Shown here: positions 1 through 64,000 of the stretch, one piece after another
How positions within the stretch are numbered: the first letter of the stretch is position 1
Layout of the letters: the number at the start of each line of letters is the position of its first letter
From: Ramlibacter alkalitolerans
GTDB lineage: Bacteria > Pseudomonadota > Gammaproteobacteria > Burkholderiales > Burkholderiaceae_C
Direction of reading: 5' to 3'
NCBI RefSeq assembly: GCF_016722765.1
Contig: NZ_JAEQND010000004.1
Coordinates: 1 to 64,000, forward strand
DNA: 64,000 nucleotides
The notes under the pieces: model-generated
Seen by the model: only the letters and a program-made list of their open reading frames with translations
Told to the model about the DNA's origin: nothing
Database searches by the model: none
Translations under genes and position numbers: made by a program

Positions 1-73
1 CCCCGTTCTTCCAGCGACGCCACATCTCGGCGTTCTGCTCGGGCTCCAGCCCTCGATCTTTTCTCGATGTCAT
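1..73 (-). CDS. IS30-family transposase, N-terminal fragment (continues outside window)
   Basis: Reading leftward from the ATG at 71-73, 24 codons run off the window edge. The peptide opens MTSRKDRGLEPEQNAEMWRR and continues with WKNG. The 'EQxAEMWRRWKxG' opening is what I know from the N-terminal helix-turn-helix of IS30-family transposases in Burkholderiales, which bind the element ends before DDE-mediated transposition. Only the first 24 residues are visible, so neither intactness nor the catalytic triad can be judged. An unrelated DNA-binding protein with a similar start is possible. Confidence 0.55.
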   Translation of the reverse strand, partial: MTSRKDRGLEPEQNAEMWRRWKNG

Positions 74-85
74 TCCGGCCTTTCA

Positions 86-102
86 CAACATGAATCATGT
101 TG
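86..102. repeat. 17-bp perfect palindrome upstream of the transposase start
   Basis: The sequence CAACATGA-A-TCATGTTG has 8-bp arms around one central base. It lies 13 bp upstream of the transposase ATG. It could be an operator or part of the element end; no terminal inverted repeat can be confirmed because the other end of the element is outside the window. Confidence 0.5.
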
Positions 103-174
103 CATTGACCGGTTGAGACCGCCGGGACCCAGGGCTCCCGATGAAAGCGGCCGCTGGCCGCTTTTCCTTTGAAA

Positions 175-240
175 GCCCTGGATTCCCGCCTTCGCGGGAA
201 TGACGGGGGGGCGGGCGCCTGCGGGAATGACGGGGGCGGG
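175..240. repeat. REP-like dispersed palindromic repeat (one full, one partial copy)
   Basis: The unit at 175-206 has the palindromic core ATTCCCGCCTTCGCGGGAAT. A second partial copy (GCGGGAATGACGGGGGCGGG) follows at 221-240. The 32-bp unit recurs with one base changed at 13426-13457 inside the coxE start region. The two copies sit between the transposase fragment and the convergent side of the hydrolase gene and may act as a transcript 3' end. Confidence 0.75.
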
Positions 241-266
241 CCCTATGCGGCAATGACGCAGCGCGT

Positions 267-1352
267 TCAGGCCAGCCCGCGCAGCGGATGCGCGTGCGCC
301 GGCCACGGGCTGTCGAAGAACGCCCGCACCATCTCGGTCGTGACGTCCTCGATCCGCGCCGGATTCCACTTCGGCGCGTGGTCCTTGTCGATCGCCAGCG
401 CGCGGATCCCTTCGAAAGTCTCGCTCGCGGTGCCGGGTCGCAGGCGGAAGCAGTGGCGGATCATGTCGCGCTCCATCCGCAGGTCCTGCGCCAGCGTCAG
501 GTGGCGCGCGCGACGCAGGTGTTCCAGCGTGACGTGCAGCATCAGCGGCGAACGCTGGCGCAGCAGCGCCGCCGTGTGCGCGGCCCACGCGGAGCCCTCC
601 GCTTCGAGGGCCGCCACGATCTCGCCCACCGAGCCCAGGCCGAAGAAGCGGTCGATCTCCGTGCGCCGGCTGGCCAGTTCCAGCCCTTGCGCCGGCGTGG
701 CCTGCCGCAGCCGCTCGCACAGCGCCTCGAAGGCCTGCGCATCGGCCAGGCTGTCCCACACGGCGGGCAGTTCCGACGCTGCGAGCACGCCGTCGGCGAG
801 CCGCGCCGCCAGCGCGTCGGCCCAGCCGATCGCCTGCCCGGTCAGCGCGAGGTACTCGCCGATGCGTCCCGGGCAGCGCGCCAGGAACCAGCCGCCGCCG
901 ACGTCCGGGAACAGGCCGATGTTGGTCTCGGGCATCGCCATGCGGGTGCGCTCGGTGACGATGCGCAGGCTGGTGTCGCCGCCGTGGGCCGAGATGCCCA
1001 TGCCGCCGCCCATCACGATGCCGTCGAGGAACACGACGTAGGGCTTGGGGTAGCCGTGGACCAGGTGGTTGAGCGTGTATTCCTCGGTGAAGAAGTCCTC
1101 CAGCCGCGGATCGCCCGCCAGCACCGCCTGGTGGAAGAAGCGGATGTCGCCGCCGGCGCAGAAGGCGCCGAACGGGCCCTCGCGGCCCATGCCGCGCACC
1201 GCGACGCGCTCCACGCGGTCGTCGTCGCGCCATTCGAGCAGGGCCGCGGCCAGCGCGCGGATCATGGACAGCGACAGCGCGTTGAGCGCCTGCGGCCGGT
1301 TCAGCGTGATGAAGCCGGCGCTGCCGCGCACTTCGGCGATGACGTCGCTCAT
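267..1352 (-). CDS. Enoyl-CoA hydratase/isomerase family protein, 3-hydroxyisobutyryl-CoA hydrolase-like
   Basis: A 361-residue member of the crotonase superfamily. The length and the C-terminal ECH_2-type extension fit 3-hydroxyisobutyryl-CoA hydrolases (valine degradation, releasing 3-hydroxyisobutyrate from its CoA thioester) rather than short enoyl-CoA hydratases of about 260 residues. The N-terminus has the usual LNRPQALNAL segment (residues 18-27), then FCAGGDIRFF (about 64-73) and the oxyanion-hole region with VMGGGMGISAHG (about 113-124), followed by PETNIGLFPDVGGGWFLAR with the acidic residues expected of hydrolases. The start has ATG after GGAGGTGCTCCC. The EamA transporter gene lies 40 bp upstream on the same strand, so cotranscription is possible. 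A plain enoyl-CoA hydratase role cannot be excluded. Confidence 0.85.
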   Translation of the reverse strand: MSDVIAEVRGSAGFITLNRPQALNALSLSMIRALAAALLEWRDDDRVERVAVRGMGREGPFGAFCAGGDIRFFHQAVLAGDPRLEDFFTEEYTLNHLVHGYPKPYVVFLDGIVMGGGMGISAHGGDTSLRIVTERTRMAMPETNIGLFPDVGGGWFLARCPGRIGEYLALTGQAIGWADALAARLADGVLAASELPAVWDSLADAQAFEALCERLRQATPAQGLELASRRTEIDRFFGLGSVGEIVAALEAEGSAWAAHTAALLRQRSPLMLHVTLEHLRRARHLTLAQDLRMERDMIRHCFRLRPGTASETFEGIRALAIDKDHAPKWNPARIEDVTTEMVRAFFDSPWPAHAHPLRGLA

Positions 1353-1392
1353 GGGAGCACCTCCCTCAGGCTTCGCAAGCTGGGGGCGCCGC

Positions 1393-2265
1393 TCATGCCC
1401 GCTGCCTCCAGCCCGCCATCTCGTTGAGCACCAGCGCGCCGATCACCAGCGCGCCGCCGGCGAGCACCGTCTGGCGCGGGACTTCGTCGGCGCCCAGCCA
1501 CGCCAGCACGATGCCGAAGATCACCTCCAGCAGCGCCAGCAGCGCGATCTCCGGCGCCTTGAGCACGCGGGCGCAGACCACCGCCAGGGCGCACGGGATG
1601 GCGAGCTGCACCAGCCCCAGCAGGGCCAGCAGGCCGACGTCATGCGCCGAGGCGCGCAGCGGCATGGCCAGCGGCAGCGTGACGATCGAGGAGATCGCCG
1701 CACCCAGCAGCACGGAAGGCACGAGGTCGATGTTGCGGCCCTGCGCGCTGGCGCGCTGCGAGACCGTCCAGTTGATGCCGCTGGCGAGCGGCACGCACAG
1801 CGCCACCAGCGTGCCGGCAAGCTGCCCGCCATCGAGCTCGGTGCCGTACATCCAGGCGATGCCTGCGCCGGCGACGAGGATCGCCAGCCAGGTGCGGGCG
1901 GGAATGCGGTGGCCGATGAAGACGCGCGCGATCAGGGCCGTGAGGAAGGGGCCGATCGCCATGGTGACCAGCACGTTGGCGACGCTGGTGAGCGTGAGGG
2001 CCACCATGAAGGCGGTGAACATGACGCTCCAGCACAGCCCCGAGAGCCACAGTGCGGCGCCGCCCTTGCGCAGCTTGTCGAACACGGCGCGGCCCTGGAA
2101 GAACGGCAGGATCACCAGCAGCGACAGCACCGTGAAGAAGCTGCGCCAGAAGGTGACCTCGAAGCTGCGCGCCTGTTCGAGATGCCGCGTGATCACGCCC
2201 GCGATGGACCACATGAGCGTCACGGCGACCATGAGGAAGACGGCTTTGGTGTGGGTGAGCTTCAT
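1393..2265 (-). CDS. EamA/DMT-superfamily inner-membrane transporter
   Basis: A 290-residue hydrophobic protein with about ten predicted membrane segments, matching the EamA (drug/metabolite transporter) layout of two five-helix halves. Typical landmarks are the opening KAVFLMVAVTLMWSIAGVIT, the basic RSFEVTFWRSF segment after helix 1, and the second-half motif ILAWLGADEVPRQTVLAGGALVIGA near the C-terminus. The start is placed at the ATG at 2263-2265, where the first membrane helix begins at once; an in-frame upstream extension would be encoded by the dispersed repeat at 2311-2417 and is not believable. It is probably an exporter of metabolites or amino acids; the substrate is unknown. The hydrolase gene follows 40 bp downstream. 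Confidence 0.87.
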   Translation of the reverse strand: MKLTHTKAVFLMVAVTLMWSIAGVITRHLEQARSFEVTFWRSFFTVLSLLVILPFFQGRAVFDKLRKGGAALWLSGLCWSVMFTAFMVALTLTSVANVLVTMAIGPFLTALIARVFIGHRIPARTWLAILVAGAGIAWMYGTELDGGQLAGTLVALCVPLASGINWTVSQRASAQGRNIDLVPSVLLGAAISSIVTLPLAMPLRASAHDVGLLALLGLVQLAIPCALAVVCARVLKAPEIALLALLEVIFGIVLAWLGADEVPRQTVLAGGALVIGALVLNEMAGWRQRA

Positions 2266-2310
2266 TGTTGTTGTTCGCGCTGGATTCGTTCGGTGCGAGG
2301 ACCGCCAGAT

Positions 2311-2417
2311 TTCAACGCAAAAGCCGCAAAGGAAGCGCAAAAGCCGCGAAAGGAGACCGGTAGAAAGTTCTATCTCCTTTGGCGGCTTTCGCGTACTTTC
2401 GCGGCTTTTGCGTTGAA
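2311..2417. repeat. Dispersed 107-bp inverted repeat, copy A
   Basis: The ends are perfect 17-bp inverted repeats (TTCAACGCAAAAGCCGC at 2311-2327 and its complement at 2401-2417). Inside, each arm holds a second degenerate CGCAAAAGCCGCGAAAGG unit. A closely related element lies at 5711-5814. Copy A separates typA from the EamA gene and could fold into a long hairpin in RNA. No open reading frame of its own. Confidence 0.85.
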
Positions 2418-2443
2418 GATCCCTGGATCTTACGCGGCGGCGC

Positions 2444-4269
<1,826 letters not shown>

Positions 4270-4273
<4 letters not shown>

Positions 4274-5301
4274 ACGTTCTCTGGCTCGGCCACGCCGAGG
4301 ATTTGCTGGATTTCGATCGGGCTGAGGAGGCGGGAGGGGATCAGCTCTCCCGCCGTGACGTGTGCAGTCCCGAGAAGGACCTCACTCCTCCCCCCCTTGG
4401 GGGAAGGTTGGGAGGGGGGCACCTCGGCCCGCGAGCACCCCCACCCCAGCCCTCCCCCAGGGGGGGAGGGAGCGAAGACCGCCACATCCGGCATGTCTTC
4501 CCAATTTCCGCGCCGTCGCAAGCCGCTGAGGAAGCGTCCGGCATCTTCCGTGCCGAGCGTGACCTGCGCGTGACCCGGCAGCAGCGATTCGACCGGCAGC
4601 AGCCGGCCGACCCTGTCAGACTCGGGCAGCGCCTCGAGTTCCTGCAACGTGATGCATTGGGCGATGTCGAACGGCCCGGTGGCAATTCTTCGCAGTGCCA
4701 CGAGGTGGGCGCCGCATCCGAGCGCCTGCCCGATGTCTTCGCCCAGCGTGCGGATGTAGGTGCCCTTGCTGACCTTGGCGATGATCTTCAGGCGATCGGG
4801 CGCGAGCAGGTCGAGCTTCAATGTGAAGATCGTGACCTGGCGCGGCTGGCGTTCGACCTCGATGCCGGCGCGCGCGTATTCGTACAGCGCCTTGCCGTCC
4901 TTCTTCAAGGCGCTGTGCATCGGCGGTACCTGTGTGACGGGACCGGTGAACTGCGCCTGCACCTGGGCGAGCCGTTCGGGCGTGATCGCCGGCACCTCGC
5001 AGCGCGCGATCACCTCGCCTTCGCTGTCGCCGGAAGCCGTGCGCACCCCGAGCTGCGCGACGGCCTCGTAGGTCTTGTCGGCATCGAGATGCAGCTGGCT
5101 GAACTTGGTGGCGGCGCCGAAGCACAGCGGCAGCACGCCGGTGGCCTGGGGGTCGAGCGTGCCGGTGTGGCCGGCCTTTTCCGCCCGCAGCAGCCACTTG
5201 GCTTTCTGCAGTGCGTCGTTGCTGGAGAGACCCAGCGGTTTGTCGAGCAGCAACACCCCATGCACAGGGCGCCGCTGCACCCTGGTGCGTGGCGCGTTCA
5301 T
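4270..5301 (-). CDS. truB: tRNA pseudouridine(55) synthase TruB, with repeat-derived insertion
   Basis: TruB makes the universal pseudouridine 55 in the tRNA T-loop. The 343-residue protein has the catalytic motif [12 protein letters not shown] with the nucleophile Asp50, and [12 protein letters not shown] around residues 190-201. The family is usually about 300-315 residues. Here about 29 residues rich in Pro, Ser and Gly ([11 protein letters not shown]...PSQPSPKGG, about residues 280-308) are inserted in the C-terminal domain, just before the normal ending [20 protein letters not shown]. The extra DNA is a dispersed palindromic repeat (4384-4473) that kept the frame. The catalytic domain is untouched, so the enzyme is probably active. 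The stop codon overlaps the typA start; rbfA ends 3 bp upstream. Confidence 0.96.
4384..4473. repeat. Dispersed GC-rich palindromic repeat inserted within truB
   Basis: Two arms, CTCCTCCCCCCCTTGGGGG... and the roughly complementary ...CCCCCAGGGGGGGAGGGAG, face each other across about 30 bp. Each arm is itself a small hairpin. The same family, as a single arm, occurs at 23911-23951 between yejF and yejE. The element is in frame with truB and supplies about 29 extra codons. Confidence 0.75.
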
Positions 5302-5304
5302 TCC

Positions 5305-5673
5305 CTACTCGTCCTTGGAACGGGACGAGACCGCCTTGGCGATCAGCGCGTTCATGTCGGCCGCACGCTCGGTGGTGCGGTCGAAGTGGAAGTGCAGCGT
5401 CGGCACGGTGTGGATGTGCAGGCGCTTGAACAGGTGGTTGCGCAGGAAGCCGGCGGCCTGGTTCAAGGCCTCGGTCGTTTCCTCCGGATCACCGACCAGG
5501 ATGCTGAAGAACACCTTGGCGTGGGCGTAGTCGGGCGTGACCTCCACCGCATTGATCGTCACCATGCCCACCCGCGGGTCCTTCAGCTCGCGCGCGATCA
5601 ACTCCGACAGATCCCGCTGGATCTGGTCGGCGATCTGGAAACCGCGGTTGGGTTTGGACGATTTCTTGGGCAT
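5305..5673 (-). CDS. rbfA: 30S ribosome-binding factor RbfA
   Basis: A 122-residue small basic protein of usual RbfA length with a KH-type fold. RbfA binds 17S/16S rRNA near helix 1 and is needed for 30S maturation and cold adaptation. Recognisable segments are [19 protein letters not shown] (residues about 10-28), [20 protein letters not shown] with the family's VTINAV strand, and [20 protein letters not shown] near the end. The start is the ATG at 5671-5673 ([11 protein letters not shown]); longer in-frame starts would translate the dispersed repeat at 5711-5814 and are rejected. It lies between infB and truB in the conserved operon. Confidence 0.96.
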
Positions 5674-5710
5674 GGTGGCTTGATGCGCAGTGCTTGAAGG
5701 CGGACTTCTC

Positions 5711-5814
5711 AACGCAAAAACCGCAAAGGACTCGCAAAGGCCGCAAAAGGGAGAAAGGATCTCGTGAAGGATGTCCTTTCGCGGCTTTTGCGCCACCTTT
5801 GCGGCTTCTGCGTT
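5711..5814. repeat. Dispersed inverted repeat, copy B
   Basis: A 104-bp relative of the element at 2311-2417. Its ends, AACGCAAAAACCGCAAAGG and the complement of AACGCAGAAGCCGCAAAGG, pair with two mismatches, and an internal pair of CGCAAAGG units pairs as well. It fills most of the 163-bp gap between infB and rbfA within an operon whose other gaps are much shorter. Confidence 0.85.
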
Positions 5815-5836
5815 CCTGGCCGTCGGCCTTCCGGGT

Positions 5837-8752
5837 TTACAGCGTCCGCGCAATCTCCTTGACCTCGAAGAATTCGAGCTGGTCGCCTTCCTTGATGTCG
5901 TTGTAGTTGCGCAGCTTGATACCGCACTCGAAGCCTTCCTTGACTTCGCGCACGTCGTCCTTCAGGCGCTTGAGCGACTCGAGTTCGCCCGTGTAGACCA
6001 CCACGTTCTGGCGCAGCAGGCGGAAATGCGCGTTGCGCGTGACCTGGCCGGACGTGACCATGCAGCCGGCCACCGTGCCGATCTTGGACGCCACGAACAC
6101 CGTGCGGATCTCGGCCGAGCCGATGACCTCTTCGCGCTTCTCAGGCGCCAGCATCCCGGACATCGCCGTCTTCAGTTCATCCACGGCGTCGTAGATGATG
6201 CTGTAGTAGCGGATGTCGATGCCGTTGCCTTCGGCCAGCTTGCGCGCACCGGCGTCGGCGCGCACGTTGAAGCCCACGATCACGGCCTTGGAGGCGATCG
6301 CCAGGTTGACGTCCGACTCGCTGATGGCGCCGACGGCGGCATACACCATCTGCACCTTCACTTCCTCGGTCGACAGCTTCAGCAGCGACTGCGCCAGCGC
6401 TTCCTGCGAACCCTGCACGTCGGCCTTGATGATGATCGGCAGCGTCTTGACCTCGCCGGCCGTCATGTCCGAGAACATGTTCTCCAGCTTGGCGGCCTGC
6501 TGCTTGGCCAGCTTCGTGTTGCGGAACTTGCCCGCGCGGTAGGTCGCGATCTCGCGCGCCCGGCGCTCGTCGGACATGACCATGAACTCGTCGCCGGCCT
6601 GCGGCACTTCCGTCAGGCCCTGGATTTCCACCGGCATCGACGGTCCGGCCGCCTTGATGGTCTTGCCGTCTTCGTCCAGCATGGCGCGCACGCGGCCGAA
6701 GGTCTGGCCGGCCAGCACCACGTCGCCGACCTTGAGCGTGCCGGTCTGCACCAGCACGGTCGCGACCGGGCCGCGGCCCTTGTCCAGCTGCGCTTCGATC
6801 ACCAGGCCCTTGGCCATGGATTCCGTCGGCGCCTTCAGTTCCAGCACTTCCGCCTGCAGCAGCACCTGCTCCAGCAGTTCGTCGATGCCCTGGCCGGTCT
6901 TGGCAGACACCGCCACGAAGGGCGACTCGCCGCCGTACTCTTCCGGCACGACCTGCTCGGCCACCAGCTCCTGCTTGACGCGGTCGGTGTTGGCATCCGG
7001 CTTGTCGATCTTGTTGATCGCGACCACGATCGGCACACCCGCCGCCTTCGCGTGCTTGATGGCTTCCTTGGTCTGCGGCATCACGCCGTCGTCCGCCGCG
7101 ACCACCAGGATCACGATGTCCGTGGCCTGCGCGCCGCGGGCCCGCATGGCGGTGAACGCCTCGTGGCCCGGGGTGTCGAGGAAGGTGACGGTGCCGCGCG
7201 GCGTGTCGACGTGGTAGGCGCCGATGTGCTGCGTGATGCCGCCCGCCTCGCCCGCCGCCACCTTGGTGCGGCGGATATAGTCCAGCAGCGAGGTCTTGCC
7301 GTGGTCGACGTGGCCCATCACGGTCACGACCGGTGCGCGCGGCACGGCCTCGGCCGCCTGGGCGGAGGTCTCTTCCTCGGTGAAGGCTTCGGGGTCGTCC
7401 AGGGCGGCGGTGACCGCCTTGTGGCCCATTTCCTCGACCACGATCATGGCCGTGTCCTGGTCCAGCGACTGGTTGATCGTCACCAGCTGGCCCATCTTCA
7501 TCAGGGCCTTGATCACCTCGGACGCCTTCACGGCCATCTTGTGCGCGAGCTCGGACACCGTGATGGTCTCCGGCACGTGGACTTCGAGGATGCGCTGTTC
7601 GACCGCCGCGGATTGCTGGTGGTCGTCGCGGTCGCGATGGTCGCGCCGGCCGCCGCCGCCACGCGGGCCGCCGCGCCACGAATTGCGGCCGACGCCGCCG
7701 GAGACGTCGCCGCGGGTCTTGATTTCCTTCTTCTTGGCCGGATCGTTGGCCCAGCTGGAGGACAGCTTGGCCGACTTGACTTCCTTGCCGGCCCCGGGCG
7801 CAGCCGGGGCGCCTGCTGGCGCGGGGGCGCCCGGCGCGCGGGCCTGCGCCGGCGGCTTGTGCAGCGTGCCCTTGACGCCCGGCTTGCCGGGTTCCGGCGC
7901 CTTGGCGACCGGCTTGGCTTCCTCGGGCTTCTTGGCGACCAGCACCTTCTTGGGCTGGGCCATCATGGAACGGATGGCCGCGGCCTCGGCTTCGGCCTTG
8001 CGGCGGCGCTCCTGCAGATCGCGGGCGCGCGCGGCTTCCTCTTCGGCGCGCTTCTTCGATTCGGCGGCAGCCTTCTCGCGCGCTTCGGCGGCGGCCCGTT
8101 CGCGCGCCTCGGCCTGCGCCTTGGCCACGGCCTGGGCGGCTTCGGCTTCCGCAGCCTTGGCGGCGGTCGCGCCTTCCTTGGCGGCGGAGTACGCATCGGC
8201 ACGCGCCTGGGCTTCCTGCTCGCGCGCCCGTTCGGCGGCGGCACGCGCCTCTTCCTCGGCGCGCTGGCGGGCCTCGGCCTCCTCGCGCTCGCGGCGCTTG
8301 GCGACCAGTTCTTCTTCCTGGCGGCGGATCAGTTCGGCCTGGCGGCGCGCCTCTTCCTCGCGGCGCGCGAGTTCGGCGTCGTCCGGACCGGAGGGCGGCG
8401 GCGGTGGCGCGGCGACTTCGGGCGCCTCCACCACGGCGGTGTCGGAGCCTTCGTCGCGCTTGATGAAGGTGCGCTTCTTGCGAACCTCCACCTGGATCGT
8501 GCGGGCCTTGCCGCTCGAGTCCGCCTGCTTGATCTCGCTGGTGGACTTCTTCACCAGGGTGATCTTCTTGCGGTCGGTCGTGGCGGTGCCGTGGCTCGCC
8601 TGCAGATAGCCCAGCAGCTTCTGCTTGTCGGCATCGGTCAGGGAGTCGGTCGGTGCGCTCTTGACCACGCCGGCACTGCGGAGTTGCTCCAGCAGCGTCT
8701 CGGTCGATTTCTTGAGTTCGTTCGCGAACTCGGCGACGGTGGTACTAGACAT
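5837..8752 (-). CDS. infB: Translation initiation factor IF-2
   Basis: A 971-residue protein, the long proteobacterial form. IF-2 carries fMet-tRNA to the 30S subunit and drives subunit joining by GTP hydrolysis. The N-terminal IF2_N domain (about residues 1-55) is followed by a long Ala/Arg/Glu-rich, charged and probably helical linker (about 110-290), a Gly/Arg-rich stretch (about 350-375), and a second IF2_N-like domain. The G domain contains [20 protein letters not shown] (P-loop GHVDHGKT, about residues 478-485), DTPGHEAF and NKIDKPDA. Domains II-IV continue to the end (EVKEIARTL). It follows nusA by 21 bp. Confidence 0.98.
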
Positions 8753-8773
8753 GTTCTGCTCGTCTTCCTCCCT

Positions 8774-10276
8774 TTATTCATGGACGGCCGTGGCCGCCTG
8801 GCCCGTGAACCAGTGTTCACGCGCCTTCATGATCAGGGTCTTGGCCTCTTCCGCGGACTGGCCAGTGATGTCCGTGAGTTCGTCGACGGCCAGGTCGGCC
8901 AGATCGTCGCGGGTGTGCACGCCGGCATCGGCGAGCTTGGCAATCAGTTGCGGATTCAGGCCTTCGAGGTCGCGCAGGTCCTGCGAGACTTCCTCGACGC
9001 TTTCCTCGCGCGCGATCTCCATCGTCAGCAGCGCATCCTTGGCGCGCGTACGCAGTTCGTTGACCGTGTCCTCGTCGAAGGACTCGATCTCCAGCATCTC
9101 GGAGATGGGCACATAGGCCACTTCCTCCAGGCTGGTGAAGCCTTCGACGATCAGGATGTCGGCGATTTCCTCGTCCACATCCAGCTTTTCCATGAACAGC
9201 GCGCGCAGCCCCTGCTGCTCCTCGGCCTGCTTCTGCGCCGATTCGTTGGCGTCCATGATGTTGATCTTCCAGCCGGTCAGCTCGGAAGCCAGTCGCACGT
9301 TCTGGCCGCCGCGGCCGATCGCGATGGCGAGGTTCTCCTCGTCGACCACCACGTCCATCGCGTGCTTCTCCTCGTCGACGACGATGGAGCTCACGTTGGC
9401 CGGCGCCAGCGCGCCGATCACGAATTGCGCGGGGTCCTCGGACCACAGCACGATGTCGACGCGCTCGCCGGCGAGTTCGTTGGTCACGGCGTTCACGCGC
9501 GAGCCGCGCACGCCGACGCACGTGCCGATCGGGTCGACGCGCTTGTCGTGGGAGATCACGGCGATCTTGGCGCGCGAACCGGGGTCGCGGGCGCAGCTCT
9601 TGATTTCCAGCAGGCCCTGCTCGATCTCGGGCACTTCCTGCCGGAACAGCTCGATCATGAACTCGGGCGCCGCGCGCGACAGGATGATGGGCGCGCCGCG
9701 CAGCGACAGGTCCACCTCCATGATCATGGCGCGCACGCGGTCGCCGTTGCGCAGGTTCTCCTTGGGGATCATCTCGCTGCGGCGCAGGCGTCCTTCGACG
9801 CGGCCGCTCTCGACGATGATGTCGCCCTTGTCCATGCGCTTGACGGTGCCGACGAAGATCTTGTCGCCGCGCGACATGAAGTCGTTCAGCAGCATCTCGC
9901 GCTCGGCGTCGCGGATCTTCTGCAGGATCACCTGCTTGGCCGCCATGGCACCGATGCGGCCGATCGGCAGCGACTCGATGCCTTCTTCGATGTACTCGCC
10001 CGGCTCGGCGCCGGCGATGCGCTCCTGCGCGTCCATCATCAGTTCCTCGGCGTCGGGGTTCTGCAGGCCCTGTTCGTCGGGCACCACCAGCCAGCGGCGG
10101 AAGGTCTCGTAGTCGCCGCTGTCGCGGTCGATCGCCACGCGGATATCGACTTCGCCCTGGTAGAGCTTCTTGGTGGCCTGGGCCAGGGCGGCCTCGACCG
10201 CGCCGAACACGACATCGCGTTCCACGTTCTTCTCGCGCGAGATGGCATCCACCAGCATCAACAGTTCGCGATTCAT
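8774..10276 (-). CDS. nusA: Transcription termination/antitermination factor NusA
   Basis: A 500-residue NusA. It has the N-terminal RNA polymerase-binding domain ([20 protein letters not shown]...), an S1 domain around 135-200, two KH domains (including [20 protein letters not shown] and [20 protein letters not shown]), and the two C-terminal acidic repeats found in proteobacterial NusA ([20 protein letters not shown]). It controls pausing, intrinsic termination and rRNA antitermination. The ATG at 10274-10276 is chosen because it gives the canonical NusA N-terminus; upstream in-frame sequence overlaps the rimP end. Because NusA modulates terminators, the leader hairpin ahead of rimP could feed back on this operon. 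Confidence 0.97.
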
Positions 10277-10280
10277 GTCC

Positions 10281-10859
10281 CTACTCCTGAACCCCGGCGC
10301 GCCTGCGCCCCTTGAAATCCACAATCGGCGCCAGACGGGCATCCTTGACCTCGTCCAGCGTGAAACCCAGGACCTGCACCGGTGCAGGCTCCTTCTTCTT
10401 CGCGCGTTTCTGCCCCGGCTGCGGGGGCGGCGGCTCGTCGCTCCAGGTGATCTCCCACCCGGTATCGGCCTTGTGCAGCGTGCCGCGGAACTTGCGGCGG
10501 CTGGCGGACACCTGGCCCGCCGCGGCCGCGCCCATCGGCGCCCTCAAGGTGATATCGATCACTTCGCCGGCGAAGCGTTCGAAATCCCTTTCACCGCGCA
10601 GGGGCCGGTCGATCCCCGGGGAGGAGACTTCGAGCCGCTTGTAATCGACCTCTTCGACCTCCAGCGTGTACTGCAGCTGGCGCGTGACGCGCTCGCAGTC
10701 CTCGACGTTGACGAAGCGCTCTTCCTCGTCCGCGTTCCAGGGAAAGTCGATCGTCACGCGCAGGGTGCCCCCGGCGGAGCGTTCGAGCTCCACCAGTTCG
10801 TAGCCGAGTCCGGCCACCGTCTGTGCAACGAGATCCCCGAGGGACGAAGTACTTGCCAA
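10281..10859 (-). CDS. rimP: Ribosome maturation factor RimP, TTG start
   Basis: About 192 residues if translation begins at the TTG at 10857-10859 ([21 protein letters not shown]). RimP binds the S12 region and is needed for 30S maturation. Family landmarks are [33 protein letters not shown] (about residues 80-91) and the C-terminal SH3-like domain; a Lys/Pro-rich tail loop ([18 protein letters not shown]) is present. No ATG fits: the next in-frame upstream codons pass through the leader hairpin at 10879-10910. The Shine-Dalgarno sequence before the TTG is weak, which suggests low-level or regulated initiation. nusA follows after 4 bp. Confidence 0.9.
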
Positions 10860-10878
10860 GGTCGTGGTTCGATCCGCC

Positions 10879-10910
10879 AAAAAAAACGGGCGGTTGGTAC
10901 CCGCCCGTTT
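10879..10910 (-). terminator. Terminator-like hairpin in the rimP leader (possible attenuator)
   Basis: Read on the minus strand, a 10-bp stem AAACGGGCGG/CCGCCCGTTT with a 7-base loop is followed directly by a run of T, the form of an intrinsic terminator. It lies only 19 bases upstream of the rimP TTG and just downstream of a promoter-like sequence at 10926-10955. It can either terminate transcripts from outside or attenuate the operon's own transcript. Confidence 0.8.
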
Positions 10911-10925
10911 GGTCGTGAAGCCAGT

Positions 10926-10955
10926 ATTGTAACCGCCAAAGCCAATGGTTCGCAA
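10926..10955 (-). promoter_or_regulatory. Candidate sigma70 promoter of rimP-nusA-infB operon
   Basis: On the minus strand TTGCGA (10950-10955) and TACAAT (10926-10931) are separated by 18 bp, giving 4/6 and 5/6 matches to the sigma70 consensus. The predicted start is near 10917-10919, so the RNA would enter the leader hairpin at once. Confidence 0.55.
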
Positions 10956-11097
10956 GGCGTCAGGGTCAATCCGGCCCCCATGTGCGGAGCGCGCCGTGCG
11001 CCGGCCCGCGAGCTGGGGAACTGCAATCAGGTGGCTGCCGGCGCGATGATTTCAAGACCCGTCGCCAGGCGCCGCCACCGGGATGCGAACGTGGGCG

Positions 11098-11667
11098 TCA
11101 GAGCCCGCCGCCGGCATGCGGCCGCGGGCCGAGGCTCAGCCGCACGAGGGCCTGCACCAGGGTGACGCTGGCCACCATGCCCCACACCATGCCGGCGAAC
11201 ATGCCGGCCAGCACCGCGGCCGGCTCCCTCACCGCCTGCGCCCAGCCCGCGAGTTCCAGGAACACCACCGAGCCCGCGGCCATGCCGACCACCATCCAGG
11301 CGGAACAGACGAGGTTCTGACCGAGTTGCGCGCAAAGCTGGCGCCGGCAGCCGCGGCGCAGGCGCGGCATCAGGGGCAGCACCACCAGGCCGCCCGCCAC
11401 CATGCCGGCGTGGGCCAGGGGGAGCTGGCTGAGGTGCAGCAGCAGCATCGCGCCCACGCCCGTGGGCCCCGTGCACAGGACCGACAGCGTCTCCAGTCCG
11501 CCGGAACGGGCGTCGATGGCCATGCCGGCCAGCATGCCGACGGCCCCGAGCAGCAGCATCCACTGCGGGGAGTTGAGGCCGCCGCGGGCCGGCCGCAGCT
11601 TGGCCAGCGCCAGCAGGCCGGCCAGGATCAGCGCGACGCCGAGGGCGGCCCAGGCGGTGCCGGTCAT
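11098..11667 (-). CDS. Unrecognised inner-membrane protein at the end of the cox cluster
   Basis: A 189-residue hydrophobic protein with about five predicted membrane helices and repeated Gly-Met pairs within them (GAVGMLAGMAIDA, AGMVAGGLV, VVGMAAGSV, LAGMFAGMVWGMV). There is a short basic, Cys-containing loop (RLRRGCRRQLCAQLG, about residues 101-115). I do not recognise the family. Its ATG is 1 bp from the stop of the MobA-like gene, so it is very likely translated with the cox accessory genes. A role in membrane attachment or maturation of CO dehydrogenase would fit the position but nothing in the sequence proves it. Confidence 0.75.
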   Translation of the reverse strand: MTGTAWAALGVALILAGLLALAKLRPARGGLNSPQWMLLLGAVGMLAGMAIDARSGGLETLSVLCTGPTGVGAMLLLHLSQLPLAHAGMVAGGLVVLPLMPRLRRGCRRQLCAQLGQNLVCSAWMVVGMAAGSVVFLELAGWAQAVREPAAVLAGMFAGMVWGMVASVTLVQALVRLSLGPRPHAGGGL

Positions 11668-11668
11668 G

Positions 11669-12307
11669 TCAGGCCTCCGCCGGCTGCGGCAGGCCCAGGC
11701 GTTCCAGCAACTGCTGGTACGCCTGCGGGGTGTCGCAGTCGGTGGTGAAGCGATCGTGGTCCACGTCGTACCAGAAGGTCTCCTGCGGGTACTGCTGCGC
11801 CAGCTTGCGGCAGCCGATCAGGCGCCGGCCCGCTGCGACCTCGGGTGCGTAGGCGGCGCCGAACACGATCGGGTTGCCGCGTTCGCCCTGGTACCGCGGG
11901 ATCACGATGGAGCTGTCCGGATGGGCCAGCCAGACGTCCATCAGTTCGTGCAGGTCCCCGGTGCGCAGCAGCGGCAGGTCGCCGGGGCAGACGATGATGG
12001 CGTCCGTCGCCTGGGTCAATGCCGCCACGCCAGCGGCGACGGAGCGCATCTGGCCGTCTTCGTACCGCAGGTTGGGCTGCACCGTCACCGGCAGGTCCAG
12101 CACGGCGCGCATCACGTCGCGGCCCTGGTAACCCGTGACGACCACGGTCTCCTGCATGCCGGCGGCGAGCACGGTGCGAACGGTGCGCCGCACCAGCGCT
12201 TCGCCTTCGAAGGGGAGCAGCAGCTTGTTGGCGCCGCCCATGCGGCTCGACTGGCCGGCCGCCAGGACGACGGCGGAAAAGCGGGTGCTGGAACGCTCGG
12301 GCTTCAT
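11669..12307 (-). CDS. MobA-like nucleotidyltransferase (molybdenum cofactor cytidylyltransferase type)
   Basis: A 212-residue NTP-transferase with the nucleotide-binding motif VVLAAGQSSRMGGANKLLLP (residues about 12-31) and metal/nucleotide segments CPGDLPLLR and RYQGERGNPIVFG. In the xanthine oxidase/CO dehydrogenase family such MobA/MocA-like proteins attach CMP to molybdopterin to form the MCD cofactor, and the genes often sit beside cox or xdh operons. The location immediately after coxE (ATGA overlap) supports a role in supplying MCD to CoxL. Strict GTP-using MobA is less likely because of this context. Confidence 0.86.
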   Translation of the reverse strand: MKPERSSTRFSAVVLAAGQSSRMGGANKLLLPFEGEALVRRTVRTVLAAGMQETVVVTGYQGRDVMRAVLDLPVTVQPNLRYEDGQMRSVAAGVAALTQATDAIIVCPGDLPLLRTGDLHELMDVWLAHPDSSIVIPRYQGERGNPIVFGAAYAPEVAAGRRLIGCRKLAQQYPQETFWYDVDHDRFTTDCDTPQAYQQLLERLGLPQPAEA

Positions 12308-13494
12308 TGCAGTGCCTCCAGGAGGTGGGGCAGGACGGCGCGGATGCTGGCCAGGTCGGCCCCGGGCGCCAGCAGGTCCAGGTGGGGCAGCGCCGCCTGC
12401 ATGCCCTGGCTGACCGGCGCGAAACCGGGCCGGCTGCACAGCGGGTTGAGCCAGACGATGCGGCGGGCGCGCCGGCGCAGTTGCGCGAGCGCCCCGGACA
12501 GCAGCGCCGGATCGCCGGTGTCGTAGCCGTCGCTCATCACGATCACGGCGGTGCGCGAGTGCACGAGGCGCGACGCGTGGTCGGCATTGAACTGCGCCAG
12601 GCTTTCGCCGATGCGCGTGCCGCCGCCCCAGCCCTGCGCCATGAGGTGCAGGCGTTCCTGCGCGCGCCACGGGTCGGGGTCGCGCAGCGCCTCCGACACC
12701 GCCGTGATGCGGGTGTGGAAGATGAAGGTGTGGACGTCGGCCAGCTCCGCGCTCAGGGCCCGCGCCAGGCGCAGGTAGAAGAAGCTGTAGGCCGCCATCG
12801 AGCGGCTGACATCCAGCAGCAGCACGAGGCGCGGCCGCACGCGGCGCGGTGCCTGCCAGGCCAGGTGGATCGGCGTGCCGCCGCTGGCCACGCTGCGCCG
12901 GATCGTGGCCTGCAGCGCCAGCCGCCGGTGCTGGTGGGCGCGCGCCTGGCGGCGCAGCCGCAGGTGCTTGAGCCGCCGCGCGAGTTGCCGCATCAGGGCC
13001 TCGACGTCCAGCGCGTGCTCGCGGGCGAGGTCGCGGAAATCGGTGGTGGACAGCACTTCGGCGCGACTTGCGGCGTCGCGCGGCTTCAGGGGCTCGCCGG
13101 CGTCCTTGCCTGGCTCGCCGCCACCGGCGCGGCTGGCGGCCTGCTGCATCCCGCTTTCGACGATGCGCTGCTGCGGCGCGGCCCAGCGGTTGGCGGGCAG
13201 GAACCAGGCGTCGAACAGGGTATCGAAGCGCCGCCACTCGTCGCAGCGGCCGCACAGCAGCGCCTTGAGGCTCCAGCGCAGGACCTGCGCGTCGAGCACG
13301 CCGACCTCGCGCGCCGTCTGCAGCACTTGCACCGCGTCGGCCGCGCCGACGCCGAAGCCGTTGGCGCGCAGGAAGGCGGGGAAGCCCGCGAGGCGGTCGG
13401 CGGCGCGGGATTCCATGCAGAGGACGCCCTGGATTCCCGCCTCCGCGGGAATGACGGCAACCGCCTGCTCAGGGATGGCGAATCGGTTCAACAT
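12304..13494 (-). CDS. coxE: CoxE-like von Willebrand factor A domain protein
   Basis: CoxE-family proteins pair with the MoxR-type ATPase CoxD; in Oligotropha carboxidovorans this pair is needed to build the Cu-S-Mo centre of CO dehydrogenase. The C-terminal half carries a VWA domain with the MIDAS sequence LVLLLDVSRSMAAYS and later VIVMSDGYDTGD. With the ATG at 13492-13494 the protein is 396 residues; the start overlaps the end of coxD. A dispersed REP-like repeat (13426-13457) lies within the first 25 codons and encodes the PAEAGIQG peptide, so translation might instead begin at the ATG at 13414-13416 (MESRAADRLAGF). The stop overlaps the MobA-like start. Confidence 0.88.
   Translation of the reverse strand: MLNRFAIPEQAVAVIPAEAGIQGVLCMESRAADRLAGFPAFLRANGFGVGAADAVQVLQTAREVGVLDAQVLRWSLKALLCGRCDEWRRFDTLFDAWFLPANRWAAPQQRIVESGMQQAASRAGGGEPGKDAGEPLKPRDAASRAEVLSTTDFRDLAREHALDVEALMRQLARRLKHLRLRRQARAHQHRRLALQATIRRSVASGGTPIHLAWQAPRRVRPRLVLLLDVSRSMAAYSFFYLRLARALSAELADVHTFIFHTRITAVSEALRDPDPWRAQERLHLMAQGWGGGTRIGESLAQFNADHASRLVHSRTAVIVMSDGYDTGDPALLSGALAQLRRRARRIVWLNPLCSRPGFAPVSQGMQAALPHLDLLAPGADLASIRAVLPHLLEALQ
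13426..13457. repeat. REP-like palindromic repeat in the coxE start region
   Basis: It is the same 32-bp unit as at 175-206, with one base difference (core ATTCCCGCCTCCGCGGGAAT). It lies between two candidate coxE start codons. Confidence 0.8.
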
Positions 13495-14366
13495 GCCGCC
13501 GCCAGTCGCGCGACCGCTTCGCGCGGAAACGCCGCGCGGTCGTCGCGGGTCTTGATCAGGGTGCCCAGCGTCGAAAGGATGCGCTCGGCGCCATCGCGCT
13601 CGATCGTCGCAATGCCCAGGCGCAGCAATGCCGCCGTCCAGTCCAGCGTCTCGGCGACGCCGGGCTTCTTCTGCAGTTCCATGCGACGCACGCCCTGCAC
13701 GAAGGAGACGATCTGGCGCGCGAGCGCCGGCGCGGCCTGCGGCGCCTTCAGCCGCACGATCGCCAACTCCTTCTCGGGCTCGGGATAGTCGATGTACTGG
13801 TACAGGCAGCGGCGGCGCAGGGCGTCCGAGAGTTCGCGCGTGCCGTTGGAGGTGATCACCACGAGGGGCCGCGACGTCGCGCGCACGGTGCCCAGCTCGG
13901 GAATCGAGAGCTGGAAGTCCGACAGCAGTTCCAGCAGGTAGGCCTCGAAGGCCTCGTCGGCGCGGTCGACCTCGTCGATCAGCAGCACCGGCGGCTCGGC
14001 ACACGTGATCGCCTCCAGCAGCGGGCGCTTGAGCAGGTAGCGCTCGGAGAAGATGTCCTGTTCCTTCTGGAAGACGCTGCGCTCGTCCTGTTCCAGCAGC
14101 TTGATCGCGAGCAGCTGCCGCTGGTAGTTCCACTCGTACATCGCGGCGTGGGTGTCCAGGCCCTCGTAGCACTGCAGGCGGATCAGGCGCGTGGCGCGCA
14201 CGGCGGCCAGCGCCTTGGCGATCTCGGTCTTGCCGACGCCTGCGTCGCCTTCCAGCAGCAGCGGCCGCTGCAGGTCCAGCATCAGCAGCAGCGCCGCGGC
14301 GAGCGAGGGCTCGGCGATGTAGCCGGCCTGCGCCAGGTCGGCCTGCAGAACCGCCACTTCGGTCAT
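13488..14366 (-). CDS. coxD: CoxD-like MoxR-family AAA+ ATPase
   Basis: A 292-residue AAA+ ATPase starting at the ATG at 14364-14366 (MTEVAVLQADL). Walker A is GDAGVGKTE (about residues 39-47), Walker B VLLIDEVDRADEAFEAYLLE (about 127-146), sensor 1 VVITSNGTRELSDALRRR (about 166-183). MoxR ATPases act as chaperones with VWA partners; CoxD is reported to mature the bimetallic centre of form I CO dehydrogenase. The gene is between coxG and coxE, and its 3' end overlaps the coxE start by 7 bp. An in-frame ATG five codons upstream (MQEGR) is possible but places the GGAGGG ribosome site inside the protein. Confidence 0.92.
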   Translation of the reverse strand: MTEVAVLQADLAQAGYIAEPSLAAALLLMLDLQRPLLLEGDAGVGKTEIAKALAAVRATRLIRLQCYEGLDTHAAMYEWNYQRQLLAIKLLEQDERSVFQKEQDIFSERYLLKRPLLEAITCAEPPVLLIDEVDRADEAFEAYLLELLSDFQLSIPELGTVRATSRPLVVITSNGTRELSDALRRRCLYQYIDYPEPEKELAIVRLKAPQAAPALARQIVSFVQGVRRMELQKKPGVAETLDWTAALLRLGIATIERDGAERILSTLGTLIKTRDDRAAFPREAVARLAAAC

Positions 14367-14393
14367 CCGGCCCTCCTGCATGGGCGCCCTTCG

Positions 14394-15017
14394 TCAGGCC
14401 CGGCGGGCCGGGAACAGGTCGTGCAGCCAGGCCCGGAACATGGCCCACAGCAGCGCCAGGCCATTGAGTTCGCGCTTGGCCGCGGGAGGCGGGTTCGGCG
14501 CAGGCTCGGCGGGCGCCGCCTCCGCCGGCCTGGCGGCGGGCTCGTCCGGGGCCTGCACCGGCAGGCTGCGCAGCTTCTCGGCGAAATTGGCCGCGAACTG
14601 CTGCAGCACCTGGTCGGCCACGGCGGACATCAGCCGGCCGCCGAAGGTGGCCGCCTTGCCGCTGACGGAGACCTCCGCCGCGCCCACCAGGCGGCAGGCC
14701 GTGGTGCCCGCTTCCTCGATGTGGGCGCGCAGGTCCATCGCGGCGCCCGAGGTGCCGGTCGTGTCCGTGCCGCGGCCCACCAGGAACAGGCTGCGCGCGG
14801 CGGCGTCGACGTCCTTGACCTCCACCTCGCCGCGGAACGCGAGGCTGGCGGGGCCGAGCTTCACCGTGACCGTGCCCTTGACGTGGCGATCGTCCACGCG
14901 TTCGGTGATGCGGGCCCCGGGCATGCAGGCGGCGACCGCTTCCAGGTCCTGCAACAGCGTCCAGGCCGCCGCCGCGGGCCCGCCCAGCGCGAACGATTTC
15001 TCCAGCTGCACCTTCAT
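14394..15017 (-). CDS. coxG: CoxG, CO dehydrogenase membrane-anchor/SRPBCC subunit
   Basis: A 207-residue protein. Residues 1-150 form an SRPBCC (CoxG) fold: MKVQLEKSFALGGPAAAAWT, DLEAVAACMPGARITERV and SGKAATFGGRLMSAVADQVLQ are typical. A Pro/Ala-rich linker (about 160-182) leads to a short hydrophobic C-terminal helix ending LALLWAMFRAWLHDLFPARRA. In Oligotropha CoxG recruits CO dehydrogenase to the cytoplasmic membrane. Its place directly after coxL and ahead of coxD supports that role. A gap of 41 bp separates it from coxL. Confidence 0.9.
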   Translation of the reverse strand: MKVQLEKSFALGGPAAAAWTLLQDLEAVAACMPGARITERVDDRHVKGTVTVKLGPASLAFRGEVEVKDVDAAARSLFLVGRGTDTTGTSGAAMDLRAHIEEAGTTACRLVGAAEVSVSGKAATFGGRLMSAVADQVLQQFAANFAEKLRSLPVQAPDEPAARPAEAAPAEPAPNPPPAAKRELNGLALLWAMFRAWLHDLFPARRA

Positions 15018-15058
15018 GCCATGTCTCCCCGAGCGACTTTGCGTTTGTGATGGTTCAT

Positions 15059-17464
<2,406 letters not shown>

Positions 17465-17475
17465 GGTGCTCTCCT

Positions 17476-17961
17476 TCAGGCCGGTTGAGCCGCCAGTTTC
17501 TGCGCGGCGGCCTGCACGGCCTTGACGATGTTCTGGTAGCCCGTGCACCGGCACAGGTTGCCCGAGATCCAGTAGCGGATCTCTTCCTCGGTCGGATTCG
17601 GGTTCTCCTGCAGCAGCCGGTAAGCCCGCGTGATCATTCCGGGCGTGCAGTAGCCGCACTGCAGGCCGTGCTGTTCATGGAAGGCCTGTTGCAGCGCGTG
17701 CAGCGCGCCGTTCTGCTCCAGGCCCTCGATGGTCACCATGGACGCGCCCTCGCACTGCACCGTGAGCATGGTGCAGGACTTGACGCTCATGCCGTCGATG
17801 TCGACCGTGCAGGCGCCGCAGTGCGAGGTCTCGCAGCCGATGTGCGGGCCGGTGTGCAGCAGCCGCTCGCGCAGCGTGTGGATCAGCAGCTCGCGCGGTT
17901 CGACCGCCACGTCCGCTTCCTTGCCGTTCAGGGTGAACGACACCAGGATCTTCTGGGCCAT
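17476..17961 (-). CDS. coxS: Aerobic carbon monoxide dehydrogenase small (2Fe-2S) subunit
   Basis: A 161-residue iron-sulfur subunit passing electrons from the Mo-Cu site to FAD on CoxM. The plant-ferredoxin-type N-terminal cluster is ligated by Cys43, Cys48, Cys51 ([13 protein letters not shown]) and Cys63; the C-terminal four-helix cluster by Cys102, Cys105 (QCGYCTPGM), Cys137 and Cys139 (GNLCRCTGY). All eight ligands are present. It lies between coxM (25-bp gap) and coxL (11-bp gap) on the same strand. Confidence 0.96.
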
Positions 17962-17986
17962 GCTCGTCTCCTTGGGGGCGGTTCGG

Positions 17987-18853
17987 TCAGGCGGCGGCGC
18001 GGGATTGCGCCTTCAGCAGGGCGCGGCGCGTCATCTCGCCGGCCATGGCGCGCTTGTAGTCGGCGTCGCCGCGCTGGTCGGCCACGGGGTCGCAGATGTC
18101 CATCGCGAGCCGGCCGGCTTCGGCGAGGCTCGCTTCGTCGAGCGGCTGGCCGACCAGGAAGTCTTCCGCCGCGCTGGCCCTCAGCGGCGTCGGTCCCACG
18201 TTGGTCAGCGCGATGCTGGCGCTGGCCACCTTGCCGCCCTGGATGCGCAGCAGCACGGCGGAAGCGGCGGTGGCGAAGTCGCCGATCTTGCGTTTGAGTT
18301 TTTCGTAGGCATATCCGGTGCCGGCCGGCGGAACGGGCACCTGGATGCGCGTGAGGACCTCGCCCGGCTCCAGCGCGGTGGCGTAGAGGCCGAAGAAGAA
18401 GTCCGCGGCCTTGACGGTGCGCTCGCCTTTGGGGCCGCGCAGCGCGAAGGTGGCGTCGAGCGCGAGCATCAGCGCCGGATGGTCGTTGCCGGGGTCGCCG
18501 TGCGAGATGTCGCCGCCGATGGTGCCGCGGTAGCGCACCTGCGGGTCGGCGATGGCGCGGGCGCCTTCCACCAGCAGCGGCAGTTTCTCGGCCAGCAGCG
18601 GCGACCAGATCAGCTGGTTCTCGGTGGTCATCGCGCCGATGTGGATCTCGTTGCCCACCTCGGCGATCCCGCGCAGGTCCGGGATGCGCCCGAGGTCGAT
18701 CAGGTGCGCCGGCTGGGCAAAGCGCAGCTTCATCATCGGCAGCAGGCTGTGGCCGCCGGCCAGCAGCTTGGCCTCGTCTCCGTAGCGGCCGAGCAGCGCG
18801 ATCGCATCGGGCAGGCTGGTGGGGGCGTGGTATTCGAACGGGCTGGGAATCAC
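17987..18853 (-). CDS. coxM: Aerobic carbon monoxide dehydrogenase medium (FAD) subunit, GTG start
   Basis: A 288-residue FAD subunit, the length known for CoxM. It has the two flavin motifs of the family, [13 protein letters not shown] (about residues 33-45) and [17 protein letters not shown] (about 111-127). The start is a GTG at 18851-18853 ([12 protein letters not shown]), preceded by AGGAG at a 7-base spacing. It is the first gene of the cox operon, 137 bp downstream of rcoM, and the gap carries LytTR-like repeats (18935-18984). Confidence 0.95.
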
Positions 18854-18934
18854 GCTGGTCTCCTTCCACGCCTCGAACGCCGGACGTGGTCGCGCGACTG
18901 TAGGAAAAGCGCCGAGCTCCGAGCGGGGCAGCAA

Positions 18935-18984
18935 ACCAAAGCGGGGAATCGCTGCACGAACGGCAGCCCGCCTGCACGAACGCG
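18935..18984 (-). promoter_or_regulatory. Direct repeats resembling a LytTR (RcoM) operator
   Basis: Two identical 11-bp repeats CTGCACGAACG on the plus strand (18952-18962 and 18972-18982) are 20 bp apart. On the minus strand the boxes read GCCGTTCGT and CGCGTTCGT, close to the known LytTR half-site consensus [TA][AC][CA]GTTN[AG][TG]. A weaker third box, CGCTTTGGT (18935-18943), is 21 bp further on. They lie between the rcoM stop and the coxM start, where an activator of coxM would bind. Confidence 0.65.
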
Positions 18985-18990
18985 CGGCCG

Positions 18991-19800
18991 TTATTCGCGC
19001 GCCGCGTGCGCGAGCGAATCGCCCAGGCCGAGCTGCTCCATCAGGTGGGGCGCGCTGGCACGCGACACGGGGATGTCCGCCGGCGTCAACCCCATCATGC
19101 GCAGGGTCAGGCGGCCGTCGTCGCGCACGATCTCGTCGACCTGCGCCAGGTTGACGATGTAGCTGCGGTGCACCCGCAGGAACAGCTGCGGATCCAGCCG
19201 TGCCTCCAGGTCGCTGATCGCGAGGTTGCAGAACTGCGCGCCCTGGCTGGTGTGCACCCAGGTGTAGTGGCCCTCGGAGCGGATGAAGGAAACGGAGGGC
19301 ACGTCCACCAGCAGCACGCGGTTCTTCTTGATTGTGGGGATCTTGCGCAGGCGGCGCCGCTCGGGCGCCTCCGCGGTGCCGCGCTCGGGGCCCTCCTCCA
19401 CCTTCTGGCTCACGACCTCGGTGATGTCGTAGAAGACCAGCGTGTAGCCGGTGGTGGCGCCCTGGGCGTCGCCGATCTTGGAGACCTTGATCAGCAGGAC
19501 GCGGTCGGGGATGTTGATCATCAGCGCCATCGGCGGCGCGTTGTTCACCGGACATTCGGCTTGGCCCAGCAGGAACTTGAGCTTGGCCTTGGCCGCCTCG
19601 GGATGGAAGGAAGTGACGATCTTGCCGAAGGGCAGCTTGTCCTGCACCGGCAGGCTGCGGCGGGCGAAGTCGTTCATGCCCGTCACGCGCAGTTCGCGGT
19701 CGACGTTCACCACGCCGACGTCGAATCGCTCGAGCAGGTACAGCCACGAACTCGAGGATGAGGGCGCAGGAACGGCAGCGCTGAACGGGCAGGACTTCAC
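18991..19800 (-). CDS. rcoM: RcoM-type CO-sensing regulator (heme PAS plus LytTR)
   Basis: A 269-residue one-component regulator. Residues about 18-125 form a PAS domain and about 165-265 a LytTR DNA-binding domain (HYTWVHTSQGAQFCNLAISD, LRVHRSYIVNL). It resembles Burkholderia xenovorans RcoM, which binds heme in its PAS domain and activates cox genes on CO. The proximal heme ligand His74 of that protein matches His66 here (SFHPEAAKAKLKFLL) and Cys94 matches Cys83 (ECPV). At the position of the ferrous ligand Met104 this protein has Leu93, with Met94 and Met91 next to it (PPMALMINIPDR). The GTG at 19798-19800 follows GAGGAG by five bases and gives the length of known RcoM; longer starts lack a site. 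Confidence 0.9.
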   Translation of the reverse strand: MKSCPFSAAVPAPSSSSSWLYLLERFDVGVVNVDRELRVTGMNDFARRSLPVQDKLPFGKIVTSFHPEAAKAKLKFLLGQAECPVNNAPPMALMINIPDRVLLIKVSKIGDAQGATTGYTLVFYDITEVVSQKVEEGPERGTAEAPERRRLRKIPTIKKNRVLLVDVPSVSFIRSEGHYTWVHTSQGAQFCNLAISDLEARLDPQLFLRVHRSYIVNLAQVDEIVRDDGRLTLRMMGLTPADIPVSRASAPHLMEQLGLGDSLAHAARE

Positions 19801-19997
19801 CTTCTCTCCTCGGCAACGGGACCGCAAAAGTACTCCGAACGCCTGGCCCTCGCAAGGCACCAAGGAGCCGGGCCGTGCTGCAGCGCAGCGCACTCCGTCC
19901 ATCCTCTGGGGTCTTGCCTCCCCGCGGCCCCGGGCGGAGCATGGCCGGTGCCGCGCTGCTCATTCGTGGCCGCGGTCACCTCGAAGAGGAGCCCACC

Positions 19998-21404
19998 ATG
20001 ATCGAAACCCTGCGACCGGACCCGACCTTCCACCCCTCGCCGAAGATGGCGATGGAGGCGGAAGCCGAACACATCTGCTACACGGCGCTGCTCTCGCCGG
20101 ACCGCTCGCGGCCCGATGCGCTGGCGGTGGTCGACGTCGATCCCGCCTCGCCCACCTATTCGACCGTGCTGCGGCGCGTGGACCTGCCGAACCGCGGCGA
20201 CGAGCTGCACCACTTCGGCTGGAACGCCTGCAGTTCGGCGCTGTCGCCGCTGACCGGCCACGCCTTCCTGCAGCGGCGCTACCTGATCGTGCCGGGCATG
20301 CGCTCCTCGCGCATGTACGTGTTCGACACCCAGCCCGATCCCACCACGCCGAAGCTGGTGAAGACCATCGAGGCCGAGGAAATCCTGCGCAAGACCGGCT
20401 ACTCGCGGCCGCACACCGTCCACTGCGGGCCGGAAGGGATCTACGTCAGCACGCTGGGCGGCGCAGGGCCGGACGGCACGCAAGGCCCGCCCGGCATCTT
20501 CATCATGGACTGCCAGAGCTTCGAGGTGCTGGGCCGGTGGGAGATCGACCGCGGCCCGCAGAAGCGCCACTACGACTTCTGGTGGAACCTGCCGCGCGAC
20601 TACATGGTGTCCAGCGAATGGGCGCTGCCGCCGCAGTTCGAGAACGGCCTGGTGGCCGAGGACCTGCTGGCCAACAAGTACGGCCATGCCCTGCACTTCT
20701 GGAACCTGCGCGAGCGCCGGCACGTGCAGACGATCGACCTGGGGGCCAACCACCAGATGGCGCTGGAGATCCGGCCGGCGCACGACCCGACGCGCGAATA
20801 CGGCTTTCTCGGCGTGGTGGTCGATACGACCAACCTGGAAGCCTCGGTGTGGACCTGGTGGCGCGAGAACGGCAAGTTCCACGCCCGCAAGACCGCCACG
20901 ATCGCGCCGGAGCCGGCGCCGGCCGACCAGCTGCCGCCGCTGCTCAAGGGCTTCGGAGCCGTGCCGCCACTGGTGAGCGACATCGACCTGTCGCTCGACG
21001 ACAAGTACCTCTACGTCGCGTGCTGGGGCACCGGCGAGCTGCGGCAGTACGACGTGAGCAACCCGATGCTGCCGGTGCTGGCGGGCAGCGTGCGCATCGG
21101 CGGTGTGGCGCGGCACGAGAAGCATCCGACCGGGCGCGATTTCGGCGGCGGCCCGCAGATGATCGAGATCAGCCGCGACGGCCAGCGTGTCTACTTCACC
21201 AACTCGCTGTACAGCACCTGGGACGCGCAGTTCTATCCCGACGGCGTCCCCGGCGTGCAGGCGATGTGCAAGGTGGGCGCCGGTGGCGGCCTGACCCTGG
21301 ACCGCGAGTTCCTCGTGGACTTCGGGCCGGAGTACGGCGCGCACCAGGTGCGGCTGCAGGGCGGCGACTGCTCCACCGACTCCTTCTGCTATCCCTCGGC
21401 TTGA
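19998..21404 (+). CDS. Selenium-binding protein SBP56 family, probable methanethiol oxidase
   Basis: A 468-residue beta-propeller protein of the SBP56/SELENBP1 family throughout (HHFGWNACSSAL at about 73-84, RPHTVHCGPEGIYVSTLGG, HYDFWWNLPRDYMVSSEWA, HQVRLQGGDCSTDSFCYPSA at the C-terminus). Bacterial members (MtoX) are copper-dependent methanethiol oxidases making formaldehyde, H2S and H2O2. The ATG at 19998 follows GAGGAG at seven bases. No signal peptide is seen, unlike the periplasmic MtoX proteins, so a cytoplasmic site or other substrate is possible. It is transcribed divergently from rcoM, and its stop overlaps the start of a membrane-protein gene. Confidence 0.9.
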   Translation: MIETLRPDPTFHPSPKMAMEAEAEHICYTALLSPDRSRPDALAVVDVDPASPTYSTVLRRVDLPNRGDELHHFGWNACSSALSPLTGHAFLQRRYLIVPGMRSSRMYVFDTQPDPTTPKLVKTIEAEEILRKTGYSRPHTVHCGPEGIYVSTLGGAGPDGTQGPPGIFIMDCQSFEVLGRWEIDRGPQKRHYDFWWNLPRDYMVSSEWALPPQFENGLVAEDLLANKYGHALHFWNLRERRHVQTIDLGANHQMALEIRPAHDPTREYGFLGVVVDTTNLEASVWTWWRENGKFHARKTATIAPEPAPADQLPPLLKGFGAVPPLVSDIDLSLDDKYLYVACWGTGELRQYDVSNPMLPVLAGSVRIGGVARHEKHPTGRDFGGGPQMIEISRDGQRVYFTNSLYSTWDAQFYPDGVPGVQAMCKVGAGGGLTLDREFLVDFGPEYGAHQVRLQGGDCSTDSFCYPSA

Positions 21405-22069
21405 ACTCCAGCGCGGCGCTCTGGACGACCGTCATCGTCCTGGGCGCGTACCACGGGCTCAATCCCGCCATGGGCTGGCCGCTGGCCGTGGCCAACGGCC
21501 TGACCGCCCGGCGCGGCGGCGCTGTCCTGGGGACGGCGCTGCCGCTGGGCGGCGGCCATTTCGCGGCGATGGCGGTGGTGCTGGTGCCGCTCGCGGCCCT
21601 GGCTTGGCTGGTCGAATGGAACCGGCCGCTGCGGCTCGGGGCCGGTGCCCTGGTGCTGCTGTTCGGGCTGTGGAAGCTGGCGGACCCGCGGCATCCGCGC
21701 GCGTTGGCGCGCATCCCGCCTTCGCGGCTGGCGTGGTGGTCGTTCCTGATGGCGACGGCGCATGGAGCGGGGTTGATGCTGGTGCCGTTCATGCTGCGGC
21801 TGTGCGAAGCGCCTGCCGTTCCCGTTGGAGGTCTCGAGCGTGCCCACGGGCGCGTGATGGAGACGCTGGCGCGCTCGGATGTGGCGACGGCACTGGCGGT
21901 CGCGGGCGTGCATACGCTGGCGATGCTGCTGGCGGGTGTGGGGATGGCTTATGCGGTGTACCGCTGGCTGGGGCTGCAGTTCCTGCGCCGGGCCTGGTTC
22001 AACCTGGATCGGGTGTGGGGGGCGAGTCTGGCGGTGGCGGGGGCGGCGGGGATTGTGATGGCCTGGTAG
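21401..22069 (+). CDS. Six-helix membrane protein coupled to the SBP56 gene
   Basis: A 222-residue hydrophobic protein with about six membrane helices. The TTG at 21401-21403 overlaps the SBP56 stop (TTGA), which indicates translational coupling. The first helix holds AYHGLNPAMGWPLAVANGL (about residues 15-33) and the second LGGGHFAAMAVVLVP; a third His lies in MATAHGAGLMLVP and a fourth in AVAGVHTLAMLL. Membrane His residues beside Gly/Pro recall NicO/RcnA-type metal exporters (HxxxPGH) but the match is only partial. A metal (perhaps copper or nickel) or small-molecule transporter serving the SBP56 enzyme is an inference. I do not recognise a named family. Confidence 0.8.
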   Translation: MNSSAALWTTVIVLGAYHGLNPAMGWPLAVANGLTARRGGAVLGTALPLGGGHFAAMAVVLVPLAALAWLVEWNRPLRLGAGALVLLFGLWKLADPRHPRALARIPPSRLAWWSFLMATAHGAGLMLVPFMLRLCEAPAVPVGGLERAHGRVMETLARSDVATALAVAGVHTLAMLLAGVGMAYAVYRWLGLQFLRRAWFNLDRVWGASLAVAGAAGIVMAW

Positions 22070-22138
22070 GCTGGCACGCGTAGGCGGGGCTCGCCGGCAA
22101 GGACGTCGAAACGGCCGGTGCGCGGGTCGCTGCCGCAT

Positions 22139-22255
22139 CGCTGGGGTTCCGGCGCTGCGCGCGTCACCGCCAGCCTACGAAGAGCGCTGGCGCGCGGGAA
22201 GAACCGCGGCACCCGTAGGCTGGCGGTGAGCCGCGCCAGCGCGCGAACCCCAGCG
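22139..22255. repeat. 117-bp imperfect inverted repeat between convergent genes
   Basis: The left arm (22139-22179, CGCTGGGGTTC...CGCCAGCCTACG) is nearly complementary to the right arm (22214-22255, CGTAGGCTGGCG...GAACCCCAGCG), with a 34-bp spacer. It sits between the plus-strand membrane protein and minus-strand yejF and may end both transcripts. The structured arms also look like a small non-coding mobile (MITE- or REPIN-like) unit. Confidence 0.8.
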
Positions 22256-22281
22256 CTCGCGCCGCCAAAAAATCCCGCGCC

Positions 22282-23904
22282 TCAACTCGCCGCCGCCACC
22301 AGCGTCTGCGTATAAGGGTTCTGCGGATTCTGCAACACCTGCGCCACCGTCCCCGACTCCACCACCTGGCCGTCCTTCATCACCAGCACGTCGTGGGCCA
22401 TCGCCCAGATCACGTCCACGTCGTGCGTGATCAGCAGGTAGCTCAATCCGCGCTCCCGCTGCAGCCGCTGCAGCAGCTTCAGCACCTGCTTCTGGATCGT
22501 CACGTCCAGCGCGCTCGTGGGTTCGTCCAGCACCAGCACCTGCGGCTGCACGATCAGCGCGCGCGCGATCGCGAGGCGTTGCCGCTGGCCGCCGGAAAAT
22601 TCGTGCGGGTAGCGCCCCAGCAGCCCCGGGAACTGCGCCTCGGTGAGGCCGACCTCCTGCAGCACCTGGTAGACGTGCTCGCGCCGCTGCTCCAGGCTCA
22701 GCGCAGGCTCGTGCACGAGGAGCCCTTCGCCGACGATCTCCTCCACCGTCATGCGCGGCGAGAGCGACGAGAACGGGTCCTGGAACACCACCTGCACCAG
22801 TCGGCGGATCGAACGGTTCTTGGCGCTGTCCGGGCCCCAGCGGGTGCCGACCACATCGAGCGCCCCGTGGTGCGGGATCAGGCCGAGCGCCGCGAGCGCC
22901 ATGGTGGACTTGCCGGAACCGGATTCGCCGACGATGCCCAGCGTGCCCCCGGGCGGCACCTGGAACTGCGCGCCCTGGACGGCCACGAACTCGCCCTTGC
23001 GGAACCAGCCGCGAAAGCCCGGGATCGGCACCGGATACGACACGCGCAACTCCTGCGCCTGCATCACCGGCGCTTCGCCGGCACGCGGGTCCTGCACGTC
23101 GCGCTCGGGCCGGCTGTTCATCAGCTTGATCGTGTAGGGATGCTGCGGCTGCTCGAACACGCGCGCCACCGGCCCCTGCTCCACCAGGTCGCCGTTCTCC
23201 ATCACCGCCACGCGGTCGGCGAAACGGCGCACGAGATTCAGGTCGTGCGTGATCAGGAGCACCGCCATGCCGTTCTGGCGCTGCAGGTCCGCCAGCAGTT
23301 CGAGGATCTGCTGGCGCAAGGTGACGTCCAGCGCAGTGGTCGGCTCGTCGGCCAGCAGAAGGCGCGGGCGGCAGGCCAGCGCCATCGCGATCATCGCGCG
23401 CTGCCGCTGCCCGCCCGAGAGCTGGTGCGGATAGGTGGAGGCGCGGCGCTGCGGCTCCGGGATGCCGGTGGCCGCCAGCGCCTCGATCGCCGCGTCCCAG
23501 GCCTGCTTGGGCGACAGGCCCTGCTTGACCTGCAGCACTTCCGCGATCTGGTCGCCGATCGTGTAGACCGGGTTGAGGGCCGTCATCGGCTCCTGGAAGA
23601 TCATCGCGATGTCGCGGCCGCGGATACCGAGCAGCTCGCGCTCGGAGGCTTCCAGCAACTCCGTGGGCGCGGCGCCGGGCTCGCGCGGGGCCAGCCGCGC
23701 CGAGCCGGTGACGCGGGAGTTGTGCACCAGGCGCACGAGACTCAGGGCGGTGACCGACTTGCCCGAGCCGGACTCGCCGACCAGGGCCAGCTTCTCGCCG
23801 GGCGCGATGGAGAAGTCGACGCCGTGCACGACCTCCTTGGCGCCGAAGGAGACGCGCAGGTCCTTGACTTCGAGCAGGGGTGGGAGGGGGGTGTTCTGCT
23901 TCAT
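22282..23904 (-). CDS. yejF: Peptide ABC transporter, duplicated ATP-binding protein YejF
   Basis: A 540-residue protein with two complete ABC ATPase domains. Domain 1 has Walker A GESGSGKSVT (about residues 39-48), signature LSGGQRQRAMIAMAL and Walker B RLLLADEPTTALD; domain 2 has GESGSGKSTM (about 330-339), FSGGQRQRLAIARAL and VLVLDEPTSALD. The fused layout is that of YejF, which powers the YejABEF importer for oligopeptides and microcin C. Gene order yejA-B-E-F is complete here. The ATG is separated from yejE by a 67-bp gap holding a dispersed repeat. Confidence 0.95.
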   Translation of the reverse strand: MKQNTPLPPLLEVKDLRVSFGAKEVVHGVDFSIAPGEKLALVGESGSGKSVTALSLVRLVHNSRVTGSARLAPREPGAAPTELLEASERELLGIRGRDIAMIFQEPMTALNPVYTIGDQIAEVLQVKQGLSPKQAWDAAIEALAATGIPEPQRRASTYPHQLSGGQRQRAMIAMALACRPRLLLADEPTTALDVTLRQQILELLADLQRQNGMAVLLITHDLNLVRRFADRVAVMENGDLVEQGPVARVFEQPQHPYTIKLMNSRPERDVQDPRAGEAPVMQAQELRVSYPVPIPGFRGWFRKGEFVAVQGAQFQVPPGGTLGIVGESGSGKSTMALAALGLIPHHGALDVVGTRWGPDSAKNRSIRRLVQVVFQDPFSSLSPRMTVEEIVGEGLLVHEPALSLEQRREHVYQVLQEVGLTEAQFPGLLGRYPHEFSGGQRQRLAIARALIVQPQVLVLDEPTSALDVTIQKQVLKLLQRLQRERGLSYLLITHDVDVIWAMAHDVLVMKDGQVVESGTVAQVLQNPQNPYTQTLVAAAS

Positions 23905-23910
23905 GCGGGG

Positions 23911-23951
23911 ACACCCTCACCCCTGCCCTCTCCCGCAGGCGGGAGAGGGAG
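23911..23951. repeat. Dispersed palindromic repeat between yejE and yejF
   Basis: The stretch ACACCCTCACCCCTGCCCTC followed by the hairpin CTCTCCCGCAGGCGGGAGAG belongs to the same family as the element inserted in truB (4384-4473). In the minus-strand mRNA it gives a hairpin in the intercistronic gap, which can alter the YejE:YejF ratio. Confidence 0.7.
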
Positions 23952-23971
23952 AAAGTCGAAGGCCGCGCTGG

Positions 23972-25096
23972 TCATGTATCCGCCTTCCGCGGGTCCAGGG
24001 CATCGCGCAGCGCGTCGCCCATGAACGTGAGCAGCAGCAGAGTGATCACCAGCACGGCGAAGGTGGACAGGGAGATCCACCAGGCGTCGATGTTGTTCTT
24101 GCCCTGGCTCAGGAGCTCGCCCAGCGACGGCGTTCCCGGCGGCACGCCCAGACCCAGGAAGTCGAGCGAGGTCAGCGCCAGGATGGCGGCACTCATGCGG
24201 AACGGCAGGAAGGTGATGACGGGCGTCATGCTGTTCGGCAGGATGTGCTTGGCCATGATGCGGCCGTTGCCCACCCCCAGCGCCTTGGCGGCGCGCACGT
24301 AGTCCATCTGCCGGTTGCGCAGGAATTCGGCCCGCACGTACTGCGACAGGCCGGTCCAGCCGAACAGCGACAGCAGGATCAGCAGCAGCGCGACGCTGGG
24401 CGAGAAGATCGCACTGAAGATGATCAGCAGGTACAGCTCCGGCATCGACTCCCAGATCTCGATGAAGCGCTGGAACGCCAGGTCCGTCTTGCCGGCGAAG
24501 AAGCCCTGGATGGCGCCGGTGATCACGCCCAGGATCACGCCGATGAAGGTCAGCGCCAGTCCGAACAGCACGCTGAGGCGAAAGCCGTAGATCAGCTGGG
24601 CCAGCATGTCGCGCCCCCGGTCGTCGGTGCCCAGCAGGTTGTCGCGCGTGGGCTTCGACGGATTCGGCTCCTTGGCGAAGTAGTTCAGCGTCTTGGGGCC
24701 GTACGGGTTCGGCGGGTAGATGGCGAAGTTGTCGCCCTTGGTGAGCTGCTGGCCGATGAAGGGGTCGAGGTAGTCGGTCTCGGTGAGGAAGTCGCCGCCG
24801 AAGGTGGTTTCGGGATAGCTGTGCACCAGCGGGAAGTAGTACTGGCCGTTGTAGCGCACCACCAGCGGCCGGTCGTTCGACAGCACTTCGGCGAACAGGC
24901 TGAGGATCACGAGCGTGAGGAACAGGACCAGGCTGACGAAGCCCAGCTTGTTCTTGCGGAAACGCCGCCACGCCCTGCGCGCCGGCGAGACGTGCACCCA
25001 CAGCGCCGGCGGCGTGGGGTTGGCCGAACCGGCGCCGGCCGTCTGGCCCGCCGCCGTGGGGTCCGCCAGCAGCTGGGGACTAGTCGAACTTGACAC
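23972..25096 (-). CDS. yejE: Peptide ABC transporter permease YejE
   Basis: A 374-residue inner-membrane permease. After a cytoplasmic N-terminal stretch (SPARRAWRRFRKNKLGFVS), a first membrane helix is followed by a periplasmic loop of about 100 residues typical of YejE (YPETTFGGDFLTETDYLDPF). A BPD_transp_1 domain follows with the EAA-type motif YVRAAKALGVGNGRIMAKHI (about residues 268-287) that contacts YejF. It ends DALRDALDPRKADT. The start overlaps the yejB end by 17 bp. Confidence 0.95.
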   Translation of the reverse strand: MSSSTSPQLLADPTAAGQTAGAGSANPTPPALWVHVSPARRAWRRFRKNKLGFVSLVLFLTLVILSLFAEVLSNDRPLVVRYNGQYYFPLVHSYPETTFGGDFLTETDYLDPFIGQQLTKGDNFAIYPPNPYGPKTLNYFAKEPNPSKPTRDNLLGTDDRGRDMLAQLIYGFRLSVLFGLALTFIGVILGVITGAIQGFFAGKTDLAFQRFIEIWESMPELYLLIIFSAIFSPSVALLLILLSLFGWTGLSQYVRAEFLRNRQMDYVRAAKALGVGNGRIMAKHILPNSMTPVITFLPFRMSAAILALTSLDFLGLGVPPGTPSLGELLSQGKNNIDAWWISLSTFAVLVITLLLLTFMGDALRDALDPRKADT

Positions 25097-26114
25097 GCGG
25101 ATCCACCCAGACGTACATCAGGTCGCTCAGGAGCTTGGTCAGCAGCCCCAGCACCGTGAACAGGTACAGCGTGCCCAGCACGACCGGGTAGTCGCGGCGG
25201 ATCACGCTCTCGTAGCTCAGGAGCCCCAAGCCGTCGAGCGAGAACAGGGTCTCGATCAGCAGCGAGCCGGTGAAGAAGGCCCCCAGGAAAGCGGCGGGGA
25301 AGCCGGCGATGATCGGCATCAAGGCGTTGCGGAACACGTGCTTCCACAGCACGCGGCTCTCGTCGAGGCCCTTGGCCCGCGCCGTCAGCACGTACTGCTT
25401 GCGGATCTCCTCCAGGAAGGAGTTCTTCGTGAGCATCGTGGTCACGGCGAAGCTGCCGACCACCATCGCCGTGACCGGCAACGTGATGTGCCAGAGGTAG
25501 TCGACGATGCGCGCGCCCCAGCTCAGTTCCTCCCAGTTGCCGGAGGTCAGGCCCCGCAGCGGGAACCATCCGAGCTGGCCGCCGAAGATCACCAGCAGCG
25601 CCACCCCGAGCACGAAGCCCGGGATCGCATAGCCGATCAGCACGATCAGCGTGGTCACCAGGTCGAAGCGCGAGCCCGCCCGCACCGCCTTGGCCACGCC
25701 CAGCGGGACGGCGATGAGGTAGCTGATGAAGAAGGTCCACAGGCCCAGGCTGATGGAGACCGGCAGCTTGTCGCGGATCAACTCGCCCACGTCCCGGTTC
25801 TGGAAGAAGCTCTTGCCGAGGTCAAAGCGGGCGTACTGCCCCAGCATCTGGAAGAAGCGCTCGTGCGCCGGCTTGTCGAAGCCGTACAGCTTCTTGATCT
25901 GCTCGATGCGCTTGGGGTCCACGCCCTGGCCGCCCCGGTAGCTGAAGCTGCCGCCGCCCTCGCCGGCGCCACCGGCGTTATTCGCCCGCGCCTCGGCGAG
26001 GTACTGTTCGACCGGGCCGCCGGGCACGAACTGCGTGACGATGAAGGTCACCAGCAGCACGCCCAGCAGCGTCGGCAGCATGAGGAGCAGGCGCTTGAGG
26101 ATGTAGGAGGCCAT
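25080..26114 (-). CDS. yejB: Peptide ABC transporter permease YejB
   Basis: A 344-residue permease with the standard start MASYILKRLLLMLPTLLGVL and about six helices. A periplasmic loop carries GGPVEQYLAEARANNAGGAG and SYRGGQGVDPKRIEQIKKLY, as in YejB. The EAA-type loop is YVLTARAKGLDESRVLWKHV (about residues 240-259). The protein ends MYVWVDPRVKFD. The ATG overlaps the yejA stop (TAATG), fixing the start and indicating coupled translation. Confidence 0.95.
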   Translation of the reverse strand: MASYILKRLLLMLPTLLGVLLVTFIVTQFVPGGPVEQYLAEARANNAGGAGEGGGSFSYRGGQGVDPKRIEQIKKLYGFDKPAHERFFQMLGQYARFDLGKSFFQNRDVGELIRDKLPVSISLGLWTFFISYLIAVPLGVAKAVRAGSRFDLVTTLIVLIGYAIPGFVLGVALLVIFGGQLGWFPLRGLTSGNWEELSWGARIVDYLWHITLPVTAMVVGSFAVTTMLTKNSFLEEIRKQYVLTARAKGLDESRVLWKHVFRNALMPIIAGFPAAFLGAFFTGSLLIETLFSLDGLGLLSYESVIRRDYPVVLGTLYLFTVLGLLTKLLSDLMYVWVDPRVKFD

Positions 26115-27928
26115 TACAGGTTCGCCTGCTGCGGCTTGGCCCACCAGGTGTCGATGGCCCAGCCCTCGCCCTGCGAATACGGCGGCATGGTGGCCGTGGG
26201 CTGCAGCCGCCAGGCGTTGTAGACGATGCGGTGGGTGGGCGCCGTCCACTGCGGGATGAGGATGTGCGACTGCATGATCACGCGCTCCAGCGCGCGGCAC
26301 GCCGGCAGCATCTGCGCCTTGGTTTCGGCGCTGGTCATCTTGCGCAGGAGGTCGTCGACGGCGGGGCTCTTGATGCCCGTGAGGTTACCCGAATCCTCGA
26401 TGTCGGCGGACTTGCTGCCGAACAGGTCGACGTAGTCCTGCCCTGGGGTCGCCGTGCCGGGATAGGCGAGCGAGATGATCTCGAACTCCTTCTTCTGGAA
26501 ACGCTGCTGGTACAGCGCGAAGTCCACGGTGCGGAAGTTCAGCGTGATCCCGAGCTTTTCCAGGTTGCGCATCCAGGGCGTGACCGTGCGGGCGCCGCCC
26601 TCCTGGCTGTCCAGGTATTCCAGCACCAGCGGCTCGCCCTTGGCATTGCGCAGCGCCCCGTCGCGCACTTCCCAGCCGGCCTGCTTGAGCAGTTCGCGGG
26701 CCTGGCGCAGGTTGTCGCGCAGCGAATGCGGAGGATCGGTGCGCGGCGCCTGGTAGGCCGGGCCGAACACCGCGTCGGGCACCTGGCCGCGCCACGGCGT
26801 GAGCAGCGCCAGTTCCTCGGGCGACGGTGTCCCGGTGGACTTGCACTCGGTGTTGCCGAACAGGCCCTGCACCCGCTGGTAGGAGTTGTAGAACAGCTGC
26901 CGGTTCATGTACTCGAAGTCCACCGCGAGGTCCAGCGCCTGGCGCACCCGCGCATCCTGCAGCTTCGGGATGCGGATATTGAGCACGTAGCTCTGGAAGC
27001 CGGACGGCAGCTGGTGGCGGAACTCCGCCTTCACCAGCTCGCCGGTCTTGAAGCGCCGGCCGTTCACGCGCCGCGCCCAGTCGCCGGCGGAGAAGAAGCG
27101 CATCAGGTCGAACTCGCCGGCCTTCAGGGCCTCCAGGCGCGCCGTGTTGTCCTTGTAGATCTTGACGGTGATGCGGTCGAAGTTCGAGGTGCCGCGCCGC
27201 ACGTTCAGTTCGCGGCCCCAGTAGTTCGGGTCGCGCACGTAGGTGATGTCGCGTCCGAAGTTCACCGGCCCGATCCGGTACGGCCCGCTGCCGATGGGGA
27301 TGTCCATCACCACCTCGTCGAAGCGCTTGGGCTTGCCGTCCACCATCCCCCACTTGCGGCTGAAGATCGGCATGCCGCCCACGGTGAGGGGCATCTCGCG
27401 GTTCTTGCGCTTGAAGCGGAAACGCACCGTGCGGTCGTCGATCACGTCGAGGCCGGCCAGGTCGTCCAGGGTCGTCTTGTAGGCGGGCGAGGTGTAGGGG
27501 CCCAGCAGCGTGTCGAAGGTGTACTTCACGTCGGCGGCGAGCACCGGGTCGCCGTTGTGGAAGCGGGCTTCCTTGCGCAGGCGGAAGGTGGCGGCCAGGC
27601 CGTCGGGCGTGACCTCCACGTCTTCGGCCAGCAGGCCGTAGCCGGAGCCGATCTCGTCCTGGGCGCCGGAGAGCAGCGTGTCGAACATCAGCCCCGGCAG
27701 GTAGGCCGGCGGCGAGCCCTTGATCGTGAACGGGTTGTACTTGTCGAAGGTCGAGTAGCGCAGGTTGCTGACCAGCCGCAATTCGCCGCCCTTGGGGGCC
27801 TGGGGATTCACGTACGCGAAGTTGGGGAAATTCGGCGGGTACTTCAGGTCCCCCCACAGCGCATAGCCATGGGCGGCCCAGGCCGCCGGGCTGAACGCCA
27901 GGGCCAGCAATATCGGCAAACCTTGCAT
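26114..27928 (-). CDS. yejA: Peptide ABC transporter substrate-binding protein YejA
   Basis: A 604-residue SBP_bac_5 family protein. The ATG at 27926-27928 gives a signal peptide MQGLPILLALAFSPAAWA before AHGYALWGDLKYPPNFPNFA. Family landmarks are GSPPAYLPGLMFDTLLSGA, VDFEYMNRQLFYNSYQR and the C-terminal WTAPTHRIVYNAWRL. YejA captures oligopeptides in the periplasm and delivers them to YejBE. Longer in-frame starts would put the signal peptide inside the protein and overlap the fabI promoter. fabI is divergent 37 bp away. Confidence 0.94.
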   Translation of the reverse strand: MQGLPILLALAFSPAAWAAHGYALWGDLKYPPNFPNFAYVNPQAPKGGELRLVSNLRYSTFDKYNPFTIKGSPPAYLPGLMFDTLLSGAQDEIGSGYGLLAEDVEVTPDGLAATFRLRKEARFHNGDPVLAADVKYTFDTLLGPYTSPAYKTTLDDLAGLDVIDDRTVRFRFKRKNREMPLTVGGMPIFSRKWGMVDGKPKRFDEVVMDIPIGSGPYRIGPVNFGRDITYVRDPNYWGRELNVRRGTSNFDRITVKIYKDNTARLEALKAGEFDLMRFFSAGDWARRVNGRRFKTGELVKAEFRHQLPSGFQSYVLNIRIPKLQDARVRQALDLAVDFEYMNRQLFYNSYQRVQGLFGNTECKSTGTPSPEELALLTPWRGQVPDAVFGPAYQAPRTDPPHSLRDNLRQARELLKQAGWEVRDGALRNAKGEPLVLEYLDSQEGGARTVTPWMRNLEKLGITLNFRTVDFALYQQRFQKKEFEIISLAYPGTATPGQDYVDLFGSKSADIEDSGNLTGIKSPAVDDLLRKMTSAETKAQMLPACRALERVIMQSHILIPQWTAPTHRIVYNAWRLQPTATMPPYSQGEGWAIDTWWAKPQQANL

Positions 27929-27965
27929 GCGACAATTCTGCCGAGAATTTTCAAACGAGAGACCC

Positions 27966-28760
27966 ATGGGCTTCCTCACAGGCAAGAAATTGTTGATCAC
28001 CGGCGTGCTGTCGAACCGTTCGATCGCCTACGGCATTGCCCGCGCCTGCCGCGACCAGGGCGCGGAGCTGGCCTTCAGCTATGTCGGCGAGCGGTTCAAG
28101 GACCGCATCACGGAATTCGCGGCCGAGTTCGATTCCACGCTGGTGTTCGAGTGCGACGTCGGCGACGACGCCCAGATCGACAAGCTGTTCAAGGACCTCT
28201 CGGCCACCTGGCCGACCTTCGACGGCTTCGTCCACAGCATCGGCTTCGCCCCGCGCGAGTCGATCTCCGGCGACTTCCTCGACGGCCTCTCGCGCGAGGC
28301 CTTCCGGACGGCGCAGGACATCAGCGCCTACAGCTTCCCGGCCATGGCCAAGGCTGCGCTGCCCTACCTGAACCCCAAGGCCGCGCTGCTGACGCTGACC
28401 TACCTGGGCGCGGTGAGCATCGTGCCGCACTACAACACCATGGGGCTGGCCAAGGCCTCGCTGGAGGCGTCGGTGCGCTACCTGGCGGGTTCGCTGGGCC
28501 CCAAGGGCATCCGCGTCAACGGCCTCAGCGCCGGGCCGATCAAGACGCTGGCGGCCAGCGGCATCAAGGACTTCGGCAAGCTGCTCAGCATCGTCGCCAG
28601 CGCCGCGCCCCTGCGCCGCAACGTGACGATCGAGGACGTCGGCAATGTGGCCGCCTTCCTCCTGAGCGACCTGGCCAGCGGCATGACCGCCGAGATCACC
28701 TACGTCGACGGCGGCTTCTCGCAGGTGGCCATCGGCGTCGAAGACCAGCCGACGCCGTAG
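27966..28760 (+). CDS. fabI: Enoyl-[acyl-carrier-protein] reductase (NADH) FabI
   Basis: A 264-residue atypical short-chain dehydrogenase. FabI reduces trans-2-enoyl-ACP in the last step of each fatty-acid elongation cycle. The N-terminus MGFLTGKKLLITGVLSNRSI carries the FabI-type cofactor motif (GVxxxxSI), and SIGFAPRE follows at about 95-102. The active-site block is LTYLGAVSIVPHYNTMGLAK, with the Tyr-x6-Met-x4-Lys arrangement. It ends SGMTAEITYVDGGFSQVAIG. It is a single gene, divergent from yejA. Confidence 0.97.
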   Translation: MGFLTGKKLLITGVLSNRSIAYGIARACRDQGAELAFSYVGERFKDRITEFAAEFDSTLVFECDVGDDAQIDKLFKDLSATWPTFDGFVHSIGFAPRESISGDFLDGLSREAFRTAQDISAYSFPAMAKAALPYLNPKAALLTLTYLGAVSIVPHYNTMGLAKASLEASVRYLAGSLGPKGIRVNGLSAGPIKTLAASGIKDFGKLLSIVASAAPLRRNVTIEDVGNVAAFLLSDLASGMTAEITYVDGGFSQVAIGVEDQPTP

Positions 28761-28789
28761 CCGTCCGCTGCGCGGACGCGCAAGGCGGC

Positions 28790-28850
28790 GTCCCCGCGCA
28801 GGCGGGGATCCAGATCCGTCGTCCCCGCGCAGGCGGGGATCCAGATCCGA
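28790..28850. repeat. Two tandem 31-bp palindromic units between convergent genes
   Basis: The unit GTCCCCGCGCAGGCGGGGAT plus CCAGATCCG is repeated directly, 28790-28820 and 28821-28850, with 29 of 31 bases identical. Each contains the hairpin CCCCGC-GCAG-GCGGGG. It lies between the ends of fabI and the decarboxylase gene, a place suited to a bidirectional transcript end. Confidence 0.8.
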
Positions 28851-28862
28851 TGATGACGGGGC

Positions 28863-31136
28863 TCAGTCCCCGTTCTTCACGCAGTCCGCGTAGTACCGCA
28901 ACTTGCCCGCGTCATCCACTTCGGCCACGAGCCCGTGGATGTCGGTCTCGAAGCCTGGGCACTCCGCGTTGAAGGCCCGCGCGAACTTCAGGTAGTCCAC
29001 GATCTTGCGGTTGAAGACCTCGCCGGGGATCAACAGCGGGATGCCGGGGGGATACGGCGTCACCAGGCTGGTCGTGATGCGGCCTTCCAGGTCGTCGATC
29101 TCCACCCGCTCGGTCTTGCGGTGGGCGATGTACGCGAAGGCCTCGCTGGGCTTCATCACCGGCTGCAGGTCGGACAGGTAGATGTCGGTCGACAGGCGCG
29201 CGATGTCGTACTTGGCGTACATCTCGTGCACGTACTGGCACAGGTCGGCCAGGCCCATGCGCTCGTAGCGCGGGAACTGCTGGCAGAACTCCGGCAGGAT
29301 GCGCCACATCGGCTGGTTCTTGGCGTAGTCGTCCTTGAACTGCTGCAGCGCCGACAGCAGCGTGTTCCAGCGGCCCTTGGTGATGCCGATGGTGAACAGG
29401 ATGAAGAAGCTGTAGAGGCCGGTCTTCTCCACGATCACGCCGTGCTCCGCCAGGAACTTGGTGACGATCGAGGCCGGGATGCCGGTCTTGGCGAACTTGC
29501 CGTTCAGGTCCAGGCCCGGCGTGACCACCGTGGCCTTGATCGGGTCCAGCATGTTGAAGCCTTCGGCCAGGTTGCCGAAGCCGTGCCACTTGGCCGCCCT
29601 CGCCTCGCCCTTGATGATCCAGTCGTCGGCGCGGCCGACGCCGGACTCGACCAGCTTGTCGGGCCCCCAGACCTTGAACCACCAGTCCTTGCTGCCGTAC
29701 TCCTGTTCCACCTTGCGCATGGCGCGGCGGAAGTCCAGCGCCTCGGCGATCGACTCCTCCACCAGCGCGGTGCCGCCCGGCGGCTCCATCATCGCCGCCG
29801 CCACGTCGCAGCTGGCGATGATCGCGTACTGCGGGCTGGTCGACGTGTGCATCAGGAAGGACTCGTTGAACAGGTGCCGGTCGAGCTTGTTCTCCTGCGC
29901 GTCCTGCACCAGCACGTGGCTGGCCTGGCTGATGCCGGCCAGCAGCTTGTGGATCGACTGGGTCGAATACACCAGCGAGGTCTGCGGCCGGTTGCGCTTC
30001 TTGCCCATGGCATGGAAGGTGCCGTAGAACGGGTGGAAGGCGGCGTGCGGCAGCCAGGCCTCGTCGAAGTGCAGCGCCTCCACGTAGCCATCGAGCATGG
30101 CCTTGATGGTCTCCGTGTTGTACAGGATGCCGTCGTAGGTGGACTGCGTGAGCGTCAGGATGCGCGGCTTGACCGTCTCCGCATCGACGCCCTTCAACAG
30201 CGGGTGGGCGCGGATCTTCGCCTTGATGGCTTCCGGCGTGAACTCGCTCTGGGGGATCGGGCCGATGATGCCGAAGTGGTTGCGCGTCGGCCGCAGGAAC
30301 ACGGGGATCGCCCCGGTCATGATGATCGAGTGCAGGATCGACTTGTGGCAGTTGCGGTCCACCAGCACCACGTCGCCGGGCGCCACCTCGTGGTGCCACA
30401 CCATCTTGTTGGAGGTGCTGGTGCCGTTGGTGACGAAGAAGCAGTGGTCGGCGTTGAAGATGCGCGCCGCGTTGCGCTCCGAGGCCGCCACCGGGCCGGT
30501 GTGATCGAGCAGTTGCCCCAGTTCGTCCACCGCGTTGCAGACGTCGGCGCGCAGCATGTTCTCGCCGAAGAACTGGTGGAACATCTGGCCCACCGGGCTC
30601 TTGAGGAAGGCGACGCCGCCCGAATGGCCCGGGCAGTGCCATGAATACGAGCCGTCCTCCGCGTAATCGAGCAGCGCCTTGAAGAACGGCGGCTGGATCC
30701 CTTCGAGGTAGGACTTGGCTTCGCGGATGATGTGGCGCGCCATGAACTCCGGCGTGTCCTCGTACATGTGGATGAAGCCGTGCAGCTCGCGCAGGATGGC
30801 GTTGGGCAGGTGCTGCGAGGTCTTGGTCTCGCCATAGACGTAGATCGGCACGTCGGGGTTCTTGCGCCGCACCTCCGAGATGAAGTTGCTCAGGTTCAGG
30901 ACGGCCGGATCGAGGTCCGGCCCCGGCGAGAACTCCTCGTCGTCGATCGACAGGATGAAGGCGCTGGCACGGCTTTGCTGCTGCGCGAACTGCGACAGGT
31001 CGCCGTAGCTCGTGACGCCCAGCACCTCGAAGCCTTCGGAGACGATCGCCTCTGCGAGCGCGCGGATGCCCAGGCCGGAGGTGTTCTCGGACCGGTAGTC
31101 TTCGTCGATGATGACGATGGGGAAGCGGAACTTCAT
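28863..31136 (-). CDS. Arginine/lysine/ornithine decarboxylase (fold type I, PLP)
   Basis: A 757-residue member of the large Orn/Lys/Arg decarboxylase family, of normal length. An N-terminal wing (receiver-like) domain (FPIVIIDEDYRSENTSGLGI, residues 5-24) precedes the PLP domain with WHCPGHSGGVAFLKSPVG, TNGTSTSNKMVWH, the cofactor aspartate in ALHFDEAWLPHAAFHPF and the PLP-binding Lys in YSTQSIHKLLAGISQASH. The C-terminal domain ends with TPYPPGIPLLIPGEVF. It decarboxylates a basic amino acid, giving a polyamine or acid-stress protection; the exact substrate cannot be told from sequence. The start at 31134-31136 matches the family N-terminus; longer starts run into the divergent promoter region. 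Confidence 0.93.
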   Translation of the reverse strand: MKFRFPIVIIDEDYRSENTSGLGIRALAEAIVSEGFEVLGVTSYGDLSQFAQQQSRASAFILSIDDEEFSPGPDLDPAVLNLSNFISEVRRKNPDVPIYVYGETKTSQHLPNAILRELHGFIHMYEDTPEFMARHIIREAKSYLEGIQPPFFKALLDYAEDGSYSWHCPGHSGGVAFLKSPVGQMFHQFFGENMLRADVCNAVDELGQLLDHTGPVAASERNAARIFNADHCFFVTNGTSTSNKMVWHHEVAPGDVVLVDRNCHKSILHSIIMTGAIPVFLRPTRNHFGIIGPIPQSEFTPEAIKAKIRAHPLLKGVDAETVKPRILTLTQSTYDGILYNTETIKAMLDGYVEALHFDEAWLPHAAFHPFYGTFHAMGKKRNRPQTSLVYSTQSIHKLLAGISQASHVLVQDAQENKLDRHLFNESFLMHTSTSPQYAIIASCDVAAAMMEPPGGTALVEESIAEALDFRRAMRKVEQEYGSKDWWFKVWGPDKLVESGVGRADDWIIKGEARAAKWHGFGNLAEGFNMLDPIKATVVTPGLDLNGKFAKTGIPASIVTKFLAEHGVIVEKTGLYSFFILFTIGITKGRWNTLLSALQQFKDDYAKNQPMWRILPEFCQQFPRYERMGLADLCQYVHEMYAKYDIARLSTDIYLSDLQPVMKPSEAFAYIAHRKTERVEIDDLEGRITTSLVTPYPPGIPLLIPGEVFNRKIVDYLKFARAFNAECPGFETDIHGLVAEVDDAGKLRYYADCVKNGD

Positions 31137-31252
31137 GAAGGGGCGTCGCGCGGGCGAAAAAGGGCGAAGGAAGGGGCGAAGTGTATGAAATCCGCAGCGC
31201 CCCCCGTGTCGGACGGAGGGGGAATTGGCCACAATGCGCACAAAGGGGGCTT

Positions 31253-31678
31253 ATGGCTGACTCCACACTCTGGTGGCTGCTCGCCGGCGCGGCGGTGGCT
31301 GTCGAACTCCTGACGGGGACCTTCTACCTGTTGATGCTGGCCATCGGCGCGGCCGCCGGCGCGCTCGCGGCGTCCTCCGGCGCCGACCGCACGATCCAGC
31401 TGGTGGTGGCGGCGCTGGTGGGCGGCGGCGCGGTCGCGGCCTGGCACCTCAAGCGCGGCCGGCAGGCGGCGGAAGCGCCGGCCCAGGCCAACCCGAACGT
31501 GAACCTCGACGTCGGCGAGGAGGTCCAGGTGGAGCACTGGGGCCCGGACCACACCGCCACCGTCCGCTACCGCGGGGCGAACTGGACGGTCGTGCCCCTG
31601 GGCGGCACGTCGCAGGGGCCGGGCACCTACCGCGTGCGCGAGGTGGTCGGCAGCCGGCTGGTGGTGGAAAAGACCTGA
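31253..31678 (+). CDS. NfeD family membrane protein
   Basis: A 141-residue protein: two to three membrane helices (WWLLAGAAVAVELLTGTFYL and following) then a C-terminal OB-fold (LDVGEEVQVEHWGPDHTATV, PLGGTSQGPGTYRVREVVGS). This is the short NfeD form that pairs with an SPFH/stomatin protein, which is the next gene 17 bp downstream. The pair is thought to act in membrane microdomain organisation or quality control with proteases. The ATG at 31253 is chosen as it begins the first helix. Confidence 0.9.
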   Translation: MADSTLWWLLAGAAVAVELLTGTFYLLMLAIGAAAGALAASSGADRTIQLVVAALVGGGAVAAWHLKRGRQAAEAPAQANPNVNLDVGEEVQVEHWGPDHTATVRYRGANWTVVPLGGTSQGPGTYRVREVVGSRLVVEKT

Positions 31679-31695
31679 AGACAAGGAAAACAAGA

Positions 31696-32655
31696 ATGAC
31701 CGTTGCACTCGTCCTGTTCGTGATCGCCGTCATCTTCGTGGTGCGCGCGATCAAGGTGGTCCCGCAGCAGAACGCCTGGGTGGTGGAGCGCCTGGGCAAG
31801 TACCACGCGACGCTTTCGCCGGGGCTGAATTTCCTGGTGCCCTTCGTCGACCGCGTCGCCTACAAGCACGGGCTCAAGGAGATCCCGCTGGACGTGCCCA
31901 GCCAGATCTGCATCACGCGCGACAACACGCAACTGCAGGTCGACGGCATCCTGTACTTCCAGGTGACCGACCCGATGCGGGCCAGCTACGGCTCGTCCAA
32001 CTACATCGTGGCCATCACCCAGCTGGCCCAGACCACGCTGCGCAGCGTGATCGGCCGGCTCGAACTGGACAAGACCTTCGAGGAACGCGACATCATCAAC
32101 TCGCAGGTGGTGCAGGCCATCGACGAGGCCGCGCTGACCTGGGGCGTGAAGGTGCTGCGCTACGAGATCAAGGACCTGACGCCGCCCAAGGAAATCCTGC
32201 ATGCCATGCAGGCGCAGATCACGGCGGAGCGCGAGAAGCGCGCGCTGATCGCCGCTTCCGAAGGCCGGCGCCAGGAGCAGATCAACATCGCCACCGGGGA
32301 GCGGGAAGCCTTCATCGCGCGCTCGGAGGGAGCGAAACAGGCCGAGATCAACAAGGCCCAGGGCGAGGCGGCAGCCATCGTGGCGGTAGCGGATGCGACG
32401 GCGGACGCGATCCGCAAGGTGGCGGCGGCGATCCGCGAACCGGGCGGCGAGCAGGCGGTGCAGCTCAAGGTCGCCGAACGCGCGGTCGACGCCTTCGGCA
32501 AGGTGGCGGAGGATTCGAACACCACGCTGGTCATTCCCGCCAACATGAGCGAGGTCTCCGGCCTCATCGCATCGGCGATGAAGATGGTGGCCGGGACGCG
32601 GTCACCGGGCGTCCCCGGCGCGGCTCAATCCTCGGCCGGCCGGCTGGACCGGTAG
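31696..32655 (+). CDS. SPFH/Band 7 (stomatin/paraslipin, QmcA-like) membrane protein
   Basis: A 319-residue protein with one N-terminal membrane helix (VALVLFVIAVIFVVRAIKVV) and an SPFH domain from about residue 20 to 190 (QQNAWVVERLGKYHATLSPG, DVPSQICITRDNTQLQVDGI, LTPPKEILHAMQAQITAERE). An Ala/Glu-rich coiled coil with KRALIAASEGRRQEQINIAT follows and drives oligomerisation. It is the partner of the NfeD gene upstream. The last 31 bp overlap the end of the convergent gene at 32625-33005. Confidence 0.93.
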   Translation: MTVALVLFVIAVIFVVRAIKVVPQQNAWVVERLGKYHATLSPGLNFLVPFVDRVAYKHGLKEIPLDVPSQICITRDNTQLQVDGILYFQVTDPMRASYGSSNYIVAITQLAQTTLRSVIGRLELDKTFEERDIINSQVVQAIDEAALTWGVKVLRYEIKDLTPPKEILHAMQAQITAEREKRALIAASEGRRQEQINIATGEREAFIARSEGAKQAEINKAQGEAAAIVAVADATADAIRKVAAAIREPGGEQAVQLKVAERAVDAFGKVAEDSNTTLVIPANMSEVSGLIASAMKMVAGTRSPGVPGAAQSSAGRLDR

Positions 32656-33005
32656 CTTCCGTCCAGCGGGCTGGTGCGCGCGTGCAGGCCGCGCGGCAGC
32701 AGTTCCTGGAACAGCTTGCCGAGCGCATCGACCCTCTCGCGGGCCGCGGCTTCGCCGTCGATCTTGGCCAGCTGCCCCATCAGCTCGCCGCGTGAGAACC
32801 AGAGCGACTCCACGCTGACCGCATAGCGGATCCGCCGGGCCAGCGCTTCGGAGCGCGGGCTGCTGGTGAGAGCGGCCAGGGCCAGCATCTTGCGGCGGAT
32901 CACTTCCAGCTTGTCGGCCTGCTCCTGAGCGCTCGGCGGCGCGGTGCTCACCGCGAAGAGGGCGGAAATGGTGCTCCTCAGCTCCTTCGTGTTCAACCAA
33001 CGCAT
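32625..33005 (-). CDS. Hypothetical 126-residue protein, follows the MerR/cyclase-like regulator
   Basis: The protein is mostly helical and charged (MRWLNTKELRSTISALFAVS, EQADKLEVIRRKMLALAALT, RRIRYAVSVESLWFSRGELM). I do not recognise a family and see no signal peptide or membrane helix. The gene starts 32 bp after the regulator at 33038-34567, with GAAGGAAG before the ATG, so the two probably form an operon. Its 3' end overlaps the convergent SPFH gene by 31 bp. It may be a partner of the regulator; that is only positional inference. Confidence 0.6.
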   Translation of the reverse strand: MRWLNTKELRSTISALFAVSTAPPSAQEQADKLEVIRRKMLALAALTSSPRSEALARRIRYAVSVESLWFSRGELMGQLAKIDGEAAARERVDALGKLFQELLPRGLHARTSPLDGSYRSSRPAED

Positions 33006-33037
33006 GGGGACTTCCTTCTCTCTCTCTTTTATGTTCT

Positions 33038-34567
33038 TCAGCGGGAACCGCCGGGGGACAGGGTTGCAGTTGCGTGCAGCGCCAGGAGTTCGGCCACGGC
33101 CAGGTCGGCCACCGCGGCCGGCGCCGCACCGGGGCCGGCCAGGTCGGCCAGCCGCGCAAAGGTGAAAAGAAGGGGTGCGTCGCCGGGCGTGCCCTCCGGG
33201 CGACGCACCCCATAGGTCAATTGCTGGCGCTCGTCGCGGGTGAGCCTGCCCACGAGGTTGCGTGTGAGCAGGATGGCGCCCATGCGGCTGCAGCGTGAAA
33301 GGTGCGTGGCACGGTCGGCGGCGTCGCCGAGCACGCGCAGGTCCGATTGCCCCGGCAGGCCGAGGGTGCCCAGCCAGTCCTGGCCCTCGTCGATGCCGAT
33401 GTTGATGCGCAACTCCAGGTCCCAGCCCTTGCGCACGCGCCAGCGCTGGCTGACCCGCCGCATCGCCTCGCGTGCCTGGTGCGCGGCCGCGAGGGCGTTC
33501 CACAGGTAGCTGCCCCGGGGCTGCGGCAGGAAGTAGCAGGCGAGCGCCTGTCCTCCCGGCAGGCCGCGGCGGCCCTGATGGCTGCGGAAGATCGCGTCGA
33601 GCCCGGCGCCGACTTCGTTCAGGAGCTCGAAGTACTCCTCGGCGCTCAGGCGCACCCACAGGTCCGCCGCGTCCTGCAGCACGGCGACGAGCACGGCCAC
33701 CGGCGTGAGCGCGGGCGCGCTGGCCGGCGCCGCTGCGGGCGGCAACACGGGTGCCTGCGAGGCGGCCTCCCCGAGCGCGAACAGAACGCCTTGCTGGAAA
33801 TGCACGGCGTGGATCCAGCGCGCCGGCATGGCCTGCGTCGCGGGCAGCAGGAGCTGCGCGACCAGCGCCAGGGCCGGTGGCGGCGGCAGTTCGCGTGCCA
33901 TCGCCTGCAGGGATTCGCGGGCCTCCGCGGCGAGCCCGGCCAGCAAGTGGGCAATCTCCAGGCCGCGCGCGCGCGCGGCTTCGAGGTGGAAGCGCACGAG
34001 CGCGTCGCGCCCGCTCGCCGGCTCCACGTGCAGCAGGTGCTCGAACACGCTGCCCGAGGCGGGCCGGCCTGCGATCGGGGAGATCGGCGAGGTGGCCGCC
34101 GGCTGGTTGGCCCAGACCAGGCCGAAGCCCTCGTTCACCAGGTAGGCCGGGTGGGAGGCATGGGCCGGGGTGAGCGCGAGGGCCGCGCCGGCCAGGGACC
34201 CGACGAAAGCGGGGGCCGGCGGCGTTGGCGTGGTCGAGGGCGCTGGCATGGCGGCTGCGTCGACGCGATCCCGCTCACCCGCTTCGGCGGCCGCAGCGGG
34301 TGTCGCGGCAGCGGGCGCGCGGGTCTCGCCGCCCGCGGCAAAGTGCTCCGCGATGCGGGTGATGCTCCAGCCTTCGCGCTTGAGACGCTGGACCGCCTCG
34401 ATCCGTTCCAGGGTGTCGTCCGGGAAGTAGCCGATGCGCGGCGCGGCCCCATCCTCCGGGCCGGGCGGCAGCACCCGCGGCTTCGCGATGAGGCCGCTGG
34501 CGATGTAGTTGTTGAGAGTGGCCCGCGAAATGCCGGTGCTCTCGATGATTTCCTTGCTGGTCAGCAA
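33038..34567 (-). CDS. MerR-type HTH regulator fused to a class III cyclase-like domain (apparently degenerate)
   Basis: A 509-residue protein. Residues 1-75 form a MerR-like winged helix (MLTSKEIIESTGISRATLNN, then YFPDDTLERIEAVQRLKREG WSI). A Pro/Ala-rich linker (80-120) leads to a PAS-like or ligand-binding segment (AYLVNEGFGLVWANQPAATS, about 141-160). Residues about 290-440 resemble a class III nucleotide cyclase: AVLVAVLQDAADLW, LSAEEYFELLNEV, LRINIGIDEGQDWLGTLG and SDLRVLGDAADRATHLSR. The first metal Asp position is filled (Asp299) but the second, normally GD, reads GG (338-339, GLPGGQALACYF). A non-catalytic sensor role is therefore more likely than cAMP synthesis. The divergent region upstream has repeated TGTCTA boxes, its likely operator. 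Confidence 0.75.
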   Translation of the reverse strand: MLTSKEIIESTGISRATLNNYIASGLIAKPRVLPPGPEDGAAPRIGYFPDDTLERIEAVQRLKREGWSITRIAEHFAAGGETRAPAAATPAAAAEAGERDRVDAAAMPAPSTTPTPPAPAFVGSLAGAALALTPAHASHPAYLVNEGFGLVWANQPAATSPISPIAGRPASGSVFEHLLHVEPASGRDALVRFHLEAARARGLEIAHLLAGLAAEARESLQAMARELPPPPALALVAQLLLPATQAMPARWIHAVHFQQGVLFALGEAASQAPVLPPAAAPASAPALTPVAVLVAVLQDAADLWVRLSAEEYFELLNEVGAGLDAIFRSHQGRRGLPGGQALACYFLPQPRGSYLWNALAAAHQAREAMRRVSQRWRVRKGWDLELRINIGIDEGQDWLGTLGLPGQSDLRVLGDAADRATHLSRCSRMGAILLTRNLVGRLTRDERQQLTYGVRRPEGTPGDAPLLFTFARLADLAGPGAAPAAVADLAVAELLALHATATLSPGGSR

Positions 34568-34895
34568 GACACATTGCTCCTGGACTGTTCAGACACAACT
34601 GTAGACATAGATCAACAGTTAGTCAAACATGTTTTGGACACAGGTTGCCCGGGAGCGACGGGTGCTCCATGAAATGACCGCTCGGCCGTGGCTTTTACTG
34701 AGCAGACATGCACCGGAGTCGAAGAGGCGATCTGTCTACGTGGCGCACTTTCTGAGAGTAAGTGTCTAAGTCAGGAGGCTTCTGTCTAGGTACACTTAGA
34801 CAATGAGATGGAGGCCAGAATGACCCGCCGGCGCGAGGCCATCGGAACGCGACCGGCCTTCACGGCATCTGTGGACGCAGAACCAGGAGAGCACT
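34568..34895. promoter_or_regulatory. Divergent regulatory region with repeated TGTCTA/TAGACA boxes
   Basis: No gene is seen in this 328-bp gap. It holds hexamers TAGACA (34602-34607), TGTCTA (34733-34738), TGTCTA (34763-34768), TGTCTA (34783-34788) and TAGACA (34797-34802). The last two form the inverted repeat TGTCTAGGT-AC-ACTTAGACA (34783-34802, one mismatch). TGTCTAAGT at 34763-34771 is a further copy of the half-site, 20 bp upstream of the inverted repeat. A MerR-like regulator starts at one edge and a small membrane protein at the other, so the boxes are a natural operator for both. Confidence 0.6.
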
Positions 34896-35270
34896 ATGGA
34901 TACGCAGACCATGCTTCGCACCGCGATCGTCCTGCTGGCCGTCACTGCAGTGGGTGGCTTGCTCATGGCCGGCATGCGCTTCAGCGGGCGCCCTCACCCG
35001 CCCAGCTTCCTCGCCATGGTGCACGGCCTGCTCGCGGCCTCGGGCCTGACCTTGATCCTGTACGCCGGCCTGACCAGCGGCCTGCCCGGGGGGGCCTGGG
35101 GCGGGCTCGTGCTGCTGCTGCTCGCGGTGCTCGGAGGCCTGGTGCTGAACCTGCGTTACCACTGGGAAAGGCGCGAGCTGCCCATCGGCCTCATGCTCGG
35201 ACATGCCGGCCTGGCGGTGGTCGGCTTCGTGGTGCTGGCGATTTCGGGGTGGAACGTCGGCGGCGCCTAG
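34896..35270 (+). CDS. Small four-helix membrane protein
   Basis: A 124-residue protein made almost wholly of four hydrophobic segments (TAIVLLAVTAVGGLLMAGMR, FLAMVHGLLAASGLTLILYA, WGGLVLLLLAVLGGLVLNLR, LGHAGLAVVGFVVLAISGWN). Each of helices 2 and 4 starts near a His (MVHG, LGHAG), which could bind heme or metal, but there is no named family I recognise. The ATG at 34896 follows AGGAGAG. It is divergent from the MerR/cyclase-like regulator across the TGTCTA-box region and is the best candidate for its target. Confidence 0.8.
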   Translation: MDTQTMLRTAIVLLAVTAVGGLLMAGMRFSGRPHPPSFLAMVHGLLAASGLTLILYAGLTSGLPGGAWGGLVLLLLAVLGGLVLNLRYHWERRELPIGLMLGHAGLAVVGFVVLAISGWNVGGA

Positions 35271-35283
35271 CGGGGAGCACGGC

Positions 35284-35544
35284 TCACAAGGGCTCCCGTT
35301 CGCCCAGTTCCTGCTCGTAGAAGAGGATGCCGTGGGCGGCGATGCCAGGCGCGCGCCCCACCGGCCGCGCCAGCACCCGCGAGAGCGTGGCGTAGAGCTG
35401 CACCTTGGAGACGTGCTGCGCCAACCGCTCCAGGAACGCGATGTTCTCGCCGGGGCGGAAGAAGACAGCGAATTCTTCCTCCGTCGCGGCGAACAGCTCA
35501 TGCTCGGCCGAGTCCGTGCTGCTGACGATTTCGATGTTCTTCAT
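35284..35544 (-). CDS. Hypothetical 86-residue protein
   Basis: A small soluble protein with acidic N-terminal half (MKNIEIVSSTDSAEHELFAA, EEEFAVFFRPGENIAFLERL) and a C-terminal segment RVLARPVGRAPGIAAHGILF. I do not recognise the family; no transmembrane helix or metal motif is seen. The start at 35542-35544 gives a compact protein; upstream in-frame codons are low-quality and approach a terminator hairpin. It ends 13 bp from the convergent membrane-protein gene. Confidence 0.65.
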   Translation of the reverse strand: MKNIEIVSSTDSAEHELFAATEEEFAVFFRPGENIAFLERLAQHVSKVQLYATLSRVLARPVGRAPGIAAHGILFYEQELGEREPL

Positions 35545-35620
35545 GCAGTCGGTGAGCCCCGGGTGCGCGGGCGTTTGGCATTCAACACGACAACGGCCGA
35601 CATTCTCGGCCCAGACGCTC

Positions 35621-35643
35621 AAAAAAAACCCGCCGGTGGCGGG
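35621..35643 (-). terminator. Rho-independent terminator
   Basis: On the minus strand CCCGCC-ACC-GGCGGG is followed by eight T. It lies 160 bp beyond the end of the DsbA-like gene and would stop transcripts from it before the small gene at 35284-35544. The 258 bp between those two genes otherwise contain only a second possible stem-loop near 35650-35692. Confidence 0.8.
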
Positions 35644-35802
35644 CTTTCGTTTCGGCTGGCGGAGGGGCGTGTCTCTAGACGCGGGAGACCGCCGCCAGTC
35701 GCTCTGGAGTGTACGGCCTGCGCAAGATCAGCCGTGCTCCCCCCGGCGCGGGAATGCGCCTGCCTCCCCCGTGCGGCCGTCGACCGCCGGAAGGACTTGC
35801 GT

Positions 35803-36465
35803 TCAACCCGCCTTCCGGCGCTCCGCGATCGCCAGTTCCTCGTCGACCAAGGTGCGCAGCTGGTCGTATCCGAACGACGGGAGCGGCCGGCCGTTCACGA
35901 AGTACTCCGGCGTGGCCGACACGTTGAGCGTGTTCGAGTCGGCAACGTCCTGCGCCACGATCCGGGCAACTTCGGGCGATTGCATGTCGACCTTGAGCCG
36001 CTCCACGTCGAGACCCGCGCGCGCGAGCGGCTGCCAGATCAGGTCAGGCTGGGCGCGATGCTGGATGACCCACTGCGGCTGCGACTCCAGCAAGGCCTCC
36101 AGGGCCTGCCAGAACTTGCCTTGCCGGCGGCTGGCCTCCAGCGCCTTCACGACCTGGTCCGACCCCGGGTGGAAGGGCGCATAGCGCAGCACGAGGCGGA
36201 TCTCCTCGCGATGCGCCGCAGCCATCTTCTTCACCAGCGGGTAGAACTGCGCGCACGTTTCACACGCGGGATCGAAGAACTCCACGAGCTGGACCGGCGC
36301 CTCGGCACGCCCCAGCGCCGGTGAGTGCATGCGCACGAGGGCTTCGCGCCGGAGCTGCGCAGCGGCCGCGTCGGTTGCGCTGGAATTCCCGCCGAACTGC
36401 CATGCACCGGCGGCGACAGCACCGAGCGCCACTGCGCCCGAAATGAACAAAGTTCTACGTTTCAT
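35803..36465 (-). CDS. DsbA-family thiol:disulfide oxidoreductase, exported
   Basis: A 220-residue protein with an N-terminal membrane anchor or signal (MKRRTLFISGAVALGAVAAG AW). The thioredoxin fold begins at PVQLVEFFDPACETCAQFYP, with the active-site CETC (about residues 69-72) in place of the CPHC of DsbA. A long helical insertion follows and then cis-Pro loop VSATPEYFVNGRPL. This matches the Thioredoxin_4/DsbA-like group (BdbD, ScsC-type). It probably acts on periplasmic disulfides; partner unknown. The gene stands alone on the minus strand. Confidence 0.88.
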   Translation of the reverse strand: MKRRTLFISGAVALGAVAAGAWQFGGNSSATDAAAAQLRREALVRMHSPALGRAEAPVQLVEFFDPACETCAQFYPLVKKMAAAHREEIRLVLRYAPFHPGSDQVVKALEASRRQGKFWQALEALLESQPQWVIQHRAQPDLIWQPLARAGLDVERLKVDMQSPEVARIVAQDVADSNTLNVSATPEYFVNGRPLPSFGYDQLRTLVDEELAIAERRKAG

Positions 36466-36546
36466 GGTGCTTGTCAGCGTAGGCAGGCCGCCGCCGCTCG
36501 CGCTTGATGGACGTCAACGGGACCCGGATCGCTGATCGCGGCCTTG

Positions 36547-36571
36547 AAAAACGCCCCGCGAGGGGGCGTTT
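36547..36571 (-). terminator. Hairpin like the tRNA-Ser terminator
   Basis: The stem AAACGCCCC/GGGGCGTTT around GCGA is followed on the minus strand by TTTTTC. The first 20 bases, GAAAAACGCCCCGCGAGGGG, are identical to the terminator at 51281-51300 after tRNA-Ser. There is no evident minus-strand gene upstream of it, so it may be a leftover, block read-through, or end a short RNA. Confidence 0.6.
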
Positions 36572-36626
36572 CAGGAACTTCGCTGGAGCAAAGGGTCCCC
36601 CGCACCGCCATAGGGTAAACACGGAG

Positions 36627-36676
36627 TTGCATACGAATGCAAGACGGAGACACTGAGGGCTTGCATACGAATGCAA
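36627..36676 (+). promoter_or_regulatory. Two identical LacI-type operators upstream of the hisD-like operon
   Basis: TTGCATACGAATGCAA occurs at 36627-36642 and 36661-36676, 34 bp apart start to start. Each has 6-bp inverted arms TTGCAT/ATGCAA and a central CG, the form of LacI-family operators. The second copy ends 25 bp before the hisD-like ATG. The LacI regulator encoded as third gene of this operon (38797-39822) is the natural ligand-controlled repressor. Confidence 0.75.
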
Positions 36677-36701
36677 ACATACCTCAGCGAAGACCAAGGA
36701 C

Positions 36702-38024
36702 ATGATCAGATACCTCAAGCGAGGCCGCGACGTGCAGGCCCGAAGTGCAGACGACGCCAAGGTGCGCGCCACCGTCGAGGGCATCATCCGCGACATCGAG
36801 CAGCGCGGCGATGAGGCGGTGCGCGAGTACAGCCGCAAGTTCGACCACTGGGACCCGGCGGACTTCCGGCTGTCTCAGGCGCAGATCGAGCAGGCCATGA
36901 AGAGCCTGACGGCGCGCGAACTGGAGGACATCCGCTTCGCCCAGGCGCAGATCCGCAACTTCGCGCAGGTGCAGCGCGACTCCATGCGCGACGTGGAAGT
37001 GGAGACGCGCCCGGGCGTGTTCCTGGGCCACCGCCACATCCCGGTGAACGCGGTGGGCTGCTACGTGCCCGGGGGCAAGTACCCCATGATCGCCTCGGCG
37101 CACATGAGCGCCCTCACGGCCAAGGTCGCCGGCGTGAAGCGCATCGTCGCCACCGCGCCGCCGTTCCAGGGCGCACCGCATCCGGCCATCGTCACGGCCA
37201 TGCACCTGGCGGGCGCCGACGAGATCCTGGTGCTGGGCGGCGTGCAGGCCGTGGTCGCGATGGCCGTCGGCACTTCGCTGCTGAAGCCGGTCGACATGCT
37301 GGTCGGACCCGGCAACATGTTCGTCGCCGAAGCCAAGCGCCAGCTGTTCGGCCGCGTCGGCATCGACCTGTTCGCCGGCCCCACCGAAACGCTGGTGATC
37401 GCCGACGACTCCGTGGATGGCGAACTGGTGGCCGTGGACCTGCTGGGCCAGGCCGAACACGGCCCCACCTCGCCCTCGGTGCTGCTGACCGACAGCGAGG
37501 CCCTGGCCCACGCCACGATGGCGGAGATCGAGCGCCAGCTGAAAATGCTGCCCACCGCGGCCATCGCGGCGCAGAGCTGGGCCGATTTCGGCGAGGTGAT
37601 CGTCTGCGACACCCGCGAGGAAATGCTGCAGAAGGCGGACGAACTCGCCTCCGAGCACGTCCAGGTGATGACGCGCGATGCGGACTTCTTCCTGGCCAAC
37701 ATGACCAACTACGGCGCGCTCTTCATCGGCCCGCGCACCAACGTGGCCTTCGGCGACAAGGTGATCGGCACCAACCACACCCTGCCCACCAACAAGGCGG
37801 CACGCTACACGGGCGGCCTGTGGGTCGGCAAGTTCCTCAAGACCTGCACCTTCCAGCGGGTGGAGACCGACGAAGCCAGCGCCCTGATCGGCGAGTACTG
37901 CTCGCGCCTGTGCCACATGGAGAACTTCGCCGGGCACGGCGAACAGGCCAACATCCGCGTGCGCCGCTACGGCACCCGCGCTGAAGTGCCCTGGTACCAG
38001 CCCGTGCCGGCGCTGGAGCCGTGA
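36702..38024 (+). CDS. HisD-family dehydrogenase, catabolic (HpsN-like)
   Basis: A 440-residue member of the histidinol dehydrogenase fold family. Zinc and catalytic sites are present: [13 protein letters not shown] (Gln and His ligands), [10 protein letters not shown] (catalytic Glu-His), [12 protein letters not shown] and a C-terminal His in [11 protein letters not shown]. The surrounding genes are not histidine biosynthetic. Known catabolic relatives include HpsN, an NAD-dependent sulfopropanediol dehydrogenase that makes a carboxylate from an alcohol in two steps. An alcohol-to-acid oxidation in a carbon-source pathway is therefore the best guess; substrate unknown. Two operators lie just upstream, and the stop overlaps the next gene. 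Confidence 0.88.
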
Positions 38025-38026
38025 GC

Positions 38027-38800
38027 ATGGGCACGCAGCCCCTGCCCTCCTTCCCGGGTTTCCGGGTGGACGGCAAGCGGGCCCTGGTCACCGGCGCCAG
38101 CCGCGGGCTGGGACTGGCCGCGGCCACGGCGCTGGCCCAGGCGGGCGCCGCCGTCACCCTGGCGGCGCGCTCGGCCGGGGAACTGGCGTCGGCCTGCGAA
38201 GCGATCCGGGCCCAGGGCGGCCACGCCGATGCCCTCGTTCTCGACGTCACCGATTCGAAGGCGGTTTCCGCCGCCCTCGCGGCGCGGCCCGCCTTCCACA
38301 TCCTCGTCAACAACGCTGGCATGAACCGGCCCAAGCCGCTGGCCGACACGCCCGACGAGGACATCGATGCGGTGTTCGACCTCAACGTGAAGGCCACCTT
38401 CTACGTCACGCGGACGGTGGCGCGCCGCATGGTGGCGGCCGGCGAGGGCGGCTCCATCATCAACGTCAGCTCGCAGATGGGCCACGTGGGCAGCCCGCGC
38501 CGCACGCTGTACTGCGCCAGCAAGCACGCGGTGGAAGGCATGACCAAGGCGCTGGCCTGGGAACTGGGGCCGGCCCGCATCCGGGTCAACACGGTCTGCC
38601 CGACCTTCATCGAGACCGCCTTCACGGCGCCCATGTTCGCCGACCCCGCCTTCCGCGACTTCGTCGTCGGCAGGATCGCGCTGGGCCGCATCGGCCGGGT
38701 CGACGAGGTGATGGGGCCCATCGTGTTCCTGGCCAGCGAGGCCTCCAGCCTCATGACCGGCAGCGCCCTGATGCTCGATGGGGGCTGGACGGCGGCATGA
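38027..38800 (+). CDS. Short-chain dehydrogenase/reductase
   Basis: A 257-residue classical SDR. Cofactor motif TGASRGLG (about residues 23-30), NNAG (about 90-93), catalytic Ser in INVSSQMGHVG and the YCASKHA (Tyr-x3-Lys) motif near residue 164. It ends SLMTGSALMLDGGWTAA, typical of the gluconate 5-dehydrogenase/3-ketoacyl reductase group. A GTG at 38021 overlaps the hisD-like stop (GTGA), but the ATG at 38027 has better spacing from GGAG and is preferred. The pair with the HisD-like enzyme suggests successive alcohol oxidations of a polyol or sugar acid. Confidence 0.92.
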   Translation: MGTQPLPSFPGFRVDGKRALVTGASRGLGLAAATALAQAGAAVTLAARSAGELASACEAIRAQGGHADALVLDVTDSKAVSAALAARPAFHILVNNAGMNRPKPLADTPDEDIDAVFDLNVKATFYVTRTVARRMVAAGEGGSIINVSSQMGHVGSPRRTLYCASKHAVEGMTKALAWELGPARIRVNTVCPTFIETAFTAPMFADPAFRDFVVGRIALGRIGRVDEVMGPIVFLASEASSLMTGSALMLDGGWTAA

Positions 38801-39822
38801 AAGCCAACCCCACGGCGCACGACGTGGCGCGGCTGGCGGGCGTGTCGCAGTCGGCGGTGAGCCGCGCCTTCACGGCCGGCGCCAGCGTGGCGCCGGCCAC
38901 GCGCGAACGCATCCTGGCGGCCGCCCGCGAGCTCGGCTACCGCCCCAATGCGATCGCCCGCACGCTCATCACGCGCCGCAGCCGCATCGTGGGTCTCGTC
39001 ATGAGCTACCTCGAGAACCAGTTCTATCCGCTGGTGATCGAGCGCCTGTCGCAGGCCCTGCAGCGCAATGGCTACCACGTGCTGCTGTTCATCTGCGAAA
39101 CCGCCGAGGCCGACGCCGTCCTGGCCGACATCCTCCAGTACCAGGTGGACGGCATCGTGATGGCTTCCACCACGCTGTCGTCCGGGCTGGCGCAGGACTG
39201 CGCCGAAGCCGGCATCCCGGTGGTGCTGTTCAACCGGGTGGCGCAGCTCGGCACCCTGGGCGGCTTCGCCACCAGCTCGGTCACCTCGCAGAACCGCGAG
39301 GGCGGCCGGCTGGTGGGCGAGATGCTGGTGCGCACCGGGCACCGGCGCGTCGCCTGGCTCGCCGGCCTGGAGAACGCCTCGACCAGCCTGGACCGCGAGG
39401 CGGGCCTGCGCGATGCGCTGGCCGAGGCCGGCATGGGGCTGCATGCGCGGGCCGTCGGCCGCTACGACTTCGCCGTGGCCCGGGAGGCCGTGCTCGCCTT
39501 GTTCCGCGATCCGGCCGACCGGCCCGACGCGCTCTTTGCCGCCAACGACCACATGGCCATCGCGGCGCTGGAGACGCTGCGCAGCGAGCTCGGCCTGAGC
39601 GTGCCGCAGGACGTCTCGGTCGTCGGCTTCGACAACGTGCCGCAGGCCGCGTGGCCCTCGTTCGCGCTGACCACGGTGCAGCAGGACGTGGACCGGATGG
39701 TGGAGGCCACCCGCGACCTGCTGTTCGAGCAGATCCACGGCGAGGTGATGGCCCGCAGCGTGACCGTCCCCTGCGCGCTGGTCGAACGCGGGACGGTGCA
39801 GACAAGGAAACGAGAGAGATGA
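38797..39822 (+). CDS. LacI-family transcriptional regulator
   Basis: A 341-residue protein: LacI helix-turn-helix and hinge at the N-terminus (TAHDVARLAGVSQSAVSRAF, GYRPNAIARTLITRRSRIVG), then a periplasmic-binding-like ligand domain (ENQFYPLVIERLSQALQRNG, FAANDHMAIAALETL, VSVVGFDNVPQAAWPSFALT). It is the third gene of the hisD-like operon with ATGA overlaps on both sides, so it probably autoregulates through the two operators at 36627-36676. The ligand is presumably a pathway intermediate or sugar acid. Confidence 0.93.
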   Translation: MKANPTAHDVARLAGVSQSAVSRAFTAGASVAPATRERILAAARELGYRPNAIARTLITRRSRIVGLVMSYLENQFYPLVIERLSQALQRNGYHVLLFICETAEADAVLADILQYQVDGIVMASTTLSSGLAQDCAEAGIPVVLFNRVAQLGTLGGFATSSVTSQNREGGRLVGEMLVRTGHRRVAWLAGLENASTSLDREAGLRDALAEAGMGLHARAVGRYDFAVAREAVLALFRDPADRPDALFAANDHMAIAALETLRSELGLSVPQDVSVVGFDNVPQAAWPSFALTTVQQDVDRMVEATRDLLFEQIHGEVMARSVTVPCALVERGTVQTRKRER

Positions 39823-40781
39823 CGGAAATCGAAGAACTCAGTCGCGGCCGTCCGGTCGCGATCGTGGGCGCCGGGCTGGTGGGCTCCGGCTGGGCCATCG
39901 TGTACGCGCGCGCCGGCCTGCGGGTGAAGATGTTCGACCGCGATCCGGAGATCACCCGCAAGGCCTTTGCGCTGATCGCGGGGCAGCTCGCCAGGCTGCA
40001 CGCGCACGGCCTGGTCGCCGAGGATCCGGCGGCCATCCTGGCGCGCATCACGCCGGCGGCGACGCTGGCCGACGCGGTCGAGGGCGCGTTCTACGTGCAG
40101 GAATCGGTGCTGGAGCGGGTCGACGTGAAGCGCCAGTTGATGATCGACCTGGACGCCCTCGCCGGCCCGGACCTGGTCGTCGGCAGCTCCACCTCCGGCA
40201 TCCCCGGCTCGGCGTTCGCGCTGGGGCTGGGCCTTTCGGCGCGGGTGCTGATCGTGCACCCGGTCAATCCGCCATACCTGGTGCCGGTGGTCGAACTGGT
40301 GCCGTCGCCGGAAACCGTGCCGGCCACCGTCGCCTTCGCCGATGCCCTGATGCGGGCGGTGGGCCAGGCCGTGGTGCACGTGCGCAAGGAGGTCGAGGGC
40401 TTCGTCCTGAACCGGCTGCAGGCGGTGCTGCTGCGCGAAGCGTGGGCCCTGGTGCAGGACGGCGTCGCGAGCTGCGAGGACATCGACAAGACGGTGCGCG
40501 ACGGCCTGGGCTGGCGCTGGTCCTTCATGGGCCCCTTCGAGACCATCGACCTGAATGCGCCGGGCGGGGTGGCCGACTACGCGGTGCGCCTCGGTCCGCT
40601 GTACCAGCGCATTGCCGATTCGCGCCGCCATCCGCAGCCCTGGGACGAGGGCCTGATCCGGGAGGTCGAGGCGCAGCGCCGCGAACGCCTGGGCCGCGAC
40701 GAACTCGAAGCGCGCCGCGCCTGGCGCGACGAGCGCCTGATGGCCTTCGCGGCACGCCGCAACGCGGCTTCGGACGACTGA
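39819..40781 (+). CDS. 3-Hydroxyacyl-CoA dehydrogenase-family enzyme (L-gulonate/hydroxy-acid dehydrogenase type)
   Basis: A 320-residue protein with the N-terminal Rossmann motif VAIVGAGLVGSGWAIVYARA and the 3HCDH C-terminal domain (VRKEVEGFVLNRLQAVLLRE, LGWRWSFMGPFETIDLNAPG). The catalytic His lies in LIVHPVNPPYLVPVVELVPS, a form shared with lambda-crystallin/L-gulonate 3-dehydrogenase rather than FadB-type enzymes. It probably oxidises a free 3-hydroxy acid with NAD. It is the last gene of the first catabolic operon; the convergent sigma54 regulator ends 11 bp away. Confidence 0.88.
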   Translation: MTEIEELSRGRPVAIVGAGLVGSGWAIVYARAGLRVKMFDRDPEITRKAFALIAGQLARLHAHGLVAEDPAAILARITPAATLADAVEGAFYVQESVLERVDVKRQLMIDLDALAGPDLVVGSSTSGIPGSAFALGLGLSARVLIVHPVNPPYLVPVVELVPSPETVPATVAFADALMRAVGQAVVHVRKEVEGFVLNRLQAVLLREAWALVQDGVASCEDIDKTVRDGLGWRWSFMGPFETIDLNAPGGVADYAVRLGPLYQRIADSRRHPQPWDEGLIREVEAQRRERLGRDELEARRAWRDERLMAFAARRNAASDD

Positions 40782-40792
40782 CGCCGTCGGCG

Positions 40793-42772
40793 TCAGCCGG
40801 CCTGCTCCTGCTGCAGCCAGCGCCACAGCGTGCTGCGGCTGACGCCCAGCGCGCGCGCCGCGGCCTGCCGGTTGCCGCCATGCTGCTGCAGCGCCTGCCG
40901 GGCCAGCGAGGGGCGCATGTCGGCGGCCGCGGCCGGCAGCTCGGGCAGGATCGCGATCGGGGGCAGCGGCACGGGCGCCGACGCGCGCGGCATCGGAGCG
41001 GTCGCGCCGAACAGCTCGGGGCAGTCCTGCACCAGGCCGCTCCAGTCGATAGCCTCGCCGGGGCCGAACTGCAGCAGGAACACGGCCAGCCGTTCGCAGA
41101 TGTTCTCCAGCTCGCGCACGTTGCCGGGCCAGTCGTAGGCCTGCAGGCGCGGCATCAGTTGCCGCAGCGCGGCTGGCGTGGAGTCGGCGGAACCCAGGCG
41201 CGCCAGGCAGCGCTGCACCCGGCGTTCGGCCATCAGGGCAACGTCGCCGGCCCGCTCCCGCAGCGGCGGCAGGGACAGCCGCAGGGTGTTGATGCGGAAG
41301 TACAGGTCCTGCCGGAAGCGGCCCTGCGCCACCATCTCCGCCAGCGGCTGGTGGGTGGCCGCGATCACGCGCACGTCCACCGGCACCGGTTCGGCGCTGC
41401 CCACCCGCAGCACCTCGCGTTCCTGCAGCACCCGCAGCAGCCGGGTCTGCAGCGAGGTCGGCATGTCGCCGATCTCGTCGAGGAACAGGGTGCCGGTGTG
41501 CGCCGCCTCGAACAGGCCGCGCTTGCCGCCGCGCCGGGCGCCGGTGAAGGCGCCCTCTTCGTAGCCGAAGAGTTCGCTCTCCAGCAGGCTCTCCGGGAAG
41601 GCGGCGCAGTTGACGGCGACGAAAGGCCGGTTGGCCCGGGTGCCCTCGTTGTGGATCGCCTGCGCGAAGAGCTCCTTGCCGGTGCCGCTCTCGCCGGCGA
41701 TGAGGATGGTGAGGTCGGTGCGGGCGAAGCGCCGGGCGCTGGCCACCGCGCGCAGCAGCGCCGGGCTCTGCCCCTCCAGGTCGTCGAAGCTGTGGCGCGC
41801 GGCGGCCTGCTGGCGGCGCTGCTGCATGCGCAGACGGGTGTCGGCTTCGTGGATGGAGCGGGCGTCGTACAGGGTGAGCGCGGCGCCCACCACCTCGCCG
41901 CGCACCCGCACCGGGGCGCGCCGGGCCACCCAGTTGCGCCGGCCTATGTGCAGGACGACGCCGCCCTCCGACACGCCGCTGGTCAGGGTCTCGCGCAGCG
42001 ACAGCTCCGGCTGCAGCGCCGAGAGCTCGCGTCCCAGCAGGCTGCCCGTATCCGCGCCGAGGATGCGTTGCATGGGCGGGTTCATCGCGATCACGTGGTG
42101 GCTGCGGTCGACGGCCAGCACCGCGTCGTCCAGCGTATGCAGCACCGCGCCGAGCTGGGCGTGGCGCTCGGCCTCCATGCGCGCCACGCGGGCCAGCTCG
42201 ATGGCGTCCTCGAAGCCCTGGCGGATGCTGGCCTGCGAGTAGGCCAGCAGGCCGCACAGGCCCGCGGCCTCCGCCATCTCCACGACGATGCTGGAGCCCA
42301 CGATCACCGAGAACCCCTCCGCCCGCAGCGCCTCCACGCTGCGGCGGGCATCGTCGGGCGTCTGGTAGGCGTACTGGGCGATCTCGAGGCGCAGCAGGTT
42401 TTTCACCGCCTCCAGGTCGGGAAGGGTCTGGCCGTAGACCACCACGCCCACCCGGCGTGAGCTGCGGCGCGCGGTGATCAGGGCCTGCAGGATGTCCAGC
42501 CCGGCGAGCTGGATGGTGGCCACGGGCGCGCGGACCTGCCGGCGCAGCAGGCCGGCGTTGGCGCCGGCGCTGATGAACGCATCCACCAGGCCCTGTTCGA
42601 CCCGCTGCCGCGCCAGCGCCACCGTCTGGCTCACGGTGCCGTCGACCAGCTCGATCTCGGCCCGGTCGCGGTACTGCTCGATGACGGGCGCGGAAAACTC
42701 CCGCAGGTGGCGGTAGCCGAGGAAGCAGAGGCGCGGCAGACGGGGCGGGGCCGCAAAGACGTCGGAGGTCAT
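40793..42772 (-). CDS. PrpR-type sigma54-dependent activator
   Basis: A 659-residue enhancer-binding protein. Residues about 15-190 form a PrpR_N sensor domain (LCFLGYRHLREFSAPVIEQY, YAYQTPDDARRSVEALRAEG), then a PAS domain (about 210-300), a central AAA+ domain with Walker A GESGTGKELFAQAI, the sigma54-contact loop EGAFTGA and Walker B GTLFLDEIGDMP, and a FIS-type HTH (GNRQAAARALGVSRSTLWRW). PrpR itself senses 2-methylcitrate. The start MTSDVFAA at 42770-42772 is chosen to exclude the operator region from the protein. It diverges from a -24/-12 promoter of the Bug/hydratase/lyase genes, its likely target. Confidence 0.93.
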   Translation of the reverse strand: MTSDVFAAPPRLPRLCFLGYRHLREFSAPVIEQYRDRAEIELVDGTVSQTVALARQRVEQGLVDAFISAGANAGLLRRQVRAPVATIQLAGLDILQALITARRSSRRVGVVVYGQTLPDLEAVKNLLRLEIAQYAYQTPDDARRSVEALRAEGFSVIVGSSIVVEMAEAAGLCGLLAYSQASIRQGFEDAIELARVARMEAERHAQLGAVLHTLDDAVLAVDRSHHVIAMNPPMQRILGADTGSLLGRELSALQPELSLRETLTSGVSEGGVVLHIGRRNWVARRAPVRVRGEVVGAALTLYDARSIHEADTRLRMQQRRQQAAARHSFDDLEGQSPALLRAVASARRFARTDLTILIAGESGTGKELFAQAIHNEGTRANRPFVAVNCAAFPESLLESELFGYEEGAFTGARRGGKRGLFEAAHTGTLFLDEIGDMPTSLQTRLLRVLQEREVLRVGSAEPVPVDVRVIAATHQPLAEMVAQGRFRQDLYFRINTLRLSLPPLRERAGDVALMAERRVQRCLARLGSADSTPAALRQLMPRLQAYDWPGNVRELENICERLAVFLLQFGPGEAIDWSGLVQDCPELFGATAPMPRASAPVPLPPIAILPELPAAAADMRPSLARQALQQHGGNRQAAARALGVSRSTLWRWLQQEQAG

Positions 42773-42782
42773 GTTCCAGCAA

Positions 42783-42823
42783 TGTTGCAGAGCGCAACGC
42801 GATTGTTGCACGGATCTGCAACA
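42783..42823. promoter_or_regulatory. Upstream activating sites of the sigma54 regulon
   Basis: TGTTGCA-CGGATC-TGCAACA (42804-42823) is a perfect 7-bp inverted repeat. A second, shorter one, GTTGC-AGAGC-GCAAC, lies at 42784-42798, and more TGCAAC boxes follow to about 42842. They are 60-100 bp upstream of the -24/-12 promoter and 11-51 bp from the regulator's own start, so autoregulation is likely. Confidence 0.7.
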
Positions 42824-42883
42824 CCGCAACACCGATGCAACACGAGCTTCCATAAGAATCAAGCACTTGCGCGTTGCAAGGGG

Positions 42884-42899
42884 CTGGCACGGGTTCTGC
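42884..42899 (+). promoter_or_regulatory. Sigma54 (-24/-12) promoter
   Basis: CTGGCACGGGTTCTGC matches the consensus TGGCAC-N5-TTGC with a single change (CTGC for TTGC) and correct spacing. It is 65 bp upstream of the first Bug gene and directly faces the divergent sigma54 activator. Confidence 0.8.
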
Positions 42900-42963
42900 G
42901 AAACAGAGGCCCTGCCCCGCCAGCCGGCTCGCCCGCTGGACCCGCAAGCACCAGGAGACAAGC

Positions 42964-43947
42964 ATGCAGAACACCCCGCCCGCCCTGACCGGCGCCTTCA
43001 ACCGCCGCACCGCCCTCGGCGGCCTCGCCGCCCTGGCGCTCGCCAGGCCCACCCTGGCCGCCGGCTATCCCGCCAAGACCGTGACGCTGGTCGTGCCCTA
43101 TTCGCCCGGCGGCGGCACCGACATCGTGGGGCGGCAGCTCGCCCAGAAGCTGAGCGACCGCTGGGGCCAGTCGGTGGTGGTGGACAACCGCACCGGTGCC
43201 AACGGCGTGATCGGCTCCAGCCTGGTCTCCAAGGCGCAGCCGGATGGCTACACACTGCTGCTGGTGGTGGGCTCGCACGCGGTCAATCCGGTCCTGATGA
43301 AGAAGATGCCGTACGACACCCTGACGGCCTTCACGCCCATCACCAACGTGGCGACCTCGCCCATGGTGCTGGTGGTCTCGGCCAAGGGCCCCTACAAGAC
43401 GCTGCCGGACGTGCTCAAGGCGGCCCGCACCGAGGAACTGGGCGTCGGCAACTCGGAAGGCCAGACGCGGCTCACCGGCGAACTGATGCGCCAGGTCGCC
43501 GGCCTGAAGACCGTGGAGGTGTTCTACAAGGGCGGCGCGCCCATGATGGTGGACGTCATCGGCGGCCACCTTCCCATGGGCTTCACCAGCGTGCTGACCG
43601 CCCTGCCCCACGTGCAGGCCGGCAACCTGCGCGTGGTGGGCGTGGCTTCGCGCGAGCGGCTCAACGTGTTCCCGGACGCGATGACCTTCGCCGAAGCCGG
43701 CGTGCCGGGCATCGAGTCCCTGAGCTGGTACGGCATGTTCGGCCCGGCCGGCATGCCGCCCGCGCTGGTGGAGCAGATCGGCCGTGACCTGCGTGCCGTC
43801 GCCAACGAACCCGCCGTGGCGAACCAGCTGCGTGACCAGGGCGCCCAGCTGGTCCTGAGCAGCCCCGCCGACCTCGATCGCTTCCTGCGCAGCGAAGCCG
43901 CCAAGTGGGCCACCGTCGCCCAGCGCGGCGGCATCAAGCCCGAATGA
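42964..43947 (+). CDS. Bug-family tripartite tricarboxylate receptor (first)
   Basis: A 327-residue periplasmic binding protein. The N-terminus NRRTALGGLAALALARPTLA resembles a Tat-type signal (twin Arg). Mature-domain landmarks are YPAKTVTLVVPYSPGGGTDI, WGQSVVVDNRTGANGVIGSS and VFYKGGAPMMVDVIGGHLPM. Bug (TctC) proteins bind carboxylates such as citrate or aromatic acids and feed TctAB-type permeases, or act as sensors. No TctA/TctB genes are in the window. The gene is first behind the sigma54 promoter, with AGGAG before the ATG. Confidence 0.93.
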   Translation: MQNTPPALTGAFNRRTALGGLAALALARPTLAAGYPAKTVTLVVPYSPGGGTDIVGRQLAQKLSDRWGQSVVVDNRTGANGVIGSSLVSKAQPDGYTLLLVVGSHAVNPVLMKKMPYDTLTAFTPITNVATSPMVLVVSAKGPYKTLPDVLKAARTEELGVGNSEGQTRLTGELMRQVAGLKTVEVFYKGGAPMMVDVIGGHLPMGFTSVLTALPHVQAGNLRVVGVASRERLNVFPDAMTFAEAGVPGIESLSWYGMFGPAGMPPALVEQIGRDLRAVANEPAVANQLRDQGAQLVLSSPADLDRFLRSEAAKWATVAQRGGIKPE

Positions 43948-43982
43948 GCGTCCCGTCCCAACAACTCCGGAGACATCGCACC

Positions 43983-44975
43983 GTGAACCTGCCCCTCCCG
44001 ACCGCCCGCCGCCGCCTGCTGGCTGCCGCCCTTGCCGTGGCTGCCTGCGGCGTGACCACCGCCCACGCTCAGGACAAGTACCCCAGCCGGCCCATCCGCC
44101 TGGTCGTGCCCTTCGCCACCGCCGGCGTCACCGACACCAGCGCCCGCATCGTGGCCGAGAAGCTCAGCCACGAACTGGGCCAGCAGGTGGTGGTGGACAA
44201 CAAGCCCGGCGCGGCGGGCAACATCGGCACCCAGATGGTGGCCAATGCCGAACCGGACGGCTACACCCTGCTGCTGGCCTACGACGGCACGCTGGTGATC
44301 AACCCCAGCGTGTACGCCAAGGTGCCCTTCGACCCGGTCAAGGACTTCGCCCCGATCGGCAAGATCGGCGACGCCGTCCTGATCGTGGTGGTCAATCCCA
44401 AGGTCCAGGCCACCAACCTGGCCGAGCTGCAGGCGGTGGCCAAGGCCACGCCCGGCGGCCTCTCCTACGGCAGCGCCGGCACCGGCGCCACCACGCACAT
44501 CGCGGGCGAGATGCTGAAGCAGCGCACCGGCATTCCCCTCGTCCACGTGCCCTACAAGGGCGGCGGCCAGGCCATGGGCGACGTGGTGAGCGGCGTCCTG
44601 CCGATGAACTTCACGGCCGTGGCGGGCGCCATGCCCTTCATCCAGAGCAAGCAGCTGCGCCCGATCGCCGTGGCCTCGCGCCAGCGCGTGGCCTCGCTGC
44701 CGAACGTGCCCACGTTCATCGAATCGGGCCTGAAGGACTTCGAGATCAACTCCTGGGTCGGTCTGGCGGCGCCGGCCCGCACGCCGGCGCCGGTGATCGC
44801 CCGGCTCAACCAGGCCCTGAACAAGGTGCTGGGCACGCCGGAAATGCGCGAGCGCCTGGCCAAGCTGGGCATCGTGGCGCAGCCCAACACGCCCGCGGCC
44901 TTCGGCGAGGAGATCGTGCGCGACCTGGCGAAGAACAAGGCCATCGTGAAGGCCGCCGACATCCGGATCGACTGA
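43983..44975 (+). CDS. Bug-family tripartite tricarboxylate receptor (second), GTG start
   Basis: A 330-residue Bug protein beginning at the GTG at 43983-43985, eight bases or so after GGAG; the following TARRRLLAAALAVAACGVTT AHAQ is a signal peptide. Landmarks: YPSRPIRLVVPFATAGVTDT, LGQQVVVDNKPGAAGNIGTQ, VHVPYKGGGQAMGDVVSGVL. It differs from the first receptor in the pocket loop (ATAGVTDT instead of SPGGGTDI), so it may bind another ligand. It is 9 bp from the LeuC-like gene, which suggests that the ligand is the hydratase substrate. Confidence 0.93.
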   Translation: MNLPLPTARRRLLAAALAVAACGVTTAHAQDKYPSRPIRLVVPFATAGVTDTSARIVAEKLSHELGQQVVVDNKPGAAGNIGTQMVANAEPDGYTLLLAYDGTLVINPSVYAKVPFDPVKDFAPIGKIGDAVLIVVVNPKVQATNLAELQAVAKATPGGLSYGSAGTGATTHIAGEMLKQRTGIPLVHVPYKGGGQAMGDVVSGVLPMNFTAVAGAMPFIQSKQLRPIAVASRQRVASLPNVPTFIESGLKDFEINSWVGLAAPARTPAPVIARLNQALNKVLGTPEMRERLAKLGIVAQPNTPAAFGEEIVRDLAKNKAIVKAADIRID

Positions 44976-44984
44976 CCCGCCTCG

Positions 44985-46388
44985 ATGACGACGCTGTTCG
45001 ACAAGATCTGGGCCGCCCACGCGGTGGCCCGCAACGAAGCCGGCGATGACCTGGTCTACATCGACCGGCACCTGGTGCAGGAGGTGTCGAGCCCGCAGGC
45101 CTTCGCCAGCATGAAGGCCTCCGGGCATGGCCTGCGCTCGTCCGCCCGCCACATCGCGGTGCAGGACCACAACGTGCCGACCAGCGCCGACCGGCTGGTG
45201 AACATCCCCAACGCGGAGAGCGCCGAGCAGATCGCCACCTTGCGCCGCAACACGCAGGCCACCGGCATGCGCCTGCTGGACCTGGACGACCCGCTGCAGG
45301 GCATCGTGCACGTGATCGCTCCGGAACTGGGCTTCGTGCTGCCGGGCAGCACCGTCGTCTGCGGCGATTCGCACAGTGCCACGCTGGGCGCCATGGGCGC
45401 GCTGGCGTGGGGGATCGGCACCTCCGAAGTCGCCCACGTGATGAGCACCCAGGGCCTGTGGATGCGCAAGCCGCGCACCCTGGGCATCGAGGTGTCCGGC
45501 GCGCTGGGCCCGGGCGTCTACGCCAAGGACCTGGCGCTGGCCCTGATCCACCACATCGGCACCAGCGGCGGCGTCGGCCACGGCATCGAGTACTTCGGCC
45601 CCGCGGTCGCGGCGCTCTCCATGGAAGCGCGGCTGACGCTGTGCAACATGACGATCGAGGCCGGCTCCCGCTTCGGCCTGGTGGCGCCCGACGCCACCAC
45701 CCTCGCCTACCTGCGCGAGCGGGTCCAGGGCCCGGCCCGCGAGCATTTCGAGCGCGCTGCCCAGGCCTGGGCCACGCTGCGAACCGACGCCGCGACCGAT
45801 TTCGACCGCCTCGTGCGGTTCGACGCCGCCACGGTCACCCCGCGCGTCACCTGGGGCACGACCCCCGCCGACAGCGCCGCCTTCAGCGGCCGGGTGGGCG
45901 ACGGCACGACGCCGGCCGATGCGGCCGAACGCAGCCGGATCGAGAAGAGCCTGGCCTACATGGGCCTGCAGCCCGGGCAGGCGCTGTCGTCGGTGCCCAT
46001 CGACGTGGCCTTCATCGGCTCCTGCACCAACGGCCGCCTCGAGGACCTGCGTGCCGCCGCCGCAGTCGCCCGCGGCCGCCGCGTCGCGGCCGGCGTGCGC
46101 GCCCTGGTGGTGCCGGGCTCGGGCAGCGTCAAGCGCGCGGCGGAAGCCGAGGGGCTGGCACAGGTCTTCGTGGATGCCGGCTTCGAATGGCGCGAGCCCG
46201 GCTGCTCGATGTGCATCGGCATGAACGGCGACAGCCTGGCGCCCGGCCAGCGCTGCGCGTCCACCTCCAACCGCAATTTCGAGAACCGGCAGGGCCAGGG
46301 CGGACGCACCCACCTCATGAGCCCGGCCGCCGCGGCCGCCTCCGCCCTGCGCGGCACGCTGACCGATCCCCGGGAGTTCCTGTCATGA
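44985..46388 (+). CDS. Aconitase-family hydratase, large subunit (LeuC-like)
   Basis: A 467-residue LeuC-type subunit. The 4Fe-4S cluster ligands are seen as VAFIGSCTNGRLEDL and EWREPGCSMCIGMNGD (Cys-x2-Cys); the substrate-site GDSHSATLGAMGALAWGIGT is present. With the next gene it forms a two-subunit hydro-lyase. It is not in a leucine operon: the neighbours are Bug receptors, a C-C lyase and a sigma54 activator. Dimethylmaleate hydratase (DmdAB) of nicotinate fermenters is a LeuCD-like enzyme coupled to an isocitrate-lyase-family lyase, and is a reasonable model. Isopropylmalate isomerase as a second copy cannot be ruled out. Confidence 0.9.
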   Translation: MTTLFDKIWAAHAVARNEAGDDLVYIDRHLVQEVSSPQAFASMKASGHGLRSSARHIAVQDHNVPTSADRLVNIPNAESAEQIATLRRNTQATGMRLLDLDDPLQGIVHVIAPELGFVLPGSTVVCGDSHSATLGAMGALAWGIGTSEVAHVMSTQGLWMRKPRTLGIEVSGALGPGVYAKDLALALIHHIGTSGGVGHGIEYFGPAVAALSMEARLTLCNMTIEAGSRFGLVAPDATTLAYLRERVQGPAREHFERAAQAWATLRTDAATDFDRLVRFDAATVTPRVTWGTTPADSAAFSGRVGDGTTPADAAERSRIEKSLAYMGLQPGQALSSVPIDVAFIGSCTNGRLEDLRAAAAVARGRRVAAGVRALVVPGSGSVKRAAEAEGLAQVFVDAGFEWREPGCSMCIGMNGDSLAPGQRCASTSNRNFENRQGQGGRTHLMSPAAAAASALRGTLTDPREFLS

Positions 46389-46990
46389 AGGCCGTCACCG
46401 CCCAGGTGTCCGGGCGCGCGGCCCTCATGCAGCGCGACGACATCGACACCGACGCCATCTTCCCCGGCCGCTTCCTGCGCCTCGTGCAGCGGGACGGCAT
46501 GGGCGTGCACCTGTTCGCCGACTGGCGCGCCGAAGGCCGGCCCGAGGTCGGCTTCATGCAGCGCCCGGAGCCGGCGCGCCTCATCGTGGGTGCGCAGAAC
46601 TTCGGTTGCGGCTCCTCGCGCGAGCATGCCGTGTGGGCCCTGGCCGACTACGGCGTGCAGGCGGTCTTGGCCCTGTCCTTCGGCGACATCTTCCGCAACA
46701 ACTGCGTGAAGAATAGCGTGGTGGCCGCCACCGTCACGCCGGCCGACCATGCCACGCTGCTGCAGGCGCTCGCCGCGGCGCCCGAGGGCGTGCTGCGCCT
46801 GGACGTCGCCACGCGCTGCCTGCACCTGCCCGACGGCCGCCAGCTGCCCGTGACGCTGGCCGAGGGCCATGCCGAACAGCTGCTGTCCTCCGAGGACGAA
46901 GTGGACCGCACCCTGCGCCACGACGCCGCGCTGCGCGCGTACGAAGAGCGCGTGCGCCAGCAGCAGCCCTGGCTCGCCTCCATCGCCTGA
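46385..46990 (+). CDS. Aconitase-family hydratase, small subunit (LeuD-like)
   Basis: A 201-residue LeuD-type swivel subunit. RDDIDTDAIFPGRFLRLVQR (residues about 17-36) and IVGAQNFGCGSSREHAVWAL (about 68-87) hold the substrate-binding Ser-Arg. FGDIFRNNCVKNSVVAA follows. The ATG overlaps the large-subunit stop as ATGA, so the subunits are made together. It completes the hydratase suggested to act on a branched maleate- or malate-type acid. Confidence 0.92.
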   Translation: MKAVTAQVSGRAALMQRDDIDTDAIFPGRFLRLVQRDGMGVHLFADWRAEGRPEVGFMQRPEPARLIVGAQNFGCGSSREHAVWALADYGVQAVLALSFGDIFRNNCVKNSVVAATVTPADHATLLQALAAAPEGVLRLDVATRCLHLPDGRQLPVTLAEGHAEQLLSSEDEVDRTLRHDAALRAYEERVRQQQPWLASIA

Positions 46991-47021
46991 TCCCCTTTCC
47001 AGAATCCACCGAAAGCCCGCA

Positions 47022-47885
47022 ATGGCCAATCCCATCCTCCGTCAGAAGCTCGCCGCCGGCGAATTCCTCGTCATCCCCGGTGTGCAGGACATGATCGCCA
47101 CCGTCATGACCAACAAGGTCGGCTTCGACATCGTCTACGGCACCGGCTACTGGCTCACCGCCTCCGCGCTGGGCCTGCCCGACGCCGGCATCGCCACCTA
47201 CACCCAGATGGTCGACCGCATGCGCACGGTGGTGCGCACCAGCAGTGCGGCCCTGATCGCCGACGCCGACACCGGCTACGGCGGCCTGCTGAACGTGCAC
47301 CACACCGTGCGCGGCTACGAGGAAGCCGGCGTGACCGCCATCCAGATCGAGGACCAGGAGTTCCCCAAGAAGTGCGGCCACACGCCCTACAAGCGCTGCG
47401 TGCCGACCGAGGACATGGTGGAGAAGATCAAGGTCGCCGCCGAGGCCCGCGAGGACAAGGAGAACTTCCTGATCATCGCCCGCACCGACGCCCGCGCCAG
47501 CCTGGGCGTGGACGAGGCGATGCGCCGCATGGAGGCCTACGCGAAGGCCGGCGCCGACATCCTGTTCTTCGAGGCGCCGCAATCCGAGGAGGAGATGCGC
47601 CGCGCCTGCGAGGCCTTCGACAAGCCCATGCTGGCCAACATGGCCGACGGCGGCAAGACGCCCATCCTGCCGGCCAAGGTGCTGCAGGAGATCGGTTATG
47701 CGCTGGCGATCTATCCCTCGATGACCAGCCTGGTGGCCGCGGCCGCCATGGAAAAGGCGCTGCGCACGCTGAAGGAGCAGGGCGTGAGCCAGGCCCCCGG
47801 CATCGACATGTTCGACTTCGGCGAGTTCTGCAAGCTGATCGGCTTCCAGGAAGTCTGGGACTTCGAGAAGCGCTGGGCCCGCTGA
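47022..47885 (+). CDS. Isocitrate lyase/PEP mutase superfamily C-C lyase
   Basis: A 287-residue TIM-barrel enzyme. The catalytic loop KKCGHTPYKRCVP (about residues 116-128) has the KKCGH motif with the acid/base Cys used by isocitrate and 2-methylisocitrate lyases; metal-binding acids are in IADADTGYGG and IQIEDQEFPKKCGH. Length matches PrpB and 2,3-dimethylmalate lyase, which cleave branched acids to pyruvate plus succinate or propionate. Next to a LeuCD-type hydratase and a PrpR-type regulator, a hydratase-lyase pair that splits a substituted malate is the simplest reading. Carboxyphosphonoenolpyruvate mutase activity is less likely because KKCGH is retained. Confidence 0.88.
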   Translation: MANPILRQKLAAGEFLVIPGVQDMIATVMTNKVGFDIVYGTGYWLTASALGLPDAGIATYTQMVDRMRTVVRTSSAALIADADTGYGGLLNVHHTVRGYEEAGVTAIQIEDQEFPKKCGHTPYKRCVPTEDMVEKIKVAAEAREDKENFLIIARTDARASLGVDEAMRRMEAYAKAGADILFFEAPQSEEEMRRACEAFDKPMLANMADGGKTPILPAKVLQEIGYALAIYPSMTSLVAAAAMEKALRTLKEQGVSQAPGIDMFDFGEFCKLIGFQEVWDFEKRWAR

Positions 47886-47901
47886 AGAAAGGAGGCCGGA
47901 C

Positions 47902-49038
47902 ATGAAGACGCGCGCAGCCGTCCTCGGCGCCATGGGCGCCGCCCGTCCGTACGCGACGAGCCGTCCCTTGCGCATCGAGGAGGTCGACCTGGCCCCGCCG
48001 GGGCCGGGCGAGGTGCTCATTCGCATCGCGGCCGCCGGCCTGTGCCATTCGGACCTCTCGGTGATCAACGGCGACCGGCCGCGGCCCATGCCGATGGCCC
48101 TGGGCCACGAGGCCTCGGCGGTCGTGGTCGAGACCGGCGCCGGCGTGGCGGACCTGCACGCGGGTGACCACGTGGTGGTGATCTTCATGCCCAGTTGCGG
48201 CCATTGCCTGCCCTGCGCCGAAGGCCGTCCCGCCCTGTGCGAGCCGGGCGCGGCCGCCAACGGCGCGGGCACCCTGCTGTCCGGCGCGCGGCGCATCTCT
48301 CACGTGGGCCACGCGATCAATCACCACCTGGGCTGCTCGGTGTTCGCCGAACACGCGGTGGTCTCGCGCCATTCGCTGGTGCGCATAGCCCGCGACATCC
48401 CCCTGGTGGAAGCCGCCCTCTTCGGCTGCGCCGTGCTGACCGGCGTGGGCGCCGTCATCAACACCGCGCGGGTGCCGGCTGGCGCCTCGGTGGCGGTGGT
48501 CGGCCTCGGCGGCGTCGGCCTGGCGGCCCTGCTCGGTGCCCATGCCGCGGGCGCGCGGCAGATCGTGGCCATCGACCTGTCGGACGACAAGCTCGCCCAT
48601 GCGCGCAAGCTGGGCGCCACCCACACGATCAACGCCAGCCTGCCCGATGCGCGCGAGCAGGTGCGCGCGCTCTCCGGCGGCGGCGTCGAATACGCCTTCG
48701 AATTCGCCGGCTCGGTGCGGGCGCTCGAACTGGCCTACGGCATCACCGCGCGCGGCGGCACCACGGTCACCGCCGGACTGCCGCCCGCCAGCGCGATGCT
48801 GCCGGTGCCGGCCGTCAGCCTGGTCGCGGAGGAGCGCACGCTCAAGGGCAGCTACATCGGCACCTGCGTGCCGGCGCGCGACATCCCGCGCTACCTCAGC
48901 CTCTGGCGCCAGGGCCGGCTGCCGGTCGACCAGTTGCTCACCGGCACGCTGCGGCTGGACCAGATCAACGAGGCCTTCGATCAGCTGCACGAGGGCAAGG
49001 CCATCCGGCAGGTGGTGGTCTTCGACCAGACGTCGTGA
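47902..49038 (+). CDS. Zinc-dependent alcohol dehydrogenase (MDR superfamily)
   Basis: A 378-residue medium-chain dehydrogenase of the class III/benzyl alcohol type. Catalytic-zinc ligands lie in GLCHSDLSVINGDRP and LGHEASAVVVETGAG; the structural-zinc lobe is CGHCLPCAEGRPALC (four Cys). The NAD(H) site is VAVVGLGGVGLAALLGAHAA. The ATG follows GAAAGGAGG and the stop overlaps the next regulator (GTGA). It may oxidise an alcohol that enters the pathway, or reduce an aldehyde formed by the lyase. Substrate unknown. Confidence 0.93.
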   Translation: MKTRAAVLGAMGAARPYATSRPLRIEEVDLAPPGPGEVLIRIAAAGLCHSDLSVINGDRPRPMPMALGHEASAVVVETGAGVADLHAGDHVVVIFMPSCGHCLPCAEGRPALCEPGAAANGAGTLLSGARRISHVGHAINHHLGCSVFAEHAVVSRHSLVRIARDIPLVEAALFGCAVLTGVGAVINTARVPAGASVAVVGLGGVGLAALLGAHAAGARQIVAIDLSDDKLAHARKLGATHTINASLPDAREQVRALSGGGVEYAFEFAGSVRALELAYGITARGGTTVTAGLPPASAMLPVPAVSLVAEERTLKGSYIGTCVPARDIPRYLSLWRQGRLPVDQLLTGTLRLDQINEAFDQLHEGKAIRQVVVFDQTS

Positions 49039-50081
49039 CCATCAGCGCGGCCCGGGATGCGCCCACCGGCGGCGCGGGCACCCTGCGCGCCATCGCCGGG
49101 CACCTGGGGCTGTCGGTCTCCACCGTCTCGCGCGCGCTCTCGGGCCACCCGGCCATCAGCGCGCGCACCCGCGAAGCGGTGATCGCGGCCGCCACGCAGG
49201 TGGGCTACCGCTTCCCGGCCCAGGGCCGTGGCCGCGTGGGCGGCACCCGCATGGTGGGCGTGGTGGTGGGCGCGCTGCACAACACCTTCATGACGCTGCT
49301 GCTGCAGCACCTGCACGACGCCCTGCAGGGCGCCGGCTACCAGGTCGTGCTGCTGATCGATCCCATGACCGACCCCGAGCGGCTGCTGGCGTTCCGGCCG
49401 CTGATCGAGAGCTATCTCGACGGCCTGATCTTCGCGACCGCGACGCTGGACTCCCCCATCGTCGGCGAAGTCCGCCGCCGCGGCATTCCGACCGTGCTGG
49501 TGGTGCGCAGCGTGGAGGACGTCGGCGTGGACACCGTGGAGGTGGACAACTTCCGGGCCGGCGAGGAAGCGGTGCGCCACCTGCTCGCGCTGGGCCATCG
49601 CCGCCTCGGCTTCATCATGGGGCCGGAGAACACCTCCACCAGCCGCAACCGCGTGGCCGGCGCGCTGCGGGCCCTGCAGCAGGCTGGCCTGGACCCCGGG
49701 ACGGCGCAGCTGGTGTGGGGCGAGTACACGGCCGAAATGGGCTATTCCAAGGCGATGGCCCTGATGGCCGTGCCGCAGCCCGTCACGGCCGTCGTGGCCG
49801 GCAACGACACCATCGCGCTGGGCGTGCTCGAGGCCGCCCGCGCCTGCGGCCGCGCGGTGCCGCAGGAACTGTCGGTGATCGGCTTCGACGACATGCCGCT
49901 GGCGGGTTCTCCCATCGTGGGCCTGACGTCCATTCGCCAGCCCGTGGAGGCCATGGCGCGCACCGCGGCGCGGCGCCTGCTCGATCGCATGCGCCCCGGC
50001 CAGGCCATCAGCCCGGCTTCGCACGACGTGCTGCCGATCGAGCTCATACGCCGGGGCACCACGGGCCCGGCCCGCGCGTGA
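49035..50081 (+). CDS. LacI-family transcriptional regulator (second), GTG start
   Basis: A 348-residue LacI protein. HTH: GTLRAIAGHLGLSVSTVSRA, then GYRFPAQGRGRVGGTRMVGV; effector domain with GFIMGPENTSTSRNRVAGAL and LSVIGFDDMPLAGSPIVGLT. The GTG at 49035-49037 overlaps the dehydrogenase stop. A LacI-like palindrome at 50110-50123 lies 29 bp after its stop, before the third Bug gene, which it probably controls. Confidence 0.92.
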   Translation: MTISAARDAPTGGAGTLRAIAGHLGLSVSTVSRALSGHPAISARTREAVIAAATQVGYRFPAQGRGRVGGTRMVGVVVGALHNTFMTLLLQHLHDALQGAGYQVVLLIDPMTDPERLLAFRPLIESYLDGLIFATATLDSPIVGEVRRRGIPTVLVVRSVEDVGVDTVEVDNFRAGEEAVRHLLALGHRRLGFIMGPENTSTSRNRVAGALRALQQAGLDPGTAQLVWGEYTAEMGYSKAMALMAVPQPVTAVVAGNDTIALGVLEAARACGRAVPQELSVIGFDDMPLAGSPIVGLTSIRQPVEAMARTAARRLLDRMRPGQAISPASHDVLPIELIRRGTTGPARA

Positions 50082-50109
50082 CGCTGCCGGCGCCAGGGAA
50101 CGACCCTAG

Positions 50110-50123
50110 CGTTTGCGCAAGCG
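50110..50123 (+). promoter_or_regulatory. LacI-type operator candidate before the third Bug gene
   Basis: CGTTTGC-GCAAGCG is a 14-bp palindrome with one mismatched pair and a central CG. It lies between the second LacI gene and the Bug gene at 50170. Confidence 0.5.
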
Positions 50124-50169
50124 TTGCATCCGCATTTCACCGACAGTGGATCCCATGCAAGGAACCAGG

Positions 50170-51159
50170 ATGCCCGCTCTTTCCAACTCTCCTCTGAAGC
50201 GCAACGTCTGCGCCATGGCCGTCGCCAGCCTGTGCGCGCTCGCCGCACCCTCGCACGCCGAAGCGCAGCCCGCGTGGAAGCCCACCCGCCCCGTCACCAT
50301 CGTCGTGCCCTACGTGCCCGGCGGCGGAACCGACACCACGGCCCGCGCCACCGCCAGGCTCCTGGGTGAACTCTGGGGCCAGCCGGTGGTGGTGGAGAAC
50401 CTGCCCGGCGCCGACGGCCTCATCGGCGGGCGGCGCGTGATCGAGGCCCGCGCGGACGGCCACACGCTGCTGCTGCAGACCCCGGCCATCGTGCTCACCA
50501 AGCACGCGCCCTCGTTCAAGGGACCCGATCCGCTGGCGCGACTGCTGCCGGTGACGAACATCGCGCAGTCGCCGGGCGTCATCGTGGCCAATGCGAAGAT
50601 CCCGGCGAGCACGCTGCCGGAGCTGGTCGCCTGGTGCAAGAGCGCAGCGACGCCCTGCTCCATGGGCACCGGCGAGAACGTCGCCAAGCTGTTCGGCCGG
50701 CAGTTGCAGGCCGAGGTGCTGCCCAACCTCATCGTCGTCAACTACAAGGGCACCTCGGCGATCATCACCGACATGATCGCCAACAACGTGAACTTCGCCG
50801 TGACCGGCATCACCTCCGCCCTGCCGCACCAGAAGGCCGGCACGCTGAAGGTGCTCGCGAGCCAGGGCAGCAAGCGCCACAGCGCCGCGCCCGACGTGCG
50901 CACGGTGGGCGAGACCGGCATGGCGCAGTACGAGTACACCACCTGGTTCGGCCTGTTCGCGCCCAACGAGACGCCGCCCGCGGTGGCCAAGGGCATCTAC
51001 GCCGCGGTGCAGGAAGTCATGCGCAATCCCGAACTGCAGAAGGCCATCGCGGCGGCCGGCGCGACTCCGCTCGTCAACACGCCCGAGGAATTCGCCGAGC
51101 AGGTTCGCAAGGAAGACGAACGCTTCACCAGCCTGGCACGCCGCTTCCCGCTCGACTGA
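50170..51159 (+). CDS. Bug-family tripartite tricarboxylate receptor (third)
   Basis: A 329-residue Bug protein. The ATG at 50170 follows AAGGA by six bases; another at 50155 is possible. A signal peptide (NVCAMAVASLCALAAPSHAE A) precedes WKPTRPVTIVVPYVPGGGTD. Further landmarks: WGQPVVVENLPGADGLIGGR, VVNYKGTSAIITDMIANNVN. The two extra Cys residues (AWCKSAATPCSMG) could form a disulfide. It has its own upstream palindrome and so may be expressed apart from the main operon. No permease genes are adjacent. Confidence 0.93.
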   Translation: MPALSNSPLKRNVCAMAVASLCALAAPSHAEAQPAWKPTRPVTIVVPYVPGGGTDTTARATARLLGELWGQPVVVENLPGADGLIGGRRVIEARADGHTLLLQTPAIVLTKHAPSFKGPDPLARLLPVTNIAQSPGVIVANAKIPASTLPELVAWCKSAATPCSMGTGENVAKLFGRQLQAEVLPNLIVVNYKGTSAIITDMIANNVNFAVTGITSALPHQKAGTLKVLASQGSKRHSAAPDVRTVGETGMAQYEYTTWFGLFAPNETPPAVAKGIYAAVQEVMRNPELQKAIAAAGATPLVNTPEEFAEQVRKEDERFTSLARRFPLD

Positions 51160-51281
51160 GCCCGGGCGCACGCGGCGCGGTTCAGGATGCGCGATCCCGA
51201 ATGTCGGGCTACCCGTGGCAATGATGACCCGTTCAGGGGGTAAGGCTATCCGAGGCCTTCCAGAAGGCCCGCCTCCCAATG

Positions 51282-51303
51282 AAAAACGCCCCGCGAGGGG
51301 CGT
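51282..51303 (-). terminator. Terminator of tRNA-Ser
   Basis: On the minus strand ACGCCCC-TCGC-GGGGCGT is followed by TTTTTC. It is 15 bp downstream of the tRNA 3' end. On the plus strand the same hairpin can end the Bug-gene transcript (51159). Confidence 0.85.
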
Positions 51304-51317
51304 CTTCATTTGTTTGC

Positions 51318-51408
51318 TGGCGGAGAGGGCGGGATTCGAACCCGCGGAGGGCTATTAACCCTCACACGCTTTCCAGGCGTGCGACTTAAACCGCTCATCC
51401 ACCTCTCC
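51318..51408 (-). tRNA. tRNA-Ser (anticodon GGA)
   Basis: The 91-base minus-strand sequence starts GGAGAGGTGGATGAGCGGTT and ends CCTCTCCGCCA with the CCA encoded. The anticodon arm is CACGC-CTGGAAA-GCGTG (anticodon GGA, reading UCC/UCU). A long variable arm (TGAGGGTTAATAGCCCTC) marks a class II tRNA, and the T-arm is GCGGGTTCGAATCCCGC. Acceptor stem GGAGAGG pairs with CCTCTCC. Confidence 0.98.
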
Positions 51409-51421
51409 AGCAGAGCCCGCG

Positions 51422-51449
51422 ATTGTAGCAGGCGCGCTCACCCCGTCAC
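51422..51449 (-). promoter_or_regulatory. Candidate promoter of tRNA-Ser
   Basis: On the minus strand GTGACG (51444-51449) and TACAAT (51422-51427) are 16 bp apart, 13 bp upstream of the tRNA 5' end. Confidence 0.5.
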
Positions 51450-51454
51450 GCCCC

Positions 51455-53545
51455 TCAGGCCGTCGCTGCGACCTTGCCGCGCGCCTCGTCCGGATCGGCG
51501 AGCATCGTCAGCAGCAGGTTCACGTCGGCGGGCTTGACCATGTGGAAGTCGAAGCCGGCCTGGGCCGAACGCGAGCGGCTCTCGGCCTCGCCGTAGCCCG
51601 TCAGCGCGATCAGCAGCGCATCCTGGCACTCGGGCAGGTTGCGCAGGCCGTGGGCGACCTCGAAGCCGTTCATGCCCGGCAGGCCGATGTCCAGCAGCAC
51701 CACGTTGGGCTTGAACTCGCGCGCGATCTCGAGCGCGGCCTGCCCTTCGTGCGCCACGCGCACCTCGAAGCCTTCCATCTCCAGCAGCGTCATCAGCGTC
51801 TCCGCCGAGGCGGCCAGGTCGTCGACCACGAGGATGCGCGAAACGACGGTGCGGCCGGGGACGGGCTTGTGCGAGACCGAGGGCAGCGGCTGCGCCGGCT
51901 CGGTGGCAGGCCGCGCGGGCAAGGCCAGGCACACCTGCGCGCCCTTCCCCAGCCCTTCGCTCATGGCCCACACCCGGCCGCCATGCAGTTCGACCAGGTG
52001 CTTCACCAGCGTGAGGCCGATGCCCAGGCCGCCCTGCGAGCGGTCCAGCGACTGGTCTGCCTGGGCGAACAGCTCGAACATGTGCGGCAGGAACTCCGGC
52101 GCGATCCCGGCGCCCTCGTCCTTCACGGCGATCTGCAGTTCGCCCTCCTCGAAGCTCGCCTCCAGCCGGATGCGGCTCTTCACCGGTGAGAACTTGCTGG
52201 CGTTGTTGATCAGGTTCGACAGCACCTGCGACAGCCGCACGGCGTCGCCGTCGACCTCGATCGCATCCTGGGGCAGCAGGACGTCGAGGACCTGTTCGCG
52301 CTGGCCCACGCGCGGCGCGCTGGCTTCGACCGAGCGCTCGACCAGCGTGGCCAGCTGCAGCTTCTCGGGCTTGACCGTCACCTTGCCCTGCACGATGCGC
52401 GAGACGTCCAGCAGGTCGTCGATCAGGCGCGTCATGTGGTCGGCCTGGCGGCCGATCACGTCGCGGGCCCACGCCAGCTTGGGCGGCAGCGACTCCGCCG
52501 TCGCCAGGATGTGCACCGCATTGCGGATCGGCGCCAGCGGGTTGCGCAGTTCGTGCGCCAGCATGGCCAGGAACTCGTTCTTGCGGCGGTCGGCCTCCTG
52601 CACCGCGGAGTACAGGCGCGCGTTCTCCATCGCGATGGAGGCGCGGCTGGCGAATTCGCGGATCAGCGAGACATGGCCCGAATCGAACTTGGCGGACTCC
52701 CCCAGCAGCGCGATGGCGCCGCGGATCTCGTCGCCCGCCGTCAGCGGGCAGATCGCCGCCGCCCTCCCCTCCTTCTTCCACAGCCGGAACTGCTTGTCGC
52801 GGATCACCTGGTCGGCGGCGGCACGCAGTTCGGGCGTGAACACTTCCGGGTCGTCGGCGCGCGGCGCCGGATGCATTTCCAGCCGGCGCACCCCGCCATC
52901 CTTGTCGGGGATGCCGAGGATGGCGCGGTCGCCCAGCATCGGCACCGACAGCGTCAGGATCGCCGCGATCGTGTCGTCGATGTTCAGCGAGCGCGAGAGC
53001 ACCTGGCTCGCCTCGGCGAGGTAGTCGGCGCGGTGGATCGCCTCCTCCGCCGCGGTGCGGGCGGCTTCAGAGCGGGCCAGTTCCTCGCGCTGCGCCGCCT
53101 GCTTCTGCAGCTGGCGGTTCATGCGGAACAGCTCCACGAACACGCGCACCTTGGAGCGCAGCACCTCCGGCACCACCGGCGACGGGATGTAGTCGACCGC
53201 GCCCAGCGCATAGCCGCGCCGGGCCTGCAGTTCATCGACGTAGGCGGTGATGAAGACGATCGGCGTCTGGGCCGACTTCTTGTACTGGCGGATCAGGCCG
53301 GCCGTCTCGAGCCCGTCGATGTCGGGCATGTTGACGTCCAGCAGGATGACCGCGAACTCCATGTCCAGGATGTACTTCAGCGCCTCCTGCCCGGACCGGG
53401 CACTCACGATGTTCTGATCGAGCTCCTCGAGGATCGTGCGGAAGACGATGTGCTTTTCCGGCAGGTCGTCCACCACCAGGATGTTGACCTTGTCCGAGGC
53501 TTCCTGCGGATGCGCAGCGTTCGTCGTCACCGAAAACTTCCTCAT
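51455..53545 (-). CDS. Hybrid sensor kinase: REC-GAF-HisKA-HATPase-REC
   Basis: A 696-residue cytoplasmic protein with no membrane helix. Order: receiver (VNILVVDDLPEKHIVF, phospho-Asp in VILLDVNMPDIDGL, about residue 70), coiled coil (140-180), GAF (about 185-325), HisKA with the phospho-His in FLAMLAHELRNPLAPIRNAV (about 350), HATPase_c (LINNASKFSPVKSRI, VKDEGAGIAPEFLPHMFELF, GGLGIGLTLVKHLVELHGG), and a C-terminal receiver (RILVVDDLAASAETL, VVLLDIGLPGMNGF). It starts 55 bp after the giant kinase gene and probably receives phosphate from it or from a shared phosphorelay. There is no DNA-binding output domain. Confidence 0.92.
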   Translation of the reverse strand: MRKFSVTTNAAHPQEASDKVNILVVDDLPEKHIVFRTILEELDQNIVSARSGQEALKYILDMEFAVILLDVNMPDIDGLETAGLIRQYKKSAQTPIVFITAYVDELQARRGYALGAVDYIPSPVVPEVLRSKVRVFVELFRMNRQLQKQAAQREELARSEAARTAAEEAIHRADYLAEASQVLSRSLNIDDTIAAILTLSVPMLGDRAILGIPDKDGGVRRLEMHPAPRADDPEVFTPELRAAADQVIRDKQFRLWKKEGRAAAICPLTAGDEIRGAIALLGESAKFDSGHVSLIREFASRASIAMENARLYSAVQEADRRKNEFLAMLAHELRNPLAPIRNAVHILATAESLPPKLAWARDVIGRQADHMTRLIDDLLDVSRIVQGKVTVKPEKLQLATLVERSVEASAPRVGQREQVLDVLLPQDAIEVDGDAVRLSQVLSNLINNASKFSPVKSRIRLEASFEEGELQIAVKDEGAGIAPEFLPHMFELFAQADQSLDRSQGGLGIGLTLVKHLVELHGGRVWAMSEGLGKGAQVCLALPARPATEPAQPLPSVSHKPVPGRTVVSRILVVDDLAASAETLMTLLEMEGFEVRVAHEGQAALEIAREFKPNVVLLDIGLPGMNGFEVAHGLRNLPECQDALLIALTGYGEAESRSRSAQAGFDFHMVKPADVNLLLTMLADPDEARGKVAATA

Positions 53546-53600
53546 CGGTCCGGGGACGGGGCAGGCATGGCCGCGCCCTGTCCCCAGGGTGGTTGCTTCA

Positions 53601-60221
<6,621 letters not shown>

Positions 60222-60243
60222 GTGATCCCCCAAAGGTAAGCAA

Positions 60244-60261
60244 CTGTTGGCGCGCCAACAG
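60244..60261. promoter_or_regulatory. 18-bp perfect palindrome upstream of the giant kinase
   Basis: CTGTTGGCGCGCCAACAG is fully self-complementary and ends 22 bp before the kinase start codon, in the likely 5' leader. It fits a repressor operator (TetR/LacI/LuxR-like dimer) or an RNA hairpin close to the ribosome site. Confidence 0.65.
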
Positions 60262-60574
60262 ACCTTGGGAGGGTAGCGCCTCCACAGAAAGCCTTCAACG
60301 CGACAGGAAAGGTCAACCCTGCGCAAACCCAATGCTGGCAAGGCTTGTAGGATACGGCCGACATGAAAAGAACCCTGGGGCCTACAGGACTGAAGCGCCC
60401 GCGCGACGCCCTCGCATCGATGGCGTTAGACGCGCCAAGCGCCGTCGGACGCGCATTGCGCGAAACATCGTCTTACCTTGCATCAGCAGAATCCGTCGTC
60501 GGGAGGCGCGCGCGCGAAGTTCTCGAAAGTTTTCTTCGAGGGGCGGCCACGCCGGCAACCGTCGAAGGGACATG

Positions 60575-60604
60575 AAAAAAGGCCGCCCGGGGAGAGCGGC
60601 CTTT
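60575..60604 (-). terminator. Terminator of livK-like gene
   Basis: On the minus strand AAGGCCGC...GCGGCCTT is followed by TTTTTTC, 20 bp after the stop of the binding-protein gene. Confidence 0.88.
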
Positions 60605-60623
60605 CGCGCGGGGTGCGCAGCGC

Positions 60624-61754
60624 TTATTGCACCGCGGCCTTCTTGCCGTCCTTGTACGTGTACAGGGTCGTCGCGGCGTTCTTCAGCTCGCCGTTCGGCT
60701 CGAACACGATATTGGCGGTGACGCCCTTGTAGTTCGTCTTCTGCAGGAACGGGATGTACTTCTTCGGGTCGATCGAGTTGGCGCGCTTCATCGCGTCGAC
60801 CAGCACGAAGGTGGCGTCGTACGTGTACGGGCTGTAGATCTGGAACTGGCCCGGGTACTTCTGGTCGTAGCGCTGCTTCCAGGCCTTGCCGCCAGGCATC
60901 TTGTCCAGCGAGGCGCCGCCCTCGGCGCACACCACGTTGTCCAGCGTCTTGGCGCCGGCGGCCAGCTTGGCGATCTCCGCCGTGCAGATGCCGTCGCCGC
61001 CGAAGAACTTGGCCTTGGTCAGGCCCAGTTGCTCCATCTGGCGCAGCATCGGGCCGGCCTGGACGTCCATGCCGCCGTAGAAGATCGCGTCCGGGTTCTT
61101 GGACTTGATCGACGTCAGGATGGCCATGAAGTCGGTGGCCTTGTCGTTGGTGAACTGCGTGTCCACCACCTTCATGCCCTTGGATTCGGCGGTCTTCTTG
61201 AACACCTCGGCCACGCCCTGGCCGTAGGCCGTGCGGTCGTCGACGATCGCCACCGACTTCAGCTTCAGCTTGTCGGCCGCATACAGCGCCAGCGCCGCGC
61301 CCAGCGCGTTGTCGTTGGCGATGATGCGGTAGGTGGTGTTGTAGCCGGGCTTGGTGAGGTTCGGGTTGGTCGCCGCGCCCGTGACGTGCGGGATGCCGCA
61401 GTCGTTGTAGACCTTGGACGCGGGAATGGTGGTGCCCGAGTTCAGGTGGCCGACCACGCCGGCGACCTTCGCGTCGCACAGCTTCTGGGCCGCGGCCGTC
61501 CCCTGCTTCGGGTCGGCAGCGTCATCTTCCGCCTGGATCTCGAACCTGACCTTCTTGCCGCCGATCGTGACGCCCTGCTTGTTCAGGTCCTCGATGGCCA
61601 TGCGGACGCCGTTCTCGTTGTCCTTCCCGTAGTGCGCCTGGCCGCCCGACATGGGCGCGACGTGACCGATCTTGACGACCTGTTCCTGCGCAGCCGCGAT
61701 GCCGCATGCGGCAGCCAGTGCGACGGCGACCGTCAATCTCAGTTTGAATTGCAT
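60624..61754 (-). CDS. Branched-chain amino acid-type ABC transporter substrate-binding protein (LivK/LivJ-like)
   Basis: A 376-residue periplasmic binding protein of the Leu/Ile/Val family. The signal peptide is MQFKLRLTVAVALAAACGIA AAQ. Landmarks: VVKIGHVAPMSGGQAHYGKD, NGVRMAIEDLNKQGVTIGGK, VVGHLNSGTTIPASKVYND, IVDDRTAYGQGVAEVFKKTA. Ligands are probably branched amino acids or related amides. The start at 61752-61754 follows GGAGG. It is a single gene with its own terminator; no permease or ATPase genes of the system are adjacent. Confidence 0.94.
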   Translation of the reverse strand: MQFKLRLTVAVALAAACGIAAAQEQVVKIGHVAPMSGGQAHYGKDNENGVRMAIEDLNKQGVTIGGKKVRFEIQAEDDAADPKQGTAAAQKLCDAKVAGVVGHLNSGTTIPASKVYNDCGIPHVTGAATNPNLTKPGYNTTYRIIANDNALGAALALYAADKLKLKSVAIVDDRTAYGQGVAEVFKKTAESKGMKVVDTQFTNDKATDFMAILTSIKSKNPDAIFYGGMDVQAGPMLRQMEQLGLTKAKFFGGDGICTAEIAKLAAGAKTLDNVVCAEGGASLDKMPGGKAWKQRYDQKYPGQFQIYSPYTYDATFVLVDAMKRANSIDPKKYIPFLQKTNYKGVTANIVFEPNGELKNAATTLYTYKDGKKAAVQ

Positions 61755-61922
61755 GGATACCTCCAGTGTGGATGATGGTTGAGATCCAGTCGTGCTCACT
61801 CAACGGCGCGGACCATATCGCAATTTCCGGGCCCGGGCCAGAGGGACACCTCTAGGACTTCAGCGGTTTGCCAGCTTTGCGGTCGCCCGCGCGACGGACC
61901 GGAAAAACAAAGCCTGCCCAGC

Positions 61923-62240
61923 TCAAACGTTTGCGCCGGCTGCGCGTTGACGCGCCTGCAATTCATCGGCGAGCGCTTCGGCCACGACTTCGCGCACGAT
62001 GCTCTCGACGCGCTCGCGCAGCAAGGGGGTGAGCGCGCTGGTGTGCTCCAGGATGACGGCGGCGATCGTCTCGCGCAGCCGGGTGTCGAGCGTGAGTTCG
62101 ACCCGCTGCAGCACCCGCTGCGCGAGCTGGTCCTGCGTCAGGGCGGGCAGCGTGCCGAGCGCGGGCGCCAGCGGCGCGGCGCCGCTCTGCACCACTTCGG
62201 TCAGCGTCGGCACGAACCGGGGGGGCGTGCGGGTGGCCAT
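61923..62240 (-). CDS. Hypothetical 105-residue protein in the pepA-holC operon
   Basis: A small, mostly helical protein (MATRTPPRFVPTLTEVVQSG, LTQDQLAQRVLQRVELTLDT, LTPLLRERVESIVREVVAEA) without membrane helices. The second half has the look of an amphipathic dimerising helix. Its ATG overlaps the holC stop (TGATG), so it is cotranslated with the DNA polymerase III chi subunit. I recall similar short proteins after holC in Burkholderiales, without assigned function. Confidence 0.8.
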   Translation of the reverse strand: MATRTPPRFVPTLTEVVQSGAAPLAPALGTLPALTQDQLAQRVLQRVELTLDTRLRETIAAVILEHTSALTPLLRERVESIVREVVAEALADELQARQRAAGANV

Positions 62241-62677
62241 CAGCGCGGCTCCCGCTCGGCGACGTCGTGCCTGCGGATCGCATAGCCGCGGTCGGCATAG
62301 TGCTTCCAGCGGGCGCGGGCCTGCAGGCGGTCGGCTTCGTCCTGCGAGACCAGCTCGTTCAGGCGCTCGAAGCGCTCGAAGCCTTCCGGCACCGGGCCGC
62401 CCAGGTTGACCAGCACCTCGTGGTGCGGCGTGCCGCGCGGCACGTCGGCCAGCACCACCGGCGAGGCGGCGACCACCTGCGCGTCCGCTGCGGCGGCATG
62501 GGCGTGCGGGATGAACTCCAGGGCCGAGAAGGTCCACAACTCGGTGTCCAGCCGGCGCAGCAGCTCCGGCTCGCCGGTCACCACCACCCGCGACCCGGCG
62601 CCCCTCGCCCGGCGCACCAGCCGACAGGCATAGGCCAGCTTGTCGGGGACGTTGAAATGGAAGGTGACCTCGGTCAC
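62240..62677 (-). CDS. holC: DNA polymerase III chi subunit HolC, GTG start
   Basis: A 145-residue protein beginning at GTG 62675-62677 (V/M-TEVTFHFNVPDKLAYACRL). HolC links the clamp loader (through psi) to SSB. Segments VVVTGEPELLRRLDTELWTF, FIPHA and VLVNLGGPVPEGFERFERLN (about 90-109) are typical, and it ends with a basic region. It starts 1 bp after the pepA stop, the usual pepA-holC arrangement of proteobacteria. ATG alternatives upstream would overlap pepA and are out of keeping with the family N-terminus. Confidence 0.93.
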   Translation of the reverse strand: MTEVTFHFNVPDKLAYACRLVRRARGAGSRVVVTGEPELLRRLDTELWTFSALEFIPHAHAAAADAQVVAASPVVLADVPRGTPHHEVLVNLGGPVPEGFERFERLNELVSQDEADRLQARARWKHYADRGYAIRRHDVAEREPR

Positions 62678-62678
62678 G

Positions 62679-64000
62679 TCACGCGCTGGCCCGTGCCTTG
62701 CGTCGGCCCTTGGCGGGCGCCGGCGCGGCCGCCTTGGGCGCAGCGGTGCGCCTGGCGCCGCCACCCGCGGGCGCCTGCGCCAGCAGGTATTCCAGCAGCA
62801 GCCCGACCGGGCGTCCGGTGGAACCCTTGTTGCTGCCGCCCTTCCACGCCGTGCCTGCGATGTCCAGGTGGGCCCAGGGATAGTTCTGGGCGAAGCGGTG
62901 CAGGAACTTGGCGGCCACCACGGCGCCGCCCGCGCGGCCCGCCACGTTGGCGACGTCGGCGAAGTTGGTCTTCAGGCCTTCGGCGTACTCGTCGTCCAGC
63001 GGCAGGCGCCAGCACGGGTCGAGCGCGGCCTCGCCGGCCTGCTGCAGTTGCTGCGCGAGTTCCTCGTCGCTGGCGAACAGGCCGCTGCGCACGCCGCCGA
63101 GCGCCACCACGCAGGCGCCGGTGAGCGTCGCGATGTCGATCACCGCGCGCGGCTTGAAGCGTTCGGCGTAGGTCAGCGCGTCGCACAGGATCAGCCGGCC
63201 CTCGGCATCGGTGTTGAGCACCTCGATGGTCTGGCCGCTGAGGCTGGTGAGGATGTCGCCCGGCTTGTACGAGGCGCCATCCGGCATGTTCTCGCAGGTC
63301 GGGATCAGGCCGATCACGTTCAGGCGCGGCTTGAGTTCGGCCAGGGCGCGGAAGGTGCCCAGCACGCTGGCGGCACCGCCCATGTCGAACTTCATCTCGT
63401 CCATCTCGGCCGACGGCTTGATCGAGATGCCGCCGGTGTCGAAGGTGATGCCCTTGCCCACCAGCACGACGGGCGCCTCCCCTTTGGGGCCGCCGTCGTG
63501 GCGCAGGATGATGAAGCGCAGCGGTTCGGCCGAGCCCTTGGCCACGCTCATGAAGGAACCCATGCCGATGCGCGCGACTTCCTTGGGGCCCAGCACTTCG
63601 ACGCCGAAGCCATGCGCGTCCGCGAGCTTCGTCGCCTCTTCGCCCAGGCGCGTCGGCGTGGCGTAGTTGGGCGGCAGGTTCCCGAGCTCGCGCGCGAACT
63701 CGATGCCGGCGGCGGCGGCGCGCGCCCGCGCGAAGGCTTCGCGGTCGGCTGCGGCATCGGCCACGCCGATCACCACCTTCTTCAGTTCGCGCGCTTCCGG
63801 CTTGGACTTGGTGGTGACGTACACATAGCTGCTTTCGGCCGTGCCGCAGACCGCGGCACGCACGCCATCGGCGCCGCTGGCCGGCGGCACGAGGATCACC
63901 ATGCGCTTTGCGGGCGAGGACTTCACGGAGGCGGCCGCGGCCTGCACCGCGCTTTGCAGGCGCTTGCCCGAACCATCGCCGGCGCCGGCGAGGATCACGC
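62679..64000 (-). CDS. pepA: Cytosol leucyl aminopeptidase PepA (5' end outside window)
   Basis: The C-terminal 440 residues of PepA, a hexameric two-zinc (or manganese) aminopeptidase that also binds DNA in E. coli. The catalytic domain is complete: [36 protein letters not shown], the family signature [20 protein letters not shown] and a C-terminal [15 protein letters not shown]. The first part of the N-terminal domain is beyond position 64000. The C-terminus carries an extra Ala/Pro/Lys-rich tail ([20 protein letters not shown]) of about 25 residues, which may add nucleic-acid affinity. The stop is 1 bp from the holC start. Confidence 0.96.

Follow-up and report, generated by a model that had tools for sequence, protein, structure and literature searches.

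The genes between 36702 and 51159 of the window (the whole stretch of Ramlibacter alkalitolerans DNA that was analyzed, 64,000 nucleotides in length) read, with moderate confidence and on the strength of sequence, as a gene cluster for the catabolism of a small diacid with a branched (substituted) C4 backbone; this acid would be imported, oxidized on its side chain, hydrated and finally split by retro-aldol cleavage. The features on which this reading is built are as follows.

36702-38024, forward strand: HisD-like dehydrogenase, a paralogue (TIGR00069, 446 vs 244 bits)
38021-38800, forward strand: SDR-family oxidoreductase (210 SDR-type models match; same order in relatives)
38797-39822, forward strand: LacI-family regulator 1 (named by eye; cluster 13 homologues in the same place in relatives)
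39819-40781, forward strand: HCDH, 3-hydroxyacyl-CoA dehydrogenase family, lambda-crystallin type (NF004783, 424 vs 347 bits)
40793-42772, reverse strand: PrpR-type sigma54 activator (TIGR02329, 555 vs 499 bits; PrpR_N, PAS, Sigma54_activat and HTH_8)
42780-42842, no strand: TTGCA/TGCAAC repeat region, candidate activator site, read by eye
42885-42900, forward strand: predicted sigma54 -24/-12 promoter, TGGCACG-N4-CTGCG (10 of 12 consensus positions)
42964-43947, forward strand: Bug/TctC receptor 1 (PF03401, 204 bits)
43944-44975, forward strand: Bug/TctC receptor 2 (PF03401, 231 bits)
44985-46388, forward strand: LeuC-type hydratase large subunit (TIGR00170, 610 bits vs a cut-off of 560)
46388-46990, forward strand: LeuD-type hydratase small subunit, loop PGRFLR (TIGR00171, 126.5 bits vs a cut-off of 116)
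47022-47885, forward strand: KKCGH lyase of the ICL/PEP mutase superfamily, motif YGTGYW (PF13714, 146 bits)
47902-49038, forward strand: Zn-dependent alcohol dehydrogenase (ADH), class III/NDMA-like (Pfam ADH_N and ADH_zinc_N; solved relatives)
49038-50081, forward strand: LacI-family regulator 2 (family models)
50158-51159, forward strand: Bug/TctC receptor 3 (PF03401, 138 bits)

The core, at 42964-49038, comprises two TctC/Bug receptors, LeuC, LeuD, the KKCGH lyase and the Zn alcohol dehydrogenase, with the PrpR-type activator gene divergent from it; open reading frames and family models agree with the frames and families that the sequence-only reading had placed there. That reading took the core enzymes and receptors to be the whole pathway, and here its extent proved incomplete, since four upstream genes (HisD-like, SDR, LacI and HCDH, at 36702-40781) and two downstream ones (LacI2 and Bug3, to 51159) had escaped it. 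Among the 26 close lyase loci that we call group A, HisD and HCDH occur about as often as LeuC (in 15, 13 and 16 loci, respectively), whereas the ADH seed is matched in only 3. The logic of the earlier interpretation stood, so that as a whole it is partly supported. From bug1 through adh to lacI2 the gene junctions are overlapping or close (43944/43947, 46388/46388, 47885/47902, 49038/49038), and a single transcript for the core genes is therefore plausible.

The lyase belongs to the ICL/PEP mutase superfamily by its PF13714 match, the Cys of K[KR]CGH, its Asp residues and its fold. Cys 118, Asp 81 and Asp 83 are invariant across 31 aligned rows; from knowledge of the family, we take the Cys to be catalytic and the two Asp residues to bind metal. 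The PrpB equivalog TIGR02317 is its best NCBIfam match, yet the score falls short of the cut-off (261 vs 354 bits). By sequence, the nearest solved chains are the uncharacterized 4iqd and then petal death protein, an enzyme that cleaves 2-alkylmalates, and a Foldseek search with the predicted structure (pLDDT 91) gave 4iqd/4iqe as the best matches, followed by petal death protein, although the fold comparison, made with a predicted model, cannot tell the lyase apart from PrpB or oxaloacetate acetylhydrolase. In sequence, the lyase has TGYW and ANMADGG (the ANM motif being read from the 31 rows), versus SGGG and ANLTEFG or ANITEFG in the PrpB chains shown.

LeuC and LeuD both pass the models for biosynthetic LeuCD, and the window LeuD falls under the cut-off of the LeuD/DmdB model TIGR02087 (75 vs 109 bits). 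The sequence-only reading would have fallen had the pair been the only isopropylmalate isomerase of the cell, a candidate role that we reject: leuC-leuD-leuB-asd is present on contig C31, and in the LeuC tree the window protein and biosynthetic LeuC fall into different groups, that of the window protein having 21 rows. The tree was a quick build, supported by SH-aLRT only and midpoint rooted for drawing, and in it at least 2 separate LeuC groups are paired with the lyase subfamily, both apart from the biosynthetic group. The LeuD loop P[GA]RFLR occurs in 14 of the 16 group A LeuD proteins, versus PKQFLK in the biosynthetic LeuD of the same cell.

Linkage of LeuC to the lyase is more than chance: of 90 lyase loci, 52 have LeuC within the flanks examined; it was not found in the flanks of the other 38, and 17 of the 90 loci span less than 15 kb. 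Two of the 52 matches (in L058, a second copy apart, and in L127) are only about 30% identical, and in the tree L058_17750 and L127 sit on very long branches. In the genome collection, the scan found 76 loci; 37 plasmid records had a match, of which 14 were inspected, three of them lacking annotation. L123 and L124 are near-copies and L109 and L111 are similar, many neighbor genes were identified by visual inspection of their N-terminal residues, and the neighborhood seeds were partly drawn from the same loci, so that the counts report co-occurrence and not independent prediction. Ten genomes hold a lyase of 78-90% identity, and in 6 of them LeuC is at least 73% identical; in the other four the best LeuC is at 57% (G683), 54% (G325) and 53-54% (G350 and G786), the last two having a single LeuC each, in the range of biosynthetic copies. 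Skermanella has GntR, TctC, TctB, TctA, LeuC, LeuD and the lyase side by side. The pairing in many genomes, together with the separate LeuC groups, lends support to the earlier proposal of hydration followed by C-C cleavage. Six of the 90 loci have CaiB and HMG-CoA-lyase-like genes without LeuC, and these are unexplained by the scheme that we prefer.

What the substrate might be is suggested by the company that the pair keeps in some relatives, namely a NicF-like amidase, an Amdase-like protein (which matches maleate isomerases weakly) and a PnpA/HspB-like monooxygenase. Pigmentiphaga carries, one after another on a single strand, genes for the monooxygenase, the amidase (224 bits to 3ot4/3uao), the Amdase-like protein, HisD, LeuCD, the lyase and an Fe-ADH. 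In three genomes the lyase locus is without LeuCD, and elsewhere there is the row monooxygenase-lyase2-NicF-like amidase-Amdase-LeuC-LeuD, with LeuCD 72-73% identical and, in this unlinked LeuD, PAQ[YF]LK and not P[GA]RFLR. These neighbors point to a substituted maleate, and the maleate-type substrate put forward earlier gains support from the NicF-like amidases. For the window itself, the maleamate link is indirect, because an amide hydrolase of any kind is near only 41 of the 90 loci and, in group A, the amidase is found in only 4 of the 26. None of the three neighbors was seen in the window's cluster; in its genome, a search run without a positive control found no Amdase-like match, and the NicF-like protein finds, at best, an isochorismatase-family match of 41% identity. 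The sequences do not separate citraconate, itaconate, dimethylmaleate or another acid. As for the origin of the acid, tetrapyrrole-derived maleimides are no more than a possibility, given PuuE-like hydrolases adjoining isochorismatase-type amidases, and bacterial breakdown of such maleimides was absent from the titles and abstract starts of the literature matches listed. Fusaric-acid-like alkylpyridines are a further, purely speculative thought, and a purine- or hydantoin-like reading of the HyuAB, PuuE-like and HpxO-like proteins of sphingomonads was considered.

Sigma54 control, also claimed in the sequence-only reading, was confirmed at the level of sequence. The activator passes the PrpR model and has PrpR_N and Sigma54_activat; its start at 42772 was chosen by eye from a relative, and a longer frame reaches 42853. 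All 6 PrpR-linked loci examined (the window, L051, L062, L120, L121 and L122; L116, with a 37% PrpR-like match, was left out) have a -24/-12 site scoring 10-11 at 45-79 bases before the first gene, and we predict that this conserved site is a sigma54-dependent promoter. The best score in L044, which is without a PrpR match, is 5, and over both strands of the whole 64 kb the same fixed GG/GC filter gave 7 sites scoring at least 10. Repeats like those of the TTGCA/TGCAAC region were seen by eye in L051, and a GTTTCA/TGAAAC version in L062 and L120-L122.

The scheme that we prefer would run as follows. The Bug receptors, three copies recognized by PF03401, may bind the branched diacid for import by an unlinked TctAB-type carrier; the genome has 8 TctA matches, and a homologue of Bug3, 74-88% identical, follows the lyase in ten relatives. 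The SDR, HCDH, ADH and HisD-like enzymes would oxidize an alcohol group, carried either by the side chain or by a product of the cleavage. For the HisD-like enzyme the predicted reaction is oxidation of a primary alcohol to the acid; a stronger HisD match (518 bits) on contig C1 of the same genome is likely the biosynthetic copy. The nearest solved chains to HCDH are lambda-crystallin and then FHMPC 5-dehydrogenase, and among the matches listed neither the SDR protein (25 of 210 models) nor ADH (21 NCBIfam models) reaches any cut-off. The LeuCD-type hydratase, from its family and context, would interconvert substituted maleate and substituted malate, and the lyase, from its family, would split the latter by retro-aldol cleavage into a carboxylic acid and a 2-oxo acid, the 2-oxo acid being pyruvate, 2-oxobutyrate or glyoxylate according to the position of the substituent. 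The PrpR-type activator would switch on bug1-bug2-leuCD-lyase-adh from the -24/-12 promoter, and the LacI proteins presumably control the remaining genes.

Since the usual reaction of LeuCD families is isomerization of isopropylmalate or other alkylmalates, the same genes could instead serve 2-alkylmalate catabolism, with citramalate or 2-isopropylmalate entering, LeuCD isomerizing it to a 3-alkylmalate and the lyase releasing glyoxylate and a fatty acid, or with the 2-alkylmalate cleaved directly. The closeness of the lyase to 4iqd and petal death protein fits this route, as does the Skermanella unit, and the CaiB and HMG-CoA-lyase-like neighbors of some relatives could process the acid product; but the NicF-like amidases and monooxygenases of relatives, and HisD, SDR and HCDH, would be left unexplained, and we regard the route as rather unlikely. 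The PrpR-type regulator raises a different prospect, that LeuCD and the lyase act on an aconitate- or isocitrate-like acid (isocitrate, 2-methylisocitrate or a homologue) and yield succinate or its homologue plus glyoxylate or pyruvate. The PrpB model as best NCBIfam match, though under its cut-off, and the closeness of PrpB structures to the predicted lyase fold would agree, and the Arg of the LeuD loop (FLR) could bind an extra carboxylate, as the loop Arg of archaeal homoaconitase does. Against this, the lyase motifs depart from those of the PrpB chains, and profile models for PrpB, AcnD and PrpC give nothing over cut-off in the genome; the methylcitrate cycle itself is rejected for that reason, a standard methylcitrate role for the cluster is unlikely, and the broader tricarboxylate route strikes us as improbable. 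Finally, the passing LeuC and LeuD scores would suit a spare isopropylmalate isomerase beside a lyase with a side activity (oxaloacetate or 2-oxo acid hydrolase) and unrelated neighbors, but with leuCDB-asd elsewhere, the window LeuC grouping apart, and linkage to receptors and lyase recurring across genera, we give this very little credence.

A broader proposal, which we put forward only tentatively, is that LeuCD and the YG[TS]GYW lyase may form an aerobic lower pathway, widespread and as yet undescribed, by which substituted maleates are degraded, with N-heterocycles or cyclic imides opened and de-amidated upstream (by monooxygenase, PuuE-like or HyuAB hydrolase, and NicF-like amidase) and the window version starting from the imported, de-amidated acid. 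The titles and abstract starts listed from the open-licence literature yielded no description of the module. In many Proteobacteria, an apparent catabolic module is masked by leucine-biosynthesis and PrpR names. If that reading is right, LeuCD pairs adjoining a YG[TS]GYW lyase should be left out of counts of leucine genes, there is a genetic route for a class of substituted diacids, and alkylmalate cleavage, the biochemistry of which is decades old, acquires candidate genes.

Among known systems, the methylcitrate cycle (PrpR-PrpB-PrpC-AcnD) has in common with the window the PrpR-type activator and the lyase superfamily. Passages in two reports give the label 2,3-dimethylmalate lyase to lyases of methylcitrate pathways as well (PMC9804861, PMC8471276), and hence the label alone proves nothing. 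The Ict-Ich-Ccl route of Pseudomonas for itaconate and citramalate is CoA-dependent and acts on branched short-chain dicarboxylates (PMC9875883). Open reading frames and family scans over 36.7-51.2 kb revealed no CoA transferase, MaoC-type hydratase or CitE-type lyase of that kind, and CaiB and HMG-CoA-lyase-like genes occur only in some relatives. In nicotinate fermentation, the dimethylmaleate hydratase DmdAB is followed by 2,3-dimethylmalate lyase: the order of a two-subunit aconitase-family hydratase and an ICL/PEP-mutase-superfamily lyase is common to both, whereas the window hydratase scores as LeuC/LeuD, with its small subunit under the LeuD/DmdB cut-off, the host is presumably aerobic, and receptors, HisD, SDR, HCDH and sigma54 control are added. 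With the nicotinate/nicotine lower pathway (NicF maleamate amidase, NicE maleate isomerase, HspB), some relatives share the NicF-like amidase, the Amdase-like protein and the PnpA/HspB-like monooxygenase, but in the LeuCD-lyase relatives maleate would then meet the hydratase and lyase, and NicX and NicD were not among the genes recognized. In gentisate degraders, the hydration of alkylmaleates and the cleavage of alkylmalates were reportedly described by Hopper, Chapman and Dagley in 1971; HbzIJ is a maleate hydratase, and we know of no gene for the cleavage step. The two-step logic is the same, though no gentisate genes were recognized in the window cluster. For the lyase itself, the comparison is with petal death protein and the fungal 2,3-dimethylmalate lyase/oxaloacetate acetylhydrolase. 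Petal death protein is, by sequence and fold, the closest solved chain after 4iqd, and the common features are KKCGH, ANMxxGGKTP, GY following the S/T-G motif and a C-terminal match; the window lyase differs in an extra Trp (YG[TS]GYW), in D for E in ANMADGG, and in being located in a bacterial cluster together with a hydratase.

The cluster is real and coherent, and to judge from its sequence it is probably a catabolic module. Profile searches confirmed the families named by the sequence-only reading for 42964-49038 (Bug receptors, a LeuCD-like hydratase, a KKCGH lyase and an alcohol dehydrogenase), an interval that runs from the ATG of a Bug/TctC receptor to the stop of the Zn alcohol dehydrogenase (ADH). 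LeuC and LeuD score over the thresholds of the leucine models and the divergent regulator over that of the PrpR model; the lyase belongs to the PEP mutase/ICL superfamily but reaches threshold with none of the 8 NCBIfam models listed. The interval stands, but its extent was incomplete, with further genes upstream (36702-40781) and downstream (to 51159):

36702-38024, plus strand, HisD-like dehydrogenase (upstream block)
38021-38800, plus strand, SDR (upstream block)
38797-39822, plus strand, LacI regulator (upstream block)
39819-40781, plus strand, 3-hydroxyacyl-CoA-dehydrogenase-family protein (HCDH), nearest lambda-crystallin (upstream block)
49038-50081, downstream of the ADH, second LacI (LacI2; family searches)
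50158-51159, downstream of the second LacI, third Bug receptor (family searches)

Starts and stops overlap within the upstream block, which shares the strand of the 42964-49038 genes. Since contig C1 carries a stronger HisD match, the window HisD-like protein is a paralogue.

The order hisD-SDR-HCDH-bug2-leuC-leuD-lyase-bug3, on a single strand, is repeated at 9 of the 26 loci with the closest lyases: L044 (Ramlibacter, which also has Bug1), L045, L048, L050, L053, L055 (Cupriavidus), L049 (Variovorax), L052 (Acidovorax) and L058 (Bordetella genomosp. 12). In these relatives HCDH comes after a LacI gene (cluster 13), and L056 keeps the order only from HCDH onward. PrpR, ADH and LacI2 are additions of the window, and the HisD block is absent from Pseudorhodoferax (L051), which reads PrpR-bug1-bug2-leuCD-lyase. 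The window cluster thus looks like a composite of two forms. The window itself is part of contig C28. Among named relatives of the lyase, the closest (94%) belongs to Ramlibacter sp. Leaf400, which makes a Comamonadaceae host likely. Counting the window genome, 6 of 399 family genomes have the lyase at E <=1e-120, but none of the five other same-genus genomes listed does; hence, the cluster is accessory. Sphingomonas sp. JE1 has a catabolic island (L123) on a plasmid typed mobilizable, and Sphingobium sp. TomTYG65 a near-identical one (L124) on a plasmid typed conjugative, so the hydratase-lyase module also occurs on potentially mobile plasmids.

The proposed sigma54 control is supported at the sequence level by a -24/-12 site (TGGCACG-N4-CTGCG, 42885-42900): all six PrpR-linked loci examined (the window, L051, L062, L120, L121 and L122; L116, with a 37% PrpR-like match, was left out) score 10-11 of 12 at a position 45-79 bases upstream of the first gene, whereas the best score at L044, which has no PrpR regulator, is 5. 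As background, the 64 kb hold 7 sites scoring at least 10 on both strands under the identical GG/GC filter. TTGCA/TGCAAC repeats upstream of the site (42780-42842) may be the binding site of the PrpR-type activator.

That the window LeuCD is the cell's only isopropylmalate isomerase was rejected, and a role in leucine synthesis is unlikely: contig C31 carries LeuC-LeuD-LeuB-Asd together (LeuB and Asd identified by eye on N-terminal residues), and the window LeuC groups apart. In a quick tree of 72 rows (SH-aLRT support only), it falls within a 21-row group (support 100), separate from one that joins the genome's biosynthetic LeuC with five genome copies (99); a third group of 29 rows (99) is mostly LeuC near or flanking sphingomonad and other lyases. 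The LeuD loop, which sets specificity in archaeal enzymes, reads P[GA]RFLR in 14 of 16 LeuD of group A and PARFL in 26 of 36 of group B (PSREM in 8 of the remainder), and PKQFLK in the biosynthetic LeuD of the window genome; the unlinked LeuD of G787-G789, with PAQ[YF]LK, go against a simple loop rule. The window genome also has a third LeuC-LeuD pair behind a Bug receptor (C32:188000-192000, L129; loop PKQYLR) and, at C28:290000-295000 (L130), a second, diverged aconitase-family protein with a Bug and a KRCGH lyase 38% identical to the window lyase.

Neighbourhoods were counted over 90 lyase loci (76 plus 14 of 37 plasmid matches; 73 are at least 15 kb), classed by lyase identity as group A (at least 78%, n=26), B (58-78%, n=56) and C (lower, n=8). 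LeuC occurs in 52 of the 90, a dehydrogenase (Zn-, Fe- or HCDH-type) in 54, and a hydrolase (any of isochorismatase-type, PuuE-like or HyuA) in 41. Group A has Bug in 23/26, LeuC in 16 (14 at least 75% identical to the window LeuC), HisD in 15, HCDH in 13, PrpR in 5 and an isochorismatase-type amidase in 4. With about nine aconitase-family places in the 5.71-Mb window genome, the chance of one per 21-kb stretch would be roughly 3%, a rough yardstick. In sphingomonads and Alteromonadales (L068, L069, L091, L092 and others), the surroundings of the lyase repeatedly include a methyltransferase-domain protein (~407 aa) and, after it, a 120-aa protein that lacks any Pfam match.

A clue to the chemistry comes from Pigmentiphaga (L057, L088; lyase 86% identical), where one strand carries a PnpA/HspB-like monooxygenase, amidase, Amdase-like protein, HisD (86-87% identical to the window's), LeuC, LeuD, lyase and Fe-ADH. 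The amidase scores 224 bits over 200 residues against 3ot4 (annotated in its structure file as a putative isochorismatase) and 3uao, which we take to be NicF, maleamate amidohydrolase, but only 126 against N-carbamoylsarcosine amidohydrolase. The Amdase-like protein exceeds the Pfam Amdase cut-off and matched maleate isomerases weakly. G787, G788 and G789 have a window-type lyase without adjacent LeuCD, and 72-73% identical LeuCD in a row monooxygenase-second lyase-amidase-Amdase-LeuC-LeuD; on pJE1 and in Novosphingobium L090, LeuCD, lyase and Zn-ADH come after PuuE-like hydrolases and an isochorismatase-type amidase. The simplest reading of these rows is that amide hydrolysis would yield a maleate, which would then be hydrated and cleaved. 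The window cluster's own substrate probably arrives as an acid, since in this genome the NicF-like protein finds nothing closer than a 41% identical match and the Amdase-like protein found no match in a search without positive control.

The hydratase-lyase reading has its misfits. Ten genomes have a lyase of 78-90% identity; six of them have a LeuC of at least 73%, and in the other four the best is 57% (G683), 54% (G325) and, as single copies, 54% (G350) and 53% (G786), the last two within the identity range of biosynthetic copies. Moreover, CaiB and HMG-CoA-lyase-like genes occur in 11 of the 90 loci, 6 of them without LeuC (L062, L072, L114, L120, L121, L122), a form for which this reading does not account; G790, the genome of L062, has a 90% identical LeuC elsewhere. 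L120, L121, L122 and L062 read PrpR-CaiB-HMG-CoA-lyase-like-Bug-lyase-Bug with flanks lacking LeuCD, L122 having a hydrolase gene ahead of the last Bug. The L121 CoA transferase shows similarity, under cut-off, to oxalate, glutarate and mesaconate CoA transferases.

A standard methylcitrate-cycle role was rejected, the PrpB, AcnD and PrpC models all giving nothing over cut-off in the window genome. The solved chains closest to the lyase are 4iqd (205 bits), petal death protein (187) and PrpB (172). Its AlphaFold model (mean pLDDT 91, pTM 0.89) ranks 4iqd/4iqe top in Foldseek and petal death protein next; because PrpB, oxaloacetate acetylhydrolase and 2,3-dimethylmalate lyase rank close behind, the predicted fold by itself does not settle the lyase type. 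The window lyase reads TGYW and ANMADGG at the places where the PrpB chains shown read SGGG and ANLTEFG/ANITEFG, and YG[TS]GYW is present in 24/28 group A, 48/57 group B and 0/9 group C lyase copies. Another island of the genome (C23:14000-48000; L131, L167) has a 52% identical YMTGYG-type lyase with, mostly named by eye, CitE-like, HMG-CoA-lyase-like and two CaiB-like proteins, transporters, two isochorismatase-family matches, a LeuD-like protein and a LeuC-like match. Substituted malates are what petal death protein and dimethylmalate lyase cleave. The reference list of PMC7609661 includes Lu 2005 and Narayanan 2009. The window small subunit falls outside dimethylmaleate hydratase in membership, but the cluster has a predicted hydratase-then-lyase logic similar to that of dimethylmaleate hydratase and dimethylmalate lyase.
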